Shown here: piece by piece, positions 1 to 64,000 of the stretch | Layout of the letters: each line of letters opens with the position of its first letter | How positions within the stretch are numbered: the stretch's first letter is position 1 | Virus record (IMG/VR): IMGVR_UViG_3300044701_000569 | Coordinates: 248,001-312,000 of that record | Reading direction: 5' to 3' (one strand) | DNA from: a virus | Length of the DNA stretch: 64,000 nucleotides | Notes under the pieces: model-generated | Told to the model about the DNA's origin: nothing | Seen by the model: only the letters and a program-made list of their open reading frames with translations | Databases searched by the model: none | Translations under genes and position numbers: made by a program

Positions 1-1454
1 TAAACTTCAGTGTCACTGAATCTAAATTCTCTTCCCTGGTATTTGTTAAGTTCTTGTTCTCCCAACCTGTTCACATAGATGTGATCCTGTCCTATAATAG
101 CAGTTCGACTCATTATTAAAGATATATTTGGACCAATTGTGTCGTCTACATATATTAAATCAAACTCGGGGTCTCTATTATCAATATTAGTTACAGTGTA
201 TTCTCTACTATTTAGAAGAATTTTTCTACCACGAAGTTCTTGTAGATCAAGTACATCATCTGTACTACCAGTAAGATCTAACTTATAAACTTTGAAGACG
301 TTCTTACCCAACATGGTGTCTTCATAAAAGTTAGCAAAGATTGTAGCACTTTCTAATGCTCCTTCAAATCTAGTTGCTCTTACTGTAAATCTATAATTTT
401 GAGTTATAGCAGGTTGATAAGGAATGCGTCCTGTTATTTCACCAGAGACACTGTCTAAACTTAAACCAGGAGGAAGTTCAGATACTGTACCGTCATCGTT
501 AACGTCTTCTAGTGTATATACAACTGCACCAGTTAGTGTATCGTTATCAATTATATCTAGATATAGAGTTACATAATTGTTTGCTCTCTTATAGCCTAGA
601 TCTCTTGGAGTTATCCATACTGGAGTTCTAACATGAGTAGTATCAGCGGTGAATACACCAGTACTCGATCTCATCACGGTGTTGTCTGCTCTTAGAAAAT
701 CATCTCCAACAACATATATTTTAAATTCTCTTCGTTTGAAAGTGTCACCGTCTGTAACAGTAACCGCAAACGGAAAATATCTATTAAGTTTTCTTAAGCT
801 CTGTGTTGCTTCGAAAAAGTCAAATGTTTGTGTATCATAATAAAAACTTCCGTAGCCATTACCTGACAGAACAGCATAGTCAAACGGAAAGTCTCCATAA
901 GGCATTGTATCATACTGTCCGCCTTGGAATCTTTTATCTAAACTTAATATAGGATCTACAGTTCCTACTAATCTACCATCTCTAGTTAGAGAAATGCCTG
1001 GAGGTAAATTTCCATCTCCGTCTGCAATAAAGTATTCTAGTTCGTCACCAGCAGGTAAATCGTTATCTGTAGCTAATAATTGAAAATCAATAATTTCGTT
1101 ATCTAATATAAAATAAGTGTTGGTTCCGCCTACAGGTAGAAGTCCAGAAGCAGTTAGCCACTGCGGTTCGTCTGCTCCTGTAATAATAAATTTGAGGGTT
1201 CTGTCATCATAGTGACCTTCCCAATGTGCTCTAATAACGACGGTATATACAGTATCAATAGCAACTTCAAATGGAGTGCCTACTATGTTTATGTCTTGAA
1301 TTCTTGTACCGGTAGGAAGACTTCCGCTAATTATTTCAAGTTCAATGTTTGAATACCCGTTAGCTACAGGCAATGCGATGTTGATAGGATTTCTTTCTGT
1401 TAAGATACCTATCTGATAGCCATTTGGAATATTCCACAGTGATAAATCTGCCAT
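1..1454 (-). CDS. Ig-like repeat virion protein (partial, C terminus off window)
   Basis: About 484 residues are visible from an ATG at 1454; the 3' end lies beyond the window. Repeated modules carry patterns such as LPPGISLTRDGRLVG and LPPGLSLDSVSGEITG, the signature of putative Ig (He_PIG/cadherin-like) domains found in phage and surface adhesins. An AAAGG ribosome site precedes the ATG and a late-type GATAAATA box lies 18 bases further up. It sits at the downstream end of a run of fibre genes, so a virion fibre or baseplate-decoration role is inferred. The exact structural position is unknown. Confidence 0.75.
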   Translation of the reverse strand, partial: MADLSLWNIPNGYQIGILTERNPINIALPVANGYSNIELEIISGSLPTGTRIQDINIVGTPFEVAIDTVYTVVIRAHWEGHYDDRTLKFIITGADEPQWLTASGLLPVGGTNTYFILDNEIIDFQLLATDNDLPAGDELEYFIADGDGNLPPGISLTRDGRLVGTVDPILSLDKRFQGGQYDTMPYGDFPFDYAVLSGNGYGSFYYDTQTFDFFEATQSLRKLNRYFPFAVTVTDGDTFKRREFKIYVVGDDFLRADNTVMRSSTGVFTADTTHVRTPVWITPRDLGYKRANNYVTLYLDIIDNDTLTGAVVYTLEDVNDDGTVSELPPGLSLDSVSGEITGRIPYQPAITQNYRFTVRATRFEGALESATIFANFYEDTMLGKNVFKVYKLDLTGSTDDVLDLQELRGRKILLNSREYTVTNIDNRDPEFDLIYVDDTIGPNISLIMSRTAIIGQDHIYVNRLGEQELNKYQGREFRFSDTEV

Positions 1455-1472
1455 TTAAATCATCCTTTGCAG

Positions 1473-1480
1473 TATTTATC
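1473..1480 (-). promoter_or_regulatory. T4-like late promoter box GATAAATA
   Basis: GATAAATA on the minus strand ends 18 bases before the ATG of the Ig-like virion gene. It matches the T4 late consensus TATAAATA at 7 of 8 positions and shares spacing with other boxes in this window. Confidence 0.6.
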
Positions 1481-1490
1481 GGAAAAGAAC

Positions 1491-2204
1491 TTATAAAGAT
1501 CCAGCGTCAATATTGCGTAAAGAAGGAGCAGTGATAGTTCCAAAATCAAAGTTAGCGTCTGAAATTAACCAATCTATTACGTTGTTATAGGTACCATCAA
1601 TAGTACCAAGATCCCAATAGTTTGTAAAATACTGGGCTATTGTACGTATGTCAACGCCATGCACTAAACCAGTAAGATTTCCAACAAATGATCCCGATAT
1701 TTGTGCAGCATCTATGTCGCCTATGTTTGTTAAATCAAAACCCTGCCCGTCTAAAATACCGCCAAGCTGCGGACTAGTATCACCAGATAGTTCTGATAGG
1801 CCTGTATAATCAATTACTAAGTTATTTCCTACTACTCTAGTAGTAATATCTGTACCACCAAATACATTAAGCACAGCATCTTCAGTTAGTTCAATGGGGG
1901 AACCTAAATCAGTATTAACCGTTACAATCTTAACGCCGCCGTTTGCGTCAATTGTGATATTTTGATCTGTTGCTGTTAGTGTTACATCATTGCCAGCTAT
2001 TAGTTTTTTAAACTGAAGTTGATAGTTTACAATATTTGCAAATATACCTTCGCCCTGTGCTCCTAGGTTTACAGCTGAAGTTTCTTCGTAGTCGCGAAGA
2101 TCTAGTTCTTCAAAGTTATTGTTTACTTTGATAAACGCTTCTCGAAGATCGTCTCCGGTTCCGTCGTTAGCCGCAAATCCTATATTAATAAGCTGAAGTG
2201 CCAT
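1491..2204 (-). CDS. Short tail-fibre-like protein with INIG/NDGTGD N-terminal motif
   Basis: The 237-residue product begins MALQLINIGFAANDGTGD and continues REAFIKVNNNFEEL. The same N-terminal motif occurs on two neighbouring fibre proteins (genes ending at 9124 and 9706) and is common on fibres of T4-like marine phages, where it probably docks the fibre to the virion. The rest is low-complexity and beta-rich (SGDTSPQLGGILDGQGFDL), followed by a short unique C terminus. A ribosome site (GGAG) and a GCTAAATA late box lie upstream. The fibre role is inferred from the shared motif and position. Confidence 0.7.
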   Translation of the reverse strand: MALQLINIGFAANDGTGDDLREAFIKVNNNFEELDLRDYEETSAVNLGAQGEGIFANIVNYQLQFKKLIAGNDVTLTATDQNITIDANGGVKIVTVNTDLGSPIELTEDAVLNVFGGTDITTRVVGNNLVIDYTGLSELSGDTSPQLGGILDGQGFDLTNIGDIDAAQISGSFVGNLTGLVHGVDIRTIAQYFTNYWDLGTIDGTYNNVIDWLISDANFDFGTITAPSLRNIDAGSL

Positions 2205-2222
2205 TATTTTCTCCGTCTACTA

Positions 2223-2230
2223 TATTTAGC
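2223..2230 (-). promoter_or_regulatory. T4-like late promoter box GCTAAATA
   Basis: GCTAAATA on the minus strand lies 18 bases upstream of the ATG at 2204, the same spacing as the other late-type boxes. Confidence 0.5.
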
Positions 2231-3776
2231 TTCCAATTATTCTTAACTGTATTGCACTGTTAAATGGATTATATAGGAAATAATTAGCAGATCCTAATAA
2301 ACTTCTAACGTTAGTATAGTCATTGTTTAGGCCTGTTGACAGTAGTTTATTTGTTCTAGCCTGAGACTGTAACCATGTTTTTAATTGACTAGGAGTTAGA
2401 TGTGGATTTAATTGCAGATAAAGTGCTCCAACTCCTACAACTTGTGGAGCACTCATGCTAGTCCCACTTATATTACACTGTTTAAAATCCCCGTCTGCAA
2501 AATAGCCTTGACCGTTGTGTATATTTGTATTACTGGTGGAACTCATGATATCAGTACCAGGCGCATATATATCTACGCCAGGTCCAGTTTCGCTAGATGC
2601 AGCTTTTTGTTCAAGGCCGCCACCGTCTACGGCACTGTCAACATTTCCTACTTTGATTGCTTCATCATCAAATGGGCTAGAACCTCTATGATAATATTTT
2701 GTTCCTGTATTTGTAACAGCATAATTGTTATAATCAACACCGCTAGCTACATCTATTTTATGATACTGATTACCTGCTGCAATAACAACATGTACTCCCG
2801 CATCTATTAATTCTTGTATGTCAACGTCTACACTTGAAATTCTTGTATTAGTGTAAAAAAAGGCGCCGTCAGTTAGCGGAGGTAATCCTAATGCCCAACG
2901 TTCTGCTCCTGTGTCTATTGCAACATCCGAGTACGTTGTACCCCTATAGTTGATGCTTGTAACAGTAGAATATACAGCGTAATATCCCCAACTCATGTTA
3001 ACAATAGTAGGTCTCTTGAATCCTGTAGTTGAATCTATAGGTTTATTTGCATGCCATTGTTTAATAACGTCAAAGCAATCAGCAACCGATATTCCATTAT
3101 TTGGATCACTAGCACCTTCAAGTCCTGCTACCTTTATTGAATATATTCTTGCATTCTTCGCCCAGCCGTAGTTTTTTCCTGCGGATATTCCTGCAACGTG
3201 TGTTCCGTGGCCATCATAGTCTGTATAGTGTCCACTAGGCATAGATCCTAACACACCGCTAGCTGTGAACCAATCTATTTCTTGTACTCTACTAGTACCA
3301 TTGCTATCTTGAAATTCAGGATGATCAGCCTGTATACCACTGTCTTGAATTACAACATCAACTCCGGTACCATCCAGTGTGTAATTATATCCGCCGCTAA
3401 CAGTATTAAGAGCACCATAAGGATTATTATTTTCTATAATTCTACGTAAGCCCCAGTTAACATATGAACCAGAATCACTTGTAGTTTTTGTAAAATCAGA
3501 TGTTTGTACAGCACGACGTTTCATAATAATGTCATCACGCTGTTCAGGTGGAATTTCAACGTCATAGACTCTAGGATCATTGCGTAGCTGTTCAGCTTCA
3601 GCATCTGTTAGAGCATAATGACAGAGTCTTAAACTAGCATCTCTATTATTAACTATGTCTACTCTGCGTGAAGGAACAAATCCGTCTTCTGTTGATTCGT
3701 TTTCTATTTGATTCCAAAAAGAATCATAGTCAACGCCTCTATTTAAACTTACAATGTATTCTTTAGTATCACTCAT
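2226..3776 (-). CDS. Subtilisin-like serine protease (S8) in the fibre cluster
   Basis: This 516-residue S8 protease has the whole catalytic set: Asp145 in VVIQDSG, His190 in DGHGTHVAG, the oxyanion Asn336 in VVIAAGN and Ser440 in SGTSMSAPQ. Residues 5-80 resemble an I9-type inhibitory propeptide (EYIVSLNRGVDYDSFW...), and no signal peptide is seen, so it probably acts in the infected cell or on the particle. It lies between fibre genes, which suggests either maturation of fibres or a virion-borne enzyme that degrades host surface protein. A family match is clear; the substrate is unknown. Confidence 0.93.
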   Translation of the reverse strand: MSDTKEYIVSLNRGVDYDSFWNQIENESTEDGFVPSRRVDIVNNRDASLRLCHYALTDAEAEQLRNDPRVYDVEIPPEQRDDIIMKRRAVQTSDFTKTTSDSGSYVNWGLRRIIENNNPYGALNTVSGGYNYTLDGTGVDVVIQDSGIQADHPEFQDSNGTSRVQEIDWFTASGVLGSMPSGHYTDYDGHGTHVAGISAGKNYGWAKNARIYSIKVAGLEGASDPNNGISVADCFDVIKQWHANKPIDSTTGFKRPTIVNMSWGYYAVYSTVTSINYRGTTYSDVAIDTGAERWALGLPPLTDGAFFYTNTRISSVDVDIQELIDAGVHVVIAAGNQYHKIDVASGVDYNNYAVTNTGTKYYHRGSSPFDDEAIKVGNVDSAVDGGGLEQKAASSETGPGVDIYAPGTDIMSSTSNTNIHNGQGYFADGDFKQCNISGTSMSAPQVVGVGALYLQLNPHLTPSQLKTWLQSQARTNKLLSTGLNNDYTNVRSLLGSANYFLYNPFNSAIQLRIIGS

Positions 3777-3792
3777 CTTTTTTTACCTTTAT

Positions 3793-3852
3793 TTAATCCC
3801 ACGATCCGTTATCTGCTTGCCAAGCGCCGTCTGTAAATATTAATGTACTCAT
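3793..3852 (-). CDS. Tiny ORF (19 aa), uncertain
   Basis: An ATG at 3852 opens a 19-codon frame encoding MSTLIFTDGAWQADNGSWD, filling the 84-base gap between the propeller fibre and the subtilase. No good ribosome site is visible and the ATG lies 8 bases from the upstream stop. It could be a translated peptide, a remnant of a larger fibre domain (the composition is similar), or chance. Confidence 0.3.
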   Translation of the reverse strand: MSTLIFTDGAWQADNGSWD

Positions 3853-3860
3853 GTTCAAAT

Positions 3861-6800
3861 TTAGGTTGGACTATTTGTTCCATATAGCGGTATCCATAAC
3901 CCGTCAAAACCGGAGTAGATAAACTCTGCCACAACGCCACTTGAAATATCTCTGCCAAGCAGTCCAGGATTTACTGTAAGGGTAGCAAGGTTATAACCGT
4001 TGAAAATAACCAAACGTTGTCCAGGTACACCGGCCGGTAGCGTAACTGAAGTAGGATCGGTTCCTGAATACCCTATTGCCGGTGTAACAAACAATAGATT
4101 AAAATCTACTGTTGTTGGAGCATAGTCAATAGCACCAGTGTCAAGTGTAAATATCTGCTCGCCTTGTATGGACGCTGTGGTCTGAACTGTAGCATCTGGG
4201 AATGTTAAGTCACCATCCTCACCAAAACGCCAAACTCGCTGTGTGCTATCTGTAAGGTTGATGCGGACACTGATATCATTTTCGCTTTGAATATCGCCTG
4301 GGATATATGCTGTAGTTTGAACGGTATCATCTGGGAATGTTAAATCACCGTTCTCGCTAAATGTCCACTTGCCGCTACCACCGCCGCTTGGATATAGAAA
4401 TGTGTTTATTTCAATACCACCATTGACTGTTGTGCGAACATTGTGATCATCAGTGCCTAAGAAGATACTGGTCTCAGCCAAGTTGCCTGTAGTCAAATGT
4501 AAGTGATGCTCACTATCAAAAGTAGGTGCGTCGGGGTTAATTAAGCCTGTTTCAACACCTAAACTCGCAGGATCGTAGTTATTGTCCTCAGGTGATACAC
4601 GCACAGTAAATTCATTGTCATCACTGTCTAGATCAAAACTAAAACTACCATAGCCAAACTCATTAAGAGCCACTGTGCCTGATCCTGGATCCGATATGTT
4701 AGCACCCGATGGGTGGATCCACCAATAGAGCGTTTGATCAGCGTAGGTGTTTGAATTAACATAGAAAGTGAGAGTATCACCAACTATAGCGGTGTTATTA
4801 TTGTAATTTATGCTTATACCGTTGTCTGTATAAGTATAGGCTCCGCCACCTTTGATCACCAACTTCTGACTGGCAACATCTGGGCTTGCTGGAGTAAGTT
4901 GAATTGTAGGATTGCTGGTAACATACCCTTCTGTGATAGTACCACCTGCTGGCAATGTCACTGTGCCCGTATTGCCTAAAACAACGGAATGCACACCGTT
5001 GACCAAACTGTTGTCACCACCCGGTGCTGTGTACACAGTACCTATGAGGAAGGCGCCAACTTCTGTTCCAATAGTAACTGAGTCTGGTTCGACAGTTAAC
5101 ACATTGTCTGAGTCAGTTAGATCGGCGTTGACTACTCCAATATCACTGGCTGTGCCGTTAAGTGTGCCGCTGAGGTTTGCGGCTGTAACACTCCAAGGGC
5201 CCACTGCGAATACATTGCCCGTGTCTGAAATTTGTAGCACAGCGGCATAAGACTGCTGGTCAAAACTACCAAATCCACCAGCTAGTGCCACATAACCCTG
5301 TCTAACCGCTATGTTACTACCGCCTCCTTCTGGGCCAAACAACGTACCAGCAAATGTCCAACTATCAGTGTTTTCAATAAATCGTTGCCATTCTACTAGG
5401 CCATCAAGACTGTATTTGGCCACTACCCAAGTAAACGTTGAATCAACATCATCACCATTAACACCTGATATATAAAGTTTGTCATCGGGTCCAACCACTA
5501 TACTGGTAGCGGTAGAAATACAGTTGCCTACTACACGACGACTCCATTGTTTAACACCACTGCTGTTAAATTTAACCAAAGCTATACCAGTGTCACCGCC
5601 ACCACCGTCAATGTTAAATTGTCCGCAAATATAAATATTGCCATTACTGTCAATGTCAGCATCTGCTCCTGAGCAGTTATAGTCCGCGTCAAACTGTATG
5701 GCTTTTTGCCAGGCAATAGTACCGTCACTGGCATACTTGACCACTACCATACGGTCAGACATGTCTTCGCCAGTAGTTGTTCCTACTCTAACTTCCATGT
5801 TAGTGGAGCCCGTAGGGCCTAACTGACTAGCATTAAAGGTAACAAGCAAGTCGCCCTCGTAGCGATTGCCATCTGTATCAACAATGTTGCTAAATGTAGG
5901 AACGCCGCCAGCAAAGGTAACATCATAAGTTAAACCTCCCTGAGTATTACCTAGTATATCGGTAGTCCAGTCTGGATCGCTGGCAGGAGTAGCAGTTAGC
6001 GTAACAATCGTGCGATATGGTTCTGGATAATTAAGATTATCCACAGTACCAACAGCCACTATCTCACCAGCAGGACCTACCGCCATACCATAGGCCTGTT
6101 CGTTAGTCTGCCCGTCTAATTTTCTTGTCCATGTAACGTTACCGTTGGTTTTGTCAATCTTAGTAACGGTTAGATAACCTTCGTTATCGGCGTTGTCAGC
6201 CCATCCAACCATAACAGGATTACCAGTGGAGTCTACATCAACTACAGCACTTGAACTGGCAAAGCCAAAGTCATAAATTTTGCTCCACGCTACGCTACCG
6301 TCACTGCTGTCAATTTTAGTCAAGGTGGATACGTCATAGGTGTAAACGTCTCCGCCAGTTTGTCCAGCGACATAAATCCAACCATCCGCATTGTCTACGG
6401 CCAAGCCCCAGCCGTCTGTTTCAAGGTCGTCAGCGAATTTTGCTGTCCATAATTTAGTGCCAGTGGCAGAGTACTTGCCCACTGAGTAATATCTGCTGTC
6501 AGGTTGAGCACCATTAGGCTGAAAATGACTGAACAAAGCAATAACATTGCCGTCACTGTCATATTCTACGCTGGTTGCGATTTGTGGAAAATCTTCTGTA
6601 GGAGTGTTGGACACAAATGTCTGTACCCAAATATTAGCATCTAGACCACTTAACACTGAAACACCGTTGCTGTCAAGGATGTCACCGCCATTTGGTAATG
6701 TTAGATTACCGTTTTGATTGAATGTCCAAGTATGACTGCCATCATCAGTATTAATGTTAACAACATTAAACGCAGTAATGCCAACGTCGTCACCGTTAGC

Positions 6801-7505
6801 AGTAATAAACACATCATCCGCGGCGGACAAGTTAAGATCACAATCGCCTGTGTAACCTGCTGGACGAAGAGTTTCAATAGTTAAATCGCCTTCTGAACTC
6901 CAACTTATTTCACCATCGCCGCCATTATCAGCTCCGCCTTGGCTTATATTGATCAGTTTTGTCCAAATTGGCTGTTGGGTTATAGTGCCGTTGTAGGTAA
7001 CAGTTGCAGGATCGTCCTGAGCAATAGTAGTTGGATCAACACCTGTGCGATGTGGCCAACTGAAATATATTAAATTGCCGTTAGTTTGAACGAGGTCACA
7101 GGTCTGTACACCCCCATAGGCTACGCCGGCATCTATAGTCCAATCGCTGTTAGCATACGATCCGTTGGATATAATAAACAATAGATCAGTATTTCCAGTG
7201 GCATCTACAGTGATCATATTATATACACCGCCACTTTGATTAATATCATAGGCTTCGCTGTTTACTACACTATAGTTGCCTTGATATTGTGGTGTAAGAT
7301 TTTCATAGTCTGCCGTACAAATGTAAGTTGCGTCGTCTGGTGTTAGAGCAATAGTACCTCGGGTATCACCTGTAGCACCCATTGGAAAAGATATGCTACG
7401 TTCTACAACACCGCTTCCAAATATTGGATCTCCGTTTTCGTCTACAATACCATCAGAAACTTCAATCTTAACACCGTCTTGTGTCTCAAATCTTTTTAAT
7501 GCCAT
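3861..7505 (-). CDS. Large tail-fibre protein with beta-propeller repeats
   Basis: The product has 1214 residues. The middle, roughly residues 280-770, contains blade-like repeats of the form DSxGNxYxxG (for example VDSTGNPVMVGWADN, DSNGNIYICGQFN, PDDKLYISGVNG), typical of seven-bladed propeller/SBBP repeats. Outside this, WTFxxxGDLTFPDxTVQTTA repeats occur at least twice near residues 1040-1120, a module common on phage fibres. The C terminus (FDGLWIPLYGT) is a plausible trimer tip. It ends just ahead of the subtilase and starts 10 bases after the next fibre gene. A receptor-binding or long-fibre role is inferred. Confidence 0.75.
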   Translation of the reverse strand: MALKRFETQDGVKIEVSDGIVDENGDPIFGSGVVERSISFPMGATGDTRGTIALTPDDATYICTADYENLTPQYQGNYSVVNSEAYDINQSGGVYNMITVDATGNTDLLFIISNGSYANSDWTIDAGVAYGGVQTCDLVQTNGNLIYFSWPHRTGVDPTTIAQDDPATVTYNGTITQQPIWTKLINISQGGADNGGDGEISWSSEGDLTIETLRPAGYTGDCDLNLSAADDVFITANGDDVGITAFNVVNINTDDGSHTWTFNQNGNLTLPNGGDILDSNGVSVLSGLDANIWVQTFVSNTPTEDFPQIATSVEYDSDGNVIALFSHFQPNGAQPDSRYYSVGKYSATGTKLWTAKFADDLETDGWGLAVDNADGWIYVAGQTGGDVYTYDVSTLTKIDSSDGSVAWSKIYDFGFASSSAVVDVDSTGNPVMVGWADNADNEGYLTVTKIDKTNGNVTWTRKLDGQTNEQAYGMAVGPAGEIVAVGTVDNLNYPEPYRTIVTLTATPASDPDWTTDILGNTQGGLTYDVTFAGGVPTFSNIVDTDGNRYEGDLLVTFNASQLGPTGSTNMEVRVGTTTGEDMSDRMVVVKYASDGTIAWQKAIQFDADYNCSGADADIDSNGNIYICGQFNIDGGGGDTGIALVKFNSSGVKQWSRRVVGNCISTATSIVVGPDDKLYISGVNGDDVDSTFTWVVAKYSLDGLVEWQRFIENTDSWTFAGTLFGPEGGGSNIAVRQGYVALAGGFGSFDQQSYAAVLQISDTGNVFAVGPWSVTAANLSGTLNGTASDIGVVNADLTDSDNVLTVEPDSVTIGTEVGAFLIGTVYTAPGGDNSLVNGVHSVVLGNTGTVTLPAGGTITEGYVTSNPTIQLTPASPDVASQKLVIKGGGAYTYTDNGISINYNNNTAIVGDTLTFYVNSNTYADQTLYWWIHPSGANISDPGSGTVALNEFGYGSFSFDLDSDDNEFTVRVSPEDNNYDPASLGVETGLINPDAPTFDSEHHLHLTTGNLAETSIFLGTDDHNVRTTVNGGIEINTFLYPSGGGSGKWTFSENGDLTFPDDTVQTTAYIPGDIQSENDISVRINLTDSTQRVWRFGEDGDLTFPDATVQTTASIQGEQIFTLDTGAIDYAPTTVDFNLLFVTPAIGYSGTDPTSVTLPAGVPGQRLVIFNGYNLATLTVNPGLLGRDISSGVVAEFIYSGFDGLWIPLYGTNSPT

Positions 7506-7515
7506 TTTTTATTCC

Positions 7516-9087
7516 TTAATCATTTGATTTTAGTTCAAGTGCATGTACACTAACGTATACGCTTTCAGCTACATCTGTGGGTTGACAGATTATTTCTATT
7601 CTATTAGTTGTTGCATTCCATTGCCCATCGAAGGTAGCTAACGGTGTAGTACTTGAATAGGTTAATCCGTATACTGAAACACTCACAATATCATTGGTAT
7701 ATCCTCTCACTGCCACTATATCACAGGCCTGAGTTTCCCAAGTAACATCGCCTTGGTTTCCTTCTACTATAACAAACAGTTTAATAGCGTGTTGATATTG
7801 TCCTGTGCTGGTATAGATAACAGTGTCTACGCCTGGAGGGCATGTAGTATTATCTTGATAATTTACTACTGACTCGTCACCGTATGTAATTTTGTTGATA
7901 TATAACTGTTTACTAATACCGTCAATAACAAGACTTGAGTCATCTGAAAATACTGAACCTTTCATATCGCCTTCATAGAAAGCAACGCCGCCTCCTAAGA
8001 ACACAGCATCAACATAAGACTTAGTTGCTGCATCTTGAAGTCCAATAGGATCAGCTAGGTTAGTAATTCTACTGCTGCTGGCAACAATGTTTCCTGCACC
8101 GTTGGCTGCATTAAGAACTAAATTACTACCTGATTCAATAGTAACTACACCAACACCTGTAAATTCTAAGCTGTCTGCGGTAATACTGTCTGCAACTATA
8201 TTTCCAAAATTTGTAAGGTCGGGCGGAGTATAAGTAAAAACACCAGATAGATTGTTGTAGCTTAAAGATCCGTTTCCCGATGCTGTAGGTTCAGCAGCTA
8301 CACTAAAGGCTGTTAAATCTACGCCACCACCCGCTGCTGCGCCCGGCTCCCAACGCTGGTTAGAATCACTCCATACCAACGCCTGACCATCTGTAGCACC
8401 AACCTGTTCTAATGTATAGGTTTTTAGTACAGAATTTACACCGTCAACTAACAGTGTACTATCATCACCAAATATACTACCAACTATATCAACATTAAAA
8501 CTACCAGCTGAAAGTGCTTCGCCTATAGCTTCGTTGACACCTTCTGTGTCTAAAAAACCTGTATCATTTGTTAATTCTGACAGTGCAGTAGGAGCACCAA
8601 ATATGGCTGCATACGGAATTCTATTAGTAGCAGCATCAAAGACTAGTGTTCCATCAAACCCTCTTAGACTTCCTAAGAAACTTTCTGCATGCATTTTCCA
8701 AAAACGTTTGTCTGATTTACCAACTTGATTCTGTAAGTCTACTGTAGGAAAAATACTTCCGCTGTTTACTGAAATGTTTTGTACGGTAACATTTCCTAAA
8801 TTAGCTAGATCAGCAAATTCAAGACCAGTTTCGTTAGCTCTTACCTTTACAAATTTTCCGCCCTGTTGAAAAAACGTGTTAGGTACATCAGTTAAATCAG
8901 TAAAACTTTGTGCAACTAGGGGGTTGCCTGCAATAGTAATAGCAGCAGCATTGATAGTTCCGAGGGCATTAATATCCTGCACATCCTCTATACTATTATT
9001 TCGTAGATAAAGGTTATCATCTGCTGGCAATTCTTTTATTTTATTGCCATCGCTAACGTCTATAATTAATGGATATCTATTTGCCAT
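7516..9087 (-). CDS. Tail-fibre protein
   Basis: The 523-residue product is rich in Asn, Thr, Asp and Gly with fibre-type segments (ITNLADPIGLQDAATKSYVDAVF, a module that recurs in the giant fibre as ITNLKAPASNSDAATKAYVDA). The C-terminal 110 residues share sequence with the next small protein (YQHAIKLFVIVEGN, IVSVSVYGLTYSSTTPLATFDGQW against ASVFGVIYTSLAPIATVNA), suggesting a common distal domain. A GATAAATA box lies about 18 bases upstream of the ATG. Function is inferred from composition and neighbours. Confidence 0.7.
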   Translation of the reverse strand: MANRYPLIIDVSDGNKIKELPADDNLYLRNNSIEDVQDINALGTINAAAITIAGNPLVAQSFTDLTDVPNTFFQQGGKFVKVRANETGLEFADLANLGNVTVQNISVNSGSIFPTVDLQNQVGKSDKRFWKMHAESFLGSLRGFDGTLVFDAATNRIPYAAIFGAPTALSELTNDTGFLDTEGVNEAIGEALSAGSFNVDIVGSIFGDDSTLLVDGVNSVLKTYTLEQVGATDGQALVWSDSNQRWEPGAAAGGGVDLTAFSVAAEPTASGNGSLSYNNLSGVFTYTPPDLTNFGNIVADSITADSLEFTGVGVVTIESGSNLVLNAANGAGNIVASSSRITNLADPIGLQDAATKSYVDAVFLGGGVAFYEGDMKGSVFSDDSSLVIDGISKQLYINKITYGDESVVNYQDNTTCPPGVDTVIYTSTGQYQHAIKLFVIVEGNQGDVTWETQACDIVAVRGYTNDIVSVSVYGLTYSSTTPLATFDGQWNATTNRIEIICQPTDVAESVYVSVHALELKSND

Positions 9088-9105
9088 CTTTGCTTCCCAT
9101 ATACA

Positions 9106-9113
9106 TATTTATC
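9106..9113 (-). promoter_or_regulatory. T4-like late promoter box GATAAATA
   Basis: GATAAATA on the minus strand ends 18 bases before the ATG at 9087 of a fibre gene. Confidence 0.6.
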
Positions 9114-9123
9114 GAATAGTTTA

Positions 9124-9573
9124 TTAGTCTTCCCAGCGTACAATCTGTTGTATAGATTGCGCACTCACACTTAGACCTAGGCCAAGACTTTCCACGGTGA
9201 CTGCTAATTTACTGTCTGTATCTACTATAGCATTTACAGTTGCAATAGGTGCTAGTGAAGTATAAATTACCCCAAATACACTTGCATAAGCATTAGTATC
9301 ATCTAATTTTTTAATTGCTATTACTTCACAGCTTTGCACTGTTTGATCCTGTGCAATTATCTGAAGAATAAATTTACCTGTAATTACATCGTTGTTTATA
9401 GTTGTAAAAACAGTTTCTGTTTCATTAGGAGCAATATAGGTAGTATCTGTTCCGCCTCCTATGTTCTCATATAGCTCAGAAAAATTTAAGTTTATCTTTG
9501 TAAACGCAGTTCTTAAAGGATCACCGTCGCCTTTGTTAGCACTGGTTCCAATATTAATTGTTTGTTTTGCCAT
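9124..9573 (-). CDS. Short fibre protein with INIG/GDGDPLR motif
   Basis: The 149-residue product starts MAKQTINIGTSANKGDGDPL followed by RTAFTKINLNFSELY, the shared virion-docking motif, then has one beta-rich domain resembling the C-terminal domain of the 523-residue fibre downstream. It looks like the docking domain joined directly to a tip domain without a shaft. Its start overlaps the last 20 bases of the 50-residue ORF upstream. Confidence 0.7.
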   Translation of the reverse strand: MAKQTINIGTSANKGDGDPLRTAFTKINLNFSELYENIGGGTDTTYIAPNETETVFTTINNDVITGKFILQIIAQDQTVQSCEVIAIKKLDDTNAYASVFGVIYTSLAPIATVNAIVDTDSKLAVTVESLGLGLSVSAQSIQQIVRWED

Positions 9574-9706
9574 TCTGATTACCCTTTAAAAACGCTACTC
9601 TTATTCTTGTAGAGGACACTAAAACTTTTCTAGGTTGAGAATCTCTACTCACCACAGCCCGGGCTTTCCCGCTTTTGACTAATTTATCTATTTGACTTTG
9701 TTTCAT
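9554..9706 (-). CDS. Small basic protein (50 aa) translationally coupled to the giant fibre
   Basis: The ATG at 9706 overlaps the TAA stop of the giant fibre (TAATG), and the frame runs 50 codons into the start of the 149-residue fibre gene. The peptide is basic and hydrophilic (MKQSQIDKLVKSGKARAVVS...), with 10 Lys/Arg residues and no membrane segment. The tight overlaps at both ends argue for real, coupled translation. I do not recognise a family. A fibre-assembly or regulatory role would be a guess. Confidence 0.6.
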   Translation of the reverse strand: MKQSQIDKLVKSGKARAVVSRDSQPRKVLVSSTRIRVAFLKGNQNGKTNN

Positions 9707-12700
9707 TAATGTTTACCCACAACAATTTCAATTGTACCTTTGTCAGTTGACTCTTTATTTTCAAGAGCCTTACCAATCACAGTACCAACTCTTGCATCAT
9801 TGTCTACAATAGCATAGCCTGGTATAGCAGCAGCAACTAAAATGTCACCTTTGTTTACACGACCAATAACTTTGCAGGGTACACGACCTTGCAATGCTAA
9901 TGCAACTACGTGATTTCCGTCTAATTGACTGTTCATTAGGTGTGCAGGATTCGTAGATACAACACCTGCTACTCGTCTATCACCTTTGATATCTGTAGTG
10001 GTAACTTCTGCATTGCCACCAAATACCAGTACTGTGCCAGGTTCATAATCAATATCACCTAAGTAATTTTCTGCCAAGTCAGCGTAGTACGATTCAGTTG
10101 CTGTACCTCTGAATAGTGTTGCGTAGATATTAGCATACTTTAGTGTAGCACTACCTATGTTATAGATATTATCAGTTTCAGGAACAGCACCTGTTGAACT
10201 AAACTTCATTGGTACAACGCTAGAACTTGTACCACTGTCAGCTACAACCATACTGATCTGTCCAGCTGTAGACTTACCTGTGTTAGCACCAATAGCAATA
10301 CCCGTTGACGCAGTTCCTCTTTCACCAGGAGCTTCAATGAATGATGCATAGATCCAATCTACTCCGAGACGTTTTTCATTGTTAAAGTTTGAAGCAGCCT
10401 GTAGCACACTTTGACTAATACCTGTGCTGCTGATATTAACGTTACCTGGTATTTCTAAGTCTGGATAGGTAGGTGATGCACCACCACTACCGCCAACTGC
10501 TGTTAGAATTACACCCTGAGCTGGTGTTTTAAATACTAGCTCAGTAGTATCAAGTGCTAGAACTTCGTAACTTGAGTCACCACCTAGTATCAGTGAGTTG
10601 ACCTGTATACTACCATTAAAGTTAGTTTTAACTATAGAGTTAATTTCACCTGTTTTTGTTACATTAGAAACTCCATAAACACCTGCGCCTGTTTTAATTA
10701 ATGCTAGACCTGCATCAACACCTGCTGCTAGTTCTGTTGTAAAGTCGTTGTCTTCGAGGCCGCCGCCTTGATTAACAATAGTGCTAAATGATATTTCGCT
10801 TACAGCTCCTGTGCCAGTGTCACTTCTACCTACAACAGTTTTTGTTGCAATATTCTGTATAGAAGCTAGTGTTACACCTGTACTCTTTAGAGATATAAAT
10901 CCATTAGTTGCATCAAAGTTTGCACTGTCAAATGCTGCACTACCTAGATCGTTCTGTGTAATACCAGTAGCATTGGCTCTAGTTGTTGCAGAGTTAAGAT
11001 TCAATTTACTCTGCGCAATAGCTGCACTTCCGCTTACATCTGCGTTAACAATAGTTCCTGCTTTGATCTGTGCATTTAGTGAAGTATATCTACTAGGTGA
11101 TAAAACTCTAGTTGCTGTTAGTTCGATGTCACTTGAACCACTCCATACACCGTTGGCCCATTCGTCTACTGGACCGTCTACACATTCACCTTCTGCACCA
11201 CCTACTACAGTTACAAAGTCTGATATAGAGAATCCAGGTCCACTTGTTGGTGTATATACTAGAGCTAACAGTGTTCCTTCAAAGCCTGATACACTAAATG
11301 TATCAACAATAGTTCCTGTTGAACCTGTTACGCTGCCATTTATTGTTTGTCCTATACTGAAAGGACCACCAACTATAGTCGATGCAAGTAAAAATATTTT
11401 CTTGTATCCTGTTGAAACTAACAGTTGGTTTCCTGCCAACTGATTAATCTCAATGTCTCTTAGCTTCGATGTAGCATTAACTGTAGAACCCGTAGCATCA
11501 ACGTATGCTTTAGTTGCTGCGTCAGAGTTTGATGCAGGAGCTTTTAGGTTAGTAATAGTGTTACCAGCTGCATTTAGATCATCAGTCATCGGTACAGCAC
11601 CGTTTGGTGCAAGTACACCAGGACCTAGTTTGTTTGCAACAGGATTTCCGTTAACATCATAACCTAAGCGTCTATTAACATATCCACGCACAGCACTTTC
11701 TGTTGGTACGGTATCTGATGCATTATCAGTCATTGCAGTGTCTGTTGAGAATTCAGTAATAACAACACCACGTTTAAACCCTAGTCCGTCAACATCTGAC
11801 AGTGCTAGTGATGCACTGAATGTAACTGTACCAGTACCTTGGTCTACTGCAAAGAATCTACCTACACGGAAAATACCGTTCTGGTCAGTACTTACATAGA
11901 ATACACGACCCTTGCCTCGTTCTTCAACTTCTTTAGCTTGATCGGCTTCACGTGGTAGACCAAAAATAACGTTTGGATAGTTACTCTGGTTAAATCCACC
12001 TGTACCAACGTCTAAGAAATCATGTGACGTAGCACGACAAGTTGAAATATTAACAGTAACAGATCCGGTTGAACCAGCTTCTAGGCCTGCTCTTAAAATA
12101 ACTAATTGTGATCCTAAAATTACTGGAGTTGAAAGTCCTGTAACAGGAGTTTGATTGATGTCATCACCTGTTTCTTCTAGATCAACTATGGCGTAAGCAT
12201 TGTCCTCAGAAATAGGTACAACTACATCACTGCTGTTTACTCCTCTATAGTTATAAACATAGAACTTTTTACCGCCCCAAGACAGTATAGGCGCTCTAGC
12301 TAGACTGTTAATTGACCATCCTATAGGTCTATTTGCTTCAGGAGTTTTTAGGTTATTATTAAGTCTAAATATTTCATTAGAATCAACTGTGGGTGTTAGC
12401 GCAAGGATTACGTCACCCACAGTACCACCTTTAGTAGTACCACTGCCTGCTAATGCTGTTTCTGCTGCTTTTTCTGAATCAATAATTAATCGTATATAAT
12501 CATAACTGGCATCAAAGCCTGCCTGCGATTGATCTGCTGGTAAATCATTTCCTATACTGTCTGATGAAATGAAGCTAATTGATCTATAAACAGCACTAGT
12601 ATCTTCATCAAATATAACCGCTGTTGAAGGTCTAATAGACAGTACATCTGGTCTTGCTAGATCACCAAGAATATGAGTTTGATTTCTTCTATAATTAAAT

Positions 12701-15700
12701 AGAACTCCCCAAGGCACAGCATTGAGTAGACCGTTGGTGCTAAACTGAACATCTGATGTTGAGAAGTTTAATTTATATACAGTACCGTTATACTTAGGTG
12801 TTGATTCTTCAACAAATATATCACCTGTTACACTTACACCTGTAATTTGACCTGCTGAACTTACTGAAGTAACAGTAATTATAGCATCGTTGCCAACACC
12901 TACTCCACCAGTTATACCACCTAATTGATCTCCATCTACTGTAAGAGTATCATTTACGCTATAATCTTCTCCTGGATTTATAATTTCTGCTGTATAACCG
13001 TATTCTATTGTTTTGAATAGGGTTAAAATTGCACCTGTTGCTGTACCAGACGACTGAACTGTTACAGCAGGTATGATGTCATTTATACCTGTATATGAAC
13101 CAACAACCGGACCAGCTTCTTGAACGTTTGCAATTTCATATCTAGCAAGTGCTGGTCTAGCTGGATGATAGATATCAAGCTCTGATCTATTGCTTGGAGT
13201 ATCTTTAAAGTCGTATGCATGCAGATACAACTGTTCAACAGCATTAGAATATCCTGTTGAATCTACATCTAGAGGAACACTGCCTGCTCCTAGTGGTACT
13301 GAACCAACAACTTTCTGTAATTCGTTAGTAGAATTAAATGCTCCTGTTACGTTTCTTAGATAAACCACTCTAGAACCTGTACCACCACTACCTGATAGGC
13401 TTGTGTCAACCGCAACAGTACCTATTGCAGTAGTTACTAGCTGTTCAATTTCTTCTCCTTCAGTTAACTCCACAGGATCTGTTAAGTATAATACAACGTC
13501 GGCATTAAATGTTCTAGCAGGCTGAACCATATCTTGAACAAGATACACAGCATCTGGAATTTCATTTGGGTCTGAACCTTCAGCTACTAGCCCGTATTCA
13601 CCGTAACAGCTTGAACCTGTCAGTGAGCGAATCTCTGAACCATTCTTAGCATAGTATGATGTCCAGCAGTAGTAGGTAAACATTGACACCATTTCTGATA
13701 GAGCACCGTTCACAACTACTAGACCATAACCAAGGTCATTAACTTGTGTAAAGTCGTTACCTAGCATGGATCTATTACCAGCAGTCTGTAGAGTAACATC
13801 TAATGGAGTAGGTAGATCCTGTACAACTTGTCTTACAATCAAAGCAGTATTAGCATCGATTGCATCTTTAGCATCTTGTAGAGTTGAGGTTGTCCACGAG
13901 ATGTCTGGATGTGTTGGTGCAGGAAGCGCAGTTAATGTATCAGAAGAAATTACCAGCTCGATGATTGCTGCAAGATCGTCTAAAATTGCTGCTTCTGTGG
14001 CAGATGCTGCTGTACCTGATGTCTGACCTGGATACAAATTTTGAGCTACTTGACCTGCAACATAACCTAACTGTGCTATAGCAGCCGCTGCAATACTCTT
14101 AAATGGAGTAGCAATAGTGCTTACACCGTCTACAAATAAGTAACCTGCTGAAGATAGAGTTGCAGAGTTTCCTTCGTATTGTACATCGTAGCTAAGTGCA
14201 TCGACTATACTTCTTACCAGTCCAGCAAATGCTACTTGATCATATGTAACTCCCACAAAGTTAGAGTTAATCCAAGATACAATAGTAGAACCTATAAATG
14301 TTCTATTAGATTGAAGTAACTGTCTTGCTCTAGTTCTGTTAACGCTTGTACCGGGATCTGTCCAAGCTATAGGTGCAGCGGAACCTTCGCCATTTGTTAT
14401 AATGTCAATGATTTCATCAAAGGCGGCACCTGCATTAGCAGATGCTATTGGGTCAGCTATTACTTCAGCTAGATCAAGAACTTCGTCTTTACCTACACCA
14501 AGAGCATCAATGACAGCAGTTTTAATAGCTGTGTCAGCTAGTTCGGTGCTGTGTGCTACTATATAATTCAATGCTATAGAAACTGCGTTATAGTTAGTTC
14601 CTAATACTGTATCATAACTTACACCGTCTACAATATTTTGAATGTCGGTAGCAAATTGTTCTTCATCAATCTCTAGATCGCCAATAGCATTTAGATTGAA
14701 ACCGGTAATTAAACTACTAGTAATACCAGTAAATCCTAATCCATCGTTTGAGTTTCTATCAAGGATAAGCTCAGCAGTACCAAAGTCTGGATCGTACTGT
14801 GTACAAGCATTAACCTGGAAACGTCTACCGTCAATATAGAACGCACTTGGAGTTTCTGGCTTACGAATAAACAAGCCTTGATCAGGCAAACTTCTAATTC
14901 TTAGTCTAAACGGATCTCCGTCAACTCGCTCGATAACCTGTATAGCACTATTGCCGGTGAACGCATCAATAAACATACCACCGCGGAATGACTTTCTGTT
15001 CACACTAGCCGAGAACGATGAACCTGTTTGTATGTAAGGAGACTTTGTTAGTACTTGACCTTCTGGATCAAGAACAACCATAAATCCACCGTGACCTTGT
15101 ACTGTACAGTTACGGATAATAGTTGCGTCATTCATCAAGAACACATCCATATCCTTGTTGTGTAAAGGAGGATTGTATTCAGTATTAAATGCGAATGTAA
15201 TCGTACCAATTAAGTTTTCAACAGTTTGTGCTGGTCCGTAAACTTCTACCCAACGAGCAGCAATTTCAGGAGCATTAAATACAATACCTGATGTATGTTC
15301 TAATTTACATTGATAATAACGATATATTCCACCTACAAAAAATCTAACAACATTTCCTACACGATATAGTTCTCCGCTGGCCCAATCTGCAGGATCAGCA
15401 CTTCCATTGAATAGATCAGGTGCTGGATAATCTAGTCCTACACCGTATATTGTTGAAGGTGCAACACCGTCAAGTAAGTAAGAAGCTATTGTATAAACAT
15501 AATCCATACCTGCAATACAACCTTCTTGGTTGATACTGCCAAGCGAGCCGCTGTAGAACTCTCCCTGTGTTTCTAAAGAAAATTCATTACCGCCATTGCG
15601 TAAATCTTTTACTAAAGCATCAACAATATAGCCGGTATCTCTCTTGCTCTTTGTTTCACTGTAATTACCTACCATCGCAGGATAAGTTGCGTTGATAAAT

Positions 15701-18354
15701 TCTACTACTTGTTCTTGAATAAATTCTTTGTTATCAATTAATGTTAGAGCAGCAGTTTCCCAATTACCTATGTTTCTGTAACCAGCACCAATATTCTTTA
15801 GACTGCTAGGATCTCTTAGATAGTGATAACCAAAGTATCCGTCAACTGATCCAGTAAGTGGGTTTACGTATTCAACACCATTAGGTACTTTTGTAACTTC
15901 AATGATTAAATCTTCAGCGCCACCATTTCCTAAATCGCTGTCAGGTACTGTGATTAAGTCGCCTACTCTCCAGCTTCGACCAGGATTTACAACAGTGATA
16001 TCTGTAGTAATACCATTAGGGTCAATAGTAATTTCAAATTCTGCATCTAATCCGTATCCATTAGTAGAATACTCATCAGATGTTATTGTATACGTGCCCT
16101 GAGGACGATTAGTATCTGGGAGTGTATTTGATTCTATTGTCTCAATTGAAGATTTACCTAGTACTAGTCCGTCAAACTCTCTGTCTCTATAAAAGAAAGT
16201 AGTTGCGTATCTTGACTGAGATACTCTATTTTTTGGACGAATCAATACACGTCTGAATTCATCACCGTTAATAGAAACGTTAGCTGGTACACGTATAGGA
16301 TAATCTTCGTAGTAAATACCGCTTTCAACCTGTATTGTAATCTGTGTTTCTCTTACAATATTTCCGTACTCTAACTCTTCACCTTCTTGGAATTCTGTTG
16401 GTTCTAGAAGTTGTACTTCTATTTCATCTGTTTCAGATACACTAACTGCTCTAGGTCCTGATTCGTATTTGTAATCAATAATACGTCCAATAGCACCTGA
16501 GCTTTTTCCTCTTACAACTTTACCTGGAATAATATCAGTATTTTCAGGGTTAGCTTGATCAATGAAACCAAAGTTACCATTGCCAACATTTATCTTATAA
16601 TTTGTTGAACCGTCAACTACAGAAGGAGCATCTAAAACTCCGTCATTGATAACATCGATAATAACTTGGAACTTTGCATCTAGTGCATCATCGGCAGCAG
16701 CATCTGCGATAATCAGATTATCTTGAAATTGTATTACTCTATTTTGATATAGTGTAGGTACATTTAAGTTCTTAATAATATAATTAACAACTAAGTTTCT
16801 TAGATATTCCATCGCAGCAAGAGTTTCAGTTCTTTGACTGCCAATAGCTTTCTGCGCACTAGGATTAGAATAATATCTTATACCAGCCCATCTTGAAAGA
16901 TAGTTAGCATTATTACCTAACAAAACATCAAGTGATACTGATTCTAATATATAACCAACATCTCGTTGACAAATTTCTACATCATAGTTACCTGCAAAAT
17001 TAGGAAATGTTGCATCAATATACCCTGTAACTTCTTTTTGCAGAAATTCTTTGTTTTGTAGAATAAGGGTTCTTGCATTATTTCTACCAGCAATAGGTGA
17101 TGTAACGCCTGAGCTTACAATACGTCCTGTACCTGACCCATTGTTGTAGGTCATAGTCTGCATGTATGGACCAGGTTCATATGGTGCTGAAAGAATTACT
17201 TCTTCTGCTTTACGAGCAGCAGCATTTAGTGTTCTATATGCGTATGCAGGATTTCTACCTTCTTTACCTACAGGAGTATTTGTTTGTCTGTCATCACCGT
17301 TAGTAGCAACATAGATATTAACTACGCTGGTTGCAGCAGCATTGTCAACATATAGCTTTGTAGCTGCCTGTAGATCATCTGGACCGTTTGGTAATCCAAA
17401 ACCTGATAGTTCACCTGGATGATCACTTAGATGCAGAACACCTTCCATGCTATCACCCTGTCTACGTACAACAGATTTTCTAGGCAGTGCTATGTTTGAT
17501 AACCAATTACCTTCTAGATCTTCGTCATAAGCTGAATCAGTAATAGAGAAAGTACCTGAACCCCCACTAAGAAGTATTCGTGATGTACCTTCAATAGCAT
17601 CAGCTTCTGTAGGATGTAGAGAAATTAAGTTTTCAGATTGTACTCTTACGTATACAGTTCCGCCTGTAGTTACTCCAAATGGATCAGTGCCTGTAGAACG
17701 GAAAATAAACGGAGCACCGTTAAATGATTGATTGAGACCGTGAGAAGGAATGTTTAGATTACCGAGGCTGATCCCTGTCGCTGTCTTAATATATTGACTT
17801 GTAGTAGCTGGTTCGTCTAGCAGACGTATACCGCCACCTGGCACTTCTTTCTGTTGATAGTTTCTGTCACCGTATGCTTTGTCAATTACTAGGGCATCGA
17901 TACCTAGATCAGTACCATAAACAGAGTTAAAAGTATCAATTGCAGCTTGAGAAATTTCAACATTAGCAATTGGTTGTGTAGCAGCATTAAGTGGACCGCC
18001 TAGAACTGGTTCTGGGTCGTTTGATACCTTTGAAACTAGCTGTCTAACTATTAGTTTTCCATCTACACTAAAATCAAATCCAATAGTATCAATAGATCCG
18101 TCAAATGCATTATCGGAAGCAAGCTCTAGGAATGCAATTCCCGATCCATCACCTTTGACAGCAGGAACCTTATTTTCTTGTCCTTCATACGAATCCGGAG
18201 TGTCTGTTAGGTCGGTTAAGGATATCTGTCCGCCGATACCAAACACAGCATACAGTTCTGTAAAGTTTTCATTAACTTTACGAAACGATTCTCGTATACT
18301 ATCACCAGTGCCGTCGTTGCCTTCTACACCAATATTAACATTTTGTTTTGCCAT
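9706..18354 (-). CDS. Giant tail fibre (2882 aa)
   Basis: The N terminus MAKQNVNIGVEGNDGTGD...ESFRKVNENFTELY is the shared docking motif. Long beta-helical stretches follow, including a pectate-lyase-like region near residues 330-720 (NIYVATNGDD, ESGIYYEDYPIRVPANVSI) and IIRNCTVQGHGGFMVVLDPE near 1090. SESAVRGYVNRR-type and DAATKAYVDA modules occur near 2200-2280. The C terminus (TLFRGTATESYYADLAENYLGD, EPGTVLVFGGNAEVTTTD, then RVAGVVSTNPAH) resembles the IMC/peptidase G2-type autoproteolytic chaperone end of phage fibres. At this size it is likely a long side-fibre or whisker. It begins 11 bases after the A-type carrier gene. Confidence 0.85.
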   Translation of the reverse strand: MAKQNVNIGVEGNDGTGDSIRESFRKVNENFTELYAVFGIGGQISLTDLTDTPDSYEGQENKVPAVKGDGSGIAFLELASDNAFDGSIDTIGFDFSVDGKLIVRQLVSKVSNDPEPVLGGPLNAATQPIANVEISQAAIDTFNSVYGTDLGIDALVIDKAYGDRNYQQKEVPGGGIRLLDEPATTSQYIKTATGISLGNLNIPSHGLNQSFNGAPFIFRSTGTDPFGVTTGGTVYVRVQSENLISLHPTEADAIEGTSRILLSGGSGTFSITDSAYDEDLEGNWLSNIALPRKSVVRRQGDSMEGVLHLSDHPGELSGFGLPNGPDDLQAATKLYVDNAAATSVVNIYVATNGDDRQTNTPVGKEGRNPAYAYRTLNAAARKAEEVILSAPYEPGPYMQTMTYNNGSGTGRIVSSGVTSPIAGRNNARTLILQNKEFLQKEVTGYIDATFPNFAGNYDVEICQRDVGYILESVSLDVLLGNNANYLSRWAGIRYYSNPSAQKAIGSQRTETLAAMEYLRNLVVNYIIKNLNVPTLYQNRVIQFQDNLIIADAAADDALDAKFQVIIDVINDGVLDAPSVVDGSTNYKINVGNGNFGFIDQANPENTDIIPGKVVRGKSSGAIGRIIDYKYESGPRAVSVSETDEIEVQLLEPTEFQEGEELEYGNIVRETQITIQVESGIYYEDYPIRVPANVSINGDEFRRVLIRPKNRVSQSRYATTFFYRDREFDGLVLGKSSIETIESNTLPDTNRPQGTYTITSDEYSTNGYGLDAEFEITIDPNGITTDITVVNPGRSWRVGDLITVPDSDLGNGGAEDLIIEVTKVPNGVEYVNPLTGSVDGYFGYHYLRDPSSLKNIGAGYRNIGNWETAALTLIDNKEFIQEQVVEFINATYPAMVGNYSETKSKRDTGYIVDALVKDLRNGGNEFSLETQGEFYSGSLGSINQEGCIAGMDYVYTIASYLLDGVAPSTIYGVGLDYPAPDLFNGSADPADWASGELYRVGNVVRFFVGGIYRYYQCKLEHTSGIVFNAPEIAARWVEVYGPAQTVENLIGTITFAFNTEYNPPLHNKDMDVFLMNDATIIRNCTVQGHGGFMVVLDPEGQVLTKSPYIQTGSSFSASVNRKSFRGGMFIDAFTGNSAIQVIERVDGDPFRLRIRSLPDQGLFIRKPETPSAFYIDGRRFQVNACTQYDPDFGTAELILDRNSNDGLGFTGITSSLITGFNLNAIGDLEIDEEQFATDIQNIVDGVSYDTVLGTNYNAVSIALNYIVAHSTELADTAIKTAVIDALGVGKDEVLDLAEVIADPIASANAGAAFDEIIDIITNGEGSAAPIAWTDPGTSVNRTRARQLLQSNRTFIGSTIVSWINSNFVGVTYDQVAFAGLVRSIVDALSYDVQYEGNSATLSSAGYLFVDGVSTIATPFKSIAAAAIAQLGYVAGQVAQNLYPGQTSGTAASATEAAILDDLAAIIELVISSDTLTALPAPTHPDISWTTSTLQDAKDAIDANTALIVRQVVQDLPTPLDVTLQTAGNRSMLGNDFTQVNDLGYGLVVVNGALSEMVSMFTYYCWTSYYAKNGSEIRSLTGSSCYGEYGLVAEGSDPNEIPDAVYLVQDMVQPARTFNADVVLYLTDPVELTEGEEIEQLVTTAIGTVAVDTSLSGSGGTGSRVVYLRNVTGAFNSTNELQKVVGSVPLGAGSVPLDVDSTGYSNAVEQLYLHAYDFKDTPSNRSELDIYHPARPALARYEIANVQEAGPVVGSYTGINDIIPAVTVQSSGTATGAILTLFKTIEYGYTAEIINPGEDYSVNDTLTVDGDQLGGITGGVGVGNDAIITVTSVSSAGQITGVSVTGDIFVEESTPKYNGTVYKLNFSTSDVQFSTNGLLNAVPWGVLFNYRRNQTHILGDLARPDVLSIRPSTAVIFDEDTSAVYRSISFISSDSIGNDLPADQSQAGFDASYDYIRLIIDSEKAAETALAGSGTTKGGTVGDVILALTPTVDSNEIFRLNNNLKTPEANRPIGWSINSLARAPILSWGGKKFYVYNYRGVNSSDVVVPISEDNAYAIVDLEETGDDINQTPVTGLSTPVILGSQLVILRAGLEAGSTGSVTVNISTCRATSHDFLDVGTGGFNQSNYPNVIFGLPREADQAKEVEERGKGRVFYVSTDQNGIFRVGRFFAVDQGTGTVTFSASLALSDVDGLGFKRGVVITEFSTDTAMTDNASDTVPTESAVRGYVNRRLGYDVNGNPVANKLGPGVLAPNGAVPMTDDLNAAGNTITNLKAPASNSDAATKAYVDATGSTVNATSKLRDIEINQLAGNQLLVSTGYKKIFLLASTIVGGPFSIGQTINGSVTGSTGTIVDTFSVSGFEGTLLALVYTPTSGPGFSISDFVTVVGGAEGECVDGPVDEWANGVWSGSSDIELTATRVLSPSRYTSLNAQIKAGTIVNADVSGSAAIAQSKLNLNSATTRANATGITQNDLGSAAFDSANFDATNGFISLKSTGVTLASIQNIATKTVVGRSDTGTGAVSEISFSTIVNQGGGLEDNDFTTELAAGVDAGLALIKTGAGVYGVSNVTKTGEINSIVKTNFNGSIQVNSLILGGDSSYEVLALDTTELVFKTPAQGVILTAVGGSGGASPTYPDLEIPGNVNISSTGISQSVLQAASNFNNEKRLGVDWIYASFIEAPGERGTASTGIAIGANTGKSTAGQISMVVADSGTSSSVVPMKFSSTGAVPETDNIYNIGSATLKYANIYATLFRGTATESYYADLAENYLGDIDYEPGTVLVFGGNAEVTTTDIKGDRRVAGVVSTNPAHLMNSQLDGNHVVALALQGRVPCKVIGRVNKGDILVAAAIPGYAIVDNDARVGTVIGKALENKESTDKGTIEIVVGKH

Positions 18355-18365
18355 CTAATGCTCCG

Positions 18366-18728
18366 TTATTCCATAAAGTGTGAATGTATTCTGTCGTCAA
18401 AATTAACGCTTACACCACAACCGCAACTACTTCTTGTGTTAGGATTGTTAATTTCAAACTGCGATCCAACAAGACTCTTAACATAATCTATTTGTGTACC
18501 AAATAAGTAAATCAAACTATGCATACCTATTACTAAATTTCCTTGGCCTGCGCTAATGATTTCATCTTGTGTATCAATATCTTCTTTAGATTTTACAAGT
18601 CCCCAGTCATACTCAAACCCGGCACAACCACCACCTTTGATGTTTAGACTGATAGCAAAGCAGTCATTCTGCTTGCATAAATCGTTGATTTGGTCTTGTG
18701 CTGCTTCTGTTAGTGTGCAAATAGACAT
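18366..18728 (-). CDS. A-type iron-sulfur carrier (IscA/HesB family)
   Basis: This is a 120-residue HesB-like protein with the three ligand cysteines: Cys35 in GGGCAGFEY and Cys102/Cys104 in SSCGCGVSVNF. Family members carry or insert Fe-S clusters into apoproteins in the cytoplasm. The length is normal. It sits directly upstream of the giant fibre with an 11-base gap and behind a GCTAAATA box, so it is probably expressed late. T4-like marine phages often have a HesB-like gene in the structural region, so it may support an Fe-S containing virion part rather than host metabolism. Confidence 0.9.
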   Translation of the reverse strand: MSICTLTEAAQDQINDLCKQNDCFAISLNIKGGGCAGFEYDWGLVKSKEDIDTQDEIISAGQGNLVIGMHSLIYLFGTQIDYVKSLVGSQFEINNPNTRSSCGCGVSVNFDDRIHSHFME

Positions 18729-18749
18729 GTGTTTACCTCTCTATGATAC

Positions 18750-18757
18750 TATTTAGC
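18750..18757 (-). promoter_or_regulatory. T4-like late promoter box GCTAAATA
   Basis: GCTAAATA lies 21 bases before the ATG at 18728. It sits in the divergent gap shared with the single plus-strand gene. Confidence 0.5.
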
Positions 18758-18790
18758 GTAAGATTTTATAATCTTAATGTAAATATAGTT

Positions 18791-19078
18791 ATGTTCTTAG
18801 GAGAATACAAAGAAAAAACGCGGCACGAAAGACAATCTAAGTCTGGCCTGAAACACGAATATTATCGACACAAGACCTTTGTGCGATTACGTTGTGATGC
18901 TTGCGATAGTGAATTTGTGAGAGAACGAGGATCAATGGATCCCAATCGCCTAAGCAATAATTATTTTCACGTCTGCTCTAGCTGTGATGCGAAACGTTAC
19001 GGTCAGATGAAAGGCGTGGAAAGAAAACAGGTCTGGGATTTAAGTGCATCCTCAGACCTGCCTATTAGTAAACTGTAA
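18791..19078 (+). CDS. Zinc-ribbon-like small protein, the only plus-strand gene
   Basis: This 95-residue protein (start MFLGEYKEKTRHERQ; a longer frame from 18743 would run through the divergent promoter region) has two CxxC pairs, CDAC near residue 36 and CSSC about 27 residues later, as in a zinc ribbon. The N terminus is basic. It is the only convincing gene on the plus strand and fills the space between divergent and convergent neighbours. TGTAAATA lies just upstream (18779-18786), a weak late-type box with almost no leader. A nucleic-acid binding role is possible. I do not recognise the family. Confidence 0.7.
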   Translation: MFLGEYKEKTRHERQSKSGLKHEYYRHKTFVRLRCDACDSEFVRERGSMDPNRLSNNYFHVCSSCDAKRYGQMKGVERKQVWDLSASSDLPISKL

Positions 19079-19080
19079 TT

Positions 19081-19374
19081 TTAATTATTTGGGCGTCTTA
19101 CAGAATTCTGTAGAACATCAACACTGGTTTGTAGTCGTGTAAGTTTACGCTCTAGCACATCAGTAACTGCTCTTTGTTTGCGTAACTGCTCTTCCAAACT
19201 CTGCACGTATTTCTGTGTAGGTATTTGGCGTTCAAGACCGTCTTCGCCTAACATAGTAAAATGATCTACACCTTGGGCTCTTAAACCGCCTGTAACCCTG
19301 TTAGGATTCTTGTCACTGCTTTTTTCAATAGCAGGAACTTGTTTTCTACCATACATTTGTGTTAAAAAGCTCAT
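19081..19374 (-). CDS. Small coiled-coil protein
   Basis: The 97-residue product ends with a clear heptad stretch from about residue 55 (VQSLEEQLRKQRAVTDVLER, then KLTRLQTSVDVLQNSV), predicting a coiled coil, and begins with a short region containing Gly/Gln/Lys (FLTQMYGRKQVPAIEKSSDK). Its stop is two bases from the end of the plus-strand gene, with no obvious terminator between them. A GGTAAATA late-type box and a GGAGAG ribosome site lie upstream. Unrecognised; possibly a virion or assembly accessory protein. Confidence 0.65.
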   Translation of the reverse strand: MSFLTQMYGRKQVPAIEKSSDKNPNRVTGGLRAQGVDHFTMLGEDGLERQIPTQKYVQSLEEQLRKQRAVTDVLERKLTRLQTSVDVLQNSVRRPNN

Positions 19375-19392
19375 TTTTATTCTCTCCGTATA

Positions 19393-20412
19393 TTATTTAC
19401 CAGTGTAGTAGTTATAGAGCTCACTAGTAGCAAGATTCTTCATCTTGCTTTCGACCATAATGTCTGCATATTCACGGAATGTTAACGCCCAGTCATTTAC
19501 TGCATCGTTCCACATGTAGTCGCTGTGTGCTCTAAGTTTAGCTTTTTTGTAGCCACTTTCTAATAGCGTCCGAAGATCGGGGCGGATGTGTCTGGGATGG
19601 TCGATAAGACAGTCTTCCCGTGATACACTATAATGTATAACAGGCCTAACACCGCGCCAGCTATCAATAATCCTTTTAAAACGGTCGTCAGTAGCTTCAA
19701 TATATTCTCCAGAGTTGATCCAATGGTGATGTATATCTAGCACCAAAGCGAGATGCTTTGATAATTCGAGAGAGGCGTCGATTCCCCAGGACATTTCGTC
19801 GTTTTCGATTGTGATGCAGTTTCTTGCTTCTGTGGATAACCTTGGGAGAACTGCTTTGATGCCGTCGGGACCTCTGCGACCCGCGATGTGGACGTTGATT
19901 TTAAAGTCCTGAAACGATTTACCATACCCCATCCAACGGGCCATATCTGCATGATACTCAAACTCCTCTATGCTTCTGCTTACAATTTCGTCACTGTCAG
20001 ATGCAAGAACTGTAAACTGCCCAGGATGAAAACTGAGACGAACATCAAGCCTACGAGCAGCCTCACCCACCTTGGCAAACTCTCTTTCACAGTAGCTTTT
20101 AACATCTCCCAGTCGCCAATAGTACCCCCATGTTGGCTCAGTGTAGACAGGCAAACAATCGCTACCCAATCTAACCATTCTAAGCTCTTGCGGTAAAGAA
20201 CCAACATATTCTACAAGTCTCCCATATGAAGCAATATTATGCTCCATAATATCCCAAAGGCGCTGTTCAGCAACATCCTTTGTCTGCCTGTTAAGCCACT
20301 GTACTGTGGTTGCACGAGTATTTAGTGGACGTTGGATTTCTTCCAGAAGCTTCTTCTTCTGGGTTTGATCCGGGTGCATATATTTGCAAGCAAAGCCAAT
20401 ACGTTTAGTCAT
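19393..20412 (-). CDS. uvsE: UV damage endonuclease (UvdE/UvsE family)
   Basis: This 339-residue TIM-barrel enzyme incises DNA 5' to UV lesions using metal ions. Family hallmarks are visible: RIGFACKY at the N terminus, LSFHPGQFTVL near residue 130, ITIENDEMSWG near 200, LVLDIHHHW near 222 and LRAHSDYMWN near 300, which together carry the metal ligands. Length is typical. It has its own consensus early promoter just upstream (20419-20447). In a phage exposed to sunlight it would repair its DNA during infection. Confidence 0.95.
   Translation of the reverse strand: MTKRIGFACKYMHPDQTQKKKLLEEIQRPLNTRATTVQWLNRQTKDVAEQRLWDIMEHNIASYGRLVEYVGSLPQELRMVRLGSDCLPVYTEPTWGYYWRLGDVKSYCEREFAKVGEAARRLDVRLSFHPGQFTVLASDSDEIVSRSIEEFEYHADMARWMGYGKSFQDFKINVHIAGRRGPDGIKAVLPRLSTEARNCITIENDEMSWGIDASLELSKHLALVLDIHHHWINSGEYIEATDDRFKRIIDSWRGVRPVIHYSVSREDCLIDHPRHIRPDLRTLLESGYKKAKLRAHSDYMWNDAVNDWALTFREYADIMVESKMKNLATSELYNYYTGK
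19394..19401 (-). promoter_or_regulatory. T4-like late promoter box GGTAAATA
   Basis: GGTAAATA, overlapping the end of uvsE, lies 19 bases before the ATG at 19374 of the coiled-coil gene. Confidence 0.4.
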
Positions 20413-20418
20413 AATATT

Positions 20419-20447
20419 ATTATAGTGCCTAATTGTTAAGATGTCAA
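20419..20447 (-). promoter_or_regulatory. Sigma-70-type early promoter for uvsE
   Basis: TTGACA (20447-20442), 17-base spacer, TATAAT (20424-20419). The TGA stop of the upstream oxygenase gene (20444-20446) lies inside the -35 box. Confidence 0.9.
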
Positions 20448-21052
20448 ACAGAATATTTTGTATTGCTTAAATTGATATAATTAAAACTGATTACAGTCCT
20501 ACCTTCATAATCATTTGATTCGGCTCCGTGCTCTAACCAACTAGGAAAAAGCACACATCTTCCATTTAAAGGCTGCACTGCCGCTGCTGGCGAAGTATAT
20601 ACTGTGTTGTGATTTTTAGTTTCTTCAGCCATTCTATAAATCATCGTTGGATTTGTAAAAAAAAGATTTGACGCTCCTTCACCGCAGTCAACATAAAGAG
20701 CACCACTAATAGTTGATCTTTCGTGTCTATGCGGTACTACTTCACTCTCGCATGTCATAATATTAAACCAACTGTTTGAAAGAATAACTTCTGCTAGACC
20801 CAAATGTTCAGCATAAGCAGCAACAGCTTCATCAACACGTTCTTTGAGAGTTGTAAGTTTAGGATTGTGTAGAATGCTGCCCCAGTCTACTCCCCAAGAA
20901 CTTTTTCCCCCCGGAACTAGCGCATGCTCTACTGTTTTGTATTCACTAATTATATTTCTAGCGATTTCTATTTCAGGTAAATCGCTCATATCAAAAATGC
21001 CCAGCGGAATACTAAAAGCATCTATAAAGGATACGGTTTTTGTTTGTGCCAT
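20444..21052 (-). CDS. 2OG-Fe(II) oxygenase, paralogue 1
   Basis: The 202-residue product resembles the TIGR02466-type putative 2-oxoglutarate/Fe(II) oxygenases common in T4-like marine phages. Conserved elements are SSWGVDWG, VILSNSWFNIM, the metal region HRHERSTISGALYV and LFPSWLEHGAES followed by RTVISFN. I chose the ATG at 21052, which sits two bases after the stop of the transferase gene; a longer frame overlaps that gene. It is a clear paralogue of the gene at 22348-22950. The substrate is unknown (protein, nucleic acid or small molecule). Confidence 0.8.
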   Translation of the reverse strand: MAQTKTVSFIDAFSIPLGIFDMSDLPEIEIARNIISEYKTVEHALVPGGKSSWGVDWGSILHNPKLTTLKERVDEAVAAYAEHLGLAEVILSNSWFNIMTCESEVVPHRHERSTISGALYVDCGEGASNLFFTNPTMIYRMAEETKNHNTVYTSPAAAVQPLNGRCVLFPSWLEHGAESNDYEGRTVISFNYINLSNTKYSV

Positions 21053-21053
21053 T

Positions 21054-21755
21054 TTATTTCCAGTTTTCTTTACACCAATTATCAACACAGAGGTGTGGAT
21101 TTGGATCTCCGTGAAATACAGCGATACTTGTAGTTGGTTTAACAATAGGCTCTCCGGGAGAAGGAAAGTTCTTTCTGCCAGTTATATCAACTGTCATCTG
21201 AGGCTTTCCACGCATTTCCCATTTGTAGCTTTGTATCCATTCATCAGGCCAATATACAAAATCTTTCTGAATAGTTGAGTAAATCCAATCTTGATCTCCG
21301 TGAAATCTACGAACAATATTTTTAGGATTTTCTATAAATTGAGTATAGACCTGACTGTGCTGTCCTGTTTCTAATCTGAACACACTAGAATTAAATTTTT
21401 TGTAATCACGTATAACAAAACGAGTAAAGTCTCTAATGATACAGAACTTACCAGGTTCATATGTAAAAAGATTATCAATGTTTCTAAAAACTATAAGATC
21501 TAGATCTAAAAATAAAATAGTTCCTTTTAGTCCTAGATCAGGATTAAAAAACATTGGCTTGTACCACCATCCCTGTACATTCGATATCAATGTTAGAGGC
21601 TTAATTGTTATATTCGGATCTATACCCGTAGGATCTTCTGTATAGCACACAAACTCATGCGGAACCGTTAGATTCCGCTCTACCATAGAATAGAGCGTAT
21701 TAACGTATTCCGCAGAGTACTTGTTACCGTATTTTAAACAGACGACGTAGTTCAT
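21054..21755 (-). CDS. Putative glycosyltransferase
   Basis: The 233-residue protein shows a GT-A-like arrangement: an N-terminal strand MNYVVCLKYG, then TILFLDLDLIVFRNID near residue 80 with a DxD motif, and a late FHGDPNPH segment as in GT8-like and capsule transferases. No membrane segment is seen. Its ATG overlaps the stop of the QueD-like gene by one base, and the oxygenase gene follows after one base, so the three are co-translated. A sugar transfer onto DNA, protein or cell surface is possible; the acceptor is unknown. Confidence 0.65.
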   Translation of the reverse strand: MNYVVCLKYGNKYSAEYVNTLYSMVERNLTVPHEFVCYTEDPTGIDPNITIKPLTLISNVQGWWYKPMFFNPDLGLKGTILFLDLDLIVFRNIDNLFTYEPGKFCIIRDFTRFVIRDYKKFNSSVFRLETGQHSQVYTQFIENPKNIVRRFHGDQDWIYSTIQKDFVYWPDEWIQSYKWEMRGKPQMTVDITGRKNFPSPGEPIVKPTTSIAVFHGDPNPHLCVDNWCKENWK

Positions 21756-22282
21756 TAACCTTCGTATATGGCTGAGTTAGCGTCATGTTCAAATACTTCG
21801 GCAGAGCGAAGTCGAACACCTTGTCCAGTAGGGTAACGTGCTTCAAATGTTCTTCCATCTGGGTGAATCCATGCTCTACCTTCCTTGTATGCTTCAAGGA
21901 TTTCGTTCATTGTGCGATAGGCTAGTTCTGCAAACTTTTCGCAGCCTACGCCTTCAACAAAACGTAAATCAATGATTCCCATGTTTTTAAAACCACCTTG
22001 GATTCTGTTCAGTTCCACAAATGTATTGCGCTCTGGATCATCATTTGCAATAATTAGAGTATGATCAAATTGCCATTCGCTCCATTCTTTAAATGCTTTG
22101 AGTCCACCAAAGTCCATAACCCAATTACGATCATCTAGTGTTTCTGATTCAAACACCAGCCTAATACCAATTGAGTATCCGTGTAGTAGTGAGCAGTGAC
22201 TATGTGTACTTCTCCACTGTCTAAAACAGCATGAAAGTCCTCGGTCGTTGCCGTAAGTTTTTGTTGAAATATATTTTGCCAT
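21755..22282 (-). CDS. QueD/6-pyruvoyltetrahydropterin synthase-like protein with altered zinc site
   Basis: The fold-defining segments of QueD are present: Cys30-x3-His34-Gly, WVMDFGGLKAF near 54-64, FDHTLI near 72 and RSAEVFEHDANSAIY near the C terminus. QueD converts dihydroneopterin triphosphate to 6-carboxytetrahydropterin for queuosine or 7-deazaguanine. Two of three zinc histidines differ from E. coli QueD: the first aligns with Cys19 and the HGH motif reads HGY (Tyr36). At 175 residues it is longer than E. coli QueD (about 120). It may be a divergent enzyme with another product, or still bind metal through Cys/His/Tyr. Confidence 0.75.
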   Translation of the reverse strand: MAKYISTKTYGNDRGLSCCFRQWRSTHSHCSLLHGYSIGIRLVFESETLDDRNWVMDFGGLKAFKEWSEWQFDHTLIIANDDPERNTFVELNRIQGGFKNMGIIDLRFVEGVGCEKFAELAYRTMNEILEAYKEGRAWIHPDGRTFEARYPTGQGVRLRSAEVFEHDANSAIYEG

Positions 22283-22347
22283 CTCTTCTCTCCTTTATAA
22301 GTAGCAAGTTTGATGACACGCAGAGTATTTAGAGTGGGATGAGCGTC
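22283..22347 (-). promoter_or_regulatory. Intergenic leader of the QueD-like gene
   Basis: This 65-base gap holds a strong ribosome site (AAGGAGAG) before the ATG at 22282 and a CTAAATA motif at about 22330. No TTGACA/TATAAT pair is visible here. Confidence 0.3.
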
Positions 22348-22950
22348 TTAGTCCACTTTAACTAGTTCGTCTAAAATACTTTTTAATGTAGTGTTAAAAC
22401 TAATAACTATTCTTTCATTATTAGATTTGTTTTCAGTTGTTTCGTGTTCTAGCCAACTTGGAAACAAAACTAATCGTCCAGTAACACTATCAATAGCTGC
22501 TAATTCAGAATTGTATTGTGTTTCTTGATTGTTGATCTGTGTCATTTTATACGGGCGAAGCGGACTATGGACTAGAAAAGGACAAGATCCTTTTTCTGCT
22601 TGTACATAAAATGCTCCACTTACTGTACTATTTTCGTGTCTGTGTCTTGTGGTTTTACCACCAGTGGGCATATAGTTATGCCAGCTGTTGGTTATAATTA
22701 CTTCAGGAAGCCCTGTTGTCATACAGTAGTTATCTAAACAATCTTTAAACTTTCTCAGTAGTGACGCTAGTGATTCTCTTTTAAGGATATAAGAATTATT
22801 AGGAAAATCAGTATGCCAACTACTGGTACCATTACTAACTAATGAATGATTTTTTATAGGAATATTTTTTAAATCATTAACTATAGGTTCTAAATCGATT
22901 TCTGACAAATCGTAAATACCTATAGCAGTTGGAAACAAATCTAATATCAT
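22348..22950 (-). CDS. 2OG-Fe(II) oxygenase, paralogue 2
   Basis: The 200-residue product parallels the gene at 20444-21052: SSWHTDFPN, VIITNSWHNYM, HRHENSTVSGAFYV, LFPSWLEHETTE and RIVISFN occupy the same positions. It is therefore a duplicated TIGR02466-like putative oxygenase within the same operon, with the transferase and QueD-like genes between the copies. It has its own early promoter (22957-22985). The substrate is unknown. Confidence 0.8.
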   Translation of the reverse strand: MILDLFPTAIGIYDLSEIDLEPIVNDLKNIPIKNHSLVSNGTSSWHTDFPNNSYILKRESLASLLRKFKDCLDNYCMTTGLPEVIITNSWHNYMPTGGKTTRHRHENSTVSGAFYVQAEKGSCPFLVHSPLRPYKMTQINNQETQYNSELAAIDSVTGRLVLFPSWLEHETTENKSNNERIVISFNTTLKSILDELVKVD

Positions 22951-22956
22951 ACAATG

Positions 22957-22985
22957 ATTTTATACTAGATTATTAATATTGTCAA
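22957..22985 (-). promoter_or_regulatory. Sigma-70-type early promoter
   Basis: TTGACA (22985-22980), 17-base spacer, TAAAAT (22962-22957), just before the ATG at 22950. It overlaps the 3' end of the upstream coding region. Confidence 0.75.
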
Positions 22986-23550
22986 CTGTTATATTTCTTT
23001 CATCCCACGTGTTAGGTAGAACCCAATTATTAGATTGATAAATGGTGAAGTGAATTTTTGGAAAGCATTGGAATACCATACTGATTTGATGCATCCAATA
23101 CACAGGAGATATGTGGTTATGATTACTTTCCTTGTATCCGTCTGTGTCTTTATAAACATTGTTAATCTTGCCGTCATTGCCGTAGAGGTCAAATCCTATG
23201 AGCTTAACTTCTCTTTCTTTAGCATACGTAGCTGCTATTAGTACAGCATAAGGGCCACTGCCCCAATGCCACGGATCGTCCCATCGTTCTTTTCCCTTAT
23301 AGGGAAGGTCTGGAACTCTACGCATATTTTTGTAATTGTATTGATCTAACCACACGTCTCTTGTATATACAAGAGTGGTTTCATATACACGACGACGTAT
23401 AGCTTCGTCCATCATTCTAGTATCTACACAGACAAGATAGTCCATAAGATAGTCACGCATAATAGCGTTACAACCTACCTTGGGACCTTGTAGTTGATCT
23501 ATGTCTATGTTCTTACGGCTTTCGCCATTACCTATTACGTACATAGACAT
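22960..23550 (-). CDS. GNGES-motif protein, possibly sugar-transferase related
   Basis: The 196-residue product begins MSMYVIGNGESRKNIDIDQL. The GNGxS start followed by VGCNAI and DYLVCVDTRM resembles the Rossmann-like fold of DUF115/sialyltransferase-like proteins seen in phages and capsule loci. WHWGSGPYAVLIAA and KLIGFDLYGNDGKINNVYKD are further conserved-looking blocks. No membrane segment is seen. It follows the two-TM gene by seven bases and precedes the second oxygenase. The enzymatic activity is uncertain. Confidence 0.6.
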   Translation of the reverse strand: MSMYVIGNGESRKNIDIDQLQGPKVGCNAIMRDYLMDYLVCVDTRMMDEAIRRRVYETTLVYTRDVWLDQYNYKNMRRVPDLPYKGKERWDDPWHWGSGPYAVLIAATYAKEREVKLIGFDLYGNDGKINNVYKDTDGYKESNHNHISPVYWMHQISMVFQCFPKIHFTIYQSNNWVLPNTWDERNITVDNINNLV

Positions 23551-23557
23551 ATTTACT

Positions 23558-23854
23558 TTAGTTTTTTAAATCTTTCTTTATGTCTTGAAGATCTTGACGA
23601 ACTGAATCAAACTTGTCAGTTGTATTGTTCATAATGATTGCTAGGTCAGCAATCTTGTACAGTGCCCACCACCACCAGATAACTGCTACAAAGAAAAATG
23701 TGCCGCTGCCTATGATTAATGCTTTCTGATAAAGACTATCCCATCCTATAAAGTAAGATAGACTTAGAAGTGATAGTACAACTATAGGTAATGTGCCTGC
23801 GAAAAATGCCCAGAGCTTTACTTGCTGTGTTGTGCCTTTTAAAAAATTAAACAT
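23558..23854 (-). CDS. Small two-TM membrane protein
   Basis: The 98-residue product has two hydrophobic segments, WAFFAGTLPIVVLSLLSLSY (about 15-34) and ALIIGSGTFFFVAVIWWWWA (about 45-64), then a charged, heptad-like C-terminal tail (DKFDSVRQDLQDIKKDLKN). This fits an inner-membrane protein with a cytoplasmic coiled coil. A CATAAATA box and GGGAG ribosome site lie upstream, so late expression is likely. Small size and two helices are compatible with a holin-like or spanin-associated role, but no family is recognised. Confidence 0.6.
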   Translation of the reverse strand: MFNFLKGTTQQVKLWAFFAGTLPIVVLSLLSLSYFIGWDSLYQKALIIGSGTFFFVAVIWWWWALYKIADLAIIMNNTTDKFDSVRQDLQDIKKDLKN

Positions 23855-23875
23855 TGATTTTCTCCCTCAGGAAAA

Positions 23876-23883
23876 TATTTATG
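23876..23883 (-). promoter_or_regulatory. T4-like late promoter box CATAAATA
   Basis: CATAAATA lies 22 bases before the ATG at 23854. It is flanked by the inverted repeat CCCTCA/TGAGGG. Confidence 0.55.
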
Positions 23884-23912
23884 AGGGTTTGTGGAAGATT
23901 TAAGTACTGACT

Positions 23913-25028
23913 TTAAGGAGCAATCTGACCGAATGGTTTCCATTCTCCAGGAGTTCCGTCTCTAGTGCAGATCCAGCCAACATAGCCTGTTGGTTTTGGT
24001 TTTGAATTCCAAACTATGTCACCAACTTTGTATGCACCATTTGTTGGAATAGCTTCAGCTACTTCTTGCTTCTTGCCTTGGAATTTTACGGGTCCTGCTG
24101 TAACTAAATCGCAGTCTGGATTTTTAACATTGATACCTAACTTACCCTGAACTGTGGTTACAGTTTCAACATTAGATCCAATCGTAATGCGTCCACTAGC
24201 ACTGATAGAGATACGAGCAGTGTTATCTGTGATAATATCAAAGTCGCTAGCAGTCCAGTTACCAATGCGAGTACCTTTGATTGTTTCTACATCAATTACA
24301 AACTCGCCGTCCATACCCGCAACGCTGACAGTACCGTTGGGCGATTCAGTACCGATACCTAATCTCTGTGACGAACTTTCATAAATTAAATATTCGTCAA
24401 TGTTTAGATCGCCCTGTGTTCGTAGATTGCGTAGTGTGCCAACAGTGGTTAAACTTGAATTGGCTACAGAAGGACCTAGTTCTCGAGCACTTAGTACTGG
24501 TATAGTGCCTATTAGATAAGCAGCTTCTTGATGTAGATCTAAAGACTCCGAACTCCAAATTCTATCTGGATTAGCTTGATAGATGAACTGCTTTGTTCCT
24601 GCGCCTGTTCTCCAGAATAAACCTTTGCCGTATACACCTTTGCCTTCTTCTGCTACAAATTCTAAAGGACTTGTTCTTTCGTTTCGTATGTCTGCTGTAA
24701 TCTCATTAACATGTAATTTCTTAGCAGTTATTTCGCCATGAACAAAAAGATTACCTCTAACATTAGTGTCTGTTAATAGATTCTTTACATTTATGTTTTC
24801 AGTATGTAAACCTTTGTCATTGATTAAAACAACCTGTTGCGTAGCATCGTCTTTAATACCAATGCTGGAAAATTTAATTATTCTGCCGCCGTTGATATGA
24901 TCGCCAGTAAGGCTTCTTTTGGCTATTTCAGGTTGAGGAACCGGACGTGTGGCGATGCTCTCTACAGCTTTGTAGAGAGCATCCATTCCCTGTCTTAAAT
25001 TAAGTAGATCGCTGTCAATATTGCTCAT
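23913..25028 (-). CDS. Tail-fibre-like protein
   Basis: The ATG at 25028 gives MSNIDSDLLNLRQG and 371 residues (an in-frame TTG lies 15 bases upstream). After a short coiled-coil N terminus come fibre-type repeats (KRSLTGDHINGGRIIKFSS, LHVNEITADIRNE, YESSSQRLGIGTESPNGTV), and the C terminus KVGDIVWNSKPKPTGYVGWI followed by TRDGTPGEWKPFG is a tip module common in phage fibres. It lacks the INIG docking motif. GATAAATA lies six bases upstream of the ATG, so any transcript would be nearly leaderless. Confidence 0.7.
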   Translation of the reverse strand: MSNIDSDLLNLRQGMDALYKAVESIATRPVPQPEIAKRSLTGDHINGGRIIKFSSIGIKDDATQQVVLINDKGLHTENINVKNLLTDTNVRGNLFVHGEITAKKLHVNEITADIRNERTSPLEFVAEEGKGVYGKGLFWRTGAGTKQFIYQANPDRIWSSESLDLHQEAAYLIGTIPVLSARELGPSVANSSLTTVGTLRNLRTQGDLNIDEYLIYESSSQRLGIGTESPNGTVSVAGMDGEFVIDVETIKGTRIGNWTASDFDIITDNTARISISASGRITIGSNVETVTTVQGKLGINVKNPDCDLVTAGPVKFQGKKQEVAEAIPTNGAYKVGDIVWNSKPKPTGYVGWICTRDGTPGEWKPFGQIAP

Positions 25029-25033
25029 GCAAG

Positions 25034-25041
25034 TATTTATC
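25034..25041 (-). promoter_or_regulatory. T4-like late promoter box GATAAATA
   Basis: GATAAATA lies immediately before the ATG at 25028. Spacing is shorter than at the other boxes, so either the start is leaderless or the box is fortuitous. Confidence 0.4.
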
Positions 25042-25059
25042 AAATACCTGCATCAGTGA

Positions 25060-26358
25060 TTAGTTGACCTTTAGCAATACTGTATCTGCATTAATACGAC
25101 CATTTAATTTGGTGTCTGTCGTATTGATATTTTCAAGGAACTTGCGCAGAGCAACCTTACCAGCAGCCTTAAACTCTTTGAGCTGTAGTTCAGGCTTGCG
25201 CAGTGTCTTTTGAACACTGAGTTCTTCGTTGAATCCAATAATTGTAGCACCTTTAACACTTAGACCGCTGCCTGCACGAGCCTGCCCAGTTGGATCAATG
25301 TTAGACGCAACATACTTGCCCAACTTGCGTGTTTTGATATTGAACACCCAAAGTTCGCTTGCACCCACAATTTCCACAGGATTGATTGAAGCCAAACTGT
25401 TCTTATTGTCCACTTTGCAGTACTTGAGTTTGGAAATTAACTTGTCTGCACTTTTGGGCTTAGGTGTGCGAGTCTTACGTGTTGCTTTGCTGGCGTCTAC
25501 GATAAGCATACAAGCGTCTACAAGCGTTTCTAGCGCAGTGATGTAGTTAGACACATCCTGCTTGGTTAGATGGCTGTAGCCTTCTTTGAGCTGCTCCAAA
25601 AGATCAACAGCTTTTGGATCCATCTTCTTTAACTGAGCGGCTGTAGGCATGTTCTGTAGTTCACGGAACTCAGCCAATTCTCCTTCGTAAAAGCCCATAA
25701 TCTTGCGAGCGTGGGCCTGCGTTACGCCCGTCCTAACAAAATGCGACTTAAAGTCAAACCCTTTTGGATTAAACTTCTTTTTGTCTGTGATAAATCCTTC
25801 CAACCATTCATCAATAGCTTCGGCAGCATTAGATGCTTGCTCTGAAATGCGTTCTTGGATAGTAGGAACGTATACGTTGGCTTTGGCTTTTTCTACAATC
25901 GCTTCTTGAACTACAACTAGTTTGCCCTTTTCAATAGCCTCTTCCAATCGGGCTTTAATCCAGACACTAGAAGGTTTGACTACACCCGAAGTACCAGGCA
26001 ATGTCTGCCAGTAATCATCGTGTGCTTTATTGTAGTCAGGCATGCCCGTGCGCAGTAGTTTACAGCTAATCGCAACAACAATGGAAACATCACCTGCTTT
26101 GGCGTGTTTGATCTGTTCTGCGGTATAATTGTTTTCTTTCATCCAAGCCCAAACGTCAGGCAGTAGATCAGCAACCTTATAATTCTCATAATACCAGTCA
26201 CGAGCATTACGTTGGAACTTTAGGTACTCTGCACCGCTCCAAGTTTCCCAGCCTTCAAAGTTGGGTCCAGTAATTTTGTTGCCGCGTTTGATAGCAGGAG
26301 CCAATCGCACTTTCTTCTTGCGCGGAGCCTTGATTGCAGTTTTGGTTGCAGTAGCCAT
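25060..26358 (-). CDS. Conserved phage protein of unknown function (432 aa)
   Basis: The product has a basic N terminus (KAPRKKKVRLAPAIKRG), a mixed alpha-rich body and a C-terminal domain with ASELWVFNIKTRKLGKYVAS and SGLSVKGATIIGFNEELS, which look like a small beta domain. There is no signal peptide or membrane segment. It follows a perfect early promoter (26391-26418), so it is probably made early and in quantity. I do not recognise a family; a DNA- or RNA-binding role would fit the basic tail but is a guess. Confidence 0.6.
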   Translation of the reverse strand: MATATKTAIKAPRKKKVRLAPAIKRGNKITGPNFEGWETWSGAEYLKFQRNARDWYYENYKVADLLPDVWAWMKENNYTAEQIKHAKAGDVSIVVAISCKLLRTGMPDYNKAHDDYWQTLPGTSGVVKPSSVWIKARLEEAIEKGKLVVVQEAIVEKAKANVYVPTIQERISEQASNAAEAIDEWLEGFITDKKKFNPKGFDFKSHFVRTGVTQAHARKIMGFYEGELAEFRELQNMPTAAQLKKMDPKAVDLLEQLKEGYSHLTKQDVSNYITALETLVDACMLIVDASKATRKTRTPKPKSADKLISKLKYCKVDNKNSLASINPVEIVGASELWVFNIKTRKLGKYVASNIDPTGQARAGSGLSVKGATIIGFNEELSVQKTLRKPELQLKEFKAAGKVALRKFLENINTTDTKLNGRINADTVLLKVN

Positions 26359-26390
26359 TTGTTTCCCTCTGAAGTTATCTTACAATGTTT

Positions 26391-26418
26391 ATTATATAGC
26401 CAAACAGAGTATTGTCAA
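26391..26418 (-). promoter_or_regulatory. Sigma-70-type early promoter
   Basis: TTGACA (26418-26413), 16-base spacer, TATAAT (26396-26391). The TGA stop (26415-26417) of the upstream gene lies inside the -35 box. Confidence 0.9.
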
Positions 26419-26717
26419 GAGAATTTGATCCTATAAAAGGTCTGTTGCTTTTCTGTAAGCATTCCAGTTATTGCATATTTAATTGTAAAGGATGAAATAT
26501 CCTGATGAGTGTGTAGGGTTATTTCTGTGGCATTGTTACAACACCATTTTCCTTGGTCTGTTTTAGTCCAATCCAAAATGTGTTTTATATAATCTGGCTC
26601 TGCATGGATAGTTCCTTCTGGAAGGGAAAACCGATATAGGACGATCTTTGTCCTAGCAGGCATTAAAAAGGGCAACGGCAACGGAACAGTTGGATCCCTA
26701 AGAGTAGGAAAAGCCAT
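26415..26717 (-). CDS. Hypothetical protein (100 aa)
   Basis: The ATG at 26717 (MAFPTLRDPTVPLPLPFLMP) starts one base after the upstream stop; a longer frame would overlap that gene. The protein has a proline-rich N terminus and a beta-rich remainder (KIVLYRFSLPEGTIHAEPDY, EITLHTHQDISSFTIKYAI). No family recognised. It is the last gene of the ligase operon, ahead of the promoter at 26391. Confidence 0.55.
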   Translation of the reverse strand: MAFPTLRDPTVPLPLPFLMPARTKIVLYRFSLPEGTIHAEPDYIKHILDWTKTDQGKWCCNNATEITLHTHQDISSFTIKYAITGMLTEKQQTFYRIKFS

Positions 26718-26718
26718 G

Positions 26719-26970
26719 TCAGCCCTTGAGTGCGTCAATAACTTGATTTTTGGATTCTTCTCTGAGTTCCAATTTATTAATTGTTTGTAAGCCGCGGAAC
26801 ATTTCTTCAATAACGTGAACAATAGCTTCTTTGCCTTCTTCAGTTAAATGACTATATTCTGGGCCCGTAGAGCTTTCGTACCAAACCTGTTTGTTTCTAC
26901 TCAACTCCATAAGGGCACCATAAACGACGTCCTTGTTCATTGATCGTCTAATTTCAAATTTTCTCGCCAT
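26719..26970 (-). CDS. Small winged-helix-like protein (83 aa)
   Basis: The ATG at 26970 overlaps the end of the ligase gene by 17 bases (MARKFEIRRSMNKDVVYGAL). The pattern of three helices and a short wing (NKDVVYGALMELSRNKQVWY followed by HLTEEGKEAIVHVIEEMF) resembles PadR/MarR-type winged helix domains, as in small phage transcription factors. The product is shorter than most family members. Function is inferred from pattern only. Confidence 0.5.
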   Translation of the reverse strand: MARKFEIRRSMNKDVVYGALMELSRNKQVWYESSTGPEYSHLTEEGKEAIVHVIEEMFRGLQTINKLELREESKNQVIDALKG

Positions 26971-28279
26971 CTTCAAAGCCTCTAAAACGGATAAACCTCG
27001 GGAAACGTAACGAATAGCTGCCATCTTGGTTTTGGGTGATTGCATCAGCCCGAACCTCAACCATTTTATTAACCATCGAATCCTGTTCCACATGTTCAGC
27101 CCAAAAACTTTCTCGTTGGGTATCACTAAAACCGGATCCAACGTTTACACGGACAGCTCGTCCGTCATCAACACCATCGCAAACAAAGGCTCCGAGTTTG
27201 CCTTCGTTGCGCCCAGTTCCCTCTTCTAAAGAGGTAATACTTAATGTTACTTCTATAAATGGTTTGGCTTTGAGCCAAGCATGGCTCCGTTTGCACTCAT
27301 AGGGTGCATTAACATCCTTGATCATAACCCCTTCATAACCACCGTCTACAGCCGCTTTATTCAGCTCTACAAAGCGGTTTTCTCCTTCGGGGGTACTTAG
27401 ATCCACTGTTTCCCAAGCCAGTGCTTGGACGTGTGGCAGAAAAACAACATGTTTTTGAACCCAGGCCTGTACCATTAGGCTACGAGTACTCTGTGGCGTT
27501 TTCCATACACCTTTTTGGAAGTCTTCCAAAGGAATCACATCAAAAAGATGTAATACAGCATCACTGGCGGCTACGTCACTCTTGCGATGTACCTGTTTCA
27601 TTAAATCCTGAAACGAAGCACTCATAACTTCTCCGTCCAATACTAGATCATATCTTGGAGGATCGTAGCTTACTACCTTACGAATTTCATCTGCAATGTG
27701 TCCAAAGTTATGAAACTCCTTGCCGTTGCGGCTGAACATGTCAATGCGTCCGTCTTTGCGCACAACAGTTAGTACACGAACACCGTCCAACTTAACTTCA
27801 ATCTGTTTCTTGCCAGTCATCTTCTTTTCATGATTAGCACTGTCATGTGCTAGCTGGCATTCAAATACAGGGATAGCATATTTTGGATAGTCCACTGCTA
27901 CCTTGTTTACAGTTTTTTCTGAAACACCACAGCGCAGATCCTTGATTAGGATTCTACGATAAAAGCCGTTCCATTGAGTTTTGGTAGCAGTGTCCATGCA
28001 GAGTTTGATAGCATCTCTAGCCGCGTGACCTGTAAGCTCTCTGCGATTGAGCTGTTCTGCTAGCATTTTAAAATTAGTCCAAACAAGACCTTGTCCATCT
28101 ACTGTAGCCTCTGGAACCTGTTTGACTCCAAAAGTGTAGAGAGGATCTAGTGCCATGCGCACACCCTCAAAGAATTCATCCAGTCCTTCTGCCATGGCAG
28201 ACGCAAGAATATCTTCTTTGTTAATACGGCTAGGATGAGTTTCTAGAGCAGAAATAATAAATTCAGGTTGTGTGCGCAT
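26954..28279 (-). CDS. lig: ATP-dependent DNA ligase (T4 gp30-like)
   Basis: The 441-residue ligase seals nicks in duplex DNA. The adenylation lysine is Lys163 in EVKLDGVRVL (motif I, KxDG). Motif III-like LHLFDVIPLE, motif IV GYEGVMIKD and motif V WLKAKP follow, then the OB-fold with GFVCDG-type turn. Length matches T4 gp30 (487) and other phage ligases. It heads a run of overlapping genes on the minus strand. Roles are replication and repair of phage DNA in the cytoplasm. Confidence 0.95.
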   Translation of the reverse strand: MRTQPEFIISALETHPSRINKEDILASAMAEGLDEFFEGVRMALDPLYTFGVKQVPEATVDGQGLVWTNFKMLAEQLNRRELTGHAARDAIKLCMDTATKTQWNGFYRRILIKDLRCGVSEKTVNKVAVDYPKYAIPVFECQLAHDSANHEKKMTGKKQIEVKLDGVRVLTVVRKDGRIDMFSRNGKEFHNFGHIADEIRKVVSYDPPRYDLVLDGEVMSASFQDLMKQVHRKSDVAASDAVLHLFDVIPLEDFQKGVWKTPQSTRSLMVQAWVQKHVVFLPHVQALAWETVDLSTPEGENRFVELNKAAVDGGYEGVMIKDVNAPYECKRSHAWLKAKPFIEVTLSITSLEEGTGRNEGKLGAFVCDGVDDGRAVRVNVGSGFSDTQRESFWAEHVEQDSMVNKMVEVRADAITQNQDGSYSLRFPRFIRFRGFEDGEKI

Positions 28280-28287
28280 GTAGTCCT

Positions 28288-28650
28288 CTAACTAAAGTTA
28301 AAATGGAATTCTTGTCTAAAGGATAAGTTGCCAGGCTGATCCTCACTGTTAAGTAATTTTAACACCACTTCAGAAATAAATCTACCGAATTTTTCTATAA
28401 ATTCTTCTTTGGATAAATTATCAGCACCCTGTGCGTAGTAGCTTCCAAAATGTTCTACAAATTCTCTAGCGGCTCTAAATTTGGCAGTGTTTTTGAGTTC
28501 ACCCAAATGAAAGCCTGTTTCGTCAAAATAGCTTTCCGTAGCATAGTCGTCCTGTTTTGGATATGCTCGTGTGATAAGTAGGCAGATGGTTCTGCCTTCA
28601 CCTGTAGCAAAATAATCACAGGCTACGAATTGATACAGTTCCTCACTCAT
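28288..28650 (-). CDS. Hypothetical protein (120 aa)
   Basis: A soluble 120-residue protein overlapping the upstream gene by eight bases. Features are an N-terminal beta stretch (FVACDYFATGEGRTICLLIT), a central acidic region and helical segments (FRAAREFVEHFGSYYAQGAD). There are no recognisable catalytic motifs. The tight coupling to the ligase and the 176-residue gene suggests a shared early operon. Confidence 0.5.
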   Translation of the reverse strand: MSEELYQFVACDYFATGEGRTICLLITRAYPKQDDYATESYFDETGFHLGELKNTAKFRAAREFVEHFGSYYAQGADNLSKEEFIEKFGRFISEVVLKLLNSEDQPGNLSFRQEFHFNFS

Positions 28651-29173
28651 CGTTTTTCCAATCTACTACTATCCAACCTAATCGTTTTAGGTCTGCTCGT
28701 ATTTCGTCAGTAACTACACTCTCACTCACATAGTTTTTAGTGCCATCACTGTCACCGTTACCCAGTCCATCGCCTATGCCAGAGCAGTACCAATCAATAT
28801 AGTCACCCTTTTCCTGCATGTCAGCGATGATGCCTCCTGCGTAACGCCAACTAGCACTCCAAGTCTCTTCTTTGAGAATGGGCATTACTTCTAGCTTTTG
28901 AAAATCATTGTTGCACATGGCAGCATATAAGTTCTGTGCATAAGTGTCTGAAGAGCGAACTTTCTCTAAAATCCAATCAGTAGTTAGGAGGTCGTACTCC
29001 ATGTTGTTAACATGACTTTTAGGATCGTCAAACTTGTGGGTGTGATGATCGATCATCTTTTCAAAAAAATCTAGATAGTCTTCACTGACAGCTTCACCTG
29101 TTTCTTCTTGACGTTTAACATATCCTTCCTTTTGAAAAGTATGTCGATCAGGGCTTTTTGATACTTTGCTCAT
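28643..29173 (-). CDS. Conserved phage protein of unknown function (176 aa)
   Basis: The protein is acidic and rich in Trp and Tyr, with a distinctive central block WSASWRYAGGIIADMQEKGD followed by YIDWYCSGIGDG and a C terminus RLGWIVVDWK. Similar blocks are familiar from uncharacterised proteins of T4-like marine phages. No signal peptide, membrane segment or catalytic signature is visible. It lies one base after the oxygenase gene. Confidence 0.55.
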   Translation of the reverse strand: MSKVSKSPDRHTFQKEGYVKRQEETGEAVSEDYLDFFEKMIDHHTHKFDDPKSHVNNMEYDLLTTDWILEKVRSSDTYAQNLYAAMCNNDFQKLEVMPILKEETWSASWRYAGGIIADMQEKGDYIDWYCSGIGDGLGNGDSDGTKNYVSESVVTDEIRADLKRLGWIVVDWKNDE

Positions 29174-29174
29174 T

Positions 29175-29780
29175 TTAACCTTGTACGTTAGTAAATGTTC
29201 TTTGAGGATATGCTATTGCTCCGGTACCTTCAACATTACCTACTACAATAATGCGTTCATTTTCATCAGTGTGTTCAGGAACTTGATGTACTAACCAACC
29301 AGGAAAAATAATACCCCAACCAGCACGAGGCTTATATGTAAACCCTGGTTTATTTGGAAAAACTAAAGGAGCAGAATTTTCGTCTACTTTGACATAATAA
29401 ACCCAACTATACAGTGCAGGTACATGTGCATGTATTTCACTGTAGTCTCCCTTCTGATAGATTGATCCCCAACAGGTTGTCATAAAAGTTTTTAGATCTA
29501 GATCTGTGTGCTGTTTGTGCCAATCTTTAATTACTTCTTCAACTCGATCACATACAATTTTAAATGGTTGATGTTGTGTCATTAACCAATCAGTCATTAG
29601 TGCTTTTACATTAGTAGTTCTTCCTCGCTTGTCTCCGGTTGTTCTAATAATGTCTTCTATTTCAGTGTGTAACTGATTGCGAGGATAAACCGATTGGGGG
29701 ATTTGAAATTCCCAAAACATTACAGGAATTTCAAGATTGACTATACGTTGTAGTATATCACTGTCTTTGTAACTTTTCAT
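29175..29780 (-). CDS. Putative 2OG-Fe(II) oxygenase
   Basis: The 201-residue product (ATG at 29780, GAGAG upstream; a longer TTG frame exists) fits the phage 2-oxoglutarate/iron oxygenase fold. IHAHVPALYSWVYYV supplies a His-containing first metal motif, GIIFPGWLVHQVPEH supplies the distal His, and ERIIVVGN supplies the Arg that would bind 2OG. It differs clearly from the pair at 20-23 kb, so it is a separate lineage. The substrate is unknown. It overlaps the short coiled-coil gene upstream by 23 bases. Confidence 0.7.
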   Translation of the reverse strand: MKSYKDSDILQRIVNLEIPVMFWEFQIPQSVYPRNQLHTEIEDIIRTTGDKRGRTTNVKALMTDWLMTQHQPFKIVCDRVEEVIKDWHKQHTDLDLKTFMTTCWGSIYQKGDYSEIHAHVPALYSWVYYVKVDENSAPLVFPNKPGFTYKPRAGWGIIFPGWLVHQVPEHTDENERIIVVGNVEGTGAIAYPQRTFTNVQG

Positions 29781-29952
29781 TTTGTAATCTCTCAATTTCG
29801 TTAGCAGCTTCTTCTAATAAATCAGATATCCTGTCAGGGCGACCTTCTTGTACTGACTTGCGATCTTGATTTTGACGCCTAATCTCTGCCCGCTTGCGAA
29901 GGCGAAAGATTAGGCTCTGTTCTGCAACAGGTAAGTGGCTTTCATCTTTCAT
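29758..29952 (-). CDS. Small charged coiled-coil protein (64 aa)
   Basis: The 64-residue product is hydrophilic: RLRKRAEIRRQNQDRKSVQE followed by SDLLEEAANEIERLQNEKLQ, a strong helix/coiled-coil pattern. It overlaps its upstream gene by 11 bases and its downstream gene by 23, consistent with an operon of small early genes. Such short helical proteins are common in phages as host-interaction factors; no family is recognised. Confidence 0.5.
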   Translation of the reverse strand: MKDESHLPVAEQSLIFRLRKRAEIRRQNQDRKSVQEGRPDRISDLLEEAANEIERLQNEKLQRQ

Positions 29953-30166
29953 TTGTTAACCCTAATGTTTGTGGACTATGATCTAATCTATTACCGCTAT
30001 CGTCGGAATAGAAGGTAGCATCTGGATCAGTTATAGTAACAGATAAATCGCTGTGCAACAGATCGTAATCTGTAAACTCAAAATTGTCTGTATACACACG
30101 GAATCGATAAACACCGTCTGCACACCAAATTAACTGTCCTTCTACTCCGTTAGCTGATATTTTCAT
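29942..30166 (-). CDS. Hypothetical small protein (74 aa)
   Basis: A 74-residue, beta-rich soluble protein (MKISANGVEGQLIWCADGVY, RFRVYTDNFEFTDYDLLHSD). It overlaps both neighbours (11 and 4 bases). Nothing catalytic is visible and the family is not recognised. Confidence 0.5.
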   Translation of the reverse strand: MKISANGVEGQLIWCADGVYRFRVYTDNFEFTDYDLLHSDLSVTITDPDATFYSDDSGNRLDHSPQTLGLTNER

Positions 30167-30594
30167 TTAAATTCTCGTTTCAAATAAAACTCTTTGATTG
30201 CTCTAGCATCATGTAGTGCATTATGCGGTACTTTAGATTCATAGTCAATCCCAAAATCTAGTTCAAACTTTAAATTGTGTAGCATGTTCAAACACATGCC
30301 AGGTCCTGTGATTAACGACTCACAGAAGTATCTAATGTCATCTGGCCAATCAGCAATAATAGTACAATCACCTACTTCCCACAAGTATTGTGCTAATGCC
30401 TGTTGATACTCGTGATACGAGCAAGGAGTCAGTACTAAGTGCGGTACTACATTTTCTTTCACCCACGGCTCTAACTGATCAAGCATTTGTATTTCTTTGT
30501 AGAATTCGCGGATGGAGTCATCCTCTGGCACCAAGGCCAGAGAGATGAGTTTTCCTCCAAATCCGTTAAACTCTGTATCTAAAAATAATCTCAT
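30163..30594 (-). CDS. DEDD-type 3'-5' exonuclease/exoribonuclease
   Basis: With the ATG at 30594 (overlapping the RNA ligase stop as ATGA) the product is 143 residues beginning MRLFLDTEFNG. Asp6/Glu8 of DTEF, the Asp in IIADWPDDIRYF and HNALHDARAIKEF give the DEDDh set. DTEF starts and the small size resemble Rv2179c-type exoribonucleases. It directly follows the RNA ligase, so a role in trimming RNA 3' ends before ligation, or RNA decay, is plausible. DNA could also be the substrate. Confidence 0.75.
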   Translation of the reverse strand: MRLFLDTEFNGFGGKLISLALVPEDDSIREFYKEIQMLDQLEPWVKENVVPHLVLTPCSYHEYQQALAQYLWEVGDCTIIADWPDDIRYFCESLITGPGMCLNMLHNLKFELDFGIDYESKVPHNALHDARAIKEFYLKREFK

Positions 30595-31490
30595 GCTAAT
30601 TGTTCCCGTACCCATGAAAGTCGAGCTTGCTCGTCCATGGCAGTATAAGCTACAATGTTAGCACGAATAGCATCCACAAGTGGATAGTATTCTTCATCCA
30701 GATTGTGTTTGATGTCCTTGTTCAAGTCCACTAACTTGTCTGTTCTAGGATTGCGAGCAACCCACTTTGAAGTCAAGTAGTAGGGTGATTTGATCTTGGC
30801 ACTTACACCATCTTGAGTATAGAATACAAATCCTTCGTGACGGCATTCTTTAGCCATAGCCTTTAGTTCGCCTAGGTTAACTCTGTAGACTTCTGGAACA
30901 TAGCACTTGAATGCTGAGGCCAGTAGTACGAGTGTTCCTGGGCCATGCATGATGCGGCTACGCCAAGAGTTTTCACGAATACCTAGTACATACATGCCTG
31001 GCTTTTCTGGAATGATGTGTGGATCGTTTGGATGCACACACTCAAACATCACAGTAACGCCCTGCATGTCGCTAGCATTAAATGCCAACTGCCAGTCAGT
31101 CCAGTCCATGTGTGTAAGCATCATTTCTTTTGCCATACGCACGTAGTCGCTGTCAGTACTACCAGTAGTGCTCACTAACACATCGTCCTTGTACCAAGTA
31201 CAGGCAACCATAAAGCCATTAACTTTACGATATGCTATAACTTCAGTGTCGTCTGCAAGCACAGGTGCTTGCTTTTCAATGCCGTAGTTATAGATCTTAG
31301 TAAAAGGGTATGCAACTAAGTTGAAGTTGGCATCTACGATACTCCCACGGCATTCTGCAATGTAGTCGTTCCACAGGTTATCGTAGAATACCTTCTTCTT
31401 GTACTTTAGAACAAAGATACCGTCGCCACAGTCTTTCATGTTCACTAAATCAGAAGTAGCAACATAGTCCTTTAATTCGTCTTTGAACAT
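30591..31490 (-). CDS. rnlA: RNA ligase, T4 Rnl1-like
   Basis: Starting at the ATG at 31490 (GGAG six bases upstream) the 299-residue protein has the nucleotidyltransferase motif Lys89-Val-Asn-Gly92 in AYRKVNGFMV. A motif III-like VTVMFECVHP follows, then the terminal motifs EGFVFYTQDGVSAKIKSPYY. T4 Rnl1 (374 residues) joins 3'-OH and 5'-phosphate RNA ends and reseals tRNA cut by host anticodon nucleases. The protein is shorter than Rnl1 at the C terminus, where Rnl1 has its tRNA-specific domain. It sits beside exonuclease, kinase and phosphatase genes and near the tRNA array. Confidence 0.85.
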   Translation of the reverse strand: MFKDELKDYVATSDLVNMKDCGDGIFVLKYKKKVFYDNLWNDYIAECRGSIVDANFNLVAYPFTKIYNYGIEKQAPVLADDTEVIAYRKVNGFMVACTWYKDDVLVSTTGSTDSDYVRMAKEMMLTHMDWTDWQLAFNASDMQGVTVMFECVHPNDPHIIPEKPGMYVLGIRENSWRSRIMHGPGTLVLLASAFKCYVPEVYRVNLGELKAMAKECRHEGFVFYTQDGVSAKIKSPYYLTSKWVARNPRTDKLVDLNKDIKHNLDEEYYPLVDAIRANIVAYTAMDEQARLSWVREQLA

Positions 31491-31491
31491 T

Positions 31492-31995
31492 TTAAACTCC
31501 AATATTCTTTCTAGCTTCTGCCATTAACGTAGCATCGCCTTTGGTCATAACAGCTAACAACAATCTCTTTTCCTCTAAGTAGGTCTTGGCAAACTTTTCG
31601 TCGTGTGCCACGATACTACGAGTGTTAGAGATTAAGTCAGCTAATTTAACAGTCTGTGCAGCCGCTGGTGCCATAGCAGAGTGAGCTCTGTCAATAGCCT
31701 TGCGAGTAGCTCTGTTACCCTGCTCAGGACGACTAACGTCAGTTAACCATCCAACTAACTCAGCAACTTCGTCACCAAACTCAGCACGGATTACTTCGTT
31801 CGTAACACCAGTGTCTTCAACAACGTCATGTAACCATGCCGCCGCCAACATCTCATCAGTGTGAGGAACAGCACTAACGATCCTCACAACCTCCGCAGGA
31901 TGGACGATGTAGGGCTCACCAGTGTACTTGCGTAATTGTGCTACAGCCGCATGAGCTGCGGTTGCAAACGTTCTAGCTCTTTCTACAATCGTCAT
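31492..31995 (-). CDS. HD-domain hydrolase of RelA/SpoT (small alarmone hydrolase) type
   Basis: The 167-residue protein keeps the SpoT-type HD residues: His32 in GEPYIVHPAEV, His56-Asp57 in AAWLHDVVEDTG, Glu60-Asp61, and Asp120/Asn124 in KLADLISNTRS. Only the hydrolase domain is present, as in MESH1-type small alarmone hydrolases that remove pyrophosphate from (p)ppGpp. Removing ppGpp would keep host transcription and translation active during infection. Another nucleotide substrate cannot be excluded. It is followed at once by the RNA ligase. Confidence 0.85.
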   Translation of the reverse strand: MTIVERARTFATAAHAAVAQLRKYTGEPYIVHPAEVVRIVSAVPHTDEMLAAAWLHDVVEDTGVTNEVIRAEFGDEVAELVGWLTDVSRPEQGNRATRKAIDRAHSAMAPAAAQTVKLADLISNTRSIVAHDEKFAKTYLEEKRLLLAVMTKGDATLMAEARKNIGV

Positions 31996-32005
31996 ATCCC
32001 TCTCC

Positions 32006-32563
32006 TTACATTACAGTGTCGTGATGACCTTTAACCTTACCACTCATTGCATCAGCAATCGCACGTTCCATAGTAACTGCAATCATCCCTGTTGCGTCCA
32101 TGCCCATGTCACGAGCTCGATATTCTTCCAATCCACTCTTACCACCGTGCAAGTGTCCATGTAAGTGAACAGCACCTCTGTGCATCTGATCCCATTCTGC
32201 AATTGGGTAGTGAAACATCACAACCCTAGTCTTTTCATAGGTAATGCACAGATAAGGATGCACTTCCAAAAAACAACTGCGAAACACAGGATCGTTCAAC
32301 AACTTCCTATCGTGGTTACCCTCAATTAAAATCTTTACGCCATTCAAACGACGAAGAATTTTTACAGCCTTGTCAGCTGGTAGAAATGCTACGTCGCCCA
32401 AGATGTAAACTTTATCTTCTGGAGCAATGGTTTGATTCCATTCTGAAATCATTTGCTCATTCATGTAAGTTACATCATTGTGAAATCTTGCTCGTGCCTG
32501 TGGACAGAAACGCATAATGTTTGTATGTCCGAAATGCAGGTCGCTTGTTACCCAAGTTGTCAT
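32006..32563 (-). CDS. Calcineurin-like metallophosphoesterase
   Basis: All metal motifs are visible in 185 residues: TSDLHFGHTNI (D-x-H), ILGDVAFLP (GD), IEGNHDRKL (GNHD), FHYPIAEW and HLHGHLHGG (GHxH). It resembles small phage and bacterial phosphoesterases related to YfcE. It is preceded by a promoter whose -35 overlaps the terminator of the kinase gene, so it opens a separate unit containing HD hydrolase, RNA ligase and exonuclease. A 2',3'-cyclic phosphate or nucleotide substrate would fit RNA repair, but this is an inference. Confidence 0.9.
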   Translation of the reverse strand: MTTWVTSDLHFGHTNIMRFCPQARARFHNDVTYMNEQMISEWNQTIAPEDKVYILGDVAFLPADKAVKILRRLNGVKILIEGNHDRKLLNDPVFRSCFLEVHPYLCITYEKTRVVMFHYPIAEWDQMHRGAVHLHGHLHGGKSGLEEYRARDMGMDATGMIAVTMERAIADAMSGKVKGHHDTVM

Positions 32564-32583
32564 ATTTCCCTCTTATTATTTGT

Positions 32584-32612
32584 ATTATATAGCCATAAAA
32601 AAGCCCTGTCAA
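32584..32612 (-). promoter_or_regulatory. Sigma-70-type early promoter overlapping a terminator
   Basis: TTGACA (32612-32607), 17-base spacer containing the terminator T-run, TATAAT (32589-32584). The -35 box is part of the 3' arm of the terminator hairpin at 32597-32632. Confidence 0.9.
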
Positions 32613-32632
32613 CCTAATAGATTAACAGGGCG
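32597..32632 (-). terminator. Rho-independent terminator after the kinase gene
   Basis: On the minus strand GCCCTGT pairs with ACAGGGC across a 15-base loop and is followed by TTTTTT. It lies 24 bases after the stop of the 32656 gene. Confidence 0.85.
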
Positions 32633-32655
32633 AAAGTGTGGCGTTTATGCAACAG

Positions 32656-33120
32656 TTATTCAGCGTTCCAAATTTCTTTGAAACCTTCAGTCTCTGTTGG
32701 CATTTGGAAGCTGGCAATCATGCTGGCAATAACATGCTCTGGAATGTTTTTGCCTGGACGACTCATTAATCGACGCATAAGTTCTTTGTGTTCTGGAGTC
32801 TTAAACACTACAGCAACGTGCTCGTAGTTTGGAAGCATATTAAACTTTCGTTTACGACTTTTTACATTAACTGAGGTTTGATCCCAGATGATATCCTTAC
32901 CCTGTTCGCGAGCTTCTATAACAGCCTGCGCCATTAGATCAACAGCAGTTGGCATATACTCTACAAAAACTTCTGAATAGGTTTTACCAACACTTCGTGC
33001 GTAATCTTCAACATGATTGTCTGTACTAACTACAGCACAGTCCTTAGCCCAATCTTGGTTAGAAATCCAAGTGCTCTTGCCGCTGCCTGGAACACCAATT
33101 AATTGATAGCACTTTGGCAT
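32656..33120 (-). CDS. P-loop polynucleotide kinase, T4 Pnk kinase domain only
   Basis: The 154-residue protein aligns with the N-terminal kinase half of T4 Pnk: Walker A GVPGSGKST (residues 9-17, Lys15), then IIWDQTSVNVKSRKRKF (T4 has ISDTNLNPERR) and VFKTPEHKELMRRLMSRPGK, the Arg-rich lid, then a MYKSM-like MIASF. The HAD-type 3'-phosphatase half of T4 Pnk is absent; the protein stops after the kinase. A separate phosphatase gene lies immediately upstream. It probably phosphorylates 5'-OH RNA or DNA ends. It is followed by a terminator. Confidence 0.8.
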   Translation of the reverse strand: MPKCYQLIGVPGSGKSTWISNQDWAKDCAVVSTDNHVEDYARSVGKTYSEVFVEYMPTAVDLMAQAVIEAREQGKDIIWDQTSVNVKSRKRKFNMLPNYEHVAVVFKTPEHKELMRRLMSRPGKNIPEHVIASMIASFQMPTETEGFKEIWNAE

Positions 33121-33659
33121 TAGATGTCTCCTTCTCTTTCTCTCCGCTCTCTACGAGCATGAGCCAAGGTAAAAACCTTTTCGTTATTATTAGTCCAATC
33201 TTCTGGAACCTCTACACCATTAATAGTGTGTGGCTCCTGTTCATCATAGGTCCAACCCAAAACTCGCATCATCTTGTGCTTGACTAATAAATTTGGACTG
33301 CGAAATGCTTCTGCATCATCAAAGCCCATCATAACACCAACTTCTGCAACTGCACCACTGCGACAAATGCCTGCATGACAGTGTACTACAACATCCATAC
33401 GGTTATCAAGAGCGTGTTGCAATAGGCGAACAAGTTGTTCTGCCTGAGAATCGCTGCATCTAAATGCTTCGTCAATGGTAAAGTCATTTGCTTCAATGTC
33501 AAGGAACTTGAATTGATGAGTTTCCTTAAATTGATGTTTGGGTGTTGGAAAGTTCATATCTGGATCAACAATTTGAATCAGCATTGAATTTTCGCCCACA
33601 CGGATATGATGTCCCTTAGGAATATCTACTAGTGCTACATTTTGAATCCACGGCATCAT
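33120..33659 (-). CDS. Dual-specificity/tyrosine-phosphatase-like protein (CX5R)
   Basis: The 179-residue protein holds the phosphatase loop VVHCHAGICRSG with nucleophile Cys94 and Arg100. An acidic loop upstream (DIEANDFTIDEAF) is followed by a helical segment, as in dual-specificity phosphatases. Its stop overlaps the start of the kinase gene by one base. CX5R enzymes can act on protein, lipid or RNA 5'-triphosphates. Beside a phosphatase-less Pnk domain, an RNA end-processing role is possible, though CX5R enzymes have not the chemistry of the T4 Pnk phosphatase. Confidence 0.8.
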   Translation of the reverse strand: MMPWIQNVALVDIPKGHHIRVGENSMLIQIVDPDMNFPTPKHQFKETHQFKFLDIEANDFTIDEAFRCSDSQAEQLVRLLQHALDNRMDVVVHCHAGICRSGAVAEVGVMMGFDDAEAFRSPNLLVKHKMMRVLGWTYDEQEPHTINGVEVPEDWTNNNEKVFTLAHARRERREREGDI

Positions 33660-34021
33660 TAACTCCTAAATGAAAAATAAACCAACGCTAGATAAGTCAC
33701 TGCATGTAGATATTGATCCAACCCAAATAACCACCAGAACTGATTTTGGCTAATTGTCCACCCTGTAATTCTGTTTAGATGCACTTTAGCCCAGTCTATG
33801 TGATAGTGTACAACAAAATCAACAAAGGCTAACCAAACAGCAAAAGGTGTAAACATTACCAAACACAACCAAGTACCAAATCCGTGCAGTCCTGAGTGAA
33901 GTATTCCGCCAGTATGTCCGTAGGTTCCTTTATTCTGTAGTTGATACTGTGTTTGAAGAACAAAGTCTAAGATAAAATGCTTCGTAAACAGTAAAAGCAG
34001 TACCAGTAGAATCTCATTCAT
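33659..34021 (-). CDS. DUF3307-like membrane protein
   Basis: The 120-residue product has hydrophobic stretches at about 1-20 (MNEILLVLLLLFTKHFILDF) and 50-70 (GFGTWLCLVMFTPFAVWLAF), ending with WLFGLDQYLHAVTYLALVYF. The pattern LLLFxKHFxLDFxLQ and the DQ.LH signature near the C terminus match DUF3307, an uncharacterised bacterial and phage membrane family. Its ATG is five bases after the upstream stop. Confidence 0.75.
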   Translation of the reverse strand: MNEILLVLLLLFTKHFILDFVLQTQYQLQNKGTYGHTGGILHSGLHGFGTWLCLVMFTPFAVWLAFVDFVVHYHIDWAKVHLNRITGWTISQNQFWWLFGLDQYLHAVTYLALVYFSFRS

Positions 34022-34025
34022 ACTA

Positions 34026-34226
34026 TCACCAATCGCTTGAATCTGTAATGTTTACACGAACAACGACAGGACGATCAGTAAGCGTAAATCCAAACTCAAT
34101 ATCCAATGTGGATCCAATACCACTGCTGTTATCACAAATCAACTGAACACTGTCGTCTATTTTATTTTCGTTCATTACAGAAAGAATCTCTTCGAGTTCC
34201 CTTCTACTGATATAAATTTTATCCAT
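34026..34226 (-). CDS. Hypothetical small protein (66 aa)
   Basis: The ATG at 34226 (MDKIYISRRELEEILSVMNE) follows an AGGAG two bases downstream of the previous stop; the longer frame overlaps the upstream gene. A helix is followed by a beta-hairpin region (DIEFGFTLTDRPVVVRVNIT). No family recognised. Confidence 0.5.
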   Translation of the reverse strand: MDKIYISRRELEEILSVMNENKIDDSVQLICDNSSGIGSTLDIEFGFTLTDRPVVVRVNITDSSDW

Positions 34227-34227
34227 G

Positions 34228-34455
34228 TTAAACTCCTGTTGGTGTTCTTCGTTTGTACCAGCTATAGTCAGATCCATCTGGAAGGACACCTTCCTTAACA
34301 GAGTCAGCACCAAACTTACCTACGATCTCAATCTTACCGTCAGAGATCGTAACAAACGTGCCCAATGACTTGCTAAACTTCATAGCAAGATCTAAGTCGG
34401 GAAATTCTAGCGATTTATCGGTGCCGCTTGCACCATTCCAATTTACTTTATACAT
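34228..34455 (-). CDS. Hypothetical small protein (75 aa)
   Basis: A 75-residue soluble protein (MYKVNWNGASGTDKSLEFPD) with a beta-alpha-beta-like pattern (LAMKFSKSLGTFVTISDGKI). It is the first gene after the tRNA array and has a perfect early promoter only six bases upstream of the ATG (34461-34488). The leader between TSS and ATG would be very short or absent. Confidence 0.5.
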   Translation of the reverse strand: MYKVNWNGASGTDKSLEFPDLDLAMKFSKSLGTFVTISDGKIEIVGKFGADSVKEGVLPDGSDYSWYKRRTPTGV

Positions 34456-34460
34456 ATCTT

Positions 34461-34488
34461 ATTATACAATCAATTTTTATTTTGTCAA
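34461..34488 (-). promoter_or_regulatory. Sigma-70-type early promoter after the tRNA array
   Basis: TTGACA (34488-34483), 16-base spacer, TATAAT (34466-34461), starting two bases after the CCA end of tRNA-Phe. Confidence 0.9.
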
Positions 34489-34489
34489 G

Positions 34490-34566
34490 TGGTGCTACCT
34501 CCTGGGATCGAACCAGGCACACCCAGATTTTCAGTCTGGTGCTCTACCAACTGAGCTAAGGTAGCA
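34490..34566 (-). tRNA. tRNA-Phe(GAA)
   Basis: Cloverleaf with acceptor TGCTACC/GGTAGCA, anticodon loop CTGAAAA, T-loop GGTTCGATCC and an encoded CCA end. Last tRNA of the array in transcription order. Confidence 0.95.
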
Positions 34567-34572
34567 AATTTT

Positions 34573-34649
34573 TGGGGTGAACGACGAGAGTTGAACTCGC
34601 TCTACCTGTTTCACAGACAAGTGTGCTAAACCGTTACACTACGAACACC
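34573..34649 (-). tRNA. tRNA-His(GTG)
   Basis: Anticodon loop CTGTGAA, extra 5' G (G-1), T-loop AGTTCAACT, encoded CCA. The acceptor stem (GTGTTCG/CGTTCAC) has two adjacent T-T mismatches, which is unusual. Confidence 0.9.
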
Positions 34650-34655
34650 ATTGTT

Positions 34656-34732
34656 TGGCCGGCTCTGAGGGACTCGAACCCCCAACCTCCAGTTTCGAAG
34701 ACTGGCACTCTAATCCATTGAGTTAAGAGCCG
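34656..34732 (-). tRNA. tRNA-Arg(TCG)
   Basis: Acceptor CGGCTCT/AGAGCCG, anticodon loop CTTCGAA, T-arm GGGGGTTCGAGTCCCTC, encoded CCA. Confidence 0.95.
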
Positions 34733-34736
34733 TTAT

Positions 34737-34812
34737 TGGTGGACCGGGAGGGGATCGAACCCACGACCGTCTGATTAAGAGTCAGCTACTCTACCTACTG
34801 AGTTACCAGTCC
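34737..34812 (-). tRNA. tRNA-Lys(CTT)
   Basis: Anticodon loop CTCTTAA, acceptor GGACTGG/CCGGTCC with one G-T pair, encoded ACCA. First of two lysine tRNAs. Confidence 0.93.
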
Positions 34813-34829
34813 ATTTAAACCTATTAGAA

Positions 34830-34886
34830 GAACACACTATATGCCTATTAACACGCATCTTAAGCGGGACTTACAATAGTGTGTTC
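34830..34886 (-). other. Long hairpin between tRNAs
   Basis: An 11-bp perfect stem (GAACACACTAT/ATAGTGTGTTC) encloses a 35-base loop between tRNA-Lys(CTT) and tRNA-Met. There is no T-run, so it is not a terminator; it may be a processing signal or a small RNA element. Confidence 0.5.
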
Positions 34887-34898
34887 ATTTAATAAGTT

Positions 34899-34973
34899 TG
34901 GTAGCAGCAATAGGAGTCGAACCTATACAACACGGCGTATGAGACCGTTGCACTACCATTATGCTATGCTGCT
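34899..34973 (-). tRNA. tRNA with CAT anticodon (elongator Met or Ile2)
   Basis: Acceptor AGCAGCA/TGCTGCT, anticodon loop CTCATAC, A73 and encoded CCA. It lacks initiator features. It could be elongator tRNA-Met or the tRNA-Ile whose C34 is changed to lysidine by TilS; this phage also encodes a TilS at 48.8 kb. Sequence alone does not decide. Confidence 0.9.
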
Positions 34974-34979
34974 AAAAAT

Positions 34980-35053
34980 TGGCTGGGCTGCATGGACTCG
35001 AACCACGATACCTGGAATCAAAATCCAGTGTCCTACCATTAGACGACAACCCA
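34980..35053 (-). tRNA. tRNA-Gln(TTG)
   Basis: Acceptor TGGGTTG/CAGCCCA, anticodon loop TTTTGAT, T-loop GGTTCGAGTCC, encoded CCA. Confidence 0.95.
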
Positions 35054-35060
35054 ATAAATT

Positions 35061-35152
35061 TGGCGACCCGTTAGCCCCACCGCTTTGGAGACGGTTCTGG
35101 ACCCCTGCATTCCACAGGACTTAGTGCTTCTAGATGTAGTCCGCCACGGGCC
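35061..35152 (-). tRNA. Atypical Trp(CCA)-like tRNA without a T arm
   Basis: Ends pair as a 7-bp acceptor (GGCCCGT/ACGGGTC) with an encoded GCCA, and ACCGT-CTCCAAA-GCGGT forms a good anticodon arm with CCA anticodon. But about 50 bases separate the 5' acceptor strand from that arm and only 7 bases follow it, so no T arm fits. A D-arm-like GGAC...GTCC is present. A normal tRNA-Trp lies at 35648-35722. This is either a noncanonical tRNA-like RNA or a rearranged relic. Confidence 0.45.
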
Positions 35153-35176
35153 AACGGCGGCCGTCTACATTAGTAT

Positions 35177-35410
35177 TCAATCCTTGAGTCCACCCCAGGA
35201 TGGAATCTTACCACTTGCTCTTTCCAAACTGTTGATAGTGTTAGGATCATCCATACAAATCCTATCAACGTATTGGTAGCGAGTTCTATCAACGTCATGC
35301 TTAAGACTTGCATAACATGCACCGTAATTCTTATATGCAACTACACCTGTAGATACAGTTCCATCGAAACTGATCAGTGTCATTACCATGATAACGCCAG
35401 ATAGCGTCAT
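35177..35410 (-). CDS. Small protein between tRNAs (77 aa)
   Basis: The ATG at 35410 has AAGGA nine bases upstream; a longer frame would start inside tRNA-Lys. The N terminus is hydrophobic (MTLSGVIMVMTLISFDGTVS), possibly a short membrane anchor or signal, then a charged body (ASLKHDVDRTRYQYVDRICM). It has two cysteines near residues 32 and 53. No family recognised. Confidence 0.6.
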   Translation of the reverse strand: MTLSGVIMVMTLISFDGTVSTGVVAYKNYGACYASLKHDVDRTRYQYVDRICMDDPNTINSLERASGKIPSWGGLKD

Positions 35411-35435
35411 TGCGTTGTTTCCTTCTTCAAAAAGT

Positions 35436-35511
35436 TGGTGGACGCTGTGGGGCTCGAACCCACGACTCACAGATTAAAAGTCTGTTACTCTACCAACTGA
35501 GTTAAGCGTCC
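35436..35511 (-). tRNA. tRNA-Lys(TTT)
   Basis: Acceptor GGACGCT/AGCGTCC, anticodon loop CTTTTAA, encoded ACCA. Second lysine tRNA. Confidence 0.95.
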
Positions 35512-35526
35512 TTAAATCTTATTCGT

Positions 35527-35555
35527 ACAATACAACGGTTCTAGCCCGTTGTCAA
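35527..35555 (-). promoter_or_regulatory. Sigma-70-type early promoter inside the tRNA array
   Basis: TTGACA (35555-35550), 17-base spacer, TATTGT (35532-35527), upstream of tRNA-Lys(TTT). Confidence 0.65.
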
Positions 35556-35564
35556 CAGTTATTT

Positions 35565-35641
35565 TGGAGTAGCGGATGGGACTCGAACCCACATAAAACA
35601 GTTTTGCAGACTGTAGCCTAACCATTCGGCGACACCGCTAC
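35565..35641 (-). tRNA. tRNA-Cys(GCA)
   Basis: Acceptor GTAGCGG/CCGCTAC, anticodon loop CTGCAAA, encoded TCCA. Confidence 0.95.
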
Positions 35642-35647
35642 ATAAAA

Positions 35648-35722
35648 TGGCATACCCTGAGAGATTTGAACTCCCACCAGCGGTTTTGGAGACCGTTATG
35701 CTGCCGTTAACACCAAGGGTAT
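35648..35722 (-). tRNA. tRNA-Trp(CCA)
   Basis: Acceptor ATACCCT/AGGGTAT, anticodon loop CTCCAAA, normal T arm, encoded GCCA. Confidence 0.93.
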
Positions 35723-35727
35723 ATGTT

Positions 35728-35802
35728 TGGTTGCCGCAGGTGGTTTCGAACCACCGACCCCAGCGTTATCAGCACTGTGCTCTACCCCTGAGCTATGCGG
35801 CA
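35728..35802 (-). tRNA. tRNA-Ile(GAT)
   Basis: Acceptor TGCCGCA/TGCGGCA, anticodon loop CTGATAA, T-arm GGTGGTTCGAAACCACC, encoded CCA. Confidence 0.95.
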
Positions 35803-35808
35803 ATATAT

Positions 35809-35897
35809 TGGTGGGTGTTGATGGTAACGCTCCACGTGGCAACTTCCCTCCGAAACAATGCCGACGGATTTACAGTCCGCTGGAGGGGGCAACACCC
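35809..35897 (-). tRNA. Atypical Tyr(GTA)-like tRNA without a normal D arm
   Basis: The ends pair as GGGTGTT/AACACCC with encoded ACCA, and GCGGA-CTGTAAA-TCCGT is a textbook Tyr anticodon arm. Only 10 bases lie between acceptor and anticodon arm, so no D arm fits. The 3' half is long, has CCCTCC/GGAGGG enclosing the anticodon arm, and the expected T-loop reads AGCGTTA instead of TTCRANY. It is the only tyrosine tRNA candidate in the window. Confidence 0.5.
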
Positions 35898-36125
35898 AAT
35901 AAATTGTAACACTCTCCGCTATGCTTTTTGACACCGTCATGGGGTGAAAGAAGAGTGTGTAGTAAAGCACTCTACATGGATGAACCCACTTGTCTCCTTA
36001 CGGATAGAGAATGCTTTACTACGCTAGGATTTTACTCTCTACGTTGTCGCCGTAGATTTGATCCCCTAGTCCGCCCGTTTATTTTTTAAAGTGCTGATAG
36101 GACCTCGTTTCCATTTGCACTGTAT
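35898..36125 (-). ncRNA. Structured noncoding RNA candidate A
   Basis: No reading frame covers this stretch between a terminator and the Tyr-like tRNA. Read on the minus strand it folds well: an 11-bp stem GTAGTAAAGCA/TGCTTTACTAC, inside it CTCTA/TAGAG and a TCC-GTAA-GGA GNRA hairpin, plus CTACG-GCGACAA-CGTAG and ACACTCT/AGAGTGT helices. The class is unknown; it does not show tmRNA or RNase P signatures that I can recognise. Confidence 0.5.
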
Positions 36126-36129
36126 AAAA

Positions 36130-36166
36130 GAAAACCCCCGGAGTATTTTACATTCCGGGGGTTTAT
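36130..36166 (-). terminator. Rho-independent terminator
   Basis: CCCCCGGAATG...CTCCGGGGG hairpin followed by TTTTCTTTT on the minus strand, closing the 22-codon ORF cassette. Confidence 0.85.
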
Positions 36167-36194
36167 GAAATTTCTTTGGTTCTAAAAATTTAGA

Positions 36195-36263
36195 TCAAGA
36201 AATACCCCCGCCCGGTTGATACCAGCGAATGCAAAACATGTGTTTAAAAATCTGTTTAGTCAT
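36195..36263 (-). CDS. Micro-ORF (22 aa) in its own transcription unit
   Basis: ATG at 36263 encodes MTKQIFKHMFCIRWYQPGGG then IS and a TGA stop. It lies between a strong promoter (36305-36333) and a strong terminator (36130-36166), so a transcript of about 165 bases is predicted. The ribosome site is weak (AAAGA). The transcript may be a small RNA with or without a translated peptide. The layout matches the unit at 44551-44737. Confidence 0.45.
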   Translation of the reverse strand: MTKQIFKHMFCIRWYQPGGGIS

Positions 36264-36304
36264 TTTAGGTCTTTCTTTGTCTGTTAGTTTGTTACTATAT
36301 ACAT

Positions 36305-36333
36305 AGTATAGTACAGTTATTTATCTCTGTCAA
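36305..36333 (-). promoter_or_regulatory. Sigma-70-type promoter with an embedded late box
   Basis: TTGACA (36333-36328), 17-base spacer, TATACT (36310-36305). The spacer contains the late-type GATAAATA (36325-36318). The same combination occurs at 44709-44737. Confidence 0.8.
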
Positions 36334-36381
36334 GTCTTTTCTTTTTAAAAGTGGCAAAAAAGTGTTGTATTTTTGCCACAC

Positions 36382-36801
36382 CTAGCGAGCTTGTTTCGCT
36401 AGTTCTTTATAACCACTCCAGCTAGGATGAACGCCATCCTTTTGTAGTGCTGGAATAGTTAATATAACATCACCGTATTTTTTTGCAACCTCTTTTATAA
36501 TCGTTTGAATCTCTTGAATACTTATGTTACTCTTTGGATGATTACCTGCGGGGAGGATCCAAAACACTCGTTTTCCTTGTACCTTCTCTCGCATCTTGAG
36601 CAGTTCTGCTCTAGTATTAACACCCTTGTGATCATTTGAACCTAGACTTATAATGACAACGCCTGCTGTCAAATCCTTGTTCAAATAGTCGCGATTCCAC
36701 TGCCAACTATTCCAGCCGCCTTTTGCATAGGCAACACATTCAGTACGGAAACTATGGGTTCCAACTGCAATACTGTCTCCTAAGATCAAACACTCTAACA
36801 T
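36382..36801 (-). CDS. SGNH/GDSL-type hydrolase
   Basis: The 139-residue protein has the family blocks: MLECLILGDSIAVGTHSF (block I, Ser in GDS), GVVIISLGSNDHKG (block III, Asn) and KDGVHPSWSGYKELA (block V, Asp and His). SGNH enzymes hydrolyse esters of lipids or surface sugars. At 139 residues it is compact and without signal peptide. It overlaps nothing and is preceded by a 31-residue membrane peptide gene. Possible roles include modification or deacetylation of host surface polymers. Confidence 0.85.
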   Translation of the reverse strand: MLECLILGDSIAVGTHSFRTECVAYAKGGWNSWQWNRDYLNKDLTAGVVIISLGSNDHKGVNTRAELLKMREKVQGKRVFWILPAGNHPKSNISIQEIQTIIKEVAKKYGDVILTIPALQKDGVHPSWSGYKELAKQAR

Positions 36802-36802
36802 A

Positions 36803-36898
36803 CTACTCTCCTAGTAAGAAAAGAAGAAGGAGTACACCCGTGAGCACAGGCATCCAGAATAAAAACAGTACAGATTTAACCCATTCTGAAAATGTCAT
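36803..36898 (-). CDS. Single-pass membrane micropeptide (31 aa)
   Basis: The ATG at 36898 follows AGGAGAG. The peptide MTFSEWVKSVLFLFWMPVLT then GVLLLLFLLGE is essentially one transmembrane helix. Its TAG is one base from the SGNH hydrolase ATG, with another AGGAG in between, so the two are co-translated. Confidence 0.65.
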   Translation of the reverse strand: MTFSEWVKSVLFLFWMPVLTGVLLLLFLLGE

Positions 36899-36916
36899 AC
36901 TCTCTCTCCTAAATTT

Positions 36917-36991
36917 TGGTGGGCGGTGAGAGTTTCGAACTCCCGACCCTCTCGGTGTAAACGAGACGCTCTACCACTGAGCTAACCGCCC
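36917..36991 (-). tRNA. tRNA-Val(TAC)
   Basis: Acceptor GGGCGGT/ACCGCCC, anticodon loop TTTACAC, T-arm GGGAGTTCGAAACTCTC, encoded CCA. It starts its own unit behind the promoter at 37010-37037. Confidence 0.95.
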
Positions 36992-37009
36992 ACTTAAACT
37001 AATACCTTT

Positions 37010-37037
37010 ATTATATAATAGAAATTAATAATGTCAA
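37010..37037 (-). promoter_or_regulatory. Sigma-70-type early promoter
   Basis: TTGACA (37037-37032), 16-base spacer, TATAAT (37015-37010). The TGA stop of the aminotransferase-like gene (37034-37036) is inside the -35 box. Confidence 0.9.
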
Positions 37038-37654
37038 GGCCTAATTATAATTTTTCTACAATCTGGATAATTGTAAAATTTTTTATCTTGTATTGTAAAA
37101 GTTTTAGTATTTAATTTATTAAGACCTTCTACAGCTTCTTCTGGTCTCATATAGTAGTGATATCCAACATTAAATTCTTTTTGATCAACCCATGGCGAAA
37201 ACGCAAAAACGTCTCTACCATCGTATCTCATTTTACTTGCTGCCTGTGCAAAATCTTTGTTATCAGTTAATATCATACCGCCTCGACCTATTTCAAGAGG
37301 TTTAGTTCTACCAAAACTTAAACACTGTATAGAGTCTGAACAATACATGTTTTCTTCTAAGCATCTAGCCATATCCCAGACATTAGTTCCTAAAATTTGA
37401 TAACCACCATTCCAGTCTATGTCATCTAATTCATATTCAATGTTTAACTTATGCAGTGTCATCAATACACTTAAATAGGTTCTACAAGGTATTTTTACAG
37501 TATTCTTTGGAATATTAAGCCTAAAAGATATTTCTAGAGCATGTGTACAGCAATCTGTTGCAATAGCATAGGGCGCACCAGTATATTTAGATATTTGATT
37601 TTCAAACTCTTTTATAGCCTCAAAAGGATTATCAAATTGATCTATTGTGTACAT
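37034..37654 (-). CDS. Short DegT/DnrJ-like PLP aminotransferase homologue
   Basis: The ATG at 37654 overlaps the previous stop (TGATG). The 206-residue protein shows the DegT fold pattern: FENQISKYTGAPYAIATDCC (substrate-side helix), ALEISFRL, IPCRTYLSVLMTL, then SFGRTKPLEIGRGGMILTD, which holds the likely PLP lysine (family: SFxxTKxLxxGEGG). DegT enzymes are 360-400 residues, so the C-terminal domain is missing. It might be a minimal sugar aminotransferase or a non-catalytic derivative. Confidence 0.7.
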   Translation of the reverse strand: MYTIDQFDNPFEAIKEFENQISKYTGAPYAIATDCCTHALEISFRLNIPKNTVKIPCRTYLSVLMTLHKLNIEYELDDIDWNGGYQILGTNVWDMARCLEENMYCSDSIQCLSFGRTKPLEIGRGGMILTDNKDFAQAASKMRYDGRDVFAFSPWVDQKEFNVGYHYYMRPEEAVEGLNKLNTKTFTIQDKKFYNYPDCRKIIIRP

Positions 37655-38145
37655 CACTGATGCCCAGTTATAATTAATACATGTCTATTTTCTGTGCTAA
37701 TATTAACTGCACTATGCTTTTCAGATCCCTTCCAACAAATATAAGAGCCTGCTGTCCAATTATTGTATACAATTGATCCAACTGTATTATATTGACCACT
37801 TTTTCCGTTTTCAAGAAAAAGAACAATTCTTTCTATGTTTTCTAGTTTTACAGAAAATTTAGATTTATAAAGAGTATATAAATCTAAATGTTCTGGAAGA
37901 TAGTGTCCAGGACGCAGTCTATGAAAACTTAAACCTATGTTATGTAAGTGTGAAAAATTCTTCAGAACATCATCAGTCCAGCTAGGCATTGGACTTGGAT
38001 AATCATATGTATCAATAGTTAGACTCTCCTTATCGTATCCTAAATCTAACCATTGATTTAATTGTGACAAATCTTTAAATTGTTCTTTTTTATAATTTAA
38101 AGATTTATAAGAGTTGTCCCAAATTACTGGAATATGTTTAAACAC
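37654..38145 (-). CDS. Cupin/2OG-oxygenase-like protein
   Basis: This frame starts at a GTG (38145) and gives 163 residues. LRPGHYLPEHLDLYTLYKSK provides an HxD-type metal motif, IERIVLFLENGKSG and AGSYICWKGSEKHSAVNIST the distal His, and ENRHVLIITG the basic residue, the layout of aspartyl/asparaginyl hydroxylase-like 2OG enzymes. It is coupled to the DegT-like gene by an overlapping stop/start. The substrate is unknown. Confidence 0.65.
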   Translation of the reverse strand: MFKHIPVIWDNSYKSLNYKKEQFKDLSQLNQWLDLGYDKESLTIDTYDYPSPMPSWTDDVLKNFSHLHNIGLSFHRLRPGHYLPEHLDLYTLYKSKFSVKLENIERIVLFLENGKSGQYNTVGSIVYNNWTAGSYICWKGSEKHSAVNISTENRHVLIITGHQ

Positions 38146-38146
38146 T

Positions 38147-38852
38147 TAATTTTTTCTACCACCAAATTACAGTGTTGGTGTGTATTCTCCTTAAGTGTAC
38201 TTATCAATATAAACAGAAGCGAAACTGCAAGTAATGAACTGGACAATGTGCAATCGGGGCTTCAGGTATCCACCCCACAAGCAATCTACAAATAACAATC
38301 TGCAGAAGACTTGCATATTTCCAGGTTCAAAGTGCAAATGTTCGTTTAGACTGGAGCATACAAGCACGGAGACATTTTCAAGTGTCTTGAGCGTTAGTTG
38401 TTGTTTAAACCTCGGAAGACCGAAGTCATCCGTAACAACACGGTTGTCCATCCTAATCTCAGCTTCACTTCCGGGTAGTTTACGCTATTAACGCATAACT
38501 ACCAAAACTCACTTTAAGAAATAGCACAGTTTACTATTCTTCACTGCCTGTTGTAGACAACCTATGGTTGTCGTTTCCTAGGATCACAGGGCTCCGATCC
38601 AAACAAGGTTCTCCGTGTACATTGGAGCACGAGCTGTGCTATTACTTAAAGTGTCCAGCTACTAGTCCCCACTAGCCCTGAACTGAGTTGTTACCCTGTC
38701 CGCTCCATTTCCATTTAGACGGTGGAAGTCCGCCTTTGTGATTTCTCAAGTCGCTTCTGAAATGAAGCCTTGCGGTTGATCCAATGCACCGTAGCGTTTA
38801 TGGTTTGCTAATTACCCACTTTAGATAACGTCAAAGTGTAAACCGGGGTTTC
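38147..38852 (-). ncRNA. Large structured noncoding RNA candidate B (~700 nt)
   Basis: No convincing gene covers 706 bases. Read on the minus strand it is full of helices: a near-perfect 20-bp stem (CACTTTAAG.AATAGCACAG with CTGTGCTATT.CTTAAAGTG, arms about 38504-38523 and 38631-38650), GGTAGTT/AACTACC, a GAC-TTCG-GTC tetraloop and GCTTC/GAAGC. Size, phage context and closeness to tRNAs recall the ROOL and GOLLD classes, but I cannot verify a family match. It lies downstream of the 188-residue gene and may share its transcript. Confidence 0.55.
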
Positions 38853-39419
38853 TTAGAGAATGTCTGCTCTTACAAGTAAGTTAGCAGTTTCATCGTCCAG
38901 TGTCAACTCTGTTTGAACATTAAGCTCAAGCAGTGTATCCTGTAGCTTCTGCTTACGACGTTTGAGATCGGCAACAGTTCGTTTGAATTCTTCAACTTCA
39001 GCATCAGTGAAGATGCCTGTGTCAATTGTATCGTAACGACCGTACAAGCGGCTTTCTTCCTTAGAATTGCGCACCTTCTCTAACTTGCCTTCAATAACCT
39101 TGTCACTGAGGCGAGCAGTCTTAGTAGACAATCCGTTATAATGCTGAATCTGCTTCTCTAGCATCGCTACGTCTGCCAACATGTCGTTAATGCCCTGCTC
39201 TGCATTAGCACGAGCCACACTACGACGAATTTCAAACAACGCACCAATTAACTTTTCGCGAGTTGAATTATGAGCCGTGAAGCGGCCACGCACAGATTCA
39301 ATCTGTGCCTTGTAGTCTTCATACTCGTTCAACTGCACTGATGTTGGGAAATCAAGACCCTTGATCATTTCGTTGATTGCTAATTGTACAGCGTTTGCCT
39401 TGCGTAGTGTGATTTGCAT
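38853..39419 (-). CDS. Coiled-coil protein of unknown function (188 aa)
   Basis: The product is almost entirely helical with long heptad stretches (ANAEQGINDMLADVAMLEKQ, EVEEFKRTVADLKRRKQKLQ) and no hydrophobic membrane segment. Early promoter and purine-rich AAGG leader precede it. Its stop is followed immediately by structured RNA candidate B. An RNA- or DNA-associated scaffolding role could be imagined, but there is no recognised family. Confidence 0.6.
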   Translation of the reverse strand: MQITLRKANAVQLAINEMIKGLDFPTSVQLNEYEDYKAQIESVRGRFTAHNSTREKLIGALFEIRRSVARANAEQGINDMLADVAMLEKQIQHYNGLSTKTARLSDKVIEGKLEKVRNSKEESRLYGRYDTIDTGIFTDAEVEEFKRTVADLKRRKQKLQDTLLELNVQTELTLDDETANLLVRADIL

Positions 39420-39445
39420 TTTGTTTTTTCCTTGTTTATGTGTTT

Positions 39446-39473
39446 ATTATACAGCGATTAGTTGTTTTGTCAA
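39446..39473 (-). promoter_or_regulatory. Sigma-70-type early promoter
   Basis: TTGACA (39473-39468), 16-base spacer, TATAAT (39451-39446), upstream of the coiled-coil gene and RNA candidate B. Confidence 0.9.
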
Positions 39474-39481
39474 CTACTTTG

Positions 39482-40210
39482 TTATTTCTCTACGAATGCT
39501 CGTTCAAGTACATAGTCTCCCGGTTCACGTAATGAACCTTCTAACATGTTCTTGCTTTTGCACCACTTAGCAACTTGTTGATTAAACTCTAAATTACCAC
39601 ACAACATAATTTTATCAGTATTGGAGTTAATTGTTAAGGTGTTATCTAGTTGATCTGTGATTCTTTTACCACCTTCGCCGGTCACGATAGGTATGTAATT
39701 AAGAATTGGCTTAACCAGTTCTTCTAAATCAGTGCCTTCAAAACTATTTGACAACTCATTGTAGTATGCTAAATCATTACGATTTCTTACACTATGTACA
39801 ATGTTAATCTTTGTCCATGTTTCAAGTGTTTCAACGTCACGTATCAAACTCATAAAGGGTGCAAGACCTGTACCTGTTGCTAGCAACCATAGATCGCCAC
39901 CCTTCTTCAATGCATCGTTACGCAACGTGCCTGTGGGCTTTTCCGTCAAAATGATTTCATCGCCAATTTTAATGTTTTGTAGTTTGCTAGTCAACTCACC
40001 TTCTGTTAGCTTGATGCTTAGAAATTCTAATTCATCTGCCCAAGGAGGACTGACTACGCTGTATGCTCTCAATACGTTCTTACCATCAATGTTAAGACCA
40101 CACATAGCAAACTCACCTGCGTTAAACTTGAAAGTTTGGCTGCGTGTAGTCTTAAAACTGAATGTCCTGTTGCTCCAGTGATGGACCCATGTAACTGTTT
40201 CTGTAATCAT
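39482..40210 (-). CDS. fpr: Ferredoxin-NADP+ reductase (bacterial Fpr type)
   Basis: The 242-residue flavoprotein has the FAD-binding RAYS motif (48-51, RAYSVVSPPWADELEFLSIK), the NADP-binding ATGTGLAPFMSLIRD (111-125) and the typical C terminus YVLERAFVEK of proteobacterial reductases. It moves electrons between NADPH and ferredoxin or flavodoxin. Length is that of a complete enzyme. This is an auxiliary metabolic gene, lying directly after tRNA-Ser. It could feed reducing power to the oxygenases or Fe-S proteins that this phage encodes, which is an inference. Confidence 0.93.
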   Translation of the reverse strand: MITETVTWVHHWSNRTFSFKTTRSQTFKFNAGEFAMCGLNIDGKNVLRAYSVVSPPWADELEFLSIKLTEGELTSKLQNIKIGDEIILTEKPTGTLRNDALKKGGDLWLLATGTGLAPFMSLIRDVETLETWTKINIVHSVRNRNDLAYYNELSNSFEGTDLEELVKPILNYIPIVTGEGGKRITDQLDNTLTINSNTDKIMLCGNLEFNQQVAKWCKSKNMLEGSLREPGDYVLERAFVEK

Positions 40211-40226
40211 TGTCCCTGCTTATTAT

Positions 40227-40318
40227 TGGCGGAAGCGGTGAGATTCGAACTCACGGTAGGGTCACCCCTACGTCTGATTTCAAGTCAGGTGCATTAAACC
40301 GGGCTCTGCCACACTTCC
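40227..40318 (-). tRNA. tRNA-Ser(TGA)
   Basis: Class II tRNA with long variable arm (GTAGGGGTGACCCTAC), anticodon loop CTTGAAA, acceptor GGAAGTG/CGCTTCC, encoded GCCA. Confidence 0.95.
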
Positions 40319-40323
40319 TTTTG

Positions 40324-40494
40324 TTACTTAAAGTCTTCAGGGAGATTTTCCCTAAAAGACAAATCAATTGAATTAAGGTTCTTTAGTGCTCTATATGCAT
40401 ACATGGCTGCTAGGCCTGTAACTCCAACAACAGCAAAAAGGGCTACCTTAGGAGCCCATTGCTTTGTCTTTGATAGAATCTTTTCTCTATTCAC
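40324..40494 (-). CDS. Small single-pass membrane protein (56 aa, GTG start)
   Basis: A 56-codon frame fills the gap between tRNA-fMet and tRNA-Ser: VNREKILSKTKQWAPKVALF then AVVGVTGLAAMYAYRALKN, one transmembrane helix at about 17-36 with a positive N-terminal side, then an acidic tail LPEDFK. AGAAGAG lies upstream of the GTG. In-frame codons continue upstream but only to the end of the tRNA. No family recognised. Confidence 0.6.
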   Translation of the reverse strand: MNREKILSKTKQWAPKVALFAVVGVTGLAAMYAYRALKNLNSIDLSFRENLPEDFK

Positions 40495-40518
40495 TAATTT
40501 TGCTTTCTCTTCTAAAAT

Positions 40519-40593
40519 TGGTTGCGGAGGACGGAATCGAACCGCCGATCTTTAGGTTATGAGCCTAATGAGTTACCTCTTCTCTACCCCGCG
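40519..40593 (-). tRNA. Initiator tRNA-fMet(CAT)
   Basis: Acceptor CGCGGGG against CTCCGCA gives the initiator hallmark C1-A72 mismatch. Anticodon arm TTAGG-CTCATAA-CCTAA has two G-C pairs next to the loop (E. coli has three). T-arm GGCGGTTCGATTCCGTC and encoded ACCA. It is a phage-borne initiator tRNA. Confidence 0.93.
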
Positions 40594-40599
40594 TCAAAA

Positions 40600-41733
40600 T
40601 GTTATACAGCTGACAACCTATTTGTGCCACCACATTATTGGCACCATTCACCCTTTTCCGGATTAGCATGCGGGATTCGGTACGTTATTACAGTTACTTG
40701 CCCAACGCTTCTATGTTTGTGCTAGGGTATTGCGCCCCTCGTTGTTTACATTTGCTTTGGCTGGCCAGCTACTTGCAAACGTGACTTTCACTTACTAACA
40801 ATTGATTGTCATGTGTATAACATCTTACGTTTTTACTAAGCCTGAGATTACAGCATAGTGAGGAAGTCTTTGGTCATTACCGCAAGCCTTGCGAGCCGCG
40901 TTCTACCTTTATCCACCGGCGTCCTTACGGATCATCCAGTAACTTCCAGTGCTGCCTTTTTTAGAGTGTGGCGTTTCACTCGTCGTATGTTGCTATTCGT
41001 CCATCTATCCTACGCCAGCCTTGCGAGCTGTTCAACGGCGCTAACCGCTTACGTTCTCTATCCGAACAATCACTTCTGCCTTGCGAGCTTCTGTGAACCT
41101 AATTCACTTACGTGTCAGGTATTAAGCACCTTTCACAACATACCGGGACAGTCTTTCGCTTTTTGTAATATCAAAGAAGGATTTGAACCTTCGCCGATTC
41201 CTTATCAATGGAATTGCTCTACCACTGAGCTATTTGCGAACCTACTTTGATGTGCTGTCCCAGTTGCTCCATATCTTGTTAGATACAGAATACAACACAC
41301 CAACTGTCTTTTGTCTTGCGGACTACTCAACGGTCTTTCAAGTTTCCGGTTACCCTTCAACTCTCAGACTAGTGACTTGCCTTTCCCTGCTAGGTTAGAC
41401 TAGTCACTTACCTATTAGCCGTTTGCAATCGTTAGTTTGGCTGCAAGTTGCGTGAGCGCCAACCCACTTACACCTCACCGAATGGCTCTGGTGCTATGCT
41501 TTCGCACAACCTGCCTAACTTACTGCATACCGCCTTTCTACGGACGGGGAGCGGTTCGACATTGCTGCCACCTGCCTCCTAGCTTAGGCTTGCATGAATG
41601 AACTGTATTGCTACAGCGCAGGTATGTAGGAATTCCTGCTTTGGGTGAGTTGCCTCACTTATTCTAAGGACGTCATGCCGCCCAATTAACTATTTTAAAG
41701 AACGTTTGTAACAACACTTGTTTGCTACATCAT
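40600..41733 (-). ncRNA. GOLLD-like giant structured RNA with internal tRNA
   Basis: A perfect promoter (41740-41767) fires into about 1.13 kb without genes, ending at tRNA-fMet. The RNA carries three copies of a GCTCGCAAGGC hairpin (GNRA loop GCAA with a bulged T), further GNRA loops (TCC-GTAA-GGA), AGTGACT/AGTCACT, and a CTGGGACAG/CTGTCCCGG stem that encloses a tRNA-Ile-like sequence. GOLLD RNAs (about 800-1000 nt) occur in phages beside tRNAs and can contain a tRNA, so this is the best class guess; I could not run a covariance search. Confidence 0.65.
41166..41251 (-). tRNA. tRNA-Ile(GAT)-like domain inside the giant RNA
   Basis: TAGCTCAGTGGTAGAGC D arm, anticodon region with GAT, and GAAGGTTCAAATCCTTC T arm are canonical. 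The anticodon loop has an extra base, the acceptor is imperfect next to TAGCTC but pairs as ATCAAAG/CTTTGAT if a 12-base insert is looped out, and there is no CCA. A normal tRNA-Ile(GAT) exists at 35728. It looks like a tRNA co-opted as a structural domain. Confidence 0.6.
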
Positions 41734-41739
41734 ATCCTT

Positions 41740-41767
41740 ATTATATACGCTTTTACTTCTTTGTCAA
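41740..41767 (-). promoter_or_regulatory. Sigma-70-type early promoter for the giant RNA
   Basis: TTGACA (41767-41762), 16-base spacer, TATAAT (41745-41740). Transcription would start near 41733. Confidence 0.9.
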
Positions 41768-41797
41768 CATCTTTTTTAGATATTTTAGAAATTTTTT

Positions 41798-42151
41798 TCA
41801 GCGTCTATGTAACCGCTCAACTTGGACGGTGCAAACACCGCCGCACCCAAGTTTCCTTGCCACACCTTCTGAGAGATCAATATCGCGACCATTAATAAAT
41901 GGTCCTCTATCGTTCACTCTTACCTCAACACTCTTACCTTTATGAGAAACTCTCAAAATAGTATTAAAAGGCAGTGTCCTGTGAGCAACCGTCATACCTT
42001 GCGGATCAAACGATTCTCCGTTTGCAGTTCTACTTCCATGTTTATACCAACTGGCTACCATTGTGGTATTGTTAGGTGGCGGATTCGCATATCCAATTGT
42101 CGTACATCCGCTTAACAGAACTCCAAACATTAGTAGAAATGGTTTAGCCAT
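41798..42151 (-). CDS. rlpA: RlpA-like double-psi beta-barrel lipoprotein
   Basis: The ATG at 42151 gives 117 residues: MAKPFLLMFGVLLSGCTTIG is a lipoprotein signal with lipobox LLSGC. VASWYKHGSRTANGESFDPQ, then MTVAHRTLPFNTILRVSH and VRVNDRGPFINGRDIDLS, is the RlpA double-psi barrel. RlpA proteins are outer-membrane lytic transglycosylases acting on peptidoglycan without stem peptides. The C-terminal SPOR domain of host RlpA is absent. A role in lysis or envelope remodelling is likely. A longer frame would start inside tRNA-Gly. Confidence 0.92.
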   Translation of the reverse strand: MAKPFLLMFGVLLSGCTTIGYANPPPNNTTMVASWYKHGSRTANGESFDPQGMTVAHRTLPFNTILRVSHKGKSVEVRVNDRGPFINGRDIDLSEGVARKLGCGGVCTVQVERLHRR

Positions 42152-42165
42152 TTTTTTCCTCCGTT

Positions 42166-42241
42166 TGGAGCGGGCGAAGAGGTTCGAACTCTTGACATTT
42201 ACCTTGGCAAGGTAATGCTCTACCAACTGAGCTACGCCCGC
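42166..42241 (-). tRNA. tRNA-Gly(GCC)
   Basis: Acceptor GCGGGCG/CGCCCGC, anticodon loop TTGCCAA, encoded TCCA. A strong hairpin (CTGCTGC/GCAGCAG) lies just upstream at 42244-42265. Confidence 0.95.
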
Positions 42242-42295
42242 ATTCTGCTGCTTTTTAAGGCAGCAGTTTTTATTTAGTCCAAAAAATAGACTAAA

Positions 42296-42448
42296 TTAGC
42301 TTGGAACTATCTTTGGAATATACGGAACTGCTCTAGGACCACCGTACAGTTGCTCAAAAAGTTTCTTAGCCTCTTGCGGAGTATCCGCATAGATTCTTTT
42401 CTTTTCTTCGCCCTGTGGCGTTCTAACAGTAGTTTCGTACATTGGCAT
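42296..42448 (-). CDS. Small protein (50 aa)
   Basis: The ATG at 42448 has AAGGAG upstream; the longer frame would begin inside tRNA-Pro. MPMYETTVRTPQGEEKKRIY then ADTPQEAKKLFEQLYG suggests a beta strand pair and a helix, like small phage proteins that act on r-proteins or DNA. No family recognised. Confidence 0.6.
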   Translation of the reverse strand: MPMYETTVRTPQGEEKKRIYADTPQEAKKLFEQLYGGPRAVPYIPKIVPS

Positions 42449-42464
42449 GATATGCTCCTTGTAA

Positions 42465-42542
<78 letters not shown>

Positions 42543-42550
42543 AATTCTTA

Positions 42551-42913
42551 CTAGCCTGCGTTTCTTGTAATAAAGTTTACACGAACCTTAGCAGGCTTAA
42601 AATACTTTTCAATTGTATCTTGTGCAATACCAATATCAACTGGCTTGCACGAGAAAATGTCAAAATAAGCATCACCGTTTAAGTCGACCAAGTGTCCACT
42701 GATGTTGCTGGTTTCAATCATTTGACAAAAACTAATACCTGCCTTGTCTGGTGCATGGGCTGCAAAATGTTCAATCATTGGCTCACCAAATGCAACCATA
42801 TCAATAGCAGGAACTAGTTCCTTAATAAAGTTATAAACGTTATCTCGGCTAGTTACTAATTCCTTATCACAAGCCGCGCAATCGAACATTGCATGATAAC
42901 CCCAGTACGCCAT
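42551..42913 (-). CDS. speD: S-adenosylmethionine decarboxylase-like protein 1
   Basis: The 120-residue protein matches phage AdoMet decarboxylase-type proteins: MAYWGYHAMFDCAACDKE, IEHFAAHAPDKAGISFCQMI, then IETSNISGHLVDLNGDAYFD and FDIFSCKPVD. The serine in ETSNIS would be the self-cleaving pyruvoyl precursor, and Cys in FSCKP the catalytic acid. The usual SerHis after the cleavage site reads SerAsn here. AdoMetDC supplies aminopropyl groups for spermidine. A paralogue lies directly upstream. Confidence 0.8.
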   Translation of the reverse strand: MAYWGYHAMFDCAACDKELVTSRDNVYNFIKELVPAIDMVAFGEPMIEHFAAHAPDKAGISFCQMIETSNISGHLVDLNGDAYFDIFSCKPVDIGIAQDTIEKYFKPAKVRVNFITRNAG

Positions 42914-42940
42914 GTTTTCCTCCGTTGGGTTAGGGTACTA

Positions 42941-43315
42941 TTATCCTGGTAGCGGTATTTCTACCAAGTTGTGTTCTCGATCCAAGTATTTCATTTCTAC
43001 GCTGACTGGATCAAACTCAGCGATAGCCTCAACTACATCATATGGATCTAAAGGCCCACATGTGTAAACATCTAACTGCATCATTGCTGGGCTCTGTTCA
43101 TCCCAGATATGCATTGCGATGTGACTTGTCTCTATAATAGTGACAGCGGTTAACCCTCGGTTACCTACCACATCGCAATACACAGCATAAGGACCCATTA
43201 GGGTCTTCATACCAATTTTTTCTATCAAGTTTGGCATCCAAACTTTACTAACTGTCTCCGCACAAATTAGCGGGTTGTTCACTTCTGCGCGAACTATAAG
43301 ATGTTTGTGAAACAC
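42941..43315 (-). CDS. S-adenosylmethionine decarboxylase-like protein 2
   Basis: This 124-residue frame starts at a GTG (43315). The core TAVTIIETSHIAMHIWDEQS followed by LDVYTCGPLDPYDVVEAI matches the AdoMetDC consensus ES-H-x-x-x-H-x-W-x-E...D-x-F-T-C-G better than its neighbour, with Ser-His at the expected cleavage site and Cys in YTCG. Two tandem SpeD-like genes could encode a heteromeric enzyme or one active and one regulatory subunit. Confidence 0.75.
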   Translation of the reverse strand: MFHKHLIVRAEVNNPLICAETVSKVWMPNLIEKIGMKTLMGPYAVYCDVVGNRGLTAVTIIETSHIAMHIWDEQSPAMMQLDVYTCGPLDPYDVVEAIAEFDPVSVEMKYLDREHNLVEIPLPG

Positions 43316-43346
43316 TATATCTCATGCCTCTCCTAGTCTAAAGCTA

Positions 43347-43430
43347 TGGTGCCCCAGGGGAGACTCGAACTCCCACGCCTTGCGACATTGGCTTCTAAGA
43401 CCAACGTGTCTACCATTCCACCACCAGGGC
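43347..43430 (-). tRNA. tRNA-Leu(TAG)
   Basis: Class II tRNA with long variable arm, anticodon loop CTTAGAA, acceptor GCCCTGG/CTGGGGC with wobble, encoded ACCA. Confidence 0.93.
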
Positions 43431-43438
43431 AAATATTG

Positions 43439-43513
43439 TGGTGCCCATTGAGAGATTCGAACTCCCGACCTATCGCTTACAAGGCGATTGCACTACCACT
43501 GTGCTAAATGGGC
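43439..43513 (-). tRNA. tRNA-Thr(TGT)
   Basis: Acceptor GCCCATT/AATGGGC, anticodon loop CTTGTAA, encoded ACCA. Confidence 0.95.
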
Positions 43514-43557
43514 ATTACTTTTTAATTATCACGCAACACTAAACTAAACTATAAAAC

Positions 43558-43631
43558 TGGAGCGGGGTAGGAGAATCGAACTCCTCGCTTTAGCTTGGAA
43601 GGCTAAGGTATTACCACTATACGAACCCCGC
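43558..43631 (-). tRNA. tRNA-Gly(TCC)
   Basis: Acceptor GCGGGGT/ACCCCGC, anticodon loop CTTCCAA, encoded TCCA. Confidence 0.95.
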
Positions 43632-43640
43632 ATAAAAACT

Positions 43641-43715
43641 TGGAGCACCGTAGGGGAGTCGAACCCCTCTTACCAGGATGAAAACCTAGTGTCCTAACCG
43701 ATAGACGAACGGTGC
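43641..43715 (-). tRNA. tRNA-Glu(TTC)
   Basis: Acceptor GCACCGT/ACGGTGC, anticodon loop TTTTCAT, encoded TCCA. Confidence 0.95.
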
Positions 43716-43943
43716 ATATATTCTATAGCTACGCTTTCCCAAGTCGCCCTATAGTGAGTTGTCATCCCTGTCACTGTGTTTATTGTTTCCTGAGCCGTTA
43801 CAGTTCGGCACAGCGGTTCGGACTCCCTATATTAGTTTACACTGCCATGGCAGTGTAATGGGCACTCTTCTTAACGGTTTACCGCCCCCGGCTCTGTTAC
43901 GCTGAAGCAAGCGACACTGATCACGTTCAGTGCTGACGGGATT
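43716..43943 (-). ncRNA. Structured noncoding RNA candidate D
   Basis: This 228-base gap between tRNA-Ala and tRNA-Glu has no gene but many helices on the minus strand: a perfect 9-bp hairpin with palindrome TTACACTGCCATGGCAGTGTAA-like core (about 43839-43860), GAGCCG/CGGCTC, CACTGA/TCAGTG, CGG-TAAA-CCG and AGTGA/TCACT. Its class is unknown. Confidence 0.5.
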
Positions 43944-44019
43944 TGGTGGAGGATAACGGGATCGAACCGTTGACCTATAGCTTGCAAAGCTACCGCTCTC
44001 CCAGCTGAGCTAATCCCCC
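43944..44019 (-). tRNA. tRNA-Ala(TGC)
   Basis: Acceptor GGGGGAT/ATCCTCC with wobble, anticodon loop TTTGCAA, encoded ACCA. Confidence 0.95.
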
Positions 44020-44030
44020 ATAAATCTAAC

Positions 44031-44099
44031 GTAGCCGGTGGAGTCGAACCACTCTAGTCAGCAAAGACAATCTGTCTAAGCCCGTACCACTACTGCTAC
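44031..44099 (-). tRNA. Degenerate tRNA-like sequence
   Basis: A canonical T arm (GTGG-TTCGACT-CCAC) and a 6-of-7 acceptor (GTAGCAG/CGGCTAC) are present, but no regular anticodon arm can be formed and there is no CCA. It sits between tRNA-Asp and tRNA-Ala and is probably a decayed or noncanonical tRNA. Confidence 0.4.
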
Positions 44100-44104
44100 T
44101 ATAC

Positions 44105-44181
44105 TGGCGCACCGTAGGGGACTTGAACCCCTGACCCCCGCCGTGACAGGGCGGTGCGCTAACCAACTGCGCTAACGGTGC
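44105..44181 (-). tRNA. tRNA-Asp(GTC)
   Basis: Acceptor GCACCGT/ACGGTGC, anticodon loop CTGTCAC, encoded GCCA. Confidence 0.95.
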
Positions 44182-44190
44182 AAAATTCTT

Positions 44191-44282
44191 TGGCGGAGAT
44201 AGTTGGATTCGAACCAACGGTAGAGTTTAACCCCTACGACGGTTTAGCAAACCGCTGCCTTAAGCCTCTCAGCCATATCTCC
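44191..44282 (-). tRNA. tRNA-Ser(GCT)
   Basis: Class II tRNA with variable arm, anticodon loop TTGCTAA, acceptor GGAGATA/TATCTCC, encoded GCCA. Confidence 0.95.
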
Positions 44283-44287
44283 AAATT

Positions 44288-44363
44288 TGGCTCCACGGGC
44301 TGGGATCGAACCAGCGACAGGGTGATTAACAGTCACCTGCTCTACCAACTGAGCTACCGCGGA
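44288..44363 (-). tRNA. tRNA-Asn(GTT)
   Basis: Acceptor TCCGCGG/CCGTGGA, anticodon loop CTGTTAA, encoded GCCA. First tRNA of the array behind two tandem promoters. Confidence 0.95.
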
Positions 44364-44422
44364 ATAAATTTTAATTCCTATTAAATTGTCAAAGAGCGAA
44401 ACTGTTCTGCAACAGTTTTTTA

Positions 44423-44450
44423 AGTATAACACCTTAAAGAAGTGTGTCAA
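44423..44450 (-). promoter_or_regulatory. Sigma-70-type promoter P1 of the tRNA array
   Basis: TTGACA (44450-44445), 16-base spacer, TATACT (44428-44423). Confidence 0.85.
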
Positions 44451-44495
44451 CCTGTTTTTTAGCAAATCTGCTAGTGCTTCCTTGCTATGTATCTT

Positions 44496-44523
44496 ATTAT
44501 AGTGCCTTACTGTGCCTTGTCAA
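44496..44523 (-). promoter_or_regulatory. Sigma-70-type promoter P2 of the tRNA array
   Basis: TTGACA (44523-44518), 16-base spacer, TATAAT (44501-44496), 73 bases upstream of P1: tandem promoters as on rRNA/tRNA operons. Confidence 0.9.
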
Positions 44524-44550
44524 CCTGTTTTGGTGTTGTATTTTTGCAAC

Positions 44551-44585
44551 AAAAAAACCCCAGGGTTTTTAATCCTGGGGTTTTG
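44551..44585 (-). terminator. Rho-independent terminator
   Basis: CCCCAGG-ATTAAAAA-CCTGGGG hairpin followed by TTTTTTT on the minus strand. It closes the micro-ORF unit; because the hairpin is symmetric with A-rich flank it could work in both directions. Confidence 0.88.
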
Positions 44586-44609
44586 AAATGTTAGTTAGTG
44601 CTTACTATC

Positions 44610-44702
44610 TTACATTCGCAACCCCAATAGATCGGCGCCTGGATTACTTGCTCCAGGTGTTGTCTCTACTAGTGATGAAAATGTAAACATTGAAAGTCTC
44701 AT
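44610..44702 (-). CDS. Micro-ORF (30 aa, or 26 from the second ATG) in its own unit
   Basis: The ATG at 44702 encodes MRLSMFTFSSLVETTPGASN then PGADLLGLRM. The predicted transcription start coincides with this ATG, so translation would be leaderless, or begin at the second ATG (44690). Promoter, ORF and terminator form a transcript of about 150 bases, parallel to the unit at 36130-36333. A small RNA is an equally good reading. Confidence 0.45.
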   Translation of the reverse strand: MRLSMFTFSSLVETTPGASNPGADLLGLRM

Positions 44703-44708
44703 TCCTTA

Positions 44709-44737
44709 ATTGTATATTTTATTTATCTCTTTGTCAA
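44709..44737 (-). promoter_or_regulatory. Sigma-70-type promoter with an embedded late box
   Basis: TTGACA (44737-44732), 17-base spacer, TACAAT (44714-44709). The spacer holds GATAAATA (44727-44720), as at 36305-36333. Confidence 0.8.
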
Positions 44738-44757
44738 CAAACTATTTTGAAATAGGC

Positions 44758-44994
44758 TTATTTTGACGAAAAAATCTTTGCCAGTAGTCGTTCTGCTTCT
44801 GGGTACTCTGTCATGTGAGATACAATGTTATCCACTGCGTCTAGAACAGCCAGCTCTGTGTTCACTGCTTCGCGATGCTGGTTGTTTTGAGCTACTCGTA
44901 ACGGAATACTGTAACCTGTATAAGGCTGTGTCCACGAATAGCTGATGTTGAAACGATCGTTACTCATCATACGCTTGCTCCTAAATCCGCTCAT
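44758..44994 (-). CDS. Small protein with YPEAExLLAKI C-terminal motif
   Basis: The ATG at 44994 overlaps the upstream stop as ATGA (a longer frame exists). The 78-residue protein ends VSHMTEYPEAERLLAKIFSS, nearly repeating VSKMKTYPDAEALFAKISG at the end of the gene at 45891-46109. The N terminus is different (basic, MSGFRSKRMMSNDRFNISYS). The shared tail suggests a common partner. Family not recognised. Confidence 0.6.
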   Translation of the reverse strand: MSGFRSKRMMSNDRFNISYSWTQPYTGYSIPLRVAQNNQHREAVNTELAVLDAVDNIVSHMTEYPEAERLLAKIFSSK

Positions 44995-45440
44995 TGTGAA
45001 ACCTCCTCCTTGAGATACTTCCAACCTGTAAATTCTTCCCACTCAGCCTGTAGACGCTGGATCTCAGCCTTGATTGCCTGTTGTTTGTGTCTGCGCCACT
45101 CAGTTACAATCTGCTGTGTCTTTTCGCTGTTGACTACATCAGCTACGAATCCGTCAATGCTGCCATACTTAACTGCCTTACGAATCCATTCACGATCCAC
45201 TGTCATGGTCTTTGCGTAGTCAAATCCCCAGTGACCCTTGTCAATTTCAATTTTAGCATTAGGTTCATCCTTGCGATTGTAGCTATCAGGGCCGCCCATA
45301 CAGCTGAGTACAGTAAACTCTTCACCTTTGACATCTACTATAACAAAGTAGGGGCAGAACATTTCATTCCAATAGTCGCCAGGACGGGGATTGTCCAGTG
45401 CTTTTAGATTCTGGAGATCTCGTTCTTTGCTATCAAACAT
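44991..45440 (-). CDS. Conserved phage-type protein (149 aa)
   Basis: A soluble 149-residue protein with DNPRPGDYWNEMFCPYFVIV and DVKGEEFTVLSCMGGPDSYN in a beta-rich N-terminal half and a helical, charged C terminus (IVTEWRRHKQQAIKAEIQRL). It overlaps both neighbours by a few bases. Similar architecture is seen in uncharacterised T4-like phage proteins; no function can be assigned. Confidence 0.55.
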   Translation of the reverse strand: MFDSKERDLQNLKALDNPRPGDYWNEMFCPYFVIVDVKGEEFTVLSCMGGPDSYNRKDEPNAKIEIDKGHWGFDYAKTMTVDREWIRKAVKYGSIDGFVADVVNSEKTQQIVTEWRRHKQQAIKAEIQRLQAEWEEFTGWKYLKEEVSQ

Positions 45441-45837
45441 TTGCCAATTCCTGTGTGTGTTTGCAGTTGCTTCTAAATGTAAAGCCAGGGCAGGTGCAGG
45501 TAATCTTGCCGCCTTCTTTTACCACAGTATAGGTATTGCCTTTGGAGCCCTGTACAATCCGTTCAATTCGTTCACTAGCCTTAGGCTCTGCATAACTCAC
45601 AGGCAAGTCGTTTACTTCAACGATACGAGCTTTACGGATTCTACGGAAGGGAAATTCTGGGTTGCCTGTAGTAAGTCCAATTTCATCTTCTGCAAACCAC
45701 TTATGGCGAATCACAGTGCCTGAGTATACATTAAACTCCTGTGTAACAACGCCCTGTGCATAGAGGTGTCGTTTGTCCCACAGAATGTTCTGTACACGGA
45801 TTGTAACAGTATTACCCTCTTTAAGCAGTTCGCTCAT
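45433..45837 (-). CDS. SWIM zinc-finger protein
   Basis: The 134-residue protein has, near its C terminus, KITCTCPGFTFRSNCKHTQE, matching the SWIM consensus CxC...CxH (ligands in CTC and CKH). The N-terminal part is a beta-rich domain (GNTVTIRVQNILWDKRHLYA). SWIM domains bind DNA or protein and occur in MuDR transposases and Swi2/Snf2 proteins, but also as single small phage proteins. It begins the operon behind the early promoter at 45867-45894. Confidence 0.75.
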   Translation of the reverse strand: MSELLKEGNTVTIRVQNILWDKRHLYAQGVVTQEFNVYSGTVIRHKWFAEDEIGLTTGNPEFPFRRIRKARIVEVNDLPVSYAEPKASERIERIVQGSKGNTYTVVKEGGKITCTCPGFTFRSNCKHTQELANV

Positions 45838-45843
45838 GATAAA

Positions 45844-45884
45844 CCCTCGTGATTGACTATATTATTAGTATAGCATCACGAGGG
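45844..45884. promoter_or_regulatory. Inverted repeat flanking the -10 box
   Basis: A perfect 9-bp inverted repeat (CCCTCGTGA at 45844-45852 and TCACGAGGG at 45876-45884) surrounds the -10 box of the promoter at 45867-45894, like an operator or a weak terminator for the upstream gene. Confidence 0.6.
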
Positions 45885-45894
45885 CGTTTGTCAA
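45867..45894 (-). promoter_or_regulatory. Sigma-70-type early promoter
   Basis: TTGACA (45894-45889), 16-base spacer, TATACT (45872-45867). The TGA stop of the upstream gene (45891-45893) is inside the -35 box. Confidence 0.88.
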
Positions 45895-46109
45895 CCAGAA
45901 ATTTTGGCAAATAATGCTTCTGCGTCTGGATAAGTCTTCATTTTGGACACTTGTTGGTCCCAAACTTCCATCATAATCAGTTCAAAAATTGTTTCAGCTT
46001 CTGAACCGTGTTGTTCTATCACTTCGCTTACTTCACTCATAGTATCACAGTTCCAAAGTAGATCTGCTAGTTCTACTTGACGTGGGGACAGTCCGCTAAG
46101 AGAAATCAT
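45891..46109 (-). CDS. Small protein with YPDAExLFAKI C-terminal motif
   Basis: A 72-residue acidic helical protein (LSPRQVELADLLWNCDTMSE followed by VSEVIEQHGSEAETIFELIM). The C-terminal VSKMKTYPDAEALFAKISG is shared with the gene at 44758-44994. It overlaps the upstream WYL_2-type gene by four bases. No family recognised beyond the shared tail. Confidence 0.6.
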   Translation of the reverse strand: MISLSGLSPRQVELADLLWNCDTMSEVSEVIEQHGSEAETIFELIMMEVWDQQVSKMKTYPDAEALFAKISG

Positions 46110-46387
46110 AGTTCTACCTTTTGTACACGATCGTATCTAAAGCTGCGCCAAGCACCTGCATTGGTATCCCAAACATTCACAGTACCAGGCTTACCTTCTT
46201 TTTCAGTCTTTGGACGACTGCTTTCTGGAATCACGTCAAATGACTTAGTACAAGTCATTACTCTCTGTTCACCGTCCAGTTTTAGGAACGTCACTATTAG
46301 AGTCTTGCTTCTCAGCATCTCCACTAGTTCCGCTTCCGTTGGAATTCCCTTCATCTCTGCGATCTTTGTTTCCAAAGATTCTGTCAT
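46106..46387 (-). CDS. WYL_2 (DUF2693)-like small protein
   Basis: From the ATG at 46387 the 93-residue product has FLKLDGEQRVMTCTKSFDVI and, at the end, VNVWDTNAGAWRSFRYDRVQ, the pattern of the WYL_2/DUF2693 family of small phage proteins with a beta-rich SH3-like fold. The N-terminal 118 bases overlap a second gene in another frame. A longer frame starts at 46444. The family is uncharacterised; nucleic-acid or ligand binding is suggested for WYL domains. Confidence 0.65.
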   Translation of the reverse strand: MTESLETKIAEMKGIPTEAELVEMLRSKTLIVTFLKLDGEQRVMTCTKSFDVIPESSRPKTEKEGKPGTVNVWDTNAGAWRSFRYDRVQKVEL

Positions 46388-46460
46388 AGTTACTTCTGTA
46401 TGCATCATCATCTGCGCCTTTTCTTTTTGAACTACCTTTTCCACCGTGCCATTGGCTCAT
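46269..46460 (-). CDS. Small Gly/Lys-rich phage protein (63 aa)
   Basis: A strong GAGGA lies upstream of the ATG at 46460. MSQWHGGKGSSKRKGADDDA followed by YRSNYDRIFGNKD resembles a widespread uncharacterised phage protein with the pattern GGKGS...NYDxIFG. The C-terminal half is low-complexity (Ser/Asn/Gly/Asp) and overlaps the WYL_2-like gene in another frame. Both frames look genuine. Confidence 0.65.
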   Translation of the reverse strand: MSQWHGGKGSSKRKGADDDAYRSNYDRIFGNKDRRDEGNSNGSGTSGDAEKQDSNSDVPKTGR

Positions 46461-46648
46461 ACCAATTCCTCAACAACACCTAAGATTTCTGCTCCAATCA
46501 GCAGTACACCACCTGCCACAAGCCAGCCTGCGCCAGGTATGATATATCCTGCGGCAACAATACTGCTGCCTGCTATCATTCGTAAACCACTCTTAACAAG
46601 GCTAACATAAAAGTGACCTTTACTAGGATCCTTTGGTTGAATTTCCAT
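46457..46648 (-). CDS. Small membrane protein (63 aa)
   Basis: Two closely spaced hydrophobic segments, GLRMIAGSSIVAAGYIIPGA and GWLVAGGVLLIGAEILGVVE, form a helical hairpin in a 63-residue protein. The start overlaps the end of the Cys-rich gene upstream. Glycine-rich hairpins of this kind occur in phage membrane proteins of unknown role, including holin-like ones. Confidence 0.55.
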   Translation of the reverse strand: MEIQPKDPSKGHFYVSLVKSGLRMIAGSSIVAAGYIIPGAGWLVAGGVLLIGAEILGVVEELV

Positions 46649-46769
46649 TTTGTTTCTTCTTTTCTAATTCTCTAGTTAGTTTGCAAGGACCCCAGGTACA
46701 ATTGGGGTCGTATTTTTGTCTACAGAGTATACATAACTGATCCTTAGGAATATCTTCCTTTTGGGTCAT
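46623..46769 (-). CDS. Cys-rich small protein (48 aa)
   Basis: The ATG at 46769 has an excellent AAAGGAG site. The protein MTQKEDIPKDQLCILCRQKY continues DPNCTWGPCKLTRELEKKKQ; CxxC and CxxxxC pairs (Cys13, 16, 24, 29) would make one zinc site. Its end overlaps the start of the next gene by 26 bases. No family recognised. Confidence 0.6.
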   Translation of the reverse strand: MTQKEDIPKDQLCILCRQKYDPNCTWGPCKLTRELEKKKQNGNSTKGS

Positions 46770-46770
46770 G

Positions 46771-47463
46771 TCACTCCTTTCGACCACCAAACAACTGTAA
46801 GAGGTTAATGAACAAGTTAATAAAGTCCATGTATAGAGTTAATGCACCTCGAACTTCTGCAACACTATTTGCATCCACTGAGAGTTCTTCGCGGATCTTT
46901 TGCGTGTCATATGCTGTCAGTCCTAGAAAGATAATAATAGCCAGTGCTGAAATTACCATCTGCATAACTGTACTGCCAATAAAAATGTTAACAATACTAG
47001 CAATGATAATTGCAATCAATCCCACAAACATAAACTTGCCCATGCTGTCTAGACTCTGTTTAGTAAAGTAGCCATAACCACTCATAACACCAAACAGAAT
47101 AGCTGCGCCCATAAAGGCACTAACAATTGAGCCCATAGTAAACACAGCAAAGATTGTAGCAAAGCTCAATCCCATTAGTGCTGCAAATCCGTGTAAGCAT
47201 AATTGTGCTACACCCTTGCTAGGATTATTACCTAGGATCATAGCAACCCCAAAGATTGCCACCAGCGGTGAAAAGATTACAATCCATTTCATCACACCTG
47301 TGAAAAAGAATGCCAACAACTCTGGGCTAGTGCCTACAAAGTAACTAACAATCATTGACACTAGAACAGCTAGGCTCATATGTCCGTAGACACGACCCAT
47401 TGCTGAATTAATTTCATCAGCAGAACGATAGGACATTCCACCTGTATAACTTGTTCCAAACAT
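46771..47463 (-). CDS. Bax inhibitor-1/YccA-like membrane protein
   Basis: The ATG at 47463 follows AAGGAG. The 230-residue protein has seven hydrophobic helices (for example WIVIFSPLVAIFGVAMILGN, FMFVGLIAIIIASIVNIFIG, VISALAIIIFLGLTAYDTQK). GLTAYDTQKIRE and the ending NLFINLLQLFGGRKE are BI-1 hallmarks. In bacteria YccA modulates the FtsH protease. A phage copy could protect phage membrane proteins or regulators from FtsH, as lambda does by CIII. It is co-transcribed after ClpP. Confidence 0.92.
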   Translation of the reverse strand: MFGTSYTGGMSYRSADEINSAMGRVYGHMSLAVLVSMIVSYFVGTSPELLAFFFTGVMKWIVIFSPLVAIFGVAMILGNNPSKGVAQLCLHGFAALMGLSFATIFAVFTMGSIVSAFMGAAILFGVMSGYGYFTKQSLDSMGKFMFVGLIAIIIASIVNIFIGSTVMQMVISALAIIIFLGLTAYDTQKIREELSVDANSVAEVRGALTLYMDFINLFINLLQLFGGRKE

Positions 47464-47473
47464 ATTTGTCTCC

Positions 47474-48061
47474 TTAACGTTGATCAACAATTTTATCCAC
47501 TAGCCCGTAAGCCAGTGCTTCTTCTGCACTCATAAACGTGTCACGATCCATATCACGTTCAAAGTCCTCGTAGGTCTTACCTGCTGTGTTGTGCTTAACA
47601 TACAGCTCAGTAAGACGCTTCTTCCAGTACATGATTTCCTTGTAGGAAATCTCAATGTCTGAAGCCATACCTCTTGCACCACCCGATGGTTGGTGAATCA
47701 TGTGTCGTGCATTAGGCAGCATCTTGCGCTTGCCTGGCGCACCTGCCTGTGCTAGGAATGAACCCATTGAGCAGGCTTGACCCATGATAATAGTCTGCAC
47801 ATCAGGCTTGATAAACTGCATAGTGTCATAGATAGCCATGCCAGCTGTGATTACTCCGCCTGGTGAATTAATATAAAAATAAATGTCTTGTTCTGTTGCC
47901 TGTGACTCTAAGAAGAGCAACTGTGCGACAATTAAATTTGAGCTGTTGTCGTCTACTGGACCGTTTAACATTACGATCCTATCTTTGAGTAAGCGACTGT
48001 AAATGTCGTAGGATCGCTCACCGCGAGCTTCCTGTTCAATTACCATAGGTACTAAGGGCAT
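47474..48061 (-). CDS. clpP: ClpP serine protease subunit
   Basis: The 195-residue protein is a complete ClpP: Ser98 in [10 protein letters not shown], His123 in [10 protein letters not shown] and the catalytic Asp in [10 protein letters not shown] (near 170). The N terminus [20 protein letters not shown] is typical of host ClpP, without a long propeptide. ClpP tetradecamers work with ClpX/ClpA unfoldases of the host, none of which is seen here. The phage copy may retarget host proteolysis or act in capsid maturation. Confidence 0.95.
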
Positions 48062-48064
48062 ATA

Positions 48065-48301
48065 TTATCTTCTTCCTGTATATCTAATTGTTTCTTTAGG
48101 ACCAGAACTTGTAAATTCTACTCCCGCCATTGCACCAACATAGGTTCTACCATTGTGCTTTAACATTAGTTTAACACTTTTATTTAAACTTACAACCAGT
48201 GACTTGCCTGGTTTGTATTCTAGCACATCAGCATCTACTTCAATGTCATTGTTGGTGTTTTTTAACTTGCAGGTATCTGCAAATGTAGAATTACTCTGCA
48301 T
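48065..48301 (-). CDS. Hypothetical small protein (78 aa)
   Basis: A 78-residue beta-rich protein (EVDADVLEYKPGKSLVVSLN, then KSVKLMLKHNGRTYVGAMAG). No catalytic or membrane features. It ends three bases before clpP and overlaps the upstream gene by 11 bases. Confidence 0.5.
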   Translation of the reverse strand: MQSNSTFADTCKLKNTNNDIEVDADVLEYKPGKSLVVSLNKSVKLMLKHNGRTYVGAMAGVEFTSSGPKETIRYTGRR

Positions 48302-48548
48302 CTTGTGAGCCTCTTAATCTTACATTAGCAACATAGTTTTCTACCAATAGTTTGGTTATAGTTGCCATAGCCACTGCTGCAAAGTTTTCTTCGGGCACAG
48401 TCTGCATCTGATCAATTACATTAGCAGCCATTGTCTTATAGGCCTCATCTCTACTGATGCCTACAGCTTTCCAGTCAATTGGCTGTGCTAATTGTCCTTC
48501 CATAGCTAATGCTGCTAATTGGTTTACTATCTGTTCTTGTTCTTCCAT
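48291..48548 (-). CDS. Hypothetical small protein (85 aa)
   Basis: An acidic, mostly helical 85-residue protein (MEEQEQIVNQLAALAMEGQL, NVIDQMQTVPEENFAAVAMA). No family recognised. Spacing of eight bases or overlap with neighbours suggests one operon from tilS to the BI-1-like gene. Confidence 0.5.
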   Translation of the reverse strand: MEEQEQIVNQLAALAMEGQLAQPIDWKAVGISRDEAYKTMAANVIDQMQTVPEENFAAVAMATITKLLVENYVANVRLRGSQDAE

Positions 48549-48556
48549 AAGTTCTC

Positions 48557-48763
48557 CTAGTGTACTCTAACCTCTGTTACTTTTTCGTTTGGATCAAAGT
48601 GAAAATGCTCAATACACAACTTGGCTATGTTATCCGGAATGACGTTTTGATCCTCACCGTCTGGTATCCAAATTCCTTTTACTGTTCCATCCTTACCAAC
48701 AATCAAACCGTAATCGTCTTTGGCTAGGGCATTCTCAAATTCTAATTTTACTCTGTTAGACAT
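48557..48763 (-). CDS. Hypothetical small protein (68 aa)
   Basis: A 68-residue acidic protein (MSNRVKLEFENALAKDDYGL, DGEDQNVIPDNIAKLCIEHF). It overlaps the end of tilS by eight bases. No family recognised. Confidence 0.5.
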   Translation of the reverse strand: MSNRVKLEFENALAKDDYGLIVGKDGTVKGIWIPDGEDQNVIPDNIAKLCIEHFHFDPNEKVTEVRVH

Positions 48764-49364
48764 CTTCTTTTACCTTTTTTAGGATTGTTTTGTGAATACC
48801 TGGGTTAACACGTAGTACGTGAGGCATCATTTCGTGTCTGATATAGTTTCTAGTATACTTGATATTTCTGTTACTGTCATCCTCTAAATACTCTACATTA
48901 TTTAAGTTGGCCCAAAGTTCTAGGTCTCGTTTGCGAGTTAGACGAAAAGGACGAACTACATTCTGCCTAGTGTGAGGAATAAGTTTTGGAGTACCGTGCA
49001 TTGAGCTCCAAACCCACGTTTCAACTACGTCGTCTAAATGATGACAGGTTACTACAGTGTGTCCCCGCCAATACGGACCGTTAAACCACTCATAACGTGC
49101 TTCACGCCACCATTCTTCCATGCTCATACCTTTGGGACATTCACCCTCTAATACGTGCTCGCGATAACGAACGTCTGTGTACTTGGTTCTGCACTGTTCA
49201 CGCAGCCAAGCGGCAGCACGAATGCCGTGATCCGTTCTGTGATTGAAGTGTGCTACAGTGACACGATGATTTCTGCGCAGGAAGTCTAGAGCTGCCATTG
49301 AGTCAACTCCGCCTGAGCAAGCCAGTACAATGTCTCTGGGCAGTTTGCCCTGCATCTTAATCAT
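48756..49364 (-). CDS. tilS: tRNA(Ile)-lysidine synthetase, catalytic domain only
   Basis: The ATG at 49364 overlaps the previous stop as ATGA. The 202-residue protein has the PP-loop SGGVDS (17-22), VAHFNHRT, EEWWREARYEWFNG, HHLDDVVETWVWSSMHG, VVRPFRLTRKRDLELWA and LEDDSNRNIKYTRNYIRHEM, the signature series of TilS. The C-terminal domains of E. coli TilS (432 residues) are absent. TilS turns C34 of tRNA-Ile(CAT) into lysidine so that it reads AUA. The phage carries a CAT-anticodon tRNA at 34899 that could be its substrate. Confidence 0.9.
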   Translation of the reverse strand: MIKMQGKLPRDIVLACSGGVDSMAALDFLRRNHRVTVAHFNHRTDHGIRAAAWLREQCRTKYTDVRYREHVLEGECPKGMSMEEWWREARYEWFNGPYWRGHTVVTCHHLDDVVETWVWSSMHGTPKLIPHTRQNVVRPFRLTRKRDLELWANLNNVEYLEDDSNRNIKYTRNYIRHEMMPHVLRVNPGIHKTILKKVKEDV

Positions 49365-49459
49365 TGGAACAACAGATGCAGTACCCAAAGGGTACCCACT
49401 CCAACAAAAAATCCAACACCAAAAATTACTTTATTAAGTTCTTTTTCATCATCGCTCAT
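49361..49459 (-). CDS. Single-pass membrane micropeptide (32 aa)
   Basis: ATG at 49459 overlaps the upstream TGA, and its own TGA overlaps the tilS ATG. MSDDEKELNKVIFGVGFFVG then VGTLWVLHLLFQ is an acidic tail followed by one membrane helix. The double ATGA coupling makes translation very likely. Confidence 0.65.
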   Translation of the reverse strand: MSDDEKELNKVIFGVGFFVGVGTLWVLHLLFQ

Positions 49460-49788
49460 ACAATTACCTGCTTTTGGGTTGCTGATTTAAAAATACTATT
49501 ACCTTTTTCTCTAATCAAATCCACTAGATACTGAGGTGTATCCTGTGCAATTTGCATTAGATCTTCTTGTGTGATTTCACCTGTAGTAGTAAACAACCAA
49601 ATCTCAGGTGAGCGTTGTGGATTGAACTGTGCTCGCAGAGTCATAGCATGCAGATTGAGAGGGTGTTCAAATCGCTCGCCCTTAATGTCTGCCAGCAGTT
49701 TCTTGTTTTCGTAGCCAGTGATGTCTAGGATAGTTTCAAACCCTAGGCAGTCCCAGTAGGCAATGAATGTGCGTTCTTTATTTGGCAT
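49456..49788 (-). CDS. Hypothetical protein (110 aa)
   Basis: I take the ATG at 49788 (MPNKERTFIAYWDCLGFETI); a GTG at 49800 is possible. Features are KLLADIKGERFEHPLNLHAM and an Arg/Trp-containing beta region (FNPQRSPEIWLFTTTGEITQ). Phage proteins with AYWDCLGFE starts are common and uncharacterised. It overlaps the upstream gene by 11 bases. Confidence 0.55.
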   Translation of the reverse strand: MPNKERTFIAYWDCLGFETILDITGYENKKLLADIKGERFEHPLNLHAMTLRAQFNPQRSPEIWLFTTTGEITQEDLMQIAQDTPQYLVDLIREKGNSIFKSATQKQVIV

Positions 49789-50029
49789 TGAGTAGCTCAC
49801 TGTATTTCATGATAAAGAAAGTGCGTTTCTTTTCTGAGTAAAAATCCAACATTACGCAGTCTTTGTAATTGTGTGTTTCTGGATCAAACTCTCTGTGATT
49901 GCGATTAACAAACCCTAGCCTATCTTTCATCCGTTCACGAATTAATAATACACTTATAGGATAGTCCTGCAATAGGTGCCAGCAAACACTTTTCCACTGA
50001 CTGTGAGTTAATTCAATTGGCTTACTCAT
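49778..50029 (-). CDS. Hypothetical protein (83 aa)
   Basis: An 83-residue protein (HSQWKSVCWHLLQDYPISVL followed by IRERMKDRLGFVNRNHREFD and FFIMKYSELLNAK). The C terminus resembles those of the genes at 50022 and 50420 (FFALKYS/FFIMKYS). It overlaps both neighbours. Confidence 0.55.
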   Translation of the reverse strand: MSKPIELTHSQWKSVCWHLLQDYPISVLLIRERMKDRLGFVNRNHREFDPETHNYKDCVMLDFYSEKKRTFFIMKYSELLNAK

Positions 50030-50411
50030 AATTACTCTGTACCAGAGCCAGCAGTGTTTGATACTTTTCGTAGGCAGCTCTTACCGCTGAATTTTCTTGA
50101 CGTATTCTGCACTCACGTTCGTGTTCCACAATTATGTTACTTACTCTAGACACGTTATTAGAAAAATGGCGATTGTCATGCAATCCAGCACGTTCTACCC
50201 AGTCGCCATGTTCTAGTAGAGCACGGAAGCGATCCTCTGGCATGTGGATTTCCACACACTTGACATCTTCAACAGGAATCTCCTGGAAAATATCTGGATC
50301 ACTTTCGCTCCACAGCTGATAGGGCATACGCCTAACCCTACGTTGCATGCGAGAGCTAGGCTGCACGTATGCATCGTATTTTCTGCAGAATTCATCCACT
50401 TCATGCTTCAT
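50022..50411 (-). CDS. Hypothetical protein (129 aa)
   Basis: A 129-residue helical, charged protein (SRMQRRVRRMPYQLWSESDP, HMPEDRFRALLEHGDWVERA). No motif recognised. It begins nine bases after the end of the upstream gene. Confidence 0.5.
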   Translation of the reverse strand: MKHEVDEFCRKYDAYVQPSSRMQRRVRRMPYQLWSESDPDIFQEIPVEDVKCVEIHMPEDRFRALLEHGDWVERAGLHDNRHFSNNVSRVSNIIVEHERECRIRQENSAVRAAYEKYQTLLALVQSNYE

Positions 50412-50419
50412 AATTGTGC

Positions 50420-50632
50420 CTATGAATATTTTAGAGCGAAAAAGGTTGCATAGTGTTCTTTGTAAAATTTAAAAACAGTATGAGAAGGAACGTCTCCTAC
50501 CATTTCATCCCAGCGTCTTTGATGGAATGCAAAGTCAAAGTCTACACCCTGCACCCAACCCTGCTGTCTTAGCTGTCTAACAATGTTCATCACACTGTCA
50601 GCTGAACGATTCTCAATCGTTATCTGTACCAA
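50420..50632 (-). CDS. Small phage protein, start uncertain (about 71 aa)
   Basis: The conserved-looking part is VQITIENRSADSVMNIVRQL then QQGWVQGVDFDFAFHQRRWD and FKFYKEHYATFFALKYS. No ATG precedes it in a good position; I use a TTG at 50632 that overlaps the upstream stop by 20 bases, while the first ATG (50590) would remove the strand ITIEN. Function unknown. Confidence 0.5.
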   Translation of the reverse strand: MVQITIENRSADSVMNIVRQLRQQGWVQGVDFDFAFHQRRWDEMVGDVPSHTVFKFYKEHYATFFALKYS

Positions 50633-51125
50633 AGCGAGCTCTGAAGCCTTCTGGATCATCTTCGTATTCAGTGATGAAGTTCCGTAACGCTTCTTCAACT
50701 AGTTCGTTTAGAGTCATGTCACGTTCATGAGCCAGTGTCATCAATTGAAACAGCTCATCACGATCCATGTCCAACGGAACGCTTACTCGTTCATCGTATT
50801 CTTCACCTGCGATAATAGCCTGTGCCTTTTGGATGAAGTCATCGTCTGATTCCAAATCAATGTAATTTACTTCGTCCCAAGCCTGCTTATCTACCTTTAG
50901 CTCTGAATCATAGATACGATAGGCTCTATCATTAGCATAGTCGCAGAGTTCAACGCAATATACTCGTTGGTTGTCTCGCGGGGCAAAAATAATGTTTAAC
51001 GAGTAACCATCCTGTTTCTCATTCCAGCTGGTTAAACAGTAAAGGTCTGAAATATTACCAAAATACTCACTGCCTTCAGTGATACGGCAATCTACCAATT
51101 CCATCCATTCTTTTAGAGTAAGCAT
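50613..51125 (-). CDS. Protein with C-terminal ribbon-helix-helix-like domain (170 aa)
   Basis: The first 95 residues are a mixed beta/alpha domain (WNEKQDGYSLNIIFAPRDNQ, RVYCVELCDYANDRAYRIYD). Residues from about 112 (ERVSVPLDMDRDELFQLMTL then AHERDMTLNELVEEALRNFI) have the strand-helix-helix pattern of RHH DNA-binding domains. It is the first gene behind an early promoter that follows directly on a terminator (51151-51208). A regulator role is an inference. Confidence 0.6.
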   Translation of the reverse strand: MLTLKEWMELVDCRITEGSEYFGNISDLYCLTSWNEKQDGYSLNIIFAPRDNQRVYCVELCDYANDRAYRIYDSELKVDKQAWDEVNYIDLESDDDFIQKAQAIIAGEEYDERVSVPLDMDRDELFQLMTLAHERDMTLNELVEEALRNFITEYEDDPEGFRARFGTDND

Positions 51126-51150
51126 TAGAGTTCTCCTGTTGTGATAGTTT

Positions 51151-51178
51151 ATTATACTATACTAGTCAAATTTGTCAA
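51151..51178 (-). promoter_or_regulatory. Sigma-70-type early promoter
   Basis: TTGACA (51178-51173), 16-base spacer, TATAAT (51156-51151), three bases downstream of the terminator T-run. Confidence 0.9.
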
Positions 51179-51181
51179 GTG

Positions 51182-51208
51182 AAAAAAAATGGAGCTCAGC
51201 GGCTCCAT
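51182..51208 (-). terminator. Rho-independent terminator after the SDR gene
   Basis: ATGGAGC/GCTCCAT stem with a six-base loop followed by TTTTTTTT on the minus strand. Confidence 0.9.
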
Positions 51209-51217
51209 TTTTCATAA

Positions 51218-51883
51218 TTAATTTAAAATTTGCATTCCCGGATTCTCGTTTATTCTTACAATCTTTCCGTTCATGTCAGCTGTATGTGTTAATACATAGT
51301 CATAAATTTTGTCTAGTGTAATTTGGCAGTTGTCAGTTTTAGAATAATCAAATCTAGGGGCAATACTAGATACAATAATTCCATTACTATTGTGATAAGC
51401 AAGTCCTAGCATTAAATGGTTTTGATATGCCTTTGATCCTGCATACCCTGCCATTTGTGTGTTTACAGTTCTGTTAATATCTAAAGACATACTAGTAGTC
51501 ATAAAAATAATTTTAGATCCAGCTTTCATCTTAGACTGACATTCAAGTGCCAACGCATGCGGATATACAACATGAACTTTAATTGATCTAAAATAGTCTT
51601 TTTCTCTAACAGGTGATTGTAAATCAACTACGTTGTTAGGATAAGATCCTGTATTTGTATTATAAATTAAAATATCAATGTTATCAAATCTTTGAGTTGC
51701 TTTTTTGAAATCGTTTAGAAAAGTTTCTAATGTTGAAAAGTCTGCAATAAATTGATTTGGATCATTAGACTGATTTGCTTTATGTGATACAATAATTACA
51801 TCATGCCCGTTGTGTCTTGCTTTAAGAGCAAAATCATTTCCAAACTTCTTTTCAGTTCCACCACCTACAATAACAATATTCAT
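51218..51883 (-). CDS. Short-chain dehydrogenase/reductase-like protein
   Basis: The 221-residue protein has an N-terminal Rossmann start (MNIVIVGGGTEKKFGNDFAL), a mid strand with ILIYNTNTGSYP, Ser in IIFMTTSMSLD and the catalytic pair Tyr-x3-Lys in AGYAGSKAYQ. The glycine motif GGGTEKKFG is unusual (classical: TGxxxGxG). It is the last gene of the unit that includes rIIA and rIIB. It could reduce a sugar or cofactor; substrate unknown. Confidence 0.75.
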   Translation of the reverse strand: MNIVIVGGGTEKKFGNDFALKARHNGHDVIIVSHKANQSNDPNQFIADFSTLETFLNDFKKATQRFDNIDILIYNTNTGSYPNNVVDLQSPVREKDYFRSIKVHVVYPHALALECQSKMKAGSKIIFMTTSMSLDINRTVNTQMAGYAGSKAYQNHLMLGLAYHNSNGIIVSSIAPRFDYSKTDNCQITLDKIYDYVLTHTADMNGKIVRINENPGMQILN

Positions 51884-51898
51884 TTAGTATCCCTTTAA

Positions 51899-52519
51899 TT
51901 ATTTTATATACAAAGAAAGTTGTGTTTGAGCAGTTAATCTTGGAGTGTCTTGCTCTACATTTATATCATGTAAAGAACCAGCTGTATTCATAAAGATAAC
52001 TCCGTGTCCTTTTGTTCCAGGACATGAGTATATAAGTTTGTTGGGGTCTTTATGATCCCAAAATTTTGTGCCTTCTTTATTTTCTGTTAGATTTAAAATA
52101 GCTGCAAAAACAGTTCGTCGATTATCTAGATGCTTACTCATTTTGTGACCGTTTTGATCACAGACAATATTTGTAAAAGACGTTACTCCGCCAATATTCC
52201 CTGGAAGCATCCAGGGCCAATTATTAGTAAAACTCTTTTGTAAATCTCCGCTGAATCCATCTATTAAATTTACAAAAAGAGAGTGAATGGATTTTGTATA
52301 TTCTTCAACCCACTCACTCTCTTTTTTTAGGAATGAACGATGTTGATGATCATTCCAATTTTTTCTAGTAGTATTTGCTGAACCAAAACTGTCAGACTCT
52401 TTAAAATCGTTTGGTATCTCTGTATCCAAAAGATTAAAGTTCCAAATCCAGTGCTTATAATAACTAAGCACTGGACCTTGGTTTAGATTTACTAGTTCAG
52501 GAACAGATAGTTGTATCAC
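51899..52519 (-). CDS. Putative 2OG-Fe(II) oxygenase (P4H-like)
   Basis: The frame begins at a GTG (52519) overlapping the rIIB stop (GTGA). HKMSKHLDNRRTVFAAILNL gives an HxD metal motif, GVIFMNTAGSLHDINV the distal His and TPRLTAQTQLS an Arg. This matches prolyl-4-hydroxylase-like phage oxygenases. It is the fifth oxygenase candidate of the window. Substrate unknown. Confidence 0.65.
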   Translation of the reverse strand: MIQLSVPELVNLNQGPVLSYYKHWIWNFNLLDTEIPNDFKESDSFGSANTTRKNWNDHQHRSFLKKESEWVEEYTKSIHSLFVNLIDGFSGDLQKSFTNNWPWMLPGNIGGVTSFTNIVCDQNGHKMSKHLDNRRTVFAAILNLTENKEGTKFWDHKDPNKLIYSCPGTKGHGVIFMNTAGSLHDINVEQDTPRLTAQTQLSLYIK

Positions 52520-53343
52520 TTGCCGTCGTCAATTTGAGCGTTCACAGCCTTAACTAATGCAGCCAAACGCTTGAGGTCATCTTCACTGAGCACACTGGCA
52601 GTAGGAGTTGCAGTAGCCTGGACGCTCTGAGCAAAAGCTTCATCGGCCTTTTCCTTGTCAATTTCATCCACAACTTCGTAACGGCATGCACGACCCTTGG
52701 AATCGTTGTAGTCGTTTGGAATGCTCACTACGTCACGTGGATTAATCTTAACGATTACAACACGCTCACCACCAAAGTGGTTGAGGTAATCACGTGAGCA
52801 GAAGTGCAAGCCAGTTGAGCAGGTACGATTCTGATCGTCGTCTACGCGGTTACGCTCCATCTCAACCACACTGCCAACACTGTTGTTCATAGTGCCAGTG
52901 TAGCAGTCCTTGTAGTCATTCTTTACCTTCTTGTAGGCAAGGAAGTGTCCATCTGGAGTGATAGGCAGGCTGTTCTTTTCCAAGAAGCCATACAGTTCAG
53001 TTACAGCTCTCTTACTAGGATTCTGCATGAGATTCTCCATGAATTGGATCATAGGCTCAATTGGAAATCCATCCTGTAGCATCTGGATCATGCGATTGGA
53101 AAGAGCATTGTGCATTTCCTCGCCCTTCCAGAACAGCTTGTCACCCTGTACAGCTACATTGCCCTGTCCATAGTCCAGAACAACCTTCTTGGGTTCAATT
53201 ACGTCTTTAACAGTGTCCCAGTCACTGGCCTTGATAGCATCAACTACTCGCTGATAGGTGATATGGGTCTTGTTGATGGTGTGTGGCTTGTTGTCAATTA
53301 CGACAACAATGTTATTGCCTTGGATTAGAAACGGATATGACAT
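52516..53343 (-). CDS. rIIB: rIIB-like protein
   Basis: The ATG at 53343 (MSYPFLIQGNNIVVVIDNKP) has AAGGTG upstream; the longer frame overlaps rIIA. The 275-residue protein shows conserved rIIB-type blocks: MIQMLQDGFPIEPMIQFMEN, GHFLAYKKVKNDYKDCYTGT, CSTGLHFCSRDYLNHFGGER and VVIVKINPRDVVSIPNDYND. In T4, rIIA and rIIB are membrane-associated proteins that protect against exclusion by host prophages (Rex). Adjacency to rIIA is conserved. Confidence 0.93.
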   Translation of the reverse strand: MSYPFLIQGNNIVVVIDNKPHTINKTHITYQRVVDAIKASDWDTVKDVIEPKKVVLDYGQGNVAVQGDKLFWKGEEMHNALSNRMIQMLQDGFPIEPMIQFMENLMQNPSKRAVTELYGFLEKNSLPITPDGHFLAYKKVKNDYKDCYTGTMNNSVGSVVEMERNRVDDDQNRTCSTGLHFCSRDYLNHFGGERVVIVKINPRDVVSIPNDYNDSKGRACRYEVVDEIDKEKADEAFAQSVQATATPTASVLSEDDLKRLAALVKAVNAQIDDGK

Positions 53344-53344
53344 G

Positions 53345-55501
53345 TTATTCACCTTTGTTTGCAGAGTCAATTAGGTTGATGTATTCAGCAATAGCAGTGC
53401 TATCGCTACGGTAACCGCTCACAGCCTTTAACAACGGATAACGATTGAGCACTTCGTTAACCTGAGTTTGGTACTTTTCAACCAGTGCGTCTGGACTGAA
53501 GTTTGCATTGGGTGCAAAACGCATGAACAGTCGCTTTACGTTGAACGTACTACCCCTAAACTTTTCAACTTCCAGCAGTTCCTTAACAAACATCTTGTAA
53601 GGGCTGTTGTCGCCAATCAATCCAAGGATCGTATTGTTATTATACTCGTAAATGCTGCCTGTGTCAAGACTAGATTTCACCATTCCCAACATAATTTTGG
53701 AAATGTCTTTGCCGTTGAGCACAGTGGCAACATGTTCTTCAAAGTTCACCCAGTTTTTGCGAGCACGGATGGCTTCAATATCACCCTTGCGAACACCGTA
53801 GATTTCACCAGTGAACAAACCAGTGAGTGCGGTTACGTCATCATACAGTTCCTTGCCGCTGGCATAGCCTTTGGAGCTCTGCATGCTGAAACCGCTCAGT
53901 GGAACATAGTAGTAGGTTTGATTGGCATCAAACGAGTCAGCCTTGCCTGCATCGCGCCACACCATTTCATCACGACGGCTGTAACCGCCGTTGTCACGAC
54001 GCTCCAACTTCATAATAGTCACATTGCGAGCTACACCCTGACGATCCTTCTTCTTCAGTGTGCTGGCTTGAAACTGACGTTCTGCGGGCGGATTATAGAT
54101 GCTCTTGAAAAATGCCTTAACATTCATAGGCTTAGAGCGATCCGCAGGCTCCAAAATCCAAATAGTACGGCTGTCGCTGTCAGTTTCGCGATAGTGGAAC
54201 TTAACACGTTCTGCGGCACCTGTCTTGAGGTCGCTCACAACAAAGTGGCTATAACCGTCCACAGACAGGTGCCAAGCACGGAAGGTAATGCGATGTCCGT
54301 CTTTGTCCAGCTTATCTGAATATTCCAAACTGTCCTTGAGGGTAGTTAAGCCCTTCTTGCCACGGCTGACTTGTAGTCCCTTGAGTTGGACATTGAACTT
54401 GCGAGCCAGTGTCTCAGTGTTTAGGATAAACGTCTGCGGACGCTGATAGCTGTCTGGATTATAAGTAGCCAGTTTGGTGTCAACAGCATACTTCTTAACA
54501 GCAGCCGTCCAAAGACTGTGATCCTTCTTCTTGTACAAGAAGATAGCACGATCCCAAAGATTCTTGATAGCATCTGCTTCATCTGCAAGACGAATGCTCA
54601 ACTGAGCGTTCAGTGCTTCCAGTTTACGCTTGATACTGTCAATGGTTTGCGGAATATAGCTCAAACCCTCGCGGCTGGCTTGGAAGTCCAATTCACCAAT
54701 AGCAAAATGGATTTCAAGTCCACAGCTCAACAGTCCACGGAGTTCTCCCAGTGTAGACTCAGCGTTGGGCACATCAATTGGATATGCAATATTGCCCATA
54801 ATAGCGTAACTGTTGCGAGTGTTTGAATACGCATGAATGCCCTGCACAATATCGCGGCTTTCATACTGCGGATCTTCAAAGGCAAAGTTAGTGCCGTCTA
54901 CAACAGGACGCAGAGCAAAATACTTGTAGACTGTGCGAGCTTCCTGACGGAACTTGTCAAAGTCCCAACGATCGTTCACAGCGAACTTGATCTCAACACC
55001 GCTAGGCTCATCCGTTTCATCCTGGCTCATCAGTGCAATACTGGGCACACCTTCATTGTTGATAAAAGCGGTGTAAACACCCTTGATGCCATCACGGATT
55101 GCCACCACAGTAAAATTGTCAGTGTAGCTGAACGGGCTCTTAGAACCCAAACCTAACGCACCAATAAACTCGTTTGAGTTAGTTTTGGTGCTTTCAAAAT
55201 AGGTAGTATAGATGTTGGTAACCTGCTCGTGAGTCAAGCCTGTGCCGTAGTCACGAATACGGAAGGTAGGATCCAAACTGTTGGGAAGGTGTACATCAAA
55301 CGGAGTGCCAGTCTTGCCTGCGGCAGCATGACTGTCCACAGCATTACAGGAAAGCTCACGGATGATAGCGCGGATCTTGTTAGCATACAAGCCGCTGGAA
55401 AGAATGTTGAACGCTTTGGCTGAGTTGCGAATACGGAATTCGCCAATCTGGCCTACGTTGGAAAGGATAGCTTCGTTTTGGGGAGCAGTATTAAGAATCA
55501 T
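53345..55501 (-). CDS. rIIA: rIIA-like protein with GHKL ATPase domain
   Basis: This 718-residue rIIA homologue begins with a GHKL/Hsp90-like ATPase fold: RAIIRELSCNAVDSH (Glu49, Asn53), RIRDYGTGLTHE (84-89) and GALGLGSKSPFSY (lid). T4 rIIA is 725 residues, so it is complete. It is led by an early promoter 45 bases upstream. rIIA with rIIB affects lysis timing and resistance to exclusion. The pair is strong evidence for a T4-superfamily phage. Confidence 0.95.
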   Translation of the reverse strand: MILNTAPQNEAILSNVGQIGEFRIRNSAKAFNILSSGLYANKIRAIIRELSCNAVDSHAAAGKTGTPFDVHLPNSLDPTFRIRDYGTGLTHEQVTNIYTTYFESTKTNSNEFIGALGLGSKSPFSYTDNFTVVAIRDGIKGVYTAFINNEGVPSIALMSQDETDEPSGVEIKFAVNDRWDFDKFRQEARTVYKYFALRPVVDGTNFAFEDPQYESRDIVQGIHAYSNTRNSYAIMGNIAYPIDVPNAESTLGELRGLLSCGLEIHFAIGELDFQASREGLSYIPQTIDSIKRKLEALNAQLSIRLADEADAIKNLWDRAIFLYKKKDHSLWTAAVKKYAVDTKLATYNPDSYQRPQTFILNTETLARKFNVQLKGLQVSRGKKGLTTLKDSLEYSDKLDKDGHRITFRAWHLSVDGYSHFVVSDLKTGAAERVKFHYRETDSDSRTIWILEPADRSKPMNVKAFFKSIYNPPAERQFQASTLKKKDRQGVARNVTIMKLERRDNGGYSRRDEMVWRDAGKADSFDANQTYYYVPLSGFSMQSSKGYASGKELYDDVTALTGLFTGEIYGVRKGDIEAIRARKNWVNFEEHVATVLNGKDISKIMLGMVKSSLDTGSIYEYNNNTILGLIGDNSPYKMFVKELLEVEKFRGSTFNVKRLFMRFAPNANFSPDALVEKYQTQVNEVLNRYPLLKAVSGYRSDSTAIAEYINLIDSANKGE

Positions 55502-55546
55502 TGTGTGCCTTTCGTGTGCCTGTGTGTTTAACTAACCTACATATAT

Positions 55547-55574
55547 AGTATAGCACCGTAGCGAGATTTGTCAA
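55547..55574 (-). promoter_or_regulatory. Sigma-70-type early promoter for rIIA
   Basis: TTGACA (55574-55569), 16-base spacer, TATACT (55552-55547). The TGA stop of the upstream gene (55571-55573) lies inside the -35 box. Confidence 0.88.
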
Positions 55575-55825
55575 CCAGAATTCTTAATTAGATAAAGAGT
55601 CATGTCTCGTTCATCCAATTTTACCAAATCGTTTGGATACTTATTGGATCCAGAATCCAAACGCTTGCCTGTGGGCACCTTAATAACCTTAATCATCTTG
55701 TTATTAAGTTTGATAACTTTACCAAATTGGAGACTGTTATGACTTGGGTAAGCCACGTAGTCATCCAATTTGATAGGACGCCCAAGTTTATCCCTGTGAT
55801 CAGGAACAGTTTTGGGCACCGTCAT
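55571..55825 (-). CDS. Hypothetical protein (84 aa), SH3-like
   Basis: The ATG at 55825 overlaps the TAA of the AAA ATPase gene (TAATG). DKLGRPIKLDDYVAYPSHNS then LQFGKVIKLNNKMIKVIKVP is a small beta-barrel pattern common in phage proteins of unknown function. Probably co-translated with the ATPase. Confidence 0.6.
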   Translation of the reverse strand: MTVPKTVPDHRDKLGRPIKLDDYVAYPSHNSLQFGKVIKLNNKMIKVIKVPTGKRLDSGSNKYPNDLVKLDERDMTLYLIKNSG

Positions 55826-56907
55826 TAGAACGCATCCCAATGATAAGAGCGTTCTTTCACTTTGCTCAGTGTCACTCTGTCACCCAAATCGTTGATAAAG
55901 ATGAACTTGCCTGAGCCAGCATCAACCTGCTTTAGGTCTTCTGGTCCAAAACGAGCACACTCCCAATCAAAGTCCACTTCGCCATCCTCATCCACAGCTT
56001 CTGGATTTGGATTCTTGTAGTCCAGGCTTAGACGCTGTGTCAACGGATTACCGTGCCATTCTGTGCTTTCTAGAAGCTCTTCTGAAATGTCCAAACCTTT
56101 GGGCTGTAGAGTAACCTTGTAGCGAGTTTCTGAGCTGAACTCTGGACGAGCGTTCAACATTTTCATTACCTGCTGAGGAGTCTCATTGTAACGGTTCATT
56201 TCTTCAACCATTGCCTTGAGCATGTCAAAGTTGAACTGATCAAACATTGTAGAAATCTTGCAAACTGTTTGAATGTGTGTCTTGTTCTTGAGATTATCTT
56301 CGCAGTACTCTACAATGAAATCCTGTTCAAGACCTTTGAAATCCAACATGTAGTAAATGCGTCCAGGACGGTTTCGCATGTGTTCATTTACACGCCACTT
56401 GTCGTTGCAGGTGATGATAAACATCTTCTTTGAAGGATATACACCGTCAAGAAGAGTCAGCATCTTTTCCTGGTCATCACGATCGTAGACTTTTTCAAAC
56501 TCATCAAAGAGAATGACTGTGGGCTGTTCAATCATCTGCATAAAAGCATTAAATCCTTCGCCGCACCAAGGTTCATTAATTACAATAGTGGGCACACCCT
56601 CTGCCTGTGCATCAAGTGACAGCATCTTGGCTAGCAGTGTCTTGCCTGAACCTTTTTCACCAGTGAGCATTACACCAGTTGAAGCTGTGCGATCCTTAAA
56701 GGTATTAAAAATTCGCTGAGCGTTGCGCTTTGTGTCGCCATAGATCTTGCCCTTGATTTCAAATCCATCAATCTGCTCAAGATAGAATACTGAGTTCATC
56801 TTGTCAAATTTAACTGTATATGTGCCTGCAGGTAGAGCATCATGGAGATCCATGGCTTCTTTGGTGCTGACATTGAAGCGAGTACCAGATTTTAGAAAGT
56901 ATGTCAT
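55825..56907 (-). CDS. AAA+ ATPase
   Basis: The 360-residue protein has Walker A GEKGSGKT (83-90), Walker B VILFDEFEKV (131-140), a sensor-like IITCND and an Arg cluster HMRNRPGRIYY that fits the arginine finger. The N-terminal 50 residues form a separate domain (TYFLKSGTRFNVSTKEAMDL). It resembles uncharacterised AAA ATPases in T4-like marine phages, close to rIIA. Possible roles include remodelling of DNA- or membrane-associated complexes. Confidence 0.88.
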   Translation of the reverse strand: MTYFLKSGTRFNVSTKEAMDLHDALPAGTYTVKFDKMNSVFYLEQIDGFEIKGKIYGDTKRNAQRIFNTFKDRTASTGVMLTGEKGSGKTLLAKMLSLDAQAEGVPTIVINEPWCGEGFNAFMQMIEQPTVILFDEFEKVYDRDDQEKMLTLLDGVYPSKKMFIITCNDKWRVNEHMRNRPGRIYYMLDFKGLEQDFIVEYCEDNLKNKTHIQTVCKISTMFDQFNFDMLKAMVEEMNRYNETPQQVMKMLNARPEFSSETRYKVTLQPKGLDISEELLESTEWHGNPLTQRLSLDYKNPNPEAVDEDGEVDFDWECARFGPEDLKQVDAGSGKFIFINDLGDRVTLSKVKERSYHWDAF

Positions 56908-56916
56908 GTCTTGCCC

Positions 56917-57120
56917 TTAATCTTTGTTTGTTACGTGAGTTTTAAACAACAGTCCAGCTAGGATCAAAATACCCCATGCCTGCATCCAGCCAATTTCGTT
57001 GACACCATTAATGGCACCAACTAGACAGTAATTCCAAAGTAGCATTACTGGAAGGCTGAGAATTAGACCAATCAGAACAACTAGTCCAATTGCGGCTGTT
57101 ACAAGTCCTAACATTTTCAT
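56917..57120 (-). CDS. Small two-TM membrane protein (67 aa)
   Basis: Two hydrophobic helices: LVTAAIGLVVLIGLILSLPV (about 5-24) and MQAWGILILAGLLFKTHVTN (about 46-60). Positioned directly behind an early promoter and nine bases before the AAA ATPase. No family recognised; early expression argues against a holin. Confidence 0.6.
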   Translation of the reverse strand: MKMLGLVTAAIGLVVLIGLILSLPVMLLWNYCLVGAINGVNEIGWMQAWGILILAGLLFKTHVTNKD

Positions 57121-57149
57121 AGAGTTCTTTCTTTGTTGTTTATAGTTTT

Positions 57150-57178
57150 ATTATAGATAGAAATAGCTGTTTTGTCTA
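57150..57178 (-). promoter_or_regulatory. Sigma-70-type early promoter
   Basis: TAGACA (57178-57173), 17-base spacer, TATAAT (57155-57150). The only early promoter here with an imperfect -35. Confidence 0.75.
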
Positions 57179-57190
57179 CCTCTAAATAGC

Positions 57191-57655
57191 TCAGATCTCT
57201 TTATTTTTTTCTTTTGTTAGAGCTGCCACCAGCAAGAATCTTTCATATGACTTGCGCACAGTTGGATTCTCTAACAATTTTTCTTGTTCTTCCATCATAG
57301 CGTTGACTCCTGCTTCAGCAAGGTCGCGAGTGCTGGCGAACTCTAGGCTAAAGAACTCATCACCAAAAGCAGCTTTCATTTCTTCCCAGGCAGCACGTTG
57401 TCGTGGAGTAATTGGACGTTCTTTTGGTTTGGCTTCACTAGCAGCATATATTGCTTTTGAAATAGCATCTTCGGCTACTCGGCCTGCGGCAATCATTGGA
57501 GCATAAGCAGGATCAATACCATAGCGACGTGAAGAGCCACCAGGATACACACAGACTAGATGTGAACCCTTTGGAAAACTATCCATAAGTTCGCTGTCGT
57601 ATTCAGCTACAGGCTTGTAGCGACGACCTTCTTTAATGTAGTACAGCTTTTTCAT
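57191..57655 (-). CDS. Hypothetical protein (154 aa)
   Basis: The ATG at 57655 overlaps the upstream stop (ATGA). MKKLYYIKEGRRYKPVAEYD then GSHLVCVYPGGSSRRYGIDP is a beta-rich N-terminal domain; PITPRQRAAWEEMKAAFGDE and EAGVNAMMEEQEKLLENPTV are helical. The start resembles many uncharacterised phage proteins. No function assigned. Confidence 0.55.
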   Translation of the reverse strand: MKKLYYIKEGRRYKPVAEYDSELMDSFPKGSHLVCVYPGGSSRRYGIDPAYAPMIAAGRVAEDAISKAIYAASEAKPKERPITPRQRAAWEEMKAAFGDEFFSLEFASTRDLAEAGVNAMMEEQEKLLENPTVRKSYERFLLVAALTKEKNKEI

Positions 57656-57909
57656 GATGACCACTTTAAAATGAACATTGTAGCATCTTTTGACGATTCA
57701 AACAACCACACCAAGCCCATTGTTTCAAACGGTCCACTGATATAGTTTGATACCCAATCATCAATAGCAGCACCTTGCTCCCATGTCATTGGTTTGAGAA
57801 CAACACGAGTCCAACCTAACTCGCACAGCATGCTGGCAAGAACTTCGAAGTCAATCTCTTTGGCAATCTCACTAGCCATTCTTTCAGCTAATTGATCTTG
57901 TAAATTCAT
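57652..57909 (-). CDS. Hypothetical protein (85 aa)
   Basis: I take the ATG at 57909 (MNLQDQLAERMASEIAKEID), which overlaps the upstream TGA. The protein has a helical start and EQGAAIDDWVSNYISGPFET. It resembles the next gene at its C terminus (MFILKWSS against HFIMRWT), suggesting a duplication. Confidence 0.55.
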   Translation of the reverse strand: MNLQDQLAERMASEIAKEIDFEVLASMLCELGWTRVVLKPMTWEQGAAIDDWVSNYISGPFETMGLVWLFESSKDATMFILKWSS

Positions 57910-58139
57910 GTCCAACGCATTATAAAATGGGTTAGAGTTCTGTCATCATCTATTTCAACAGTCATGCCTTGAACTCTAGCCCGTAGGTTTTTCTTGCACC
58001 AATCATCTAACTCATCAGTGTGGTTAGCCCAAAACTGGATATCAGTGAGTACAATTAAATGCTTTGCATCACTGGTTAATGCATAATCAGCAACTATGAA
58101 CTTGTTACGTTTCCAGTCTGCAAACAGATCTTCCGTCAT
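57906..58139 (-). CDS. Hypothetical protein (77 aa)
   Basis: A 77-residue protein (DYALTSDAKHLIVLTDIQFW, ANHTDELDDWCKKNLRARVQ) ending LTHFIMRWT, similar to its downstream neighbour. It overlaps neighbours by four bases on both sides. No function assigned. Confidence 0.55.
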   Translation of the reverse strand: MTEDLFADWKRNKFIVADYALTSDAKHLIVLTDIQFWANHTDELDDWCKKNLRARVQGMTVEIDDDRTLTHFIMRWT

Positions 58140-58972
58140 ACTTCAATACAGATATTTGGATTCCACCCTGTTTGCTCATAACCACTATAACCTCTAGGAT
58201 TACAAACAACTCTAGTCTCGCCAATTACGTAATCAAAGCAGTGATGAGTATGACCGTGTGTCCACAGTTTAATCTGTGGTCGATCAGCAATAAAATTTCC
58301 TAGTTCACTGTGATAGCCACCGTTCATAATTCTGTCATTCTTATATTGTTCGTGACAGCTTTGGAAACTGGGGCTGTGATGTCCAACAACTACGTACTTT
58401 TTTGAGGAGTCACTGTCCACAGTCTTTCTAATAAACTCTAACGTTTCGCGATGACGATGCACTGTAGTAGCAGGTTTTAGTTTACTGTAGCCCTTAGTGT
58501 CATCTCTAATCAAACGAAAGTCATTGATCATATTAGTCAAAGAATGTAACGTTACTGGATCACCCCTGTTGCAGTCAGTCCACAGTGTACCTCCCACAAA
58601 TGTAACATCGTCAATTTCTTTTAGATCTCTTTCTAAGAAGTAGACATTAGGAAACTTAGAACACTCATCTCTAAGATGCTGAATACTGCCTTCCCATCTA
58701 CCATGATAGAACTCGTGATTACCAGCAAGATAAATCACATGCGGAAACTGAAACGAGCATCGCTTTAAGAAATCACGAAATAACTGTGCTCGTGCCTGAC
58801 CATGAACCAACTGTCTTAGTTCTAAGTGACTATATTTTGTTTCGGGATGACTGTGTAGATCTTCAGCAACCATAATGTCGCCTGAGAGGATTAACACATC
58901 ACAAGCTTCGTTGTTTGTGATGTTGATATCAGCAAACTCTAAATGAAGGTCTGATACAATTTTAATTCTCAT
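58136..58972 (-). CDS. Calcineurin-like metallophosphoesterase
   Basis: The 278-residue protein has ISDLHLEF-like KIVSDLHLEFADI (D-x-H), LILSGDIMVAED (GD), IYLAGNHEFYHG (GNHE), VVGHHSPSF and LWTHGHTHHCFDY (GHTH): a complete phosphoesterase site. It is unlike the small one at 32006 and resembles phage enzymes of 260-290 residues of unknown substrate. It overlaps both neighbours. Confidence 0.93.
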   Translation of the reverse strand: MRIKIVSDLHLEFADINITNNEACDVLILSGDIMVAEDLHSHPETKYSHLELRQLVHGQARAQLFRDFLKRCSFQFPHVIYLAGNHEFYHGRWEGSIQHLRDECSKFPNVYFLERDLKEIDDVTFVGGTLWTDCNRGDPVTLHSLTNMINDFRLIRDDTKGYSKLKPATTVHRHRETLEFIRKTVDSDSSKKYVVVGHHSPSFQSCHEQYKNDRIMNGGYHSELGNFIADRPQIKLWTHGHTHHCFDYVIGETRVVCNPRGYSGYEQTGWNPNICIEV

Positions 58973-59262
58973 TATGTTAACATCCTTATTAAGCCGATAG
59001 TGTCAATAGTTGTTAGAAGCAGGTAGTTAGCCAGCATGCCAAATGATTTCCTAGTATAACTAGCCCAAGCATACATAGCACAACCAAGAATCCAAATAGG
59101 ATACAACACAAGTAAAGGAGGATTGGGGACGGTGACCGCCATAGTGATTGAACATCCAATCGATATAGCCCATGCGACAACCTCCACCATAAAACGGAAC
59201 GAGTTAGATCTCCAATCATCTTTGATCCATTCAAGAGTAGGTCTAAATATTTCATTAATCAT
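58972..59262 (-). CDS. Small membrane protein (96 aa)
   Basis: Three hydrophobic stretches (MVEVVAWAISIGCSITMAVT, PPLLVLYPIWILGCAMYAWA, FGMLANYLLLTTIDTIGLIR). Start overlaps the upstream gene by eight bases. No family recognised; co-transcribed with other membrane proteins at 59255-59723. Confidence 0.6.
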   Translation of the reverse strand: MINEIFRPTLEWIKDDWRSNSFRFMVEVVAWAISIGCSITMAVTVPNPPLLVLYPIWILGCAMYAWASYTRKSFGMLANYLLLTTIDTIGLIRMLT

Positions 59263-59458
59263 TGTGATTATACTTTAAAATTTCAATTTCACCATCCGCC
59301 TTCTTGCGATGACGTAGGTAACCATCTTCACAGAGGCTGTCGATAGTCTTTTCAATAGAGTGCAATACAATTGACTTATAAAAAAGAACAAAAGTTGCAA
59401 TACTTCCAATAATATATGCTAGAAACAAATAGCCCCAGCCTGGCATCATGTCAAACAT
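59255..59458 (-). CDS. Small single-pass membrane protein (67 aa)
   Basis: MFDMMPGWGYLFLAYIIGSI then ATFVLFYKSIVLHS is one N-terminal helix, followed by a soluble tail (RHRKKADGEIEILKYNHND). One base after the upstream stop. No family recognised. Confidence 0.6.
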   Translation of the reverse strand: MFDMMPGWGYLFLAYIIGSIATFVLFYKSIVLHSIEKTIDSLCEDGYLRHRKKADGEIEILKYNHND

Positions 59459-59459
59459 C

Positions 59460-59723
59460 TTACTTTCCTTTGTCTATAGTGCTGAGCAGTTTAATATTCT
59501 CTAGTTCCACTTTACGTTTAGCTTCGTCCCACATGAACCAAACGCCTAATCCGCCAAAATAAACTACGAACCAGATTGGTGTGCGCAGTTCCTTATCAAC
59601 TGTAAAGTAGTCTAGTACTAGATTTAGTACTAACATACTTATGATTACACCGCAAAGAAAAATCAATCCCTTGCCTATATAAGTCAAAAAGTATCTCCAT
59701 ACTCTTGGAATTTTTAGTAACAT
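59460..59723 (-). CDS. Small two-TM membrane protein (87 aa)
   Basis: The ATG at 59723 lies after the upstream stop; a longer frame exists. FLTYIGKGLIFLCGVIISML and PIWFVVYFGGLGVWFMWDEA are two helices, then a charged helical tail (KRKVELENIKLLSTIDKGK). No family recognised. Confidence 0.6.
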   Translation of the reverse strand: MLLKIPRVWRYFLTYIGKGLIFLCGVIISMLVLNLVLDYFTVDKELRTPIWFVVYFGGLGVWFMWDEAKRKVELENIKLLSTIDKGK

Positions 59724-59724
59724 A

Positions 59725-60408
59725 TTACACCTTAAAAAGTTTAACATAGTTGAGGCGAGTCTCATTTACGTCAAAGGAACGATTCTTTACCTGAGACTTT
59801 ATCTTTGCTTTGATCCTCTTGCGCTCACCTACTTCAAGTCGATCCTTAGTCATAAAACTCACAAGATTACCTGTGAGGTCTGCAACATAGTTATAGCTCT
59901 GCCACTGTTCAGAAAAGAAGCGAGAAAGTATTTTAGCAACACCCTCTACATTATCCTTCTCCTTGCCAATATATTGACTATCTCTGTATTCTGTGCGTAG
60001 CAGTTTCTTAAAGGCAGCGTCTTCAACTTCACGACGCACTAGTTCTGGAACATAAGCTAATAGGCCTACTTTCTGAAAGTCTACTGTATCGCCACTCACA
60101 ACCTTGAATACATCCTCTTGAAAGCCTGTAAGTTGACCTCCAATTACTCCTAGGGTATAACGACGGAAGTGCTTGAGAGCAACATCCACAGCATCGTAGT
60201 CAGCTTCTGTAACTTCTAGCTTGTTATAATCTGATGGCAACCAATTCGCAGCATCTTGGAAATGATACTTTACCAAATCCTTGTTTGCATGAATGGTTTG
60301 ATTATTGGTTTCTGAAAATCTTTGAGCAACTTTTACGTAGCCGCCGTTCTTGCGATAGGCTGCAAATGCTACTGCAAGAACGTCTTGAACGGGGAATGTT
60401 GTTTTCAT
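59725..60408 (-). CDS. Conserved phage-type protein (227 aa)
   Basis: A soluble, mostly helical protein with a basic C terminus (GERKRIKAKIKSQVKNRSFD). The N terminus VQDVLAVAFAAYRKNGGYVK resembles uncharacterised phage proteins. It opens the unit behind the early promoter 60440-60467. Nucleic-acid binding would fit the basic tail, but no family is recognised. Confidence 0.55.
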   Translation of the reverse strand: MKTTFPVQDVLAVAFAAYRKNGGYVKVAQRFSETNNQTIHANKDLVKYHFQDAANWLPSDYNKLEVTEADYDAVDVALKHFRRYTLGVIGGQLTGFQEDVFKVVSGDTVDFQKVGLLAYVPELVRREVEDAAFKKLLRTEYRDSQYIGKEKDNVEGVAKILSRFFSEQWQSYNYVADLTGNLVSFMTKDRLEVGERKRIKAKIKSQVKNRSFDVNETRLNYVKLFKV

Positions 60409-60439
60409 GTGTGCCTCTGTAAGTGCCTATTACACTGTT

Positions 60440-60467
60440 AGTATAACAGAAAGGCACAAGTTGTCAA
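60440..60467 (-). promoter_or_regulatory. Sigma-70-type early promoter
   Basis: TTGACA (60467-60462), 16-base spacer, TATACT (60445-60440). Confidence 0.87.
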
Positions 60468-60470
60468 CCA

Positions 60471-60980
60471 TTATCCAAAAAACCTATCAAATGTAATATC
60501 CTGAACTCTAGTCTTTTTATCCATATGACCTTCATCTTTGATATTTCCAATAGGTTTAAATCCGTGTTTCACTATATGTTCTTTTATAAACTGTCGTTCA
60601 ACTTGATTGATTTCAAACTTGTAATCGTTGATATTTTCTCGAGGATAGTCAGTCATGTCCCATATTTGGATTTTAACGTCATTTTTATTAATTTCTGGAA
60701 AATGCTTTATAATATCCAACATGTCGTTACCGGCAGTCTTTTTACTTGGAACAGTAGGCCATCCAGGAATATGAAATGCTTGTCGATAAATTCTTTCGCC
60801 AAAGGTTTTAGTATTAGAATCGTATTGAACACCAAATTTCATAGTTTTTTCGTAATAATAAAATGCATATACATAACTCTGTACACCCATTTTACGCATA
60901 TCGTCTTTTATCTTATATGCGGTAAGATAGCAGCTCAAATCAAATTCAAATGTTGGCAGTTTATTTGTATCAATAATCAT
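60471..60980 (-). CDS. Hypothetical protein (169 aa)
   Basis: A soluble 169-residue protein: SCYLTAYKIKDDMRKMGVQS then YVYAFYYYEKTMKFGVQYDS suggests a beta-rich core, and ERIYRQAFHIPGWPTVPSKK resembles GIY-YIG-like or nuclease-like phage proteins only weakly. Its ATG overlaps the next upstream stop. No function assigned. Confidence 0.5.
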   Translation of the reverse strand: MIIDTNKLPTFEFDLSCYLTAYKIKDDMRKMGVQSYVYAFYYYEKTMKFGVQYDSNTKTFGERIYRQAFHIPGWPTVPSKKTAGNDMLDIIKHFPEINKNDVKIQIWDMTDYPRENINDYKFEINQVERQFIKEHIVKHGFKPIGNIKDEGHMDKKTRVQDITFDRFFG

Positions 60981-61360
60981 TTTGGTAGTTCCTGTTGAAT
61001 TCTAACAGCAGTCCAAGGTCCTGCGCCATAATCAACGATTGCAATATTATTGTCCTTGCAAATCATTATAACATAGTCACGCACTTCTTGCCAAGTAGTG
61101 TCCATTAGCCATTCAGTCATTCCGGCACCCAGTGTACAGCAACGAAAACGAAAATGACCTAGAACACTATCCTCAATCCATTTAATGATTGCAGGATCTT
61201 CATGATAGCACAGCCAACTATAGCTGGCTTCCCAAAACGGACCGTAAGGAAGCTGATACTTGCCTAATCGTCCATTTGGATTACTATTGGTGATACCAGG
61301 CTTAGTATGCTGAAGCCCATTAGCCAGAACAATAGGATTGAAAGTATAATACCAAGCCAT
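60977..61360 (-). CDS. Hypothetical GIY-YIG-like small protein (127 aa)
   Basis: A 127-residue protein beginning MAWYYTFNPIVLANGLQHTK then PGITNSNPNGRLGKYQLPYG. The Tyr/Gly-rich start, KPG-x-T and the following Arg recall GIY-YIG-type domains (KxGxTxxxxxR), but the defining GIY and YIG strands are not clear. WLCYHEDPAIIKWIEDSVLG continues. Treat as unassigned with a possible nuclease-like fold. Confidence 0.45.
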   Translation of the reverse strand: MAWYYTFNPIVLANGLQHTKPGITNSNPNGRLGKYQLPYGPFWEASYSWLCYHEDPAIIKWIEDSVLGHFRFRCCTLGAGMTEWLMDTTWQEVRDYVIMICKDNNIAIVDYGAGPWTAVRIQQELPK

Positions 61361-61361
61361 G

Positions 61362-62465
61362 TTAGAATCCTTGATCCCATTGTCCTAGTTGATCTCTAAC
61401 TGTTGGAATGCTGATAGTCTTAGCGATATGCTTGAGACCATTGCTTACAACATAGTTAGAATCCAAAGGTTGATATCCCGGGCGATTCTTATCCAACAGC
61501 AAACACGCTTTCTTGATACCCAACTGTGATGCGTTAGCAGTTCCAAAACGTTTTTGTAGTTCTTTGGCAAGTTTAACAGTGTCCTTGTCAGATACTGTAA
61601 TACCCGCTTCTTCATTCTCTTGAATAAAGATAGCAAAACTTGTCAGCATACAACCATCAATACTTTGATGCTTAAAGTTATTCACTAACCAGGTAAGGCT
61701 CTTTTCAAGAAGTCGCCCGGGCTTCTGCTCGTCCTTGTCAAGGTCAAATGTAAGATATACTTCATTCAAGTTGTGAATTGCGTATGCAATACGATTGCCT
61801 GCTCGTTTGATTTCAACACTAGGTACACGAGTAACTACAGCATCAATCTGAGGTGCAGGATAAATGCCTGTAGCAACTTTAATAAAGTGCTGGTCAAAAA
61901 TATCAACGCCACGCTTGTTGCGAACATTAATAGCAAGAAACAAGTGTCCTGCCATAAGAAGGGCAAGAGCAAATGTCTTTTCAAAGTCGCCTTGATCTGG
62001 AACGTCAGCTACCCAAAACGGCAACTTCGTTAGACCCTGACGGATGCGGTTAGTGGATGTGTGTGTACTGTCTGCGTTAAGAACAATGTTACCATACTTG
62101 GCAGGCATCTTTAGCCCAAGACTAGTCATTGCAAATTGATCAAACCAATCACGCTCTAGTTTAGCGCAGTGATTTGGAGACGTATCTCTATTAAATGCTG
62201 GGTGACTAAAAACATGTTCGACAGGAACATCTTCGTAATAGGGTGTAAGATTAATTAATCCAAAATATTGATTAAGTCTGCCCTGCCAAGGACCAACTAC
62301 TGCATCAACGCCTTTAGCTAGATCAGTTAGCGGGATAAGTCCGTTGGGGTAATTTTCGCTCATTGCTCTACAGTCAATGAACGCAGGTTCAACTGTAAAG
62401 GGTTTATTGTAACTCTGCATGAATGTTTGCAGAGAATTGTGCGCAACAGCGCGACGTGTAGCCAT
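61362..62465 (-). CDS. Conserved phage protein of unknown function (367 aa)
   Basis: A 367-residue soluble protein with a strong early promoter and a structured leader. Blocks are GLIPLTDLAKGVDAVVGPWQ, SPNHCAKLERDWFDQFAMTS, FALALLMAGHLFLAINVRNK and AYAIHNLNEVYLTFDLDKDE. The arrangement recalls ParB-like/DGQHR-type phage proteins, without a clear signature. It is unlikely to be a shadow because it keeps a long frame and good start; function unassigned. Confidence 0.6.
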   Translation of the reverse strand: MATRRAVAHNSLQTFMQSYNKPFTVEPAFIDCRAMSENYPNGLIPLTDLAKGVDAVVGPWQGRLNQYFGLINLTPYYEDVPVEHVFSHPAFNRDTSPNHCAKLERDWFDQFAMTSLGLKMPAKYGNIVLNADSTHTSTNRIRQGLTKLPFWVADVPDQGDFEKTFALALLMAGHLFLAINVRNKRGVDIFDQHFIKVATGIYPAPQIDAVVTRVPSVEIKRAGNRIAYAIHNLNEVYLTFDLDKDEQKPGRLLEKSLTWLVNNFKHQSIDGCMLTSFAIFIQENEEAGITVSDKDTVKLAKELQKRFGTANASQLGIKKACLLLDKNRPGYQPLDSNYVVSNGLKHIAKTISIPTVRDQLGQWDQGF

Positions 62466-62542
62466 AATAGTTTCCTTTTCTCTAACCCTGTGGGTTACTA
62501 AAATTCGGTTATTTCAGCGAAATGCTCTCTAACCGTAGTACT
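62466..62542 (-). promoter_or_regulatory. Structured 5' leader
   Basis: The transcript start predicted from the promoter at 62543 gives a leader of about 70 bases with hairpins CGGTTA...TAACCG and AACCCACAGGGTT, then AAAGGA before the ATG at 62465. It might act in regulation of the 367-residue gene or stabilise the mRNA. Confidence 0.45.
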
Positions 62543-62570
62543 ATTATAGCTTGATTTTGTTTATTGTCAA
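62543..62570 (-). promoter_or_regulatory. Sigma-70-type early promoter
   Basis: TTGACA (62570-62565), 16-base spacer, TATAAT (62548-62543). The TGA stop of the upstream gene (62567-62569) lies inside the -35 box. Confidence 0.9.
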
Positions 62571-63091
62571 CTGTTTAGAAGATCTTTTTCTTCTTTTGTG
62601 AGCTTATCTTTGACGTCTCTAGTATCAAATACTTCGTTGCCGGTAAATCCGCGATCATCAATCCAACGAGTGTATAGTCCAGGTTCACGTCCAAATGCTT
62701 CAATTTCCCAAGGAGTGTCCCAATAGTCCATTTCATCCGAGTACAGTTCGCCCTGGAATTTAGTGTTACGAGCAGGACGCCACATGTTCTTCATTTCGCC
62801 CTTAGCATACTGCTTTACATGCACCATTTCATGACAAAGTGTTCTGAGCTGTTTAGATAGTTTTTTATCTTCATTACCGATGCGTATGTTAAACTCTTTT
62901 GGTCTTCCGCCAAAATCGTTGTCTAGGTATTCGCAGTCACCCTCTAAATCACCCATATCTGGAACGAAGAATATACTAACAGTAAGAGTATCTGCTAATC
63001 GTTTAGTCATCATCTTTTCAGCACAAAAACGAGCTAGGTCTTTGGCTAGCTTCTTCTGCATGCTTGTTCCGCCTCGACAGTAGACTTTCAT
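62567..63091 (-). CDS. SprT-like zinc metalloprotease
   Basis: The 174-residue protein keeps the zinc motif His87-Glu88-x2-His91 in LCHEMVHVKQYAKGEM, with YWDTPWEIEAFGRE downstream where family members have the third ligand. A GAGAG site precedes the ATG at 63091. Bacterial and phage SprT-like proteins are small metalloproteases of uncertain role; eukaryotic SPRTN removes DNA-protein crosslinks. Complete length. Confidence 0.75.
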   Translation of the reverse strand: MKVYCRGGTSMQKKLAKDLARFCAEKMMTKRLADTLTVSIFFVPDMGDLEGDCEYLDNDFGGRPKEFNIRIGNEDKKLSKQLRTLCHEMVHVKQYAKGEMKNMWRPARNTKFQGELYSDEMDYWDTPWEIEAFGREPGLYTRWIDDRGFTGNEVFDTRDVKDKLTKEEKDLLNS

Positions 63092-63120
63092 CGTAGCTCT
63101 CCCTTGCTATTCGTACTTAT

Positions 63121-63537
63121 CTACATAAACTGCTTATTTAATAGTAGCATATTATTCTCAGTCCAAAATACATTTTTAAGCCCAAAACTAGTGATTGCCC
63201 GCATACAACCTGCACAGGGTTTAGCCAGTCCTTCTACCCAACTGCTTGATCCATTATCTGGGTGTTTAATTCTTACAATATAGATGTCGCATTTAGCGAG
63301 CTGATCTTGAGTGATTAGACGCAGTGCATTTTTAATTGCGTCAATTTCAGCGTGAAGATAGATGCTGTCTTGATTTTTACCCCACTCCCACATCAAAGGA
63401 TGGGTTTTGTAGCTGTTTACACCAGTGGCGATTAGATGCCCTTTGTACACGATCCCTGCGGCTAGTTTATACCTACCCCGAACACCGGGATTTTCAGCCG
63501 CCAGACGCATTAACATCTGTTTAATTTTGGGATTCAT
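63121..63537 (-). CDS. Cytidine/deoxycytidylate deaminase-like zinc enzyme
   Basis: The 138-residue protein has the deaminase zinc site: His62-Ala-Glu64 in LHAEIDAIKNAL and KPCAGCMRAI with Cys108 and Cys111. dCMP deaminases in T4-like phages feed dTMP synthesis; length (138) is near that of short family members. The N terminus and Tyr-rich segment are unusual, so a tRNA- or riboflavin-type deaminase is also possible. Confidence 0.8.
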   Translation of the reverse strand: MNPKIKQMLMRLAAENPGVRGRYKLAAGIVYKGHLIATGVNSYKTHPLMWEWGKNQDSIYLHAEIDAIKNALRLITQDQLAKCDIYIVRIKHPDNGSSSWVEGLAKPCAGCMRAITSFGLKNVFWTENNMLLLNKQFM

Positions 63538-63566
63538 TTTAAAGATCCTAATTGCCTATATATTTT

Positions 63567-63594
63567 ATTATAGCGACAATTTTGGATCTGTCAA
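63567..63594 (-). promoter_or_regulatory. Sigma-70-type early promoter
   Basis: TTGACA (63594-63589), 16-base spacer, TATAAT (63572-63567), one base after the stop of the IF-1 gene. Confidence 0.9.
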
Positions 63595-63810
63595 TCAGTA
63601 TCTGTAGACAATTCTGCCTTTGGACAGATCGTATGGACTCATTTCCAATTTAACTCGATCGCCCATAATAATACGGATTTTGTTTTGACGCAGTCTTCCG
63701 CCTGTATAAGCGATTAACGTGTGTTCGTTGTCTAATTCTACTTTGAACATTTGATTTGGCAGCACTTCAGTAACAGTGCCGTCAAATTCAATTAACTCAT
63801 CCTTGGGCAT
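63595..63810 (-). CDS. infA: Translation initiation factor IF-1
   Basis: The 71-residue protein is an S1/OB-fold IF-1: [40 protein letters not shown] and [20 protein letters not shown] match bacterial IF-1 over the whole length. IF-1 binds the A site of the 30S subunit during initiation. It overlaps the AbrB-like gene by 14 bases. With the initiator tRNA at 40519 it suggests that the phage influences translation initiation. Confidence 0.95.
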
Positions 63811-63988
63811 CGGTTACCTTCGCTATGGAGAGGCCTCCATCTTCCAATACCTTAATGTGTAGCTTGTCGCCTGGCTTCCATCCCATACGTTCTGAAATTT
63901 CAGGGGGGATAGTCATTAGTACATTTTTGTCATCGCCGGGGATATCCTTAAAGATTTCTTCGGCTTTATAAGTCATCTTTTTTGTCAT
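63797..63988 (-). CDS. AbrB/MazE-like DNA-binding protein
   Basis: A 63-residue protein with the swapped-hairpin pattern [20 protein letters not shown] followed by [16 protein letters not shown], typical of AbrB/MazE/SpoVT N-terminal domains. These act as antitoxins or transcription regulators. No toxin gene is next to it; infA follows. Another ATG (MTYKAEE) lies four codons in. Complete within the window. Confidence 0.85.
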
Positions 63989-64000
63989 GCTTTATTTACC

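What the first reader, a model, noticed from the sequence alone, without database searches (positions are those of the whole stretch)
30163..33659. RNA-repair cluster with a split Pnk
RNA ligase, DEDD exonuclease, phosphoesterase, SpoT-type HD protein, a T4 Pnk-type kinase lacking its phosphatase half, and an adjacent CX5R phosphatase form one region ahead of the tRNA array in the map. In T4, Pnk and Rnl1 repair tRNA cut by anticodon nucleases. Here the two Pnk functions may be carried by separate genes.
Basis: partly seen in the sequence, partly recalled or inferred. Interest (0 to 1): 0.75.

Follow-up and report, generated by a model that had tools for sequence, protein, structure and literature searches.

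The report
Phage tRNA-repair cassette with unfused kinase
Next to its block of 24 predicted tRNA genes, this giant bacterial virus carries a set of enzymes that look able to mend tRNAs damaged by the host's antiviral defences; the two halves of the classic T4 end-healing enzyme are not fused here, and the same set recurs in many related viruses.

Summary
The genes are real and at the stated coordinates: a CX5R phosphatase (PTP), a 154-aa T4-Pnk-type kinase without a phosphatase half, a calcineurin-like phosphoesterase (MPE), a SpoT/MESH1-type hydrolase (SAH), an Rnl1-type RNA ligase (RNL) and a DEDD exonuclease, beside a tRNA array in a 357,559-bp phage record. The clustering is not chance: PTP and MPE lie within 3.5 kb of the kinase in 31/31 related loci, in several gene orders, while other neighbours are not kept. 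The exonuclease is not part of the conserved set (0/26). Independent cultured phages place this kinase family beside Rnl1-type ligase, or beside Hen1 and a PNKP ligase, and some carry a separate HAD_PNKP phosphatase. So an unfused Pnk is real. The claim that the CX5R protein supplies the missing half is weaker: PTP also occurs without the kinase, and in cultured phages MPE is the commoner companion. The SAH is 49% identical to PaSpo of phage SSU5, which strips the pyrophosphate that toxSAS toxins put on tRNA. Best reading: a tRNA-repair cassette (kinase for 5' ends, MPE for 3' ends, ligase, SAH), with PTP a conserved partner of unknown substrate. New variant of a known kind; no activity was tested.

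The parts
33120..33659 (-). PTP: CX5R (HCHAGICRS) dual-specificity-type phosphatase, 179 aa
   Evidence: Tc-R-P 1.9e-07, DSPc 5.9e-06; C94 and R100 invariant in 28 homologues; model pLDDT 83.9, DSP fold Z 10.4
32656..33120 (-). PNK: T4-Pnk-type P-loop kinase, 154 aa, no phosphatase domain
   Evidence: conserved K15, T17, D34, D80, R117, R121 in 66 homologues; T4 R38 position is V37
32006..32563 (-). MPE: calcineurin-like metallophosphoesterase, 185 aa
   Evidence: D8, H10, D57, N83, H84, H118, H137, H139 invariant; fold nearest aq_1665 1xm7, Z 17.2
31492..31995 (-). SAH: SpoT/MESH1-type small alarmone hydrolase, 167 aa
   Evidence: 49% identical to PaSpo of phage SSU5 over 154 columns, HD motifs shared
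30591..31502 (-). RNL: short Rnl1-type ATP-dependent RNA ligase, 303 aa, lacking the T4 Rnl1 C-terminal domain
   Evidence: motif I K93-V-N-G, E223-G, K236-x-K
30163..30615 (-). DEDD-type exonuclease (phrog_2259); in the same gene run but not a conserved member
   Evidence: 2.3e-32; absent from 26/26 RNL loci and 29/29 SAH loci
34490..44363 (-). array of 24 predicted tRNA genes
   Evidence: arrays beside the same genes in L104, L122, L272, L072
34461..34488 (-). perfect sigma70-type promoter match just after tRNA-Phe, reading into the PTP-PNK unit
   Evidence: consensus match only
32603..32631 (-). intrinsic-terminator-like hairpin (13 pairs) after PNK
   Evidence: consensus match only
32584..32612 (-). 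perfect sigma70-type promoter match in front of MPE-SAH-RNL
   Evidence: 34 such matches genome-wide, mostly in two arms

Best explanation
A phage tRNA-repair cassette. Inferred working: host anticodon nucleases leave 2',3'-cyclic phosphate (or 3'-phosphate) and 5'-OH ends; the stand-alone kinase phosphorylates the 5'-OH; the metallophosphoesterase MPE most likely opens and removes the 3' phosphate; the Rnl1-type ligase seals the break; the SAH removes pyrophosphate that toxSAS-type toxins put on tRNA 3'-CCA ends. PTP is a conserved partner whose substrate is not known. Shown here: the genes, the conserved residues, the conserved clustering, the tRNA array. Inferred: every enzymatic step. The kinase step is the best supported (about 0.75), MPE as the 3' healer less (about 0.5), SAH acting on tRNA about 0.45.
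For: Kinase, PTP and MPE stay together through changes of gene order (31/31 kinase loci); RNL-anchored loci have MPE 26/26, kinase 22/26, SAH 15/26; SAH-anchored loci have MPE 29/29, kinase 28/29; tRNA arrays adjoin in several. The kinase family directly adjoins or overlaps an Rnl1-type ligase in phages Cr30, RpAliso, RcXuper, MD18 and RHph_I1_18, the last also with CCA-transferase, Thg1 and tRNAs; it lies next to Hen1 and a PNKP_ligase protein in XacN1, and is fused to an HD domain about 1.7 kb from an Rnl1-like ligase in Campylobacter phage F341. Unfused Pnk has a precedent: separate HAD_PNKP-type phosphatase genes in RpAliso, RcXuper and MD18. MPE adjoins RNL in phages outra and ESCO13 and lies close to the kinase in phiN3 and BUCT-ZZ01. 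The SAH is 49% identical to PaSpo of phage SSU5, which removes the tRNA modification made by toxSAS FaRel2 (PMC11559606). No RtcB or Rnl2 match in the genome.
Against: No activity was tested. Only 5 of 37 related records have a detectable Rnl1-type ligase and 2 an Rnl2; most are fragments, but the trio persists where no ligase is seen. The Arg at T4 R38 is Val here. The MPE fold is nearest to a protein of unknown function and to LpxH. A SAH could act on free alarmones instead of tRNA. A terminator-like hairpin and a promoter match lie between PNK and MPE, so they may be separate transcripts.
Confidence: 0.6

Rival explanations
1. One reading: the CX5R phosphatase PTP is the missing phosphatase half of Pnk and heals 3' ends; MPE does something else.
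For: PTP lies within 3.5 kb of the kinase in 31/31 kinase loci and its gene directly abuts the kinase here, with a promoter match upstream and a terminator-like hairpin after PNK. Weak PTP-SAK match, below the Pfam cut-off.
Against: PTP occurs without the kinase nearby in many loci (kinase in 19/37); MPE is equally constant and pairs with ligase or kinase in unrelated phages; among annotated phages PTP matched only BUCT-ZZ01. The Asp aligned with the DUSP16 general-acid region (D59) is not conserved. CX5R enzymes are not known to me to open 2',3'-cyclic phosphates.
Confidence: 0.17
2. SAH, MPE and PTP destroy host signalling nucleotides (alarmones, cyclic nucleotides) or protein phosphorylation; their place beside kinase and ligase is a general counter-defence island, not one RNA pathway.
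For: Iyer et al. 2021 class phage HD-alarmone enzymes and T5 A1-type calcineurin-like enzymes as counter-signal enzymes (PMC7824862); the PTP fold is generic DSP.
Against: Repeated tight pairing of MPE with RNA ligase and of the kinase with ligase, Hen1 or CCA-transferase; PaSpo evidence for action on tRNA.
Confidence: 0.15
3. The genes are merely early accessory genes that collect beside the tRNA array, without a joint function.
For: 34 perfect promoter matches mark early-type regions, this one included; some neighbours (2OG enzyme, DUF3307) are plainly variable.
Against: Selective retention: PTP and MPE 31/31, against DUF3307 1/31 and 2OG 1/31.
Confidence: 0.08

Closest known systems
T4 Pnk (PseT) plus Rnl1 tRNA repair
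   Same: 5'-OH kinase of the same P-loop class and an Rnl1-type ligase in one region
   Different: Kinase is unfused and no HAD phosphatase was found; ligase lacks the Rnl1 C-terminal domain; MPE, PTP and SAH are added
Roseophage set (RpAliso, RcXuper, MD18)
   Same: Stand-alone kinase of the same family beside an Rnl1-type ligase; Pnk functions on separate genes
   Different: Their phosphatase is a stand-alone HAD_PNKP protein, not an MPE or PTP; no SAH detected in the stretches read
Bacterial Pnkp-Hen1 and Pnkp1-Rnl-Hen1
   Same: Kinase, phosphatase and ligase cooperate in RNA repair (PMC4411300); a calcineurin-like phosphatase in Clostridium Pnkp, from my own knowledge
   Different: Separate genes here; no Hen1 in the cluster; ligase of Rnl1 type
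HD-Pnk (Runella, from my own knowledge; Campylobacter phage form)
   Same: Related kinase domain
   Different: The HD here is SpoT/MESH1-type (HD_4), on its own gene, not fused
PaSpo of phage SSU5 (SAH)
   Same: 49% identity and shared HD motifs; PaSpo removes the toxSAS mark from tRNA
   Different: PaSpo was not seen beside RNA-repair genes in the 6.4 kb read

Membership tests
T4-type polynucleotide kinase (kinase domain) | P-loop GxxGxGKS/T, catalytic Asp, lid Arg residues | tested here: met
   K15, T17, D34, R117, R121 conserved in 66 homologues; alignment with T4 Pnk
T4-type polynucleotide kinase (kinase domain) | Arg at T4 position 38 | tested here: not met
   Val37 in the window; Val or Ile in nearly all relatives aligned
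T4 Pnk (bifunctional enzyme) | C-terminal HAD 3'-phosphatase domain on the same protein | tested here: not met
   154-aa protein; phrog_505 matched over 1-145 of 295 only
T4 Pnk (bifunctional enzyme) | HAD_PNKP phosphatase on a separate gene of the genome | tested here: inconclusive
   No match in the 357,559-bp record; the family search tool can miss true members (it missed RNL with PF09511)
Rnl1 RNA ligase | Nucleotidyltransferase motifs (motif I Lys, IV, V) | tested here: met
   K93, E223-G224, K236 and K238 invariant with T4 Rnl1
Rnl1 RNA ligase | T4_Rnl1_C C-terminal domain | tested here: not met
   No PF20819 match; protein ends at 303 aa; Cr30 ligase has it
Small alarmone hydrolase (MESH1/SpoT HD) | RKYTGEPYxxHP, HDVVEDT and KLADLxxNT motifs | tested here: met
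Small alarmone hydrolase acting on tRNA (PaSpo-like) | Removes pyrophosphate from tRNA CCA ends | not testable with these tools
   Only homology: 49% identity to PaSpo; activity of PaSpo from PMC11559606
Calcineurin-like metallophosphoesterase | Di-metal ligands DxH, GD, GNH, H, GHxH | tested here: met
   invariant in 13 sequences
Dual-specificity phosphatase | CX5R loop and DSP fold | tested here: met
Dual-specificity phosphatase | Conserved general-acid Asp | tested here: inconclusive
   D59 variable, D54 and E56 invariant
Bacterial Pnkp-Hen1 system | Kinase, phosphatase and ligase on one polypeptide with Hen1 | tested here: not met
   separate genes; no Hen1 among the named proteins of the cluster

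The most novel reading that the evidence does not exclude
PTP, kinase and MPE form one unfused end-healing complex in which a CX5R phosphatase acts on RNA ends, a role I know for no such enzyme in tRNA break repair, and which works together with a SAH so that one cassette reverses both tRNA cleavage and CCA-end pyrophosphorylation.
Probability: 0.15. Interest if true: 0.8.

Novelty: new variant of a known kind. Interest (0 to 1): 0.5.

Why it matters
Host defences that cut or block tRNAs are common, and phages are known to answer with tRNAs, Pnk and RNA ligase. Here the healing functions are unfused and travel with a hydrolase whose relative reverses toxSAS damage, so one early phage cassette may undo two different kinds of tRNA damage. 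It makes a testable case for which phosphatase replaces the Pnk phosphatase half, and gives a conserved but unexplained CX5R phosphatase family a functional context.

Tried and rejected
A HAD phosphatase hidden elsewhere in the genome: not found. RtcB or Rnl2 as an alternative sealing enzyme in this genome: not found. The PF09511 family search missed the window's own ligase, so negative results of that tool are weak. The exonuclease as a cassette member: rejected, 0/26 and 0/29. Fold search to name PTP's substrate: only generic DSP matches, with the baculovirus RNA 5'-phosphatase at rank 44 in Foldseek. Fold search for MPE: aq_1665 (unknown function), then LpxH. XacN1 'metallophosphoesterase' as an MPE: rejected, it is a PNKP ligase-domain protein. 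Bacterial relatives of PTP: only five MAG contigs, not examined further. Near DNA match to known phages: none. The paper by Burroughs and Aravind on RNA-repair systems is not in the library, so I could not check whether a DSP phosphatase was proposed there. A match of the DUF2828 protein to a solved Ro/TROVE structure: none by sequence.
Full report
The window is bases 248001-312000 of a 357,559-bp IMG/VR virus record with no near DNA match among 50,697 phage records. All six genes named in the finding exist at the stated place, on the minus strand, in a tight run, and ARAGORN predicts 24 tRNA genes upstream of them on the same strand.

Kinase. The 154-aa protein matches phrog_505 (full-length T4-type Pnk) over positions 1-145 of 295 only. 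The P-loop lysine, the catalytic aspartate, the W-D-Q-T motif and the two lid arginines are at least 98% conserved in 66 homologues. The residue at T4 R38 is Val. No HAD_PNKP phosphatase was found in the record, with the caveat that the genome search can miss true members.

Kinase context outside this clade. In Caulobacter phage Cr30, Ruegeria phage RpAliso, Rhodobacter phage RcXuper, Phaeobacter phage MD18 and Rhizobium phage RHph_I1_18 the related kinase gene follows an Rnl1-type ligase gene with an overlap, and in RHph_I1_18 also stands with CCA-transferase, Thg1 and tRNAs. RpAliso, RcXuper and MD18 have a separate HAD_PNKP-type phosphatase gene. In Xanthomonas phage XacN1 the kinase is next to Hen1 (PF22032, 5.1e-59) and a PNKP_ligase protein; the XacN1 authors noted the last two as tRNA repair genes (PMC5852040). 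In Campylobacter phage F341 the kinase is fused to an HD domain, with an Rnl1-like ligase about 1.7 kb away. This is the strongest support for a polynucleotide kinase in RNA repair, and shows that unfused Pnk is not unique to this phage.

Clustering within the clade. With kinase-anchored loci that have at least 3.5 kb on each side, PTP and MPE are both within 3.5 kb on the same strand in 31/31, while DUF3307 and the 2OG enzyme are in 1/31. Gene order varies widely. RNL-anchored loci (4.5 kb): MPE 26/26, PTP 22/26, kinase 22/26, SAH 15/26, exonuclease 0/26. SAH-anchored loci: MPE 29/29, kinase 28/29, PTP 26/29. These loci are related to one another, so the counts are not independent; the changes of order and the loss of other neighbours are what argue for selection. 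Several such loci also adjoin tRNA arrays.

Which phosphatase. PTP is kept with the kinase but is also present without it: kinase within 3.5 kb in 19/37 PTP loci, MPE in 30/37. Among annotated phages PTP matched only BUCT-ZZ01, where ligase, kinase, MPE and PTP all lie within about 9 kb. MPE adjoins the same short ligase in phage outra and lies within 0.2 kb of it in ESCO13, and lies near the kinase in phiN3. I therefore favour MPE as the 3'-end healer. Neither model search names a substrate: PTP is a generic DSP fold (best Z 10.4) and MPE is nearest to aq_1665 of unknown function (Z 17.2) and then LpxH.

SAH. The HD protein carries the SpoT/MESH1 motifs and is 49% identical to PaSpo of Salmonella phage SSU5. 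PaSpo removes the tRNA modification made by the toxSAS FaRel2 (PMC11559606), and the toxSAS CapRel is a phage-activated defence (PMC9712102). A SAH beside end-healing and sealing enzymes and tRNA genes thus fits one theme, repair of tRNA, although Iyer et al. place phage alarmone hydrolases among counter-signal enzymes (PMC7824862).

Ligase. RNL is a short Rnl1-type enzyme with the nucleotidyltransferase motifs but without the T4 Rnl1 C-terminal domain. Only 5 of 37 related records have a match to it; most records are fragments.

Expression. A perfect sigma70-type promoter match follows tRNA-Phe (34488-34461) and another precedes MPE (32612-32584), with a terminator-like hairpin after the kinase gene. 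Thirty-four such promoter matches occur in the record, mostly in two arms. From this I infer early expression and two transcription units, PTP-PNK and MPE-SAH-RNL.

Known and new. Iyer et al. already proposed that calcineurin-like or HD-like domains supply the phosphatase activity in a few jumbo phages. What I did not find in the papers read is the conserved set kinase-PTP-MPE with SAH and short Rnl1, nor a CX5R enzyme in this setting; the most relevant earlier survey could not be read. I rate it a new variant of a known kind.

Noticed in passing
L080:4009-5421 and L072, L067, L095, L131: A 463-490-aa DUF2828/DUF7788 protein (phrog_850, 'RNA-binding protein') lies beside PTP, PNK and MPE in many loci (44 of 156 searched); it may be a Ro/TROVE-like RNA-binding protein, but no solved relative was matched.
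   Followed up: partly
L051:2924-3346: A 140-aa GGQ-type RF-1-domain release factor occurs in 13 loci of the set, perhaps for ribosome rescue.
   Followed up: no
window 29758-29952: A 64-aa protein of unknown function lies within 4.5 kb of RNL in 26/26 loci.
   Followed up: no
AP018399.1 103018-104232 (L182:6852-8066): The XacN1 gene annotated 'metallophosphoesterase' matches the PNKP ligase domain (PF16542, 1.2e-30).
   Followed up: yes
window 41168-41239: A predicted tRNA with an odd four-base anticodon call (tgat).
   Followed up: no
own record 11663-23296 (+) and 268447-332491 (-): Perfect TTGACA-N16-18-TATAAT promoter matches cluster in two arms of the 357,559-bp record.
   Followed up: partly
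L036:3459-3689: A 76-aa RNA polymerase omega/Rpb6-like protein (PF01192, 7e-14) occurs in 45 loci of the set.
   Followed up: no
L338, L339: PTP relatives in bacterial MAG contigs (76% and 56% identity), possibly phage contigs binned with bacteria.
   Followed up: no

What the first reader, a model, noticed from the sequence alone, without database searches (positions are those of the whole stretch)
40600..41733. GOLLD-like giant structured RNA under a consensus promoter
More than 1.1 kb without genes, with a perfect TTGACA-16-TATAAT promoter at its 5' end and tRNA-fMet at its 3' end. Visible in the sequence: three copies of a GCTCGCAAGGC hairpin with a GCAA tetraloop, other GNRA loops and long-range helices. 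GOLLD RNAs (800-1000 nt, in phages, beside tRNAs, able to contain a tRNA) fit the size and layout. The class assignment is inference.
Basis: partly seen in the sequence, partly recalled or inferred. Interest (0 to 1): 0.9.

Follow-up and report, generated by a model that had tools for sequence, protein, structure and literature searches.

The report
GOLLD RNA with swappable tRNA mimic
A giant phage makes a known kind of large cage-forming RNA (GOLLD), and in its relatives a tRNA look-alike that cannot be a working tRNA sits where the cage interior is expected and is swapped or re-lettered at its anticodon far faster than the RNA around it, as if it were bait in an arms race with bacterial tRNA-cutting defences.

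Summary
Rfam's GOLLD model matches 41303-40839 (minus strand) over its full length at 198 bits (cut-off 150). Covariation in 29 relatives supports a structured RNA from about 41683 to 40839, including a 430-nt 5' domain. A perfect sigma-70-type promoter lies just upstream. The 240 nt before tRNA-Met are not conserved.

The new part is the linker. At 41239-41168 it holds a "tRNA" that tests as a tRNA mimic. Across 94 distinct relatives the D, anticodon and T stems and acceptor pairs 4-7 covary, but acceptor pairs 1-3 pair no better than shuffled partners. Only 2 of 94 encode CCA, against 1274 of 1440 neighbouring genuine tRNAs.

The mimic is hypervariable. The same scaffold carries many anticodons (six loops on the window's own scaffold, whose window copy has 8 nt). 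GOLLD frames 97-100% identical can hold different mimics. U33 and purine 37 stay conserved, and Lys, Asn and Arg(UCU) anticodons are strongly over-represented.

I infer a bait for host tRNA-targeting nucleases, held inside the RNA cage. Membership in GOLLD is secure. The mimic's failure as a releasable tRNA is well supported. The bait function is a hypothesis (about 0.35).

The parts
41740..41767 (-). sigma-70-type promoter TTGACA-16-TATAAT (12/12)
   Evidence: conserved upstream of relatives; transcription itself not tested
40835..41733 (-). GOLLD RNA, about 0.9 kb (5' end inferred from the promoter; 3' end from loss of conservation)
41304..41733 (-). 5' domain, structured and conserved in relatives, not covered by the Rfam model
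   Evidence: 108 pairs, 88 with double changes
40839..41303 (-). conserved 3' domain of GOLLD (RF02032, 198.2 bits, full-length match)
41144..41262 (-). linker closed by a GOLLD stem (41262-41254 with 41153-41144)
   Evidence: RNAalifold helix, paired 0.98, fold z -3.06
41168..41239 (-). tRNA-like cassette with an incomplete acceptor stem; not a canonical tRNA
   Evidence: (RF00005 49.6 bits)
41202..41209 (-). 8-nt anticodon loop AUUGAUAA of the cassette, the hypervariable site
41155..41240 (-). proposed collar helix UUCGC (41240-41236) with GCGAA (41159-41155) that ties the cassette's 5' strand to the GOLLD frame
   Evidence: weak general support
41078..41088 (-). GCTCGCAAGGC hairpin copy 1 (GCAA loop)
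41018..41028 (-). GCTCGCAAGGC hairpin copy 2
40886..40896 (-). GCTCGCAAGGC hairpin copy 3
40594..40834 (-). 3' spacer between GOLLD and tRNA-Met, not conserved, mildly structured
   Evidence: z -2.18; no blastn match
40519..40593 (-). tRNA-Met(CAT) just downstream; RNase P processing here could set the RNA's 3' end (inferred)
40440..40457 (-). intrinsic-terminator-like site that could end a GOLLD-tRNA-Met transcript (inferred)

Best explanation
The region encodes a GOLLD RNA of a giant phage. By homology to the solved GOLLD it should assemble into a hollow homo-oligomeric RNA cage. Its linker carries a tRNA mimic made of the D, anticodon and T arms on a 4-bp acceptor stump. Acceptor pairs 1-3 and CCA are missing, so it stays covalently attached and cannot serve as an adaptor. 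The mimic is kept as a fold while its sequence, above all its anticodon, is exchanged or mutated quickly. I propose that it is a bait for host (or rival-phage) factors that recognise tRNA anticodon arms, most likely tRNA-cleaving defence nucleases, held in many copies per cage. SHOWN here: GOLLD identity, covarying 5' and 3' domains, conserved promoter, missing acceptor end, hypervariability and cassette exchange. FROM LITERATURE: the cage, and the linker lying inside it. INFERRED: that the mimic binds or absorbs anticodon nucleases.
For: GOLLD: 198.2 bits, full model; covariation; promoter conserved. Mimic is not a tRNA: acceptor pairs 1-3 formed in 52/37/52% of 94 unique cassettes, no better than shuffled partners (z 1.1-1.8), while pairs 4-7 and the D, AC and T stems covary (z 7-13, apart from two nearly invariant T-stem pairs); neighbouring genuine tRNAs pair at all 7. 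CCA in 2/94 against 1274/1440; all three of pairs 1-3 present in 11/94 against 1213/1440. Cassettes are closer to each other than to genuine tRNAs in 87 of 94 cases. Hypervariability: 4 of 11 scaffold clusters carry more than one anticodon against 1 of 130 genuine tRNA clusters, Fisher 1e-4; six loops on the window's scaffold. L191 and L213 differ almost only in the loop within near-identical contigs; L243 and L246 have ~100% identical frames and a 57% identical cassette. U33 94% and purine 37 96% kept. Lys/Asn/Arg(UCU) anticodons in 63/89 against 149/1432; U36 68% against 38% at cluster level, p=0.002. [quoted passage not shown] Ten linkers lost the elbow motifs but kept the anticodon arm. 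The window encodes a T4 Rnl1-like RNA ligase at 31502-30591.
Against: No binding, cleavage or expression data. No host is known, so no specific nuclease can be matched. The RNA ligase family is found only in some relatives and is common in phages generally. A few linkers in the same clade have hairpins instead of a tRNA mimic, and only 10 of 108 GOLLDs found with a tRNA-blind 3'-end pattern carry a parsed mimic, so bait cannot be the universal GOLLD function. A closed cage would hide the bait unless it opens. Some frame/cassette combinations could be assembly chimeras.
Confidence: 0.4

Rival explanations
1. Functional phage tRNA gene nested in GOLLD: the tRNA is cut out by RNase P and used in translation, and the two GOLLD parts still assemble. 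Anticodons differ because different tRNAs are captured.
For: Rfam tRNA model scores 49.6 bits; U33 and purine 37 are kept; the cryo-EM paper speaks of phage-encoded tRNAs in the linker (PMC12286853); L047/L093 have CCA.
Against: No covariation of acceptor pairs 1-3, CCA almost absent, A34-type and 8-nt anticodon loops, no long variable arm on Ser/Leu anticodons, and cassettes form their own sequence group. In half of tRNA-rich contigs a genuine tRNA with the same anticodon is already present. A mycobacterial GOLLD pseudo-tRNA was not detectably expressed on its own (PMC6582537).
Confidence: 0.12
2. The cassette is only a stable spacer: a tRNA fold tolerated in a linker where sequence does not matter, drifting neutrally.
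For: Relatives with hairpins or A-rich linkers exist, so the mimic is dispensable to the frame. Loop and stem sequence vary while the fold is kept.
Against: Neutral drift would not keep U33 and purine 37, enrich U36 anticodons (cluster p=0.002), or concentrate change in the loop of otherwise identical molecules (L191/L213). The stems are strongly maintained by compensation.
Confidence: 0.25
3. The mimic docks a constant host factor (ribosome, EF-Tu, an aminoacyl-tRNA synthetase or a tRNA-modifying enzyme) and so recruits it into or onto the cage.
For: GOLLD has been reported to pull down ribosomes (cited in PMC12286853). Lys and Asn anticodons share U35-U36.
Against: A constant partner does not explain why the anticodon and whole cassette turn over so quickly, nor the loss of the acceptor end.
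Confidence: 0.15
4. Cassette swaps are produced by chimeric metagenome assembly at identical GOLLD stretches.
For: Several swapped pairs share 100% identical 3' domains and diverge on both sides.
Against: Pairs come from different metagenomes. The loop-only change L191/L213 sits in contigs that are 98-100% identical where they align. Hypervariability on one scaffold does not depend on linkage to the frame.
Confidence: 0.08

Closest known systems
GOLLD RNA (Rfam RF02032), including the cryo-EM 14-mer of GOLLD env-38 (PMC12286853)
   Same: 3' domain matched over the whole model; a 5' domain of about 430 nt (420 in env-38); variable linker between the domains; phage genome beside tRNA genes
   Different: The linker holds a covarying tRNA mimic instead of a disordered loop; the 5' domain is not covered by the Rfam model; oligomer state untested
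GOLLD with embedded pseudo-tRNA in Mycobacterium (PMC6582537)
   Same: A tRNA-like gene inside GOLLD that is not detectably expressed as a tRNA
   Different: There it was described as a pseudo tRNA gene in one cluster; here a large family shows selection for the fold, a missing acceptor end and anticodon turnover
Phage tRNAs that evade tRNA-targeting defences (T5 tRNA-Lys against PARIS AriB, PMC12409363; PMC10264068)
   Same: Lys and Asn anticodons and anticodon-arm change in phage-encoded tRNAs
   Different: Those are working tRNAs that resist cleavage and replace host tRNAs; this element lacks an acceptor end, so it could only bind or absorb the nuclease
Plant-virus tRNA-like structures (from general knowledge)
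   Same: tRNA mimic built into a larger viral RNA
   Different: Those lie at a 3' end and are aminoacylated; this one is internal and has no acceptor end

Membership tests
GOLLD (RF02032) | Covariance-model match above the curated cut-off over the whole model | tested here: met
   198.2 bits against 150, positions 1-416 of 416
GOLLD (RF02032) | Conserved secondary structure supported by covariation | tested here: met
   88/108 pairs (5') and 57/84 pairs (3') with double changes; mean paired 0.96-0.98
GOLLD (RF02032) | Separate 5' and 3' domains joined by a variable linker | tested here: met
GOLLD (RF02032) | Phage or prophage location near tRNA genes | tested here: met
   virus record of 357,559 bases; 24 ARAGORN tRNA calls in the window
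GOLLD (RF02032) | Transcription during infection | not testable with these tools
   only the promoter was examined
GOLLD (RF02032) | Assembly into a 14-mer cage | not testable with these tools
   known for env-38 only (PMC12286853); inter-chain contact sites were not mapped here
ROOL | Match to an Rfam ROOL model | tested here: not met
   no match at E up to 10
canonical tRNA (the cassette) | D, anticodon and T arms | tested here: met
   all three arms form; their variable pairs covary, z 7-13
canonical tRNA (the cassette) | 7-bp acceptor stem | tested here: not met
   pairs 1-3 at shuffled level
canonical tRNA (the cassette) | Encoded CCA, as in neighbouring tRNAs | tested here: not met
   2/94 against 1274/1440
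canonical tRNA (the cassette) | 7-nt anticodon loop | tested here: not met
   window copy has 8 nt; 5 of 94 cassettes against 4 of 1440 genuine tRNAs
anticodon-nuclease decoy | Binds or is cut by an anticodon nuclease | not testable with these tools
   needs biochemistry

The most novel reading that the evidence does not exclude
A family of phage RNA cages carries internal, rapidly exchanged tRNA mimics that act as bait for anticodon-recognising bacterial defence nucleases: an RNA-only counter-defence whose variable element is the anticodon arm.
Probability: 0.35. Interest if true: 0.92.

Novelty: new variant of a known kind. Interest (0 to 1): 0.74.

Why it matters
The function of GOLLD cages is an open question, and published discussion treats linker tRNAs as possible phage tRNA cargo. 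If the linker element is instead a non-functional but selected and hypervariable mimic, cargo tRNA delivery becomes unlikely for this clade and a testable function appears: recognition of anticodon arms, probably in defence and counter-defence. The cassettes also give a natural library of tRNA mimics.

Tried and rejected
A tmRNA in the 240-nt 3' spacer was considered because roseophage relatives carry a tmRNA there and the spacer has a tag-like reading frame; rejected, since no tmRNA model matched at E up to 10 and blastn found nothing. A terminal acceptor stem in another register, the collar helix UUCGC/GCGAA, is plausible in the window's clade but only weakly supported overall (mean score 3.38 against 3.07 +/- 0.05 for shuffled partners). 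Recent capture of the cassettes from neighbouring tRNA genes was rejected: none of the 58 cassettes with enough neighbours had its closest genuine tRNA in the same stretch, and the minimum distance to a genuine tRNA is 9 of 54 sites. A filling-in of anticodons missing from the phage's own tRNA set is not seen (30 of 58, permutation mean 26.6). Full-frame comparison at 97% or more identity showed little cassette change; it is dominated by pairs that look like the same phage, and the swapped pairs came from the 352-nt frame comparison. A pattern scan for a second scaffold found nothing. The sequence-only set of flanking tRNAs contained some missed embedded cassettes; the numbers were recomputed after removing 22 of them, which also removed a few genuine tRNAs.

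Full report
WHAT IS THERE. The window is bases 248001-312000 of a 357,559-base virus record. On the minus strand a 12/12 sigma-70-type promoter (41767-41740) is followed by ~0.9 kb with no ORF above 51 aa on that strand. Rfam's GOLLD model matches 41303-40839 over its full length at 198.2 bits, cut-off 150; it is the only copy in the record. ROOL does not match. Three GCTCGCAAGGC hairpins lie in the RNA and nowhere else in the window. Isolated relatives with a GOLLD above cut-off include roseophages DSS3_MAL1, MD18 and DSS3P8, Sinorhizobium jumbo phage Phosso and Mesorhizobium phage Cp1R7A-A1.

EXTENT. In 111 aligned relatives conservation rises near 41700 and ends abruptly near 40835. RNAalifold on 29 diverse relatives gives 108 pairs in the 5' domain (88 with double changes, mean paired 0.96) and 84 in the 3' domain (57, 0.98); this alignment was not checked with slid or shuffled controls. 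The promoter is conserved: 40% of 97 loci have at least 11/12, against 3% of controls. The 240 nt before tRNA-Met are not conserved and matched no phage record.

THE LINKER. Between the two domains lies a tRNA-like element, 41239-41168, that scores 49.6 bits as tRNA and that ARAGORN reports with a four-base anticodon, that is an 8-nt loop. Scans of IMG/VR gave 143 anchored linkers; 127 (94 distinct) parse as tRNA-like, ten more keep the anticodon arm but have lost the D-loop GG and T-loop motif, and a few have no tRNA. One search demanded a T-loop motif and so favours tRNA-like linkers; one search did not, and 97 of the 112 anchored loci matching its pattern still parse as tRNA-like. Among GOLLDs in general the mimic is a minority feature: 10 of 108 found with a tRNA-blind 3'-end pattern.

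NOT A WORKING tRNA. I placed each cassette using the D, anticodon and T arms only, so acceptor pairing was measured independently. Pairs 1-3 form in 52, 37 and 52% (z 1.1-1.8 against shuffled partners); pairs 4-7 form in 94-99% (z 10-13). In neighbouring genuine tRNAs all seven covary. CCA is encoded by 2 of 94 cassettes and 1274 of 1440 genuine tRNAs; no cassette has a long variable arm, even with Ser or Leu anticodons. The cassettes form their own group: 87 of 94 are nearest to another cassette, none closer than 9 of 54 sites to a genuine tRNA. In the window's clade the 5' strand may pair with a GOLLD motif (UUCGC/GCGAA) rather than with the acceptor's 3' strand (weak in general).

HYPERVARIABLE. 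Clustering cassettes by everything except the loop, 4 of 11 multi-member clusters carry more than one anticodon, against 1 of 130 clusters of genuine tRNAs (Fisher 1e-4). The window's scaffold (GGTAGAGCAATTCC-loop-GGAATCGGC) carries AUUGAUAA, AUGCUAA, AUUUCAGA, CUUCUAA, AUUGAAC and AUUUUGA. L191 and L213, from different metagenomes and 98-100% identical over the aligned stretches, differ in the linker almost only in the loop. L243 and L246 have about 100% identical GOLLD on both sides of a cassette that is 57% identical, in genomes that are otherwise ~83% identical. L217/L288, L145/L184 and L167/L211 show an identical 3' domain with a different cassette. Conversely, nearly identical cassettes occur in frames only 60-78% identical. 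U33 (94%) and purine 37 (96%) remain, as in real anticodon loops. GUU, CUU, UCU and UUU make up 63 of 89 anticodons, against 149 of 1432 in genuine tRNAs; at cluster level U36 is 68% against 38%, p=0.002.

MECHANISM. The GOLLD env-38 cryo-EM structure is a closed 14-mer whose linker lies inside (PMC12286853). If this RNA assembles alike, each cage would present many tRNA mimics. Loss of the acceptor end with retention of the anticodon loop's architecture, fast anticodon turnover and enrichment of Lys, Asn and Arg anticodons fit a target or competitor of anticodon-recognising nucleases. AriB of PARIS cleaves Lys(UUU), Thr(UGU) and Asn(GUU) tRNAs, and its authors suggest that some viral tRNAs may act as competitive inhibitors (PMC12409363). 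The window also encodes an Rnl1-type RNA ligase (31502-30591; phrog_562 172 bits, PF09511 46.6 bits), the family that repairs cleaved tRNA-Lys in T4; it is common in phages and proves nothing by itself. The bait step is inference. Pseudo-tRNA inside a mycobacterial GOLLD, not detectably expressed, was reported before (PMC6582537).

NOVELTY. GOLLD is known, and tRNAs in its linker are known. That the linker element is a selected, acceptor-less, hypervariable and exchangeable tRNA mimic was not found in the papers available; two key papers (Weinberg 2009, Morgado 2020) could not be read, so priority is uncertain.

LIMITS. Most sequences are metagenomic; chimeric assembly could create some frame/cassette pairs. 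Pair counts are not phylogenetically independent, which is why cluster-level tests are given. No expression, assembly or binding data exist here. The host is unknown; RIIA and RNA-ligase relatives in the phage collection are all below 60% identical.

Noticed in passing
L138 3596-4004, L139 3750-4158, L142 3642-4063: Roseophages DSS3_MAL1, MD18 and DSS3P8 carry a phage-encoded permuted alpha-type tmRNA directly downstream of GOLLD.
   Followed up: partly
window 30591-31502 minus: T4 Rnl1-like RNA ligase (PF09511, phrog_562), possible tRNA repair enzyme; related ligases occur in some but not all GOLLD phages searched.
   Followed up: partly
window 42551-42913 and 42941-43315 minus: Two neighbouring genes with the S-adenosylmethionine decarboxylase domain (PF02675) in the tRNA cluster.
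   Followed up: no
window 34490-44363 minus: Large tRNA cluster, 24 ARAGORN calls including the GOLLD mimic, with small genes between them.
   Followed up: no
L216, L223, L229, L231, L238, L263, L268, L269, L277, L292 linkers: Cassettes that lost the D-loop GG and T-loop motif but keep the anticodon arm with loop CUGUUAA or close to it.
   Followed up: partly
L032 6491-6565: GOLLD cassette with a CUA (amber) anticodon, called tRNA-Pyl by ARAGORN; another CUA tRNA lies at 2835-2913 in the same contig.
   Followed up: no
L017, L041, L047, L054, L093: tRNA-Met(CAT) recurs 120-310 nt downstream of GOLLD in several relatives, as in the window.
   Followed up: no
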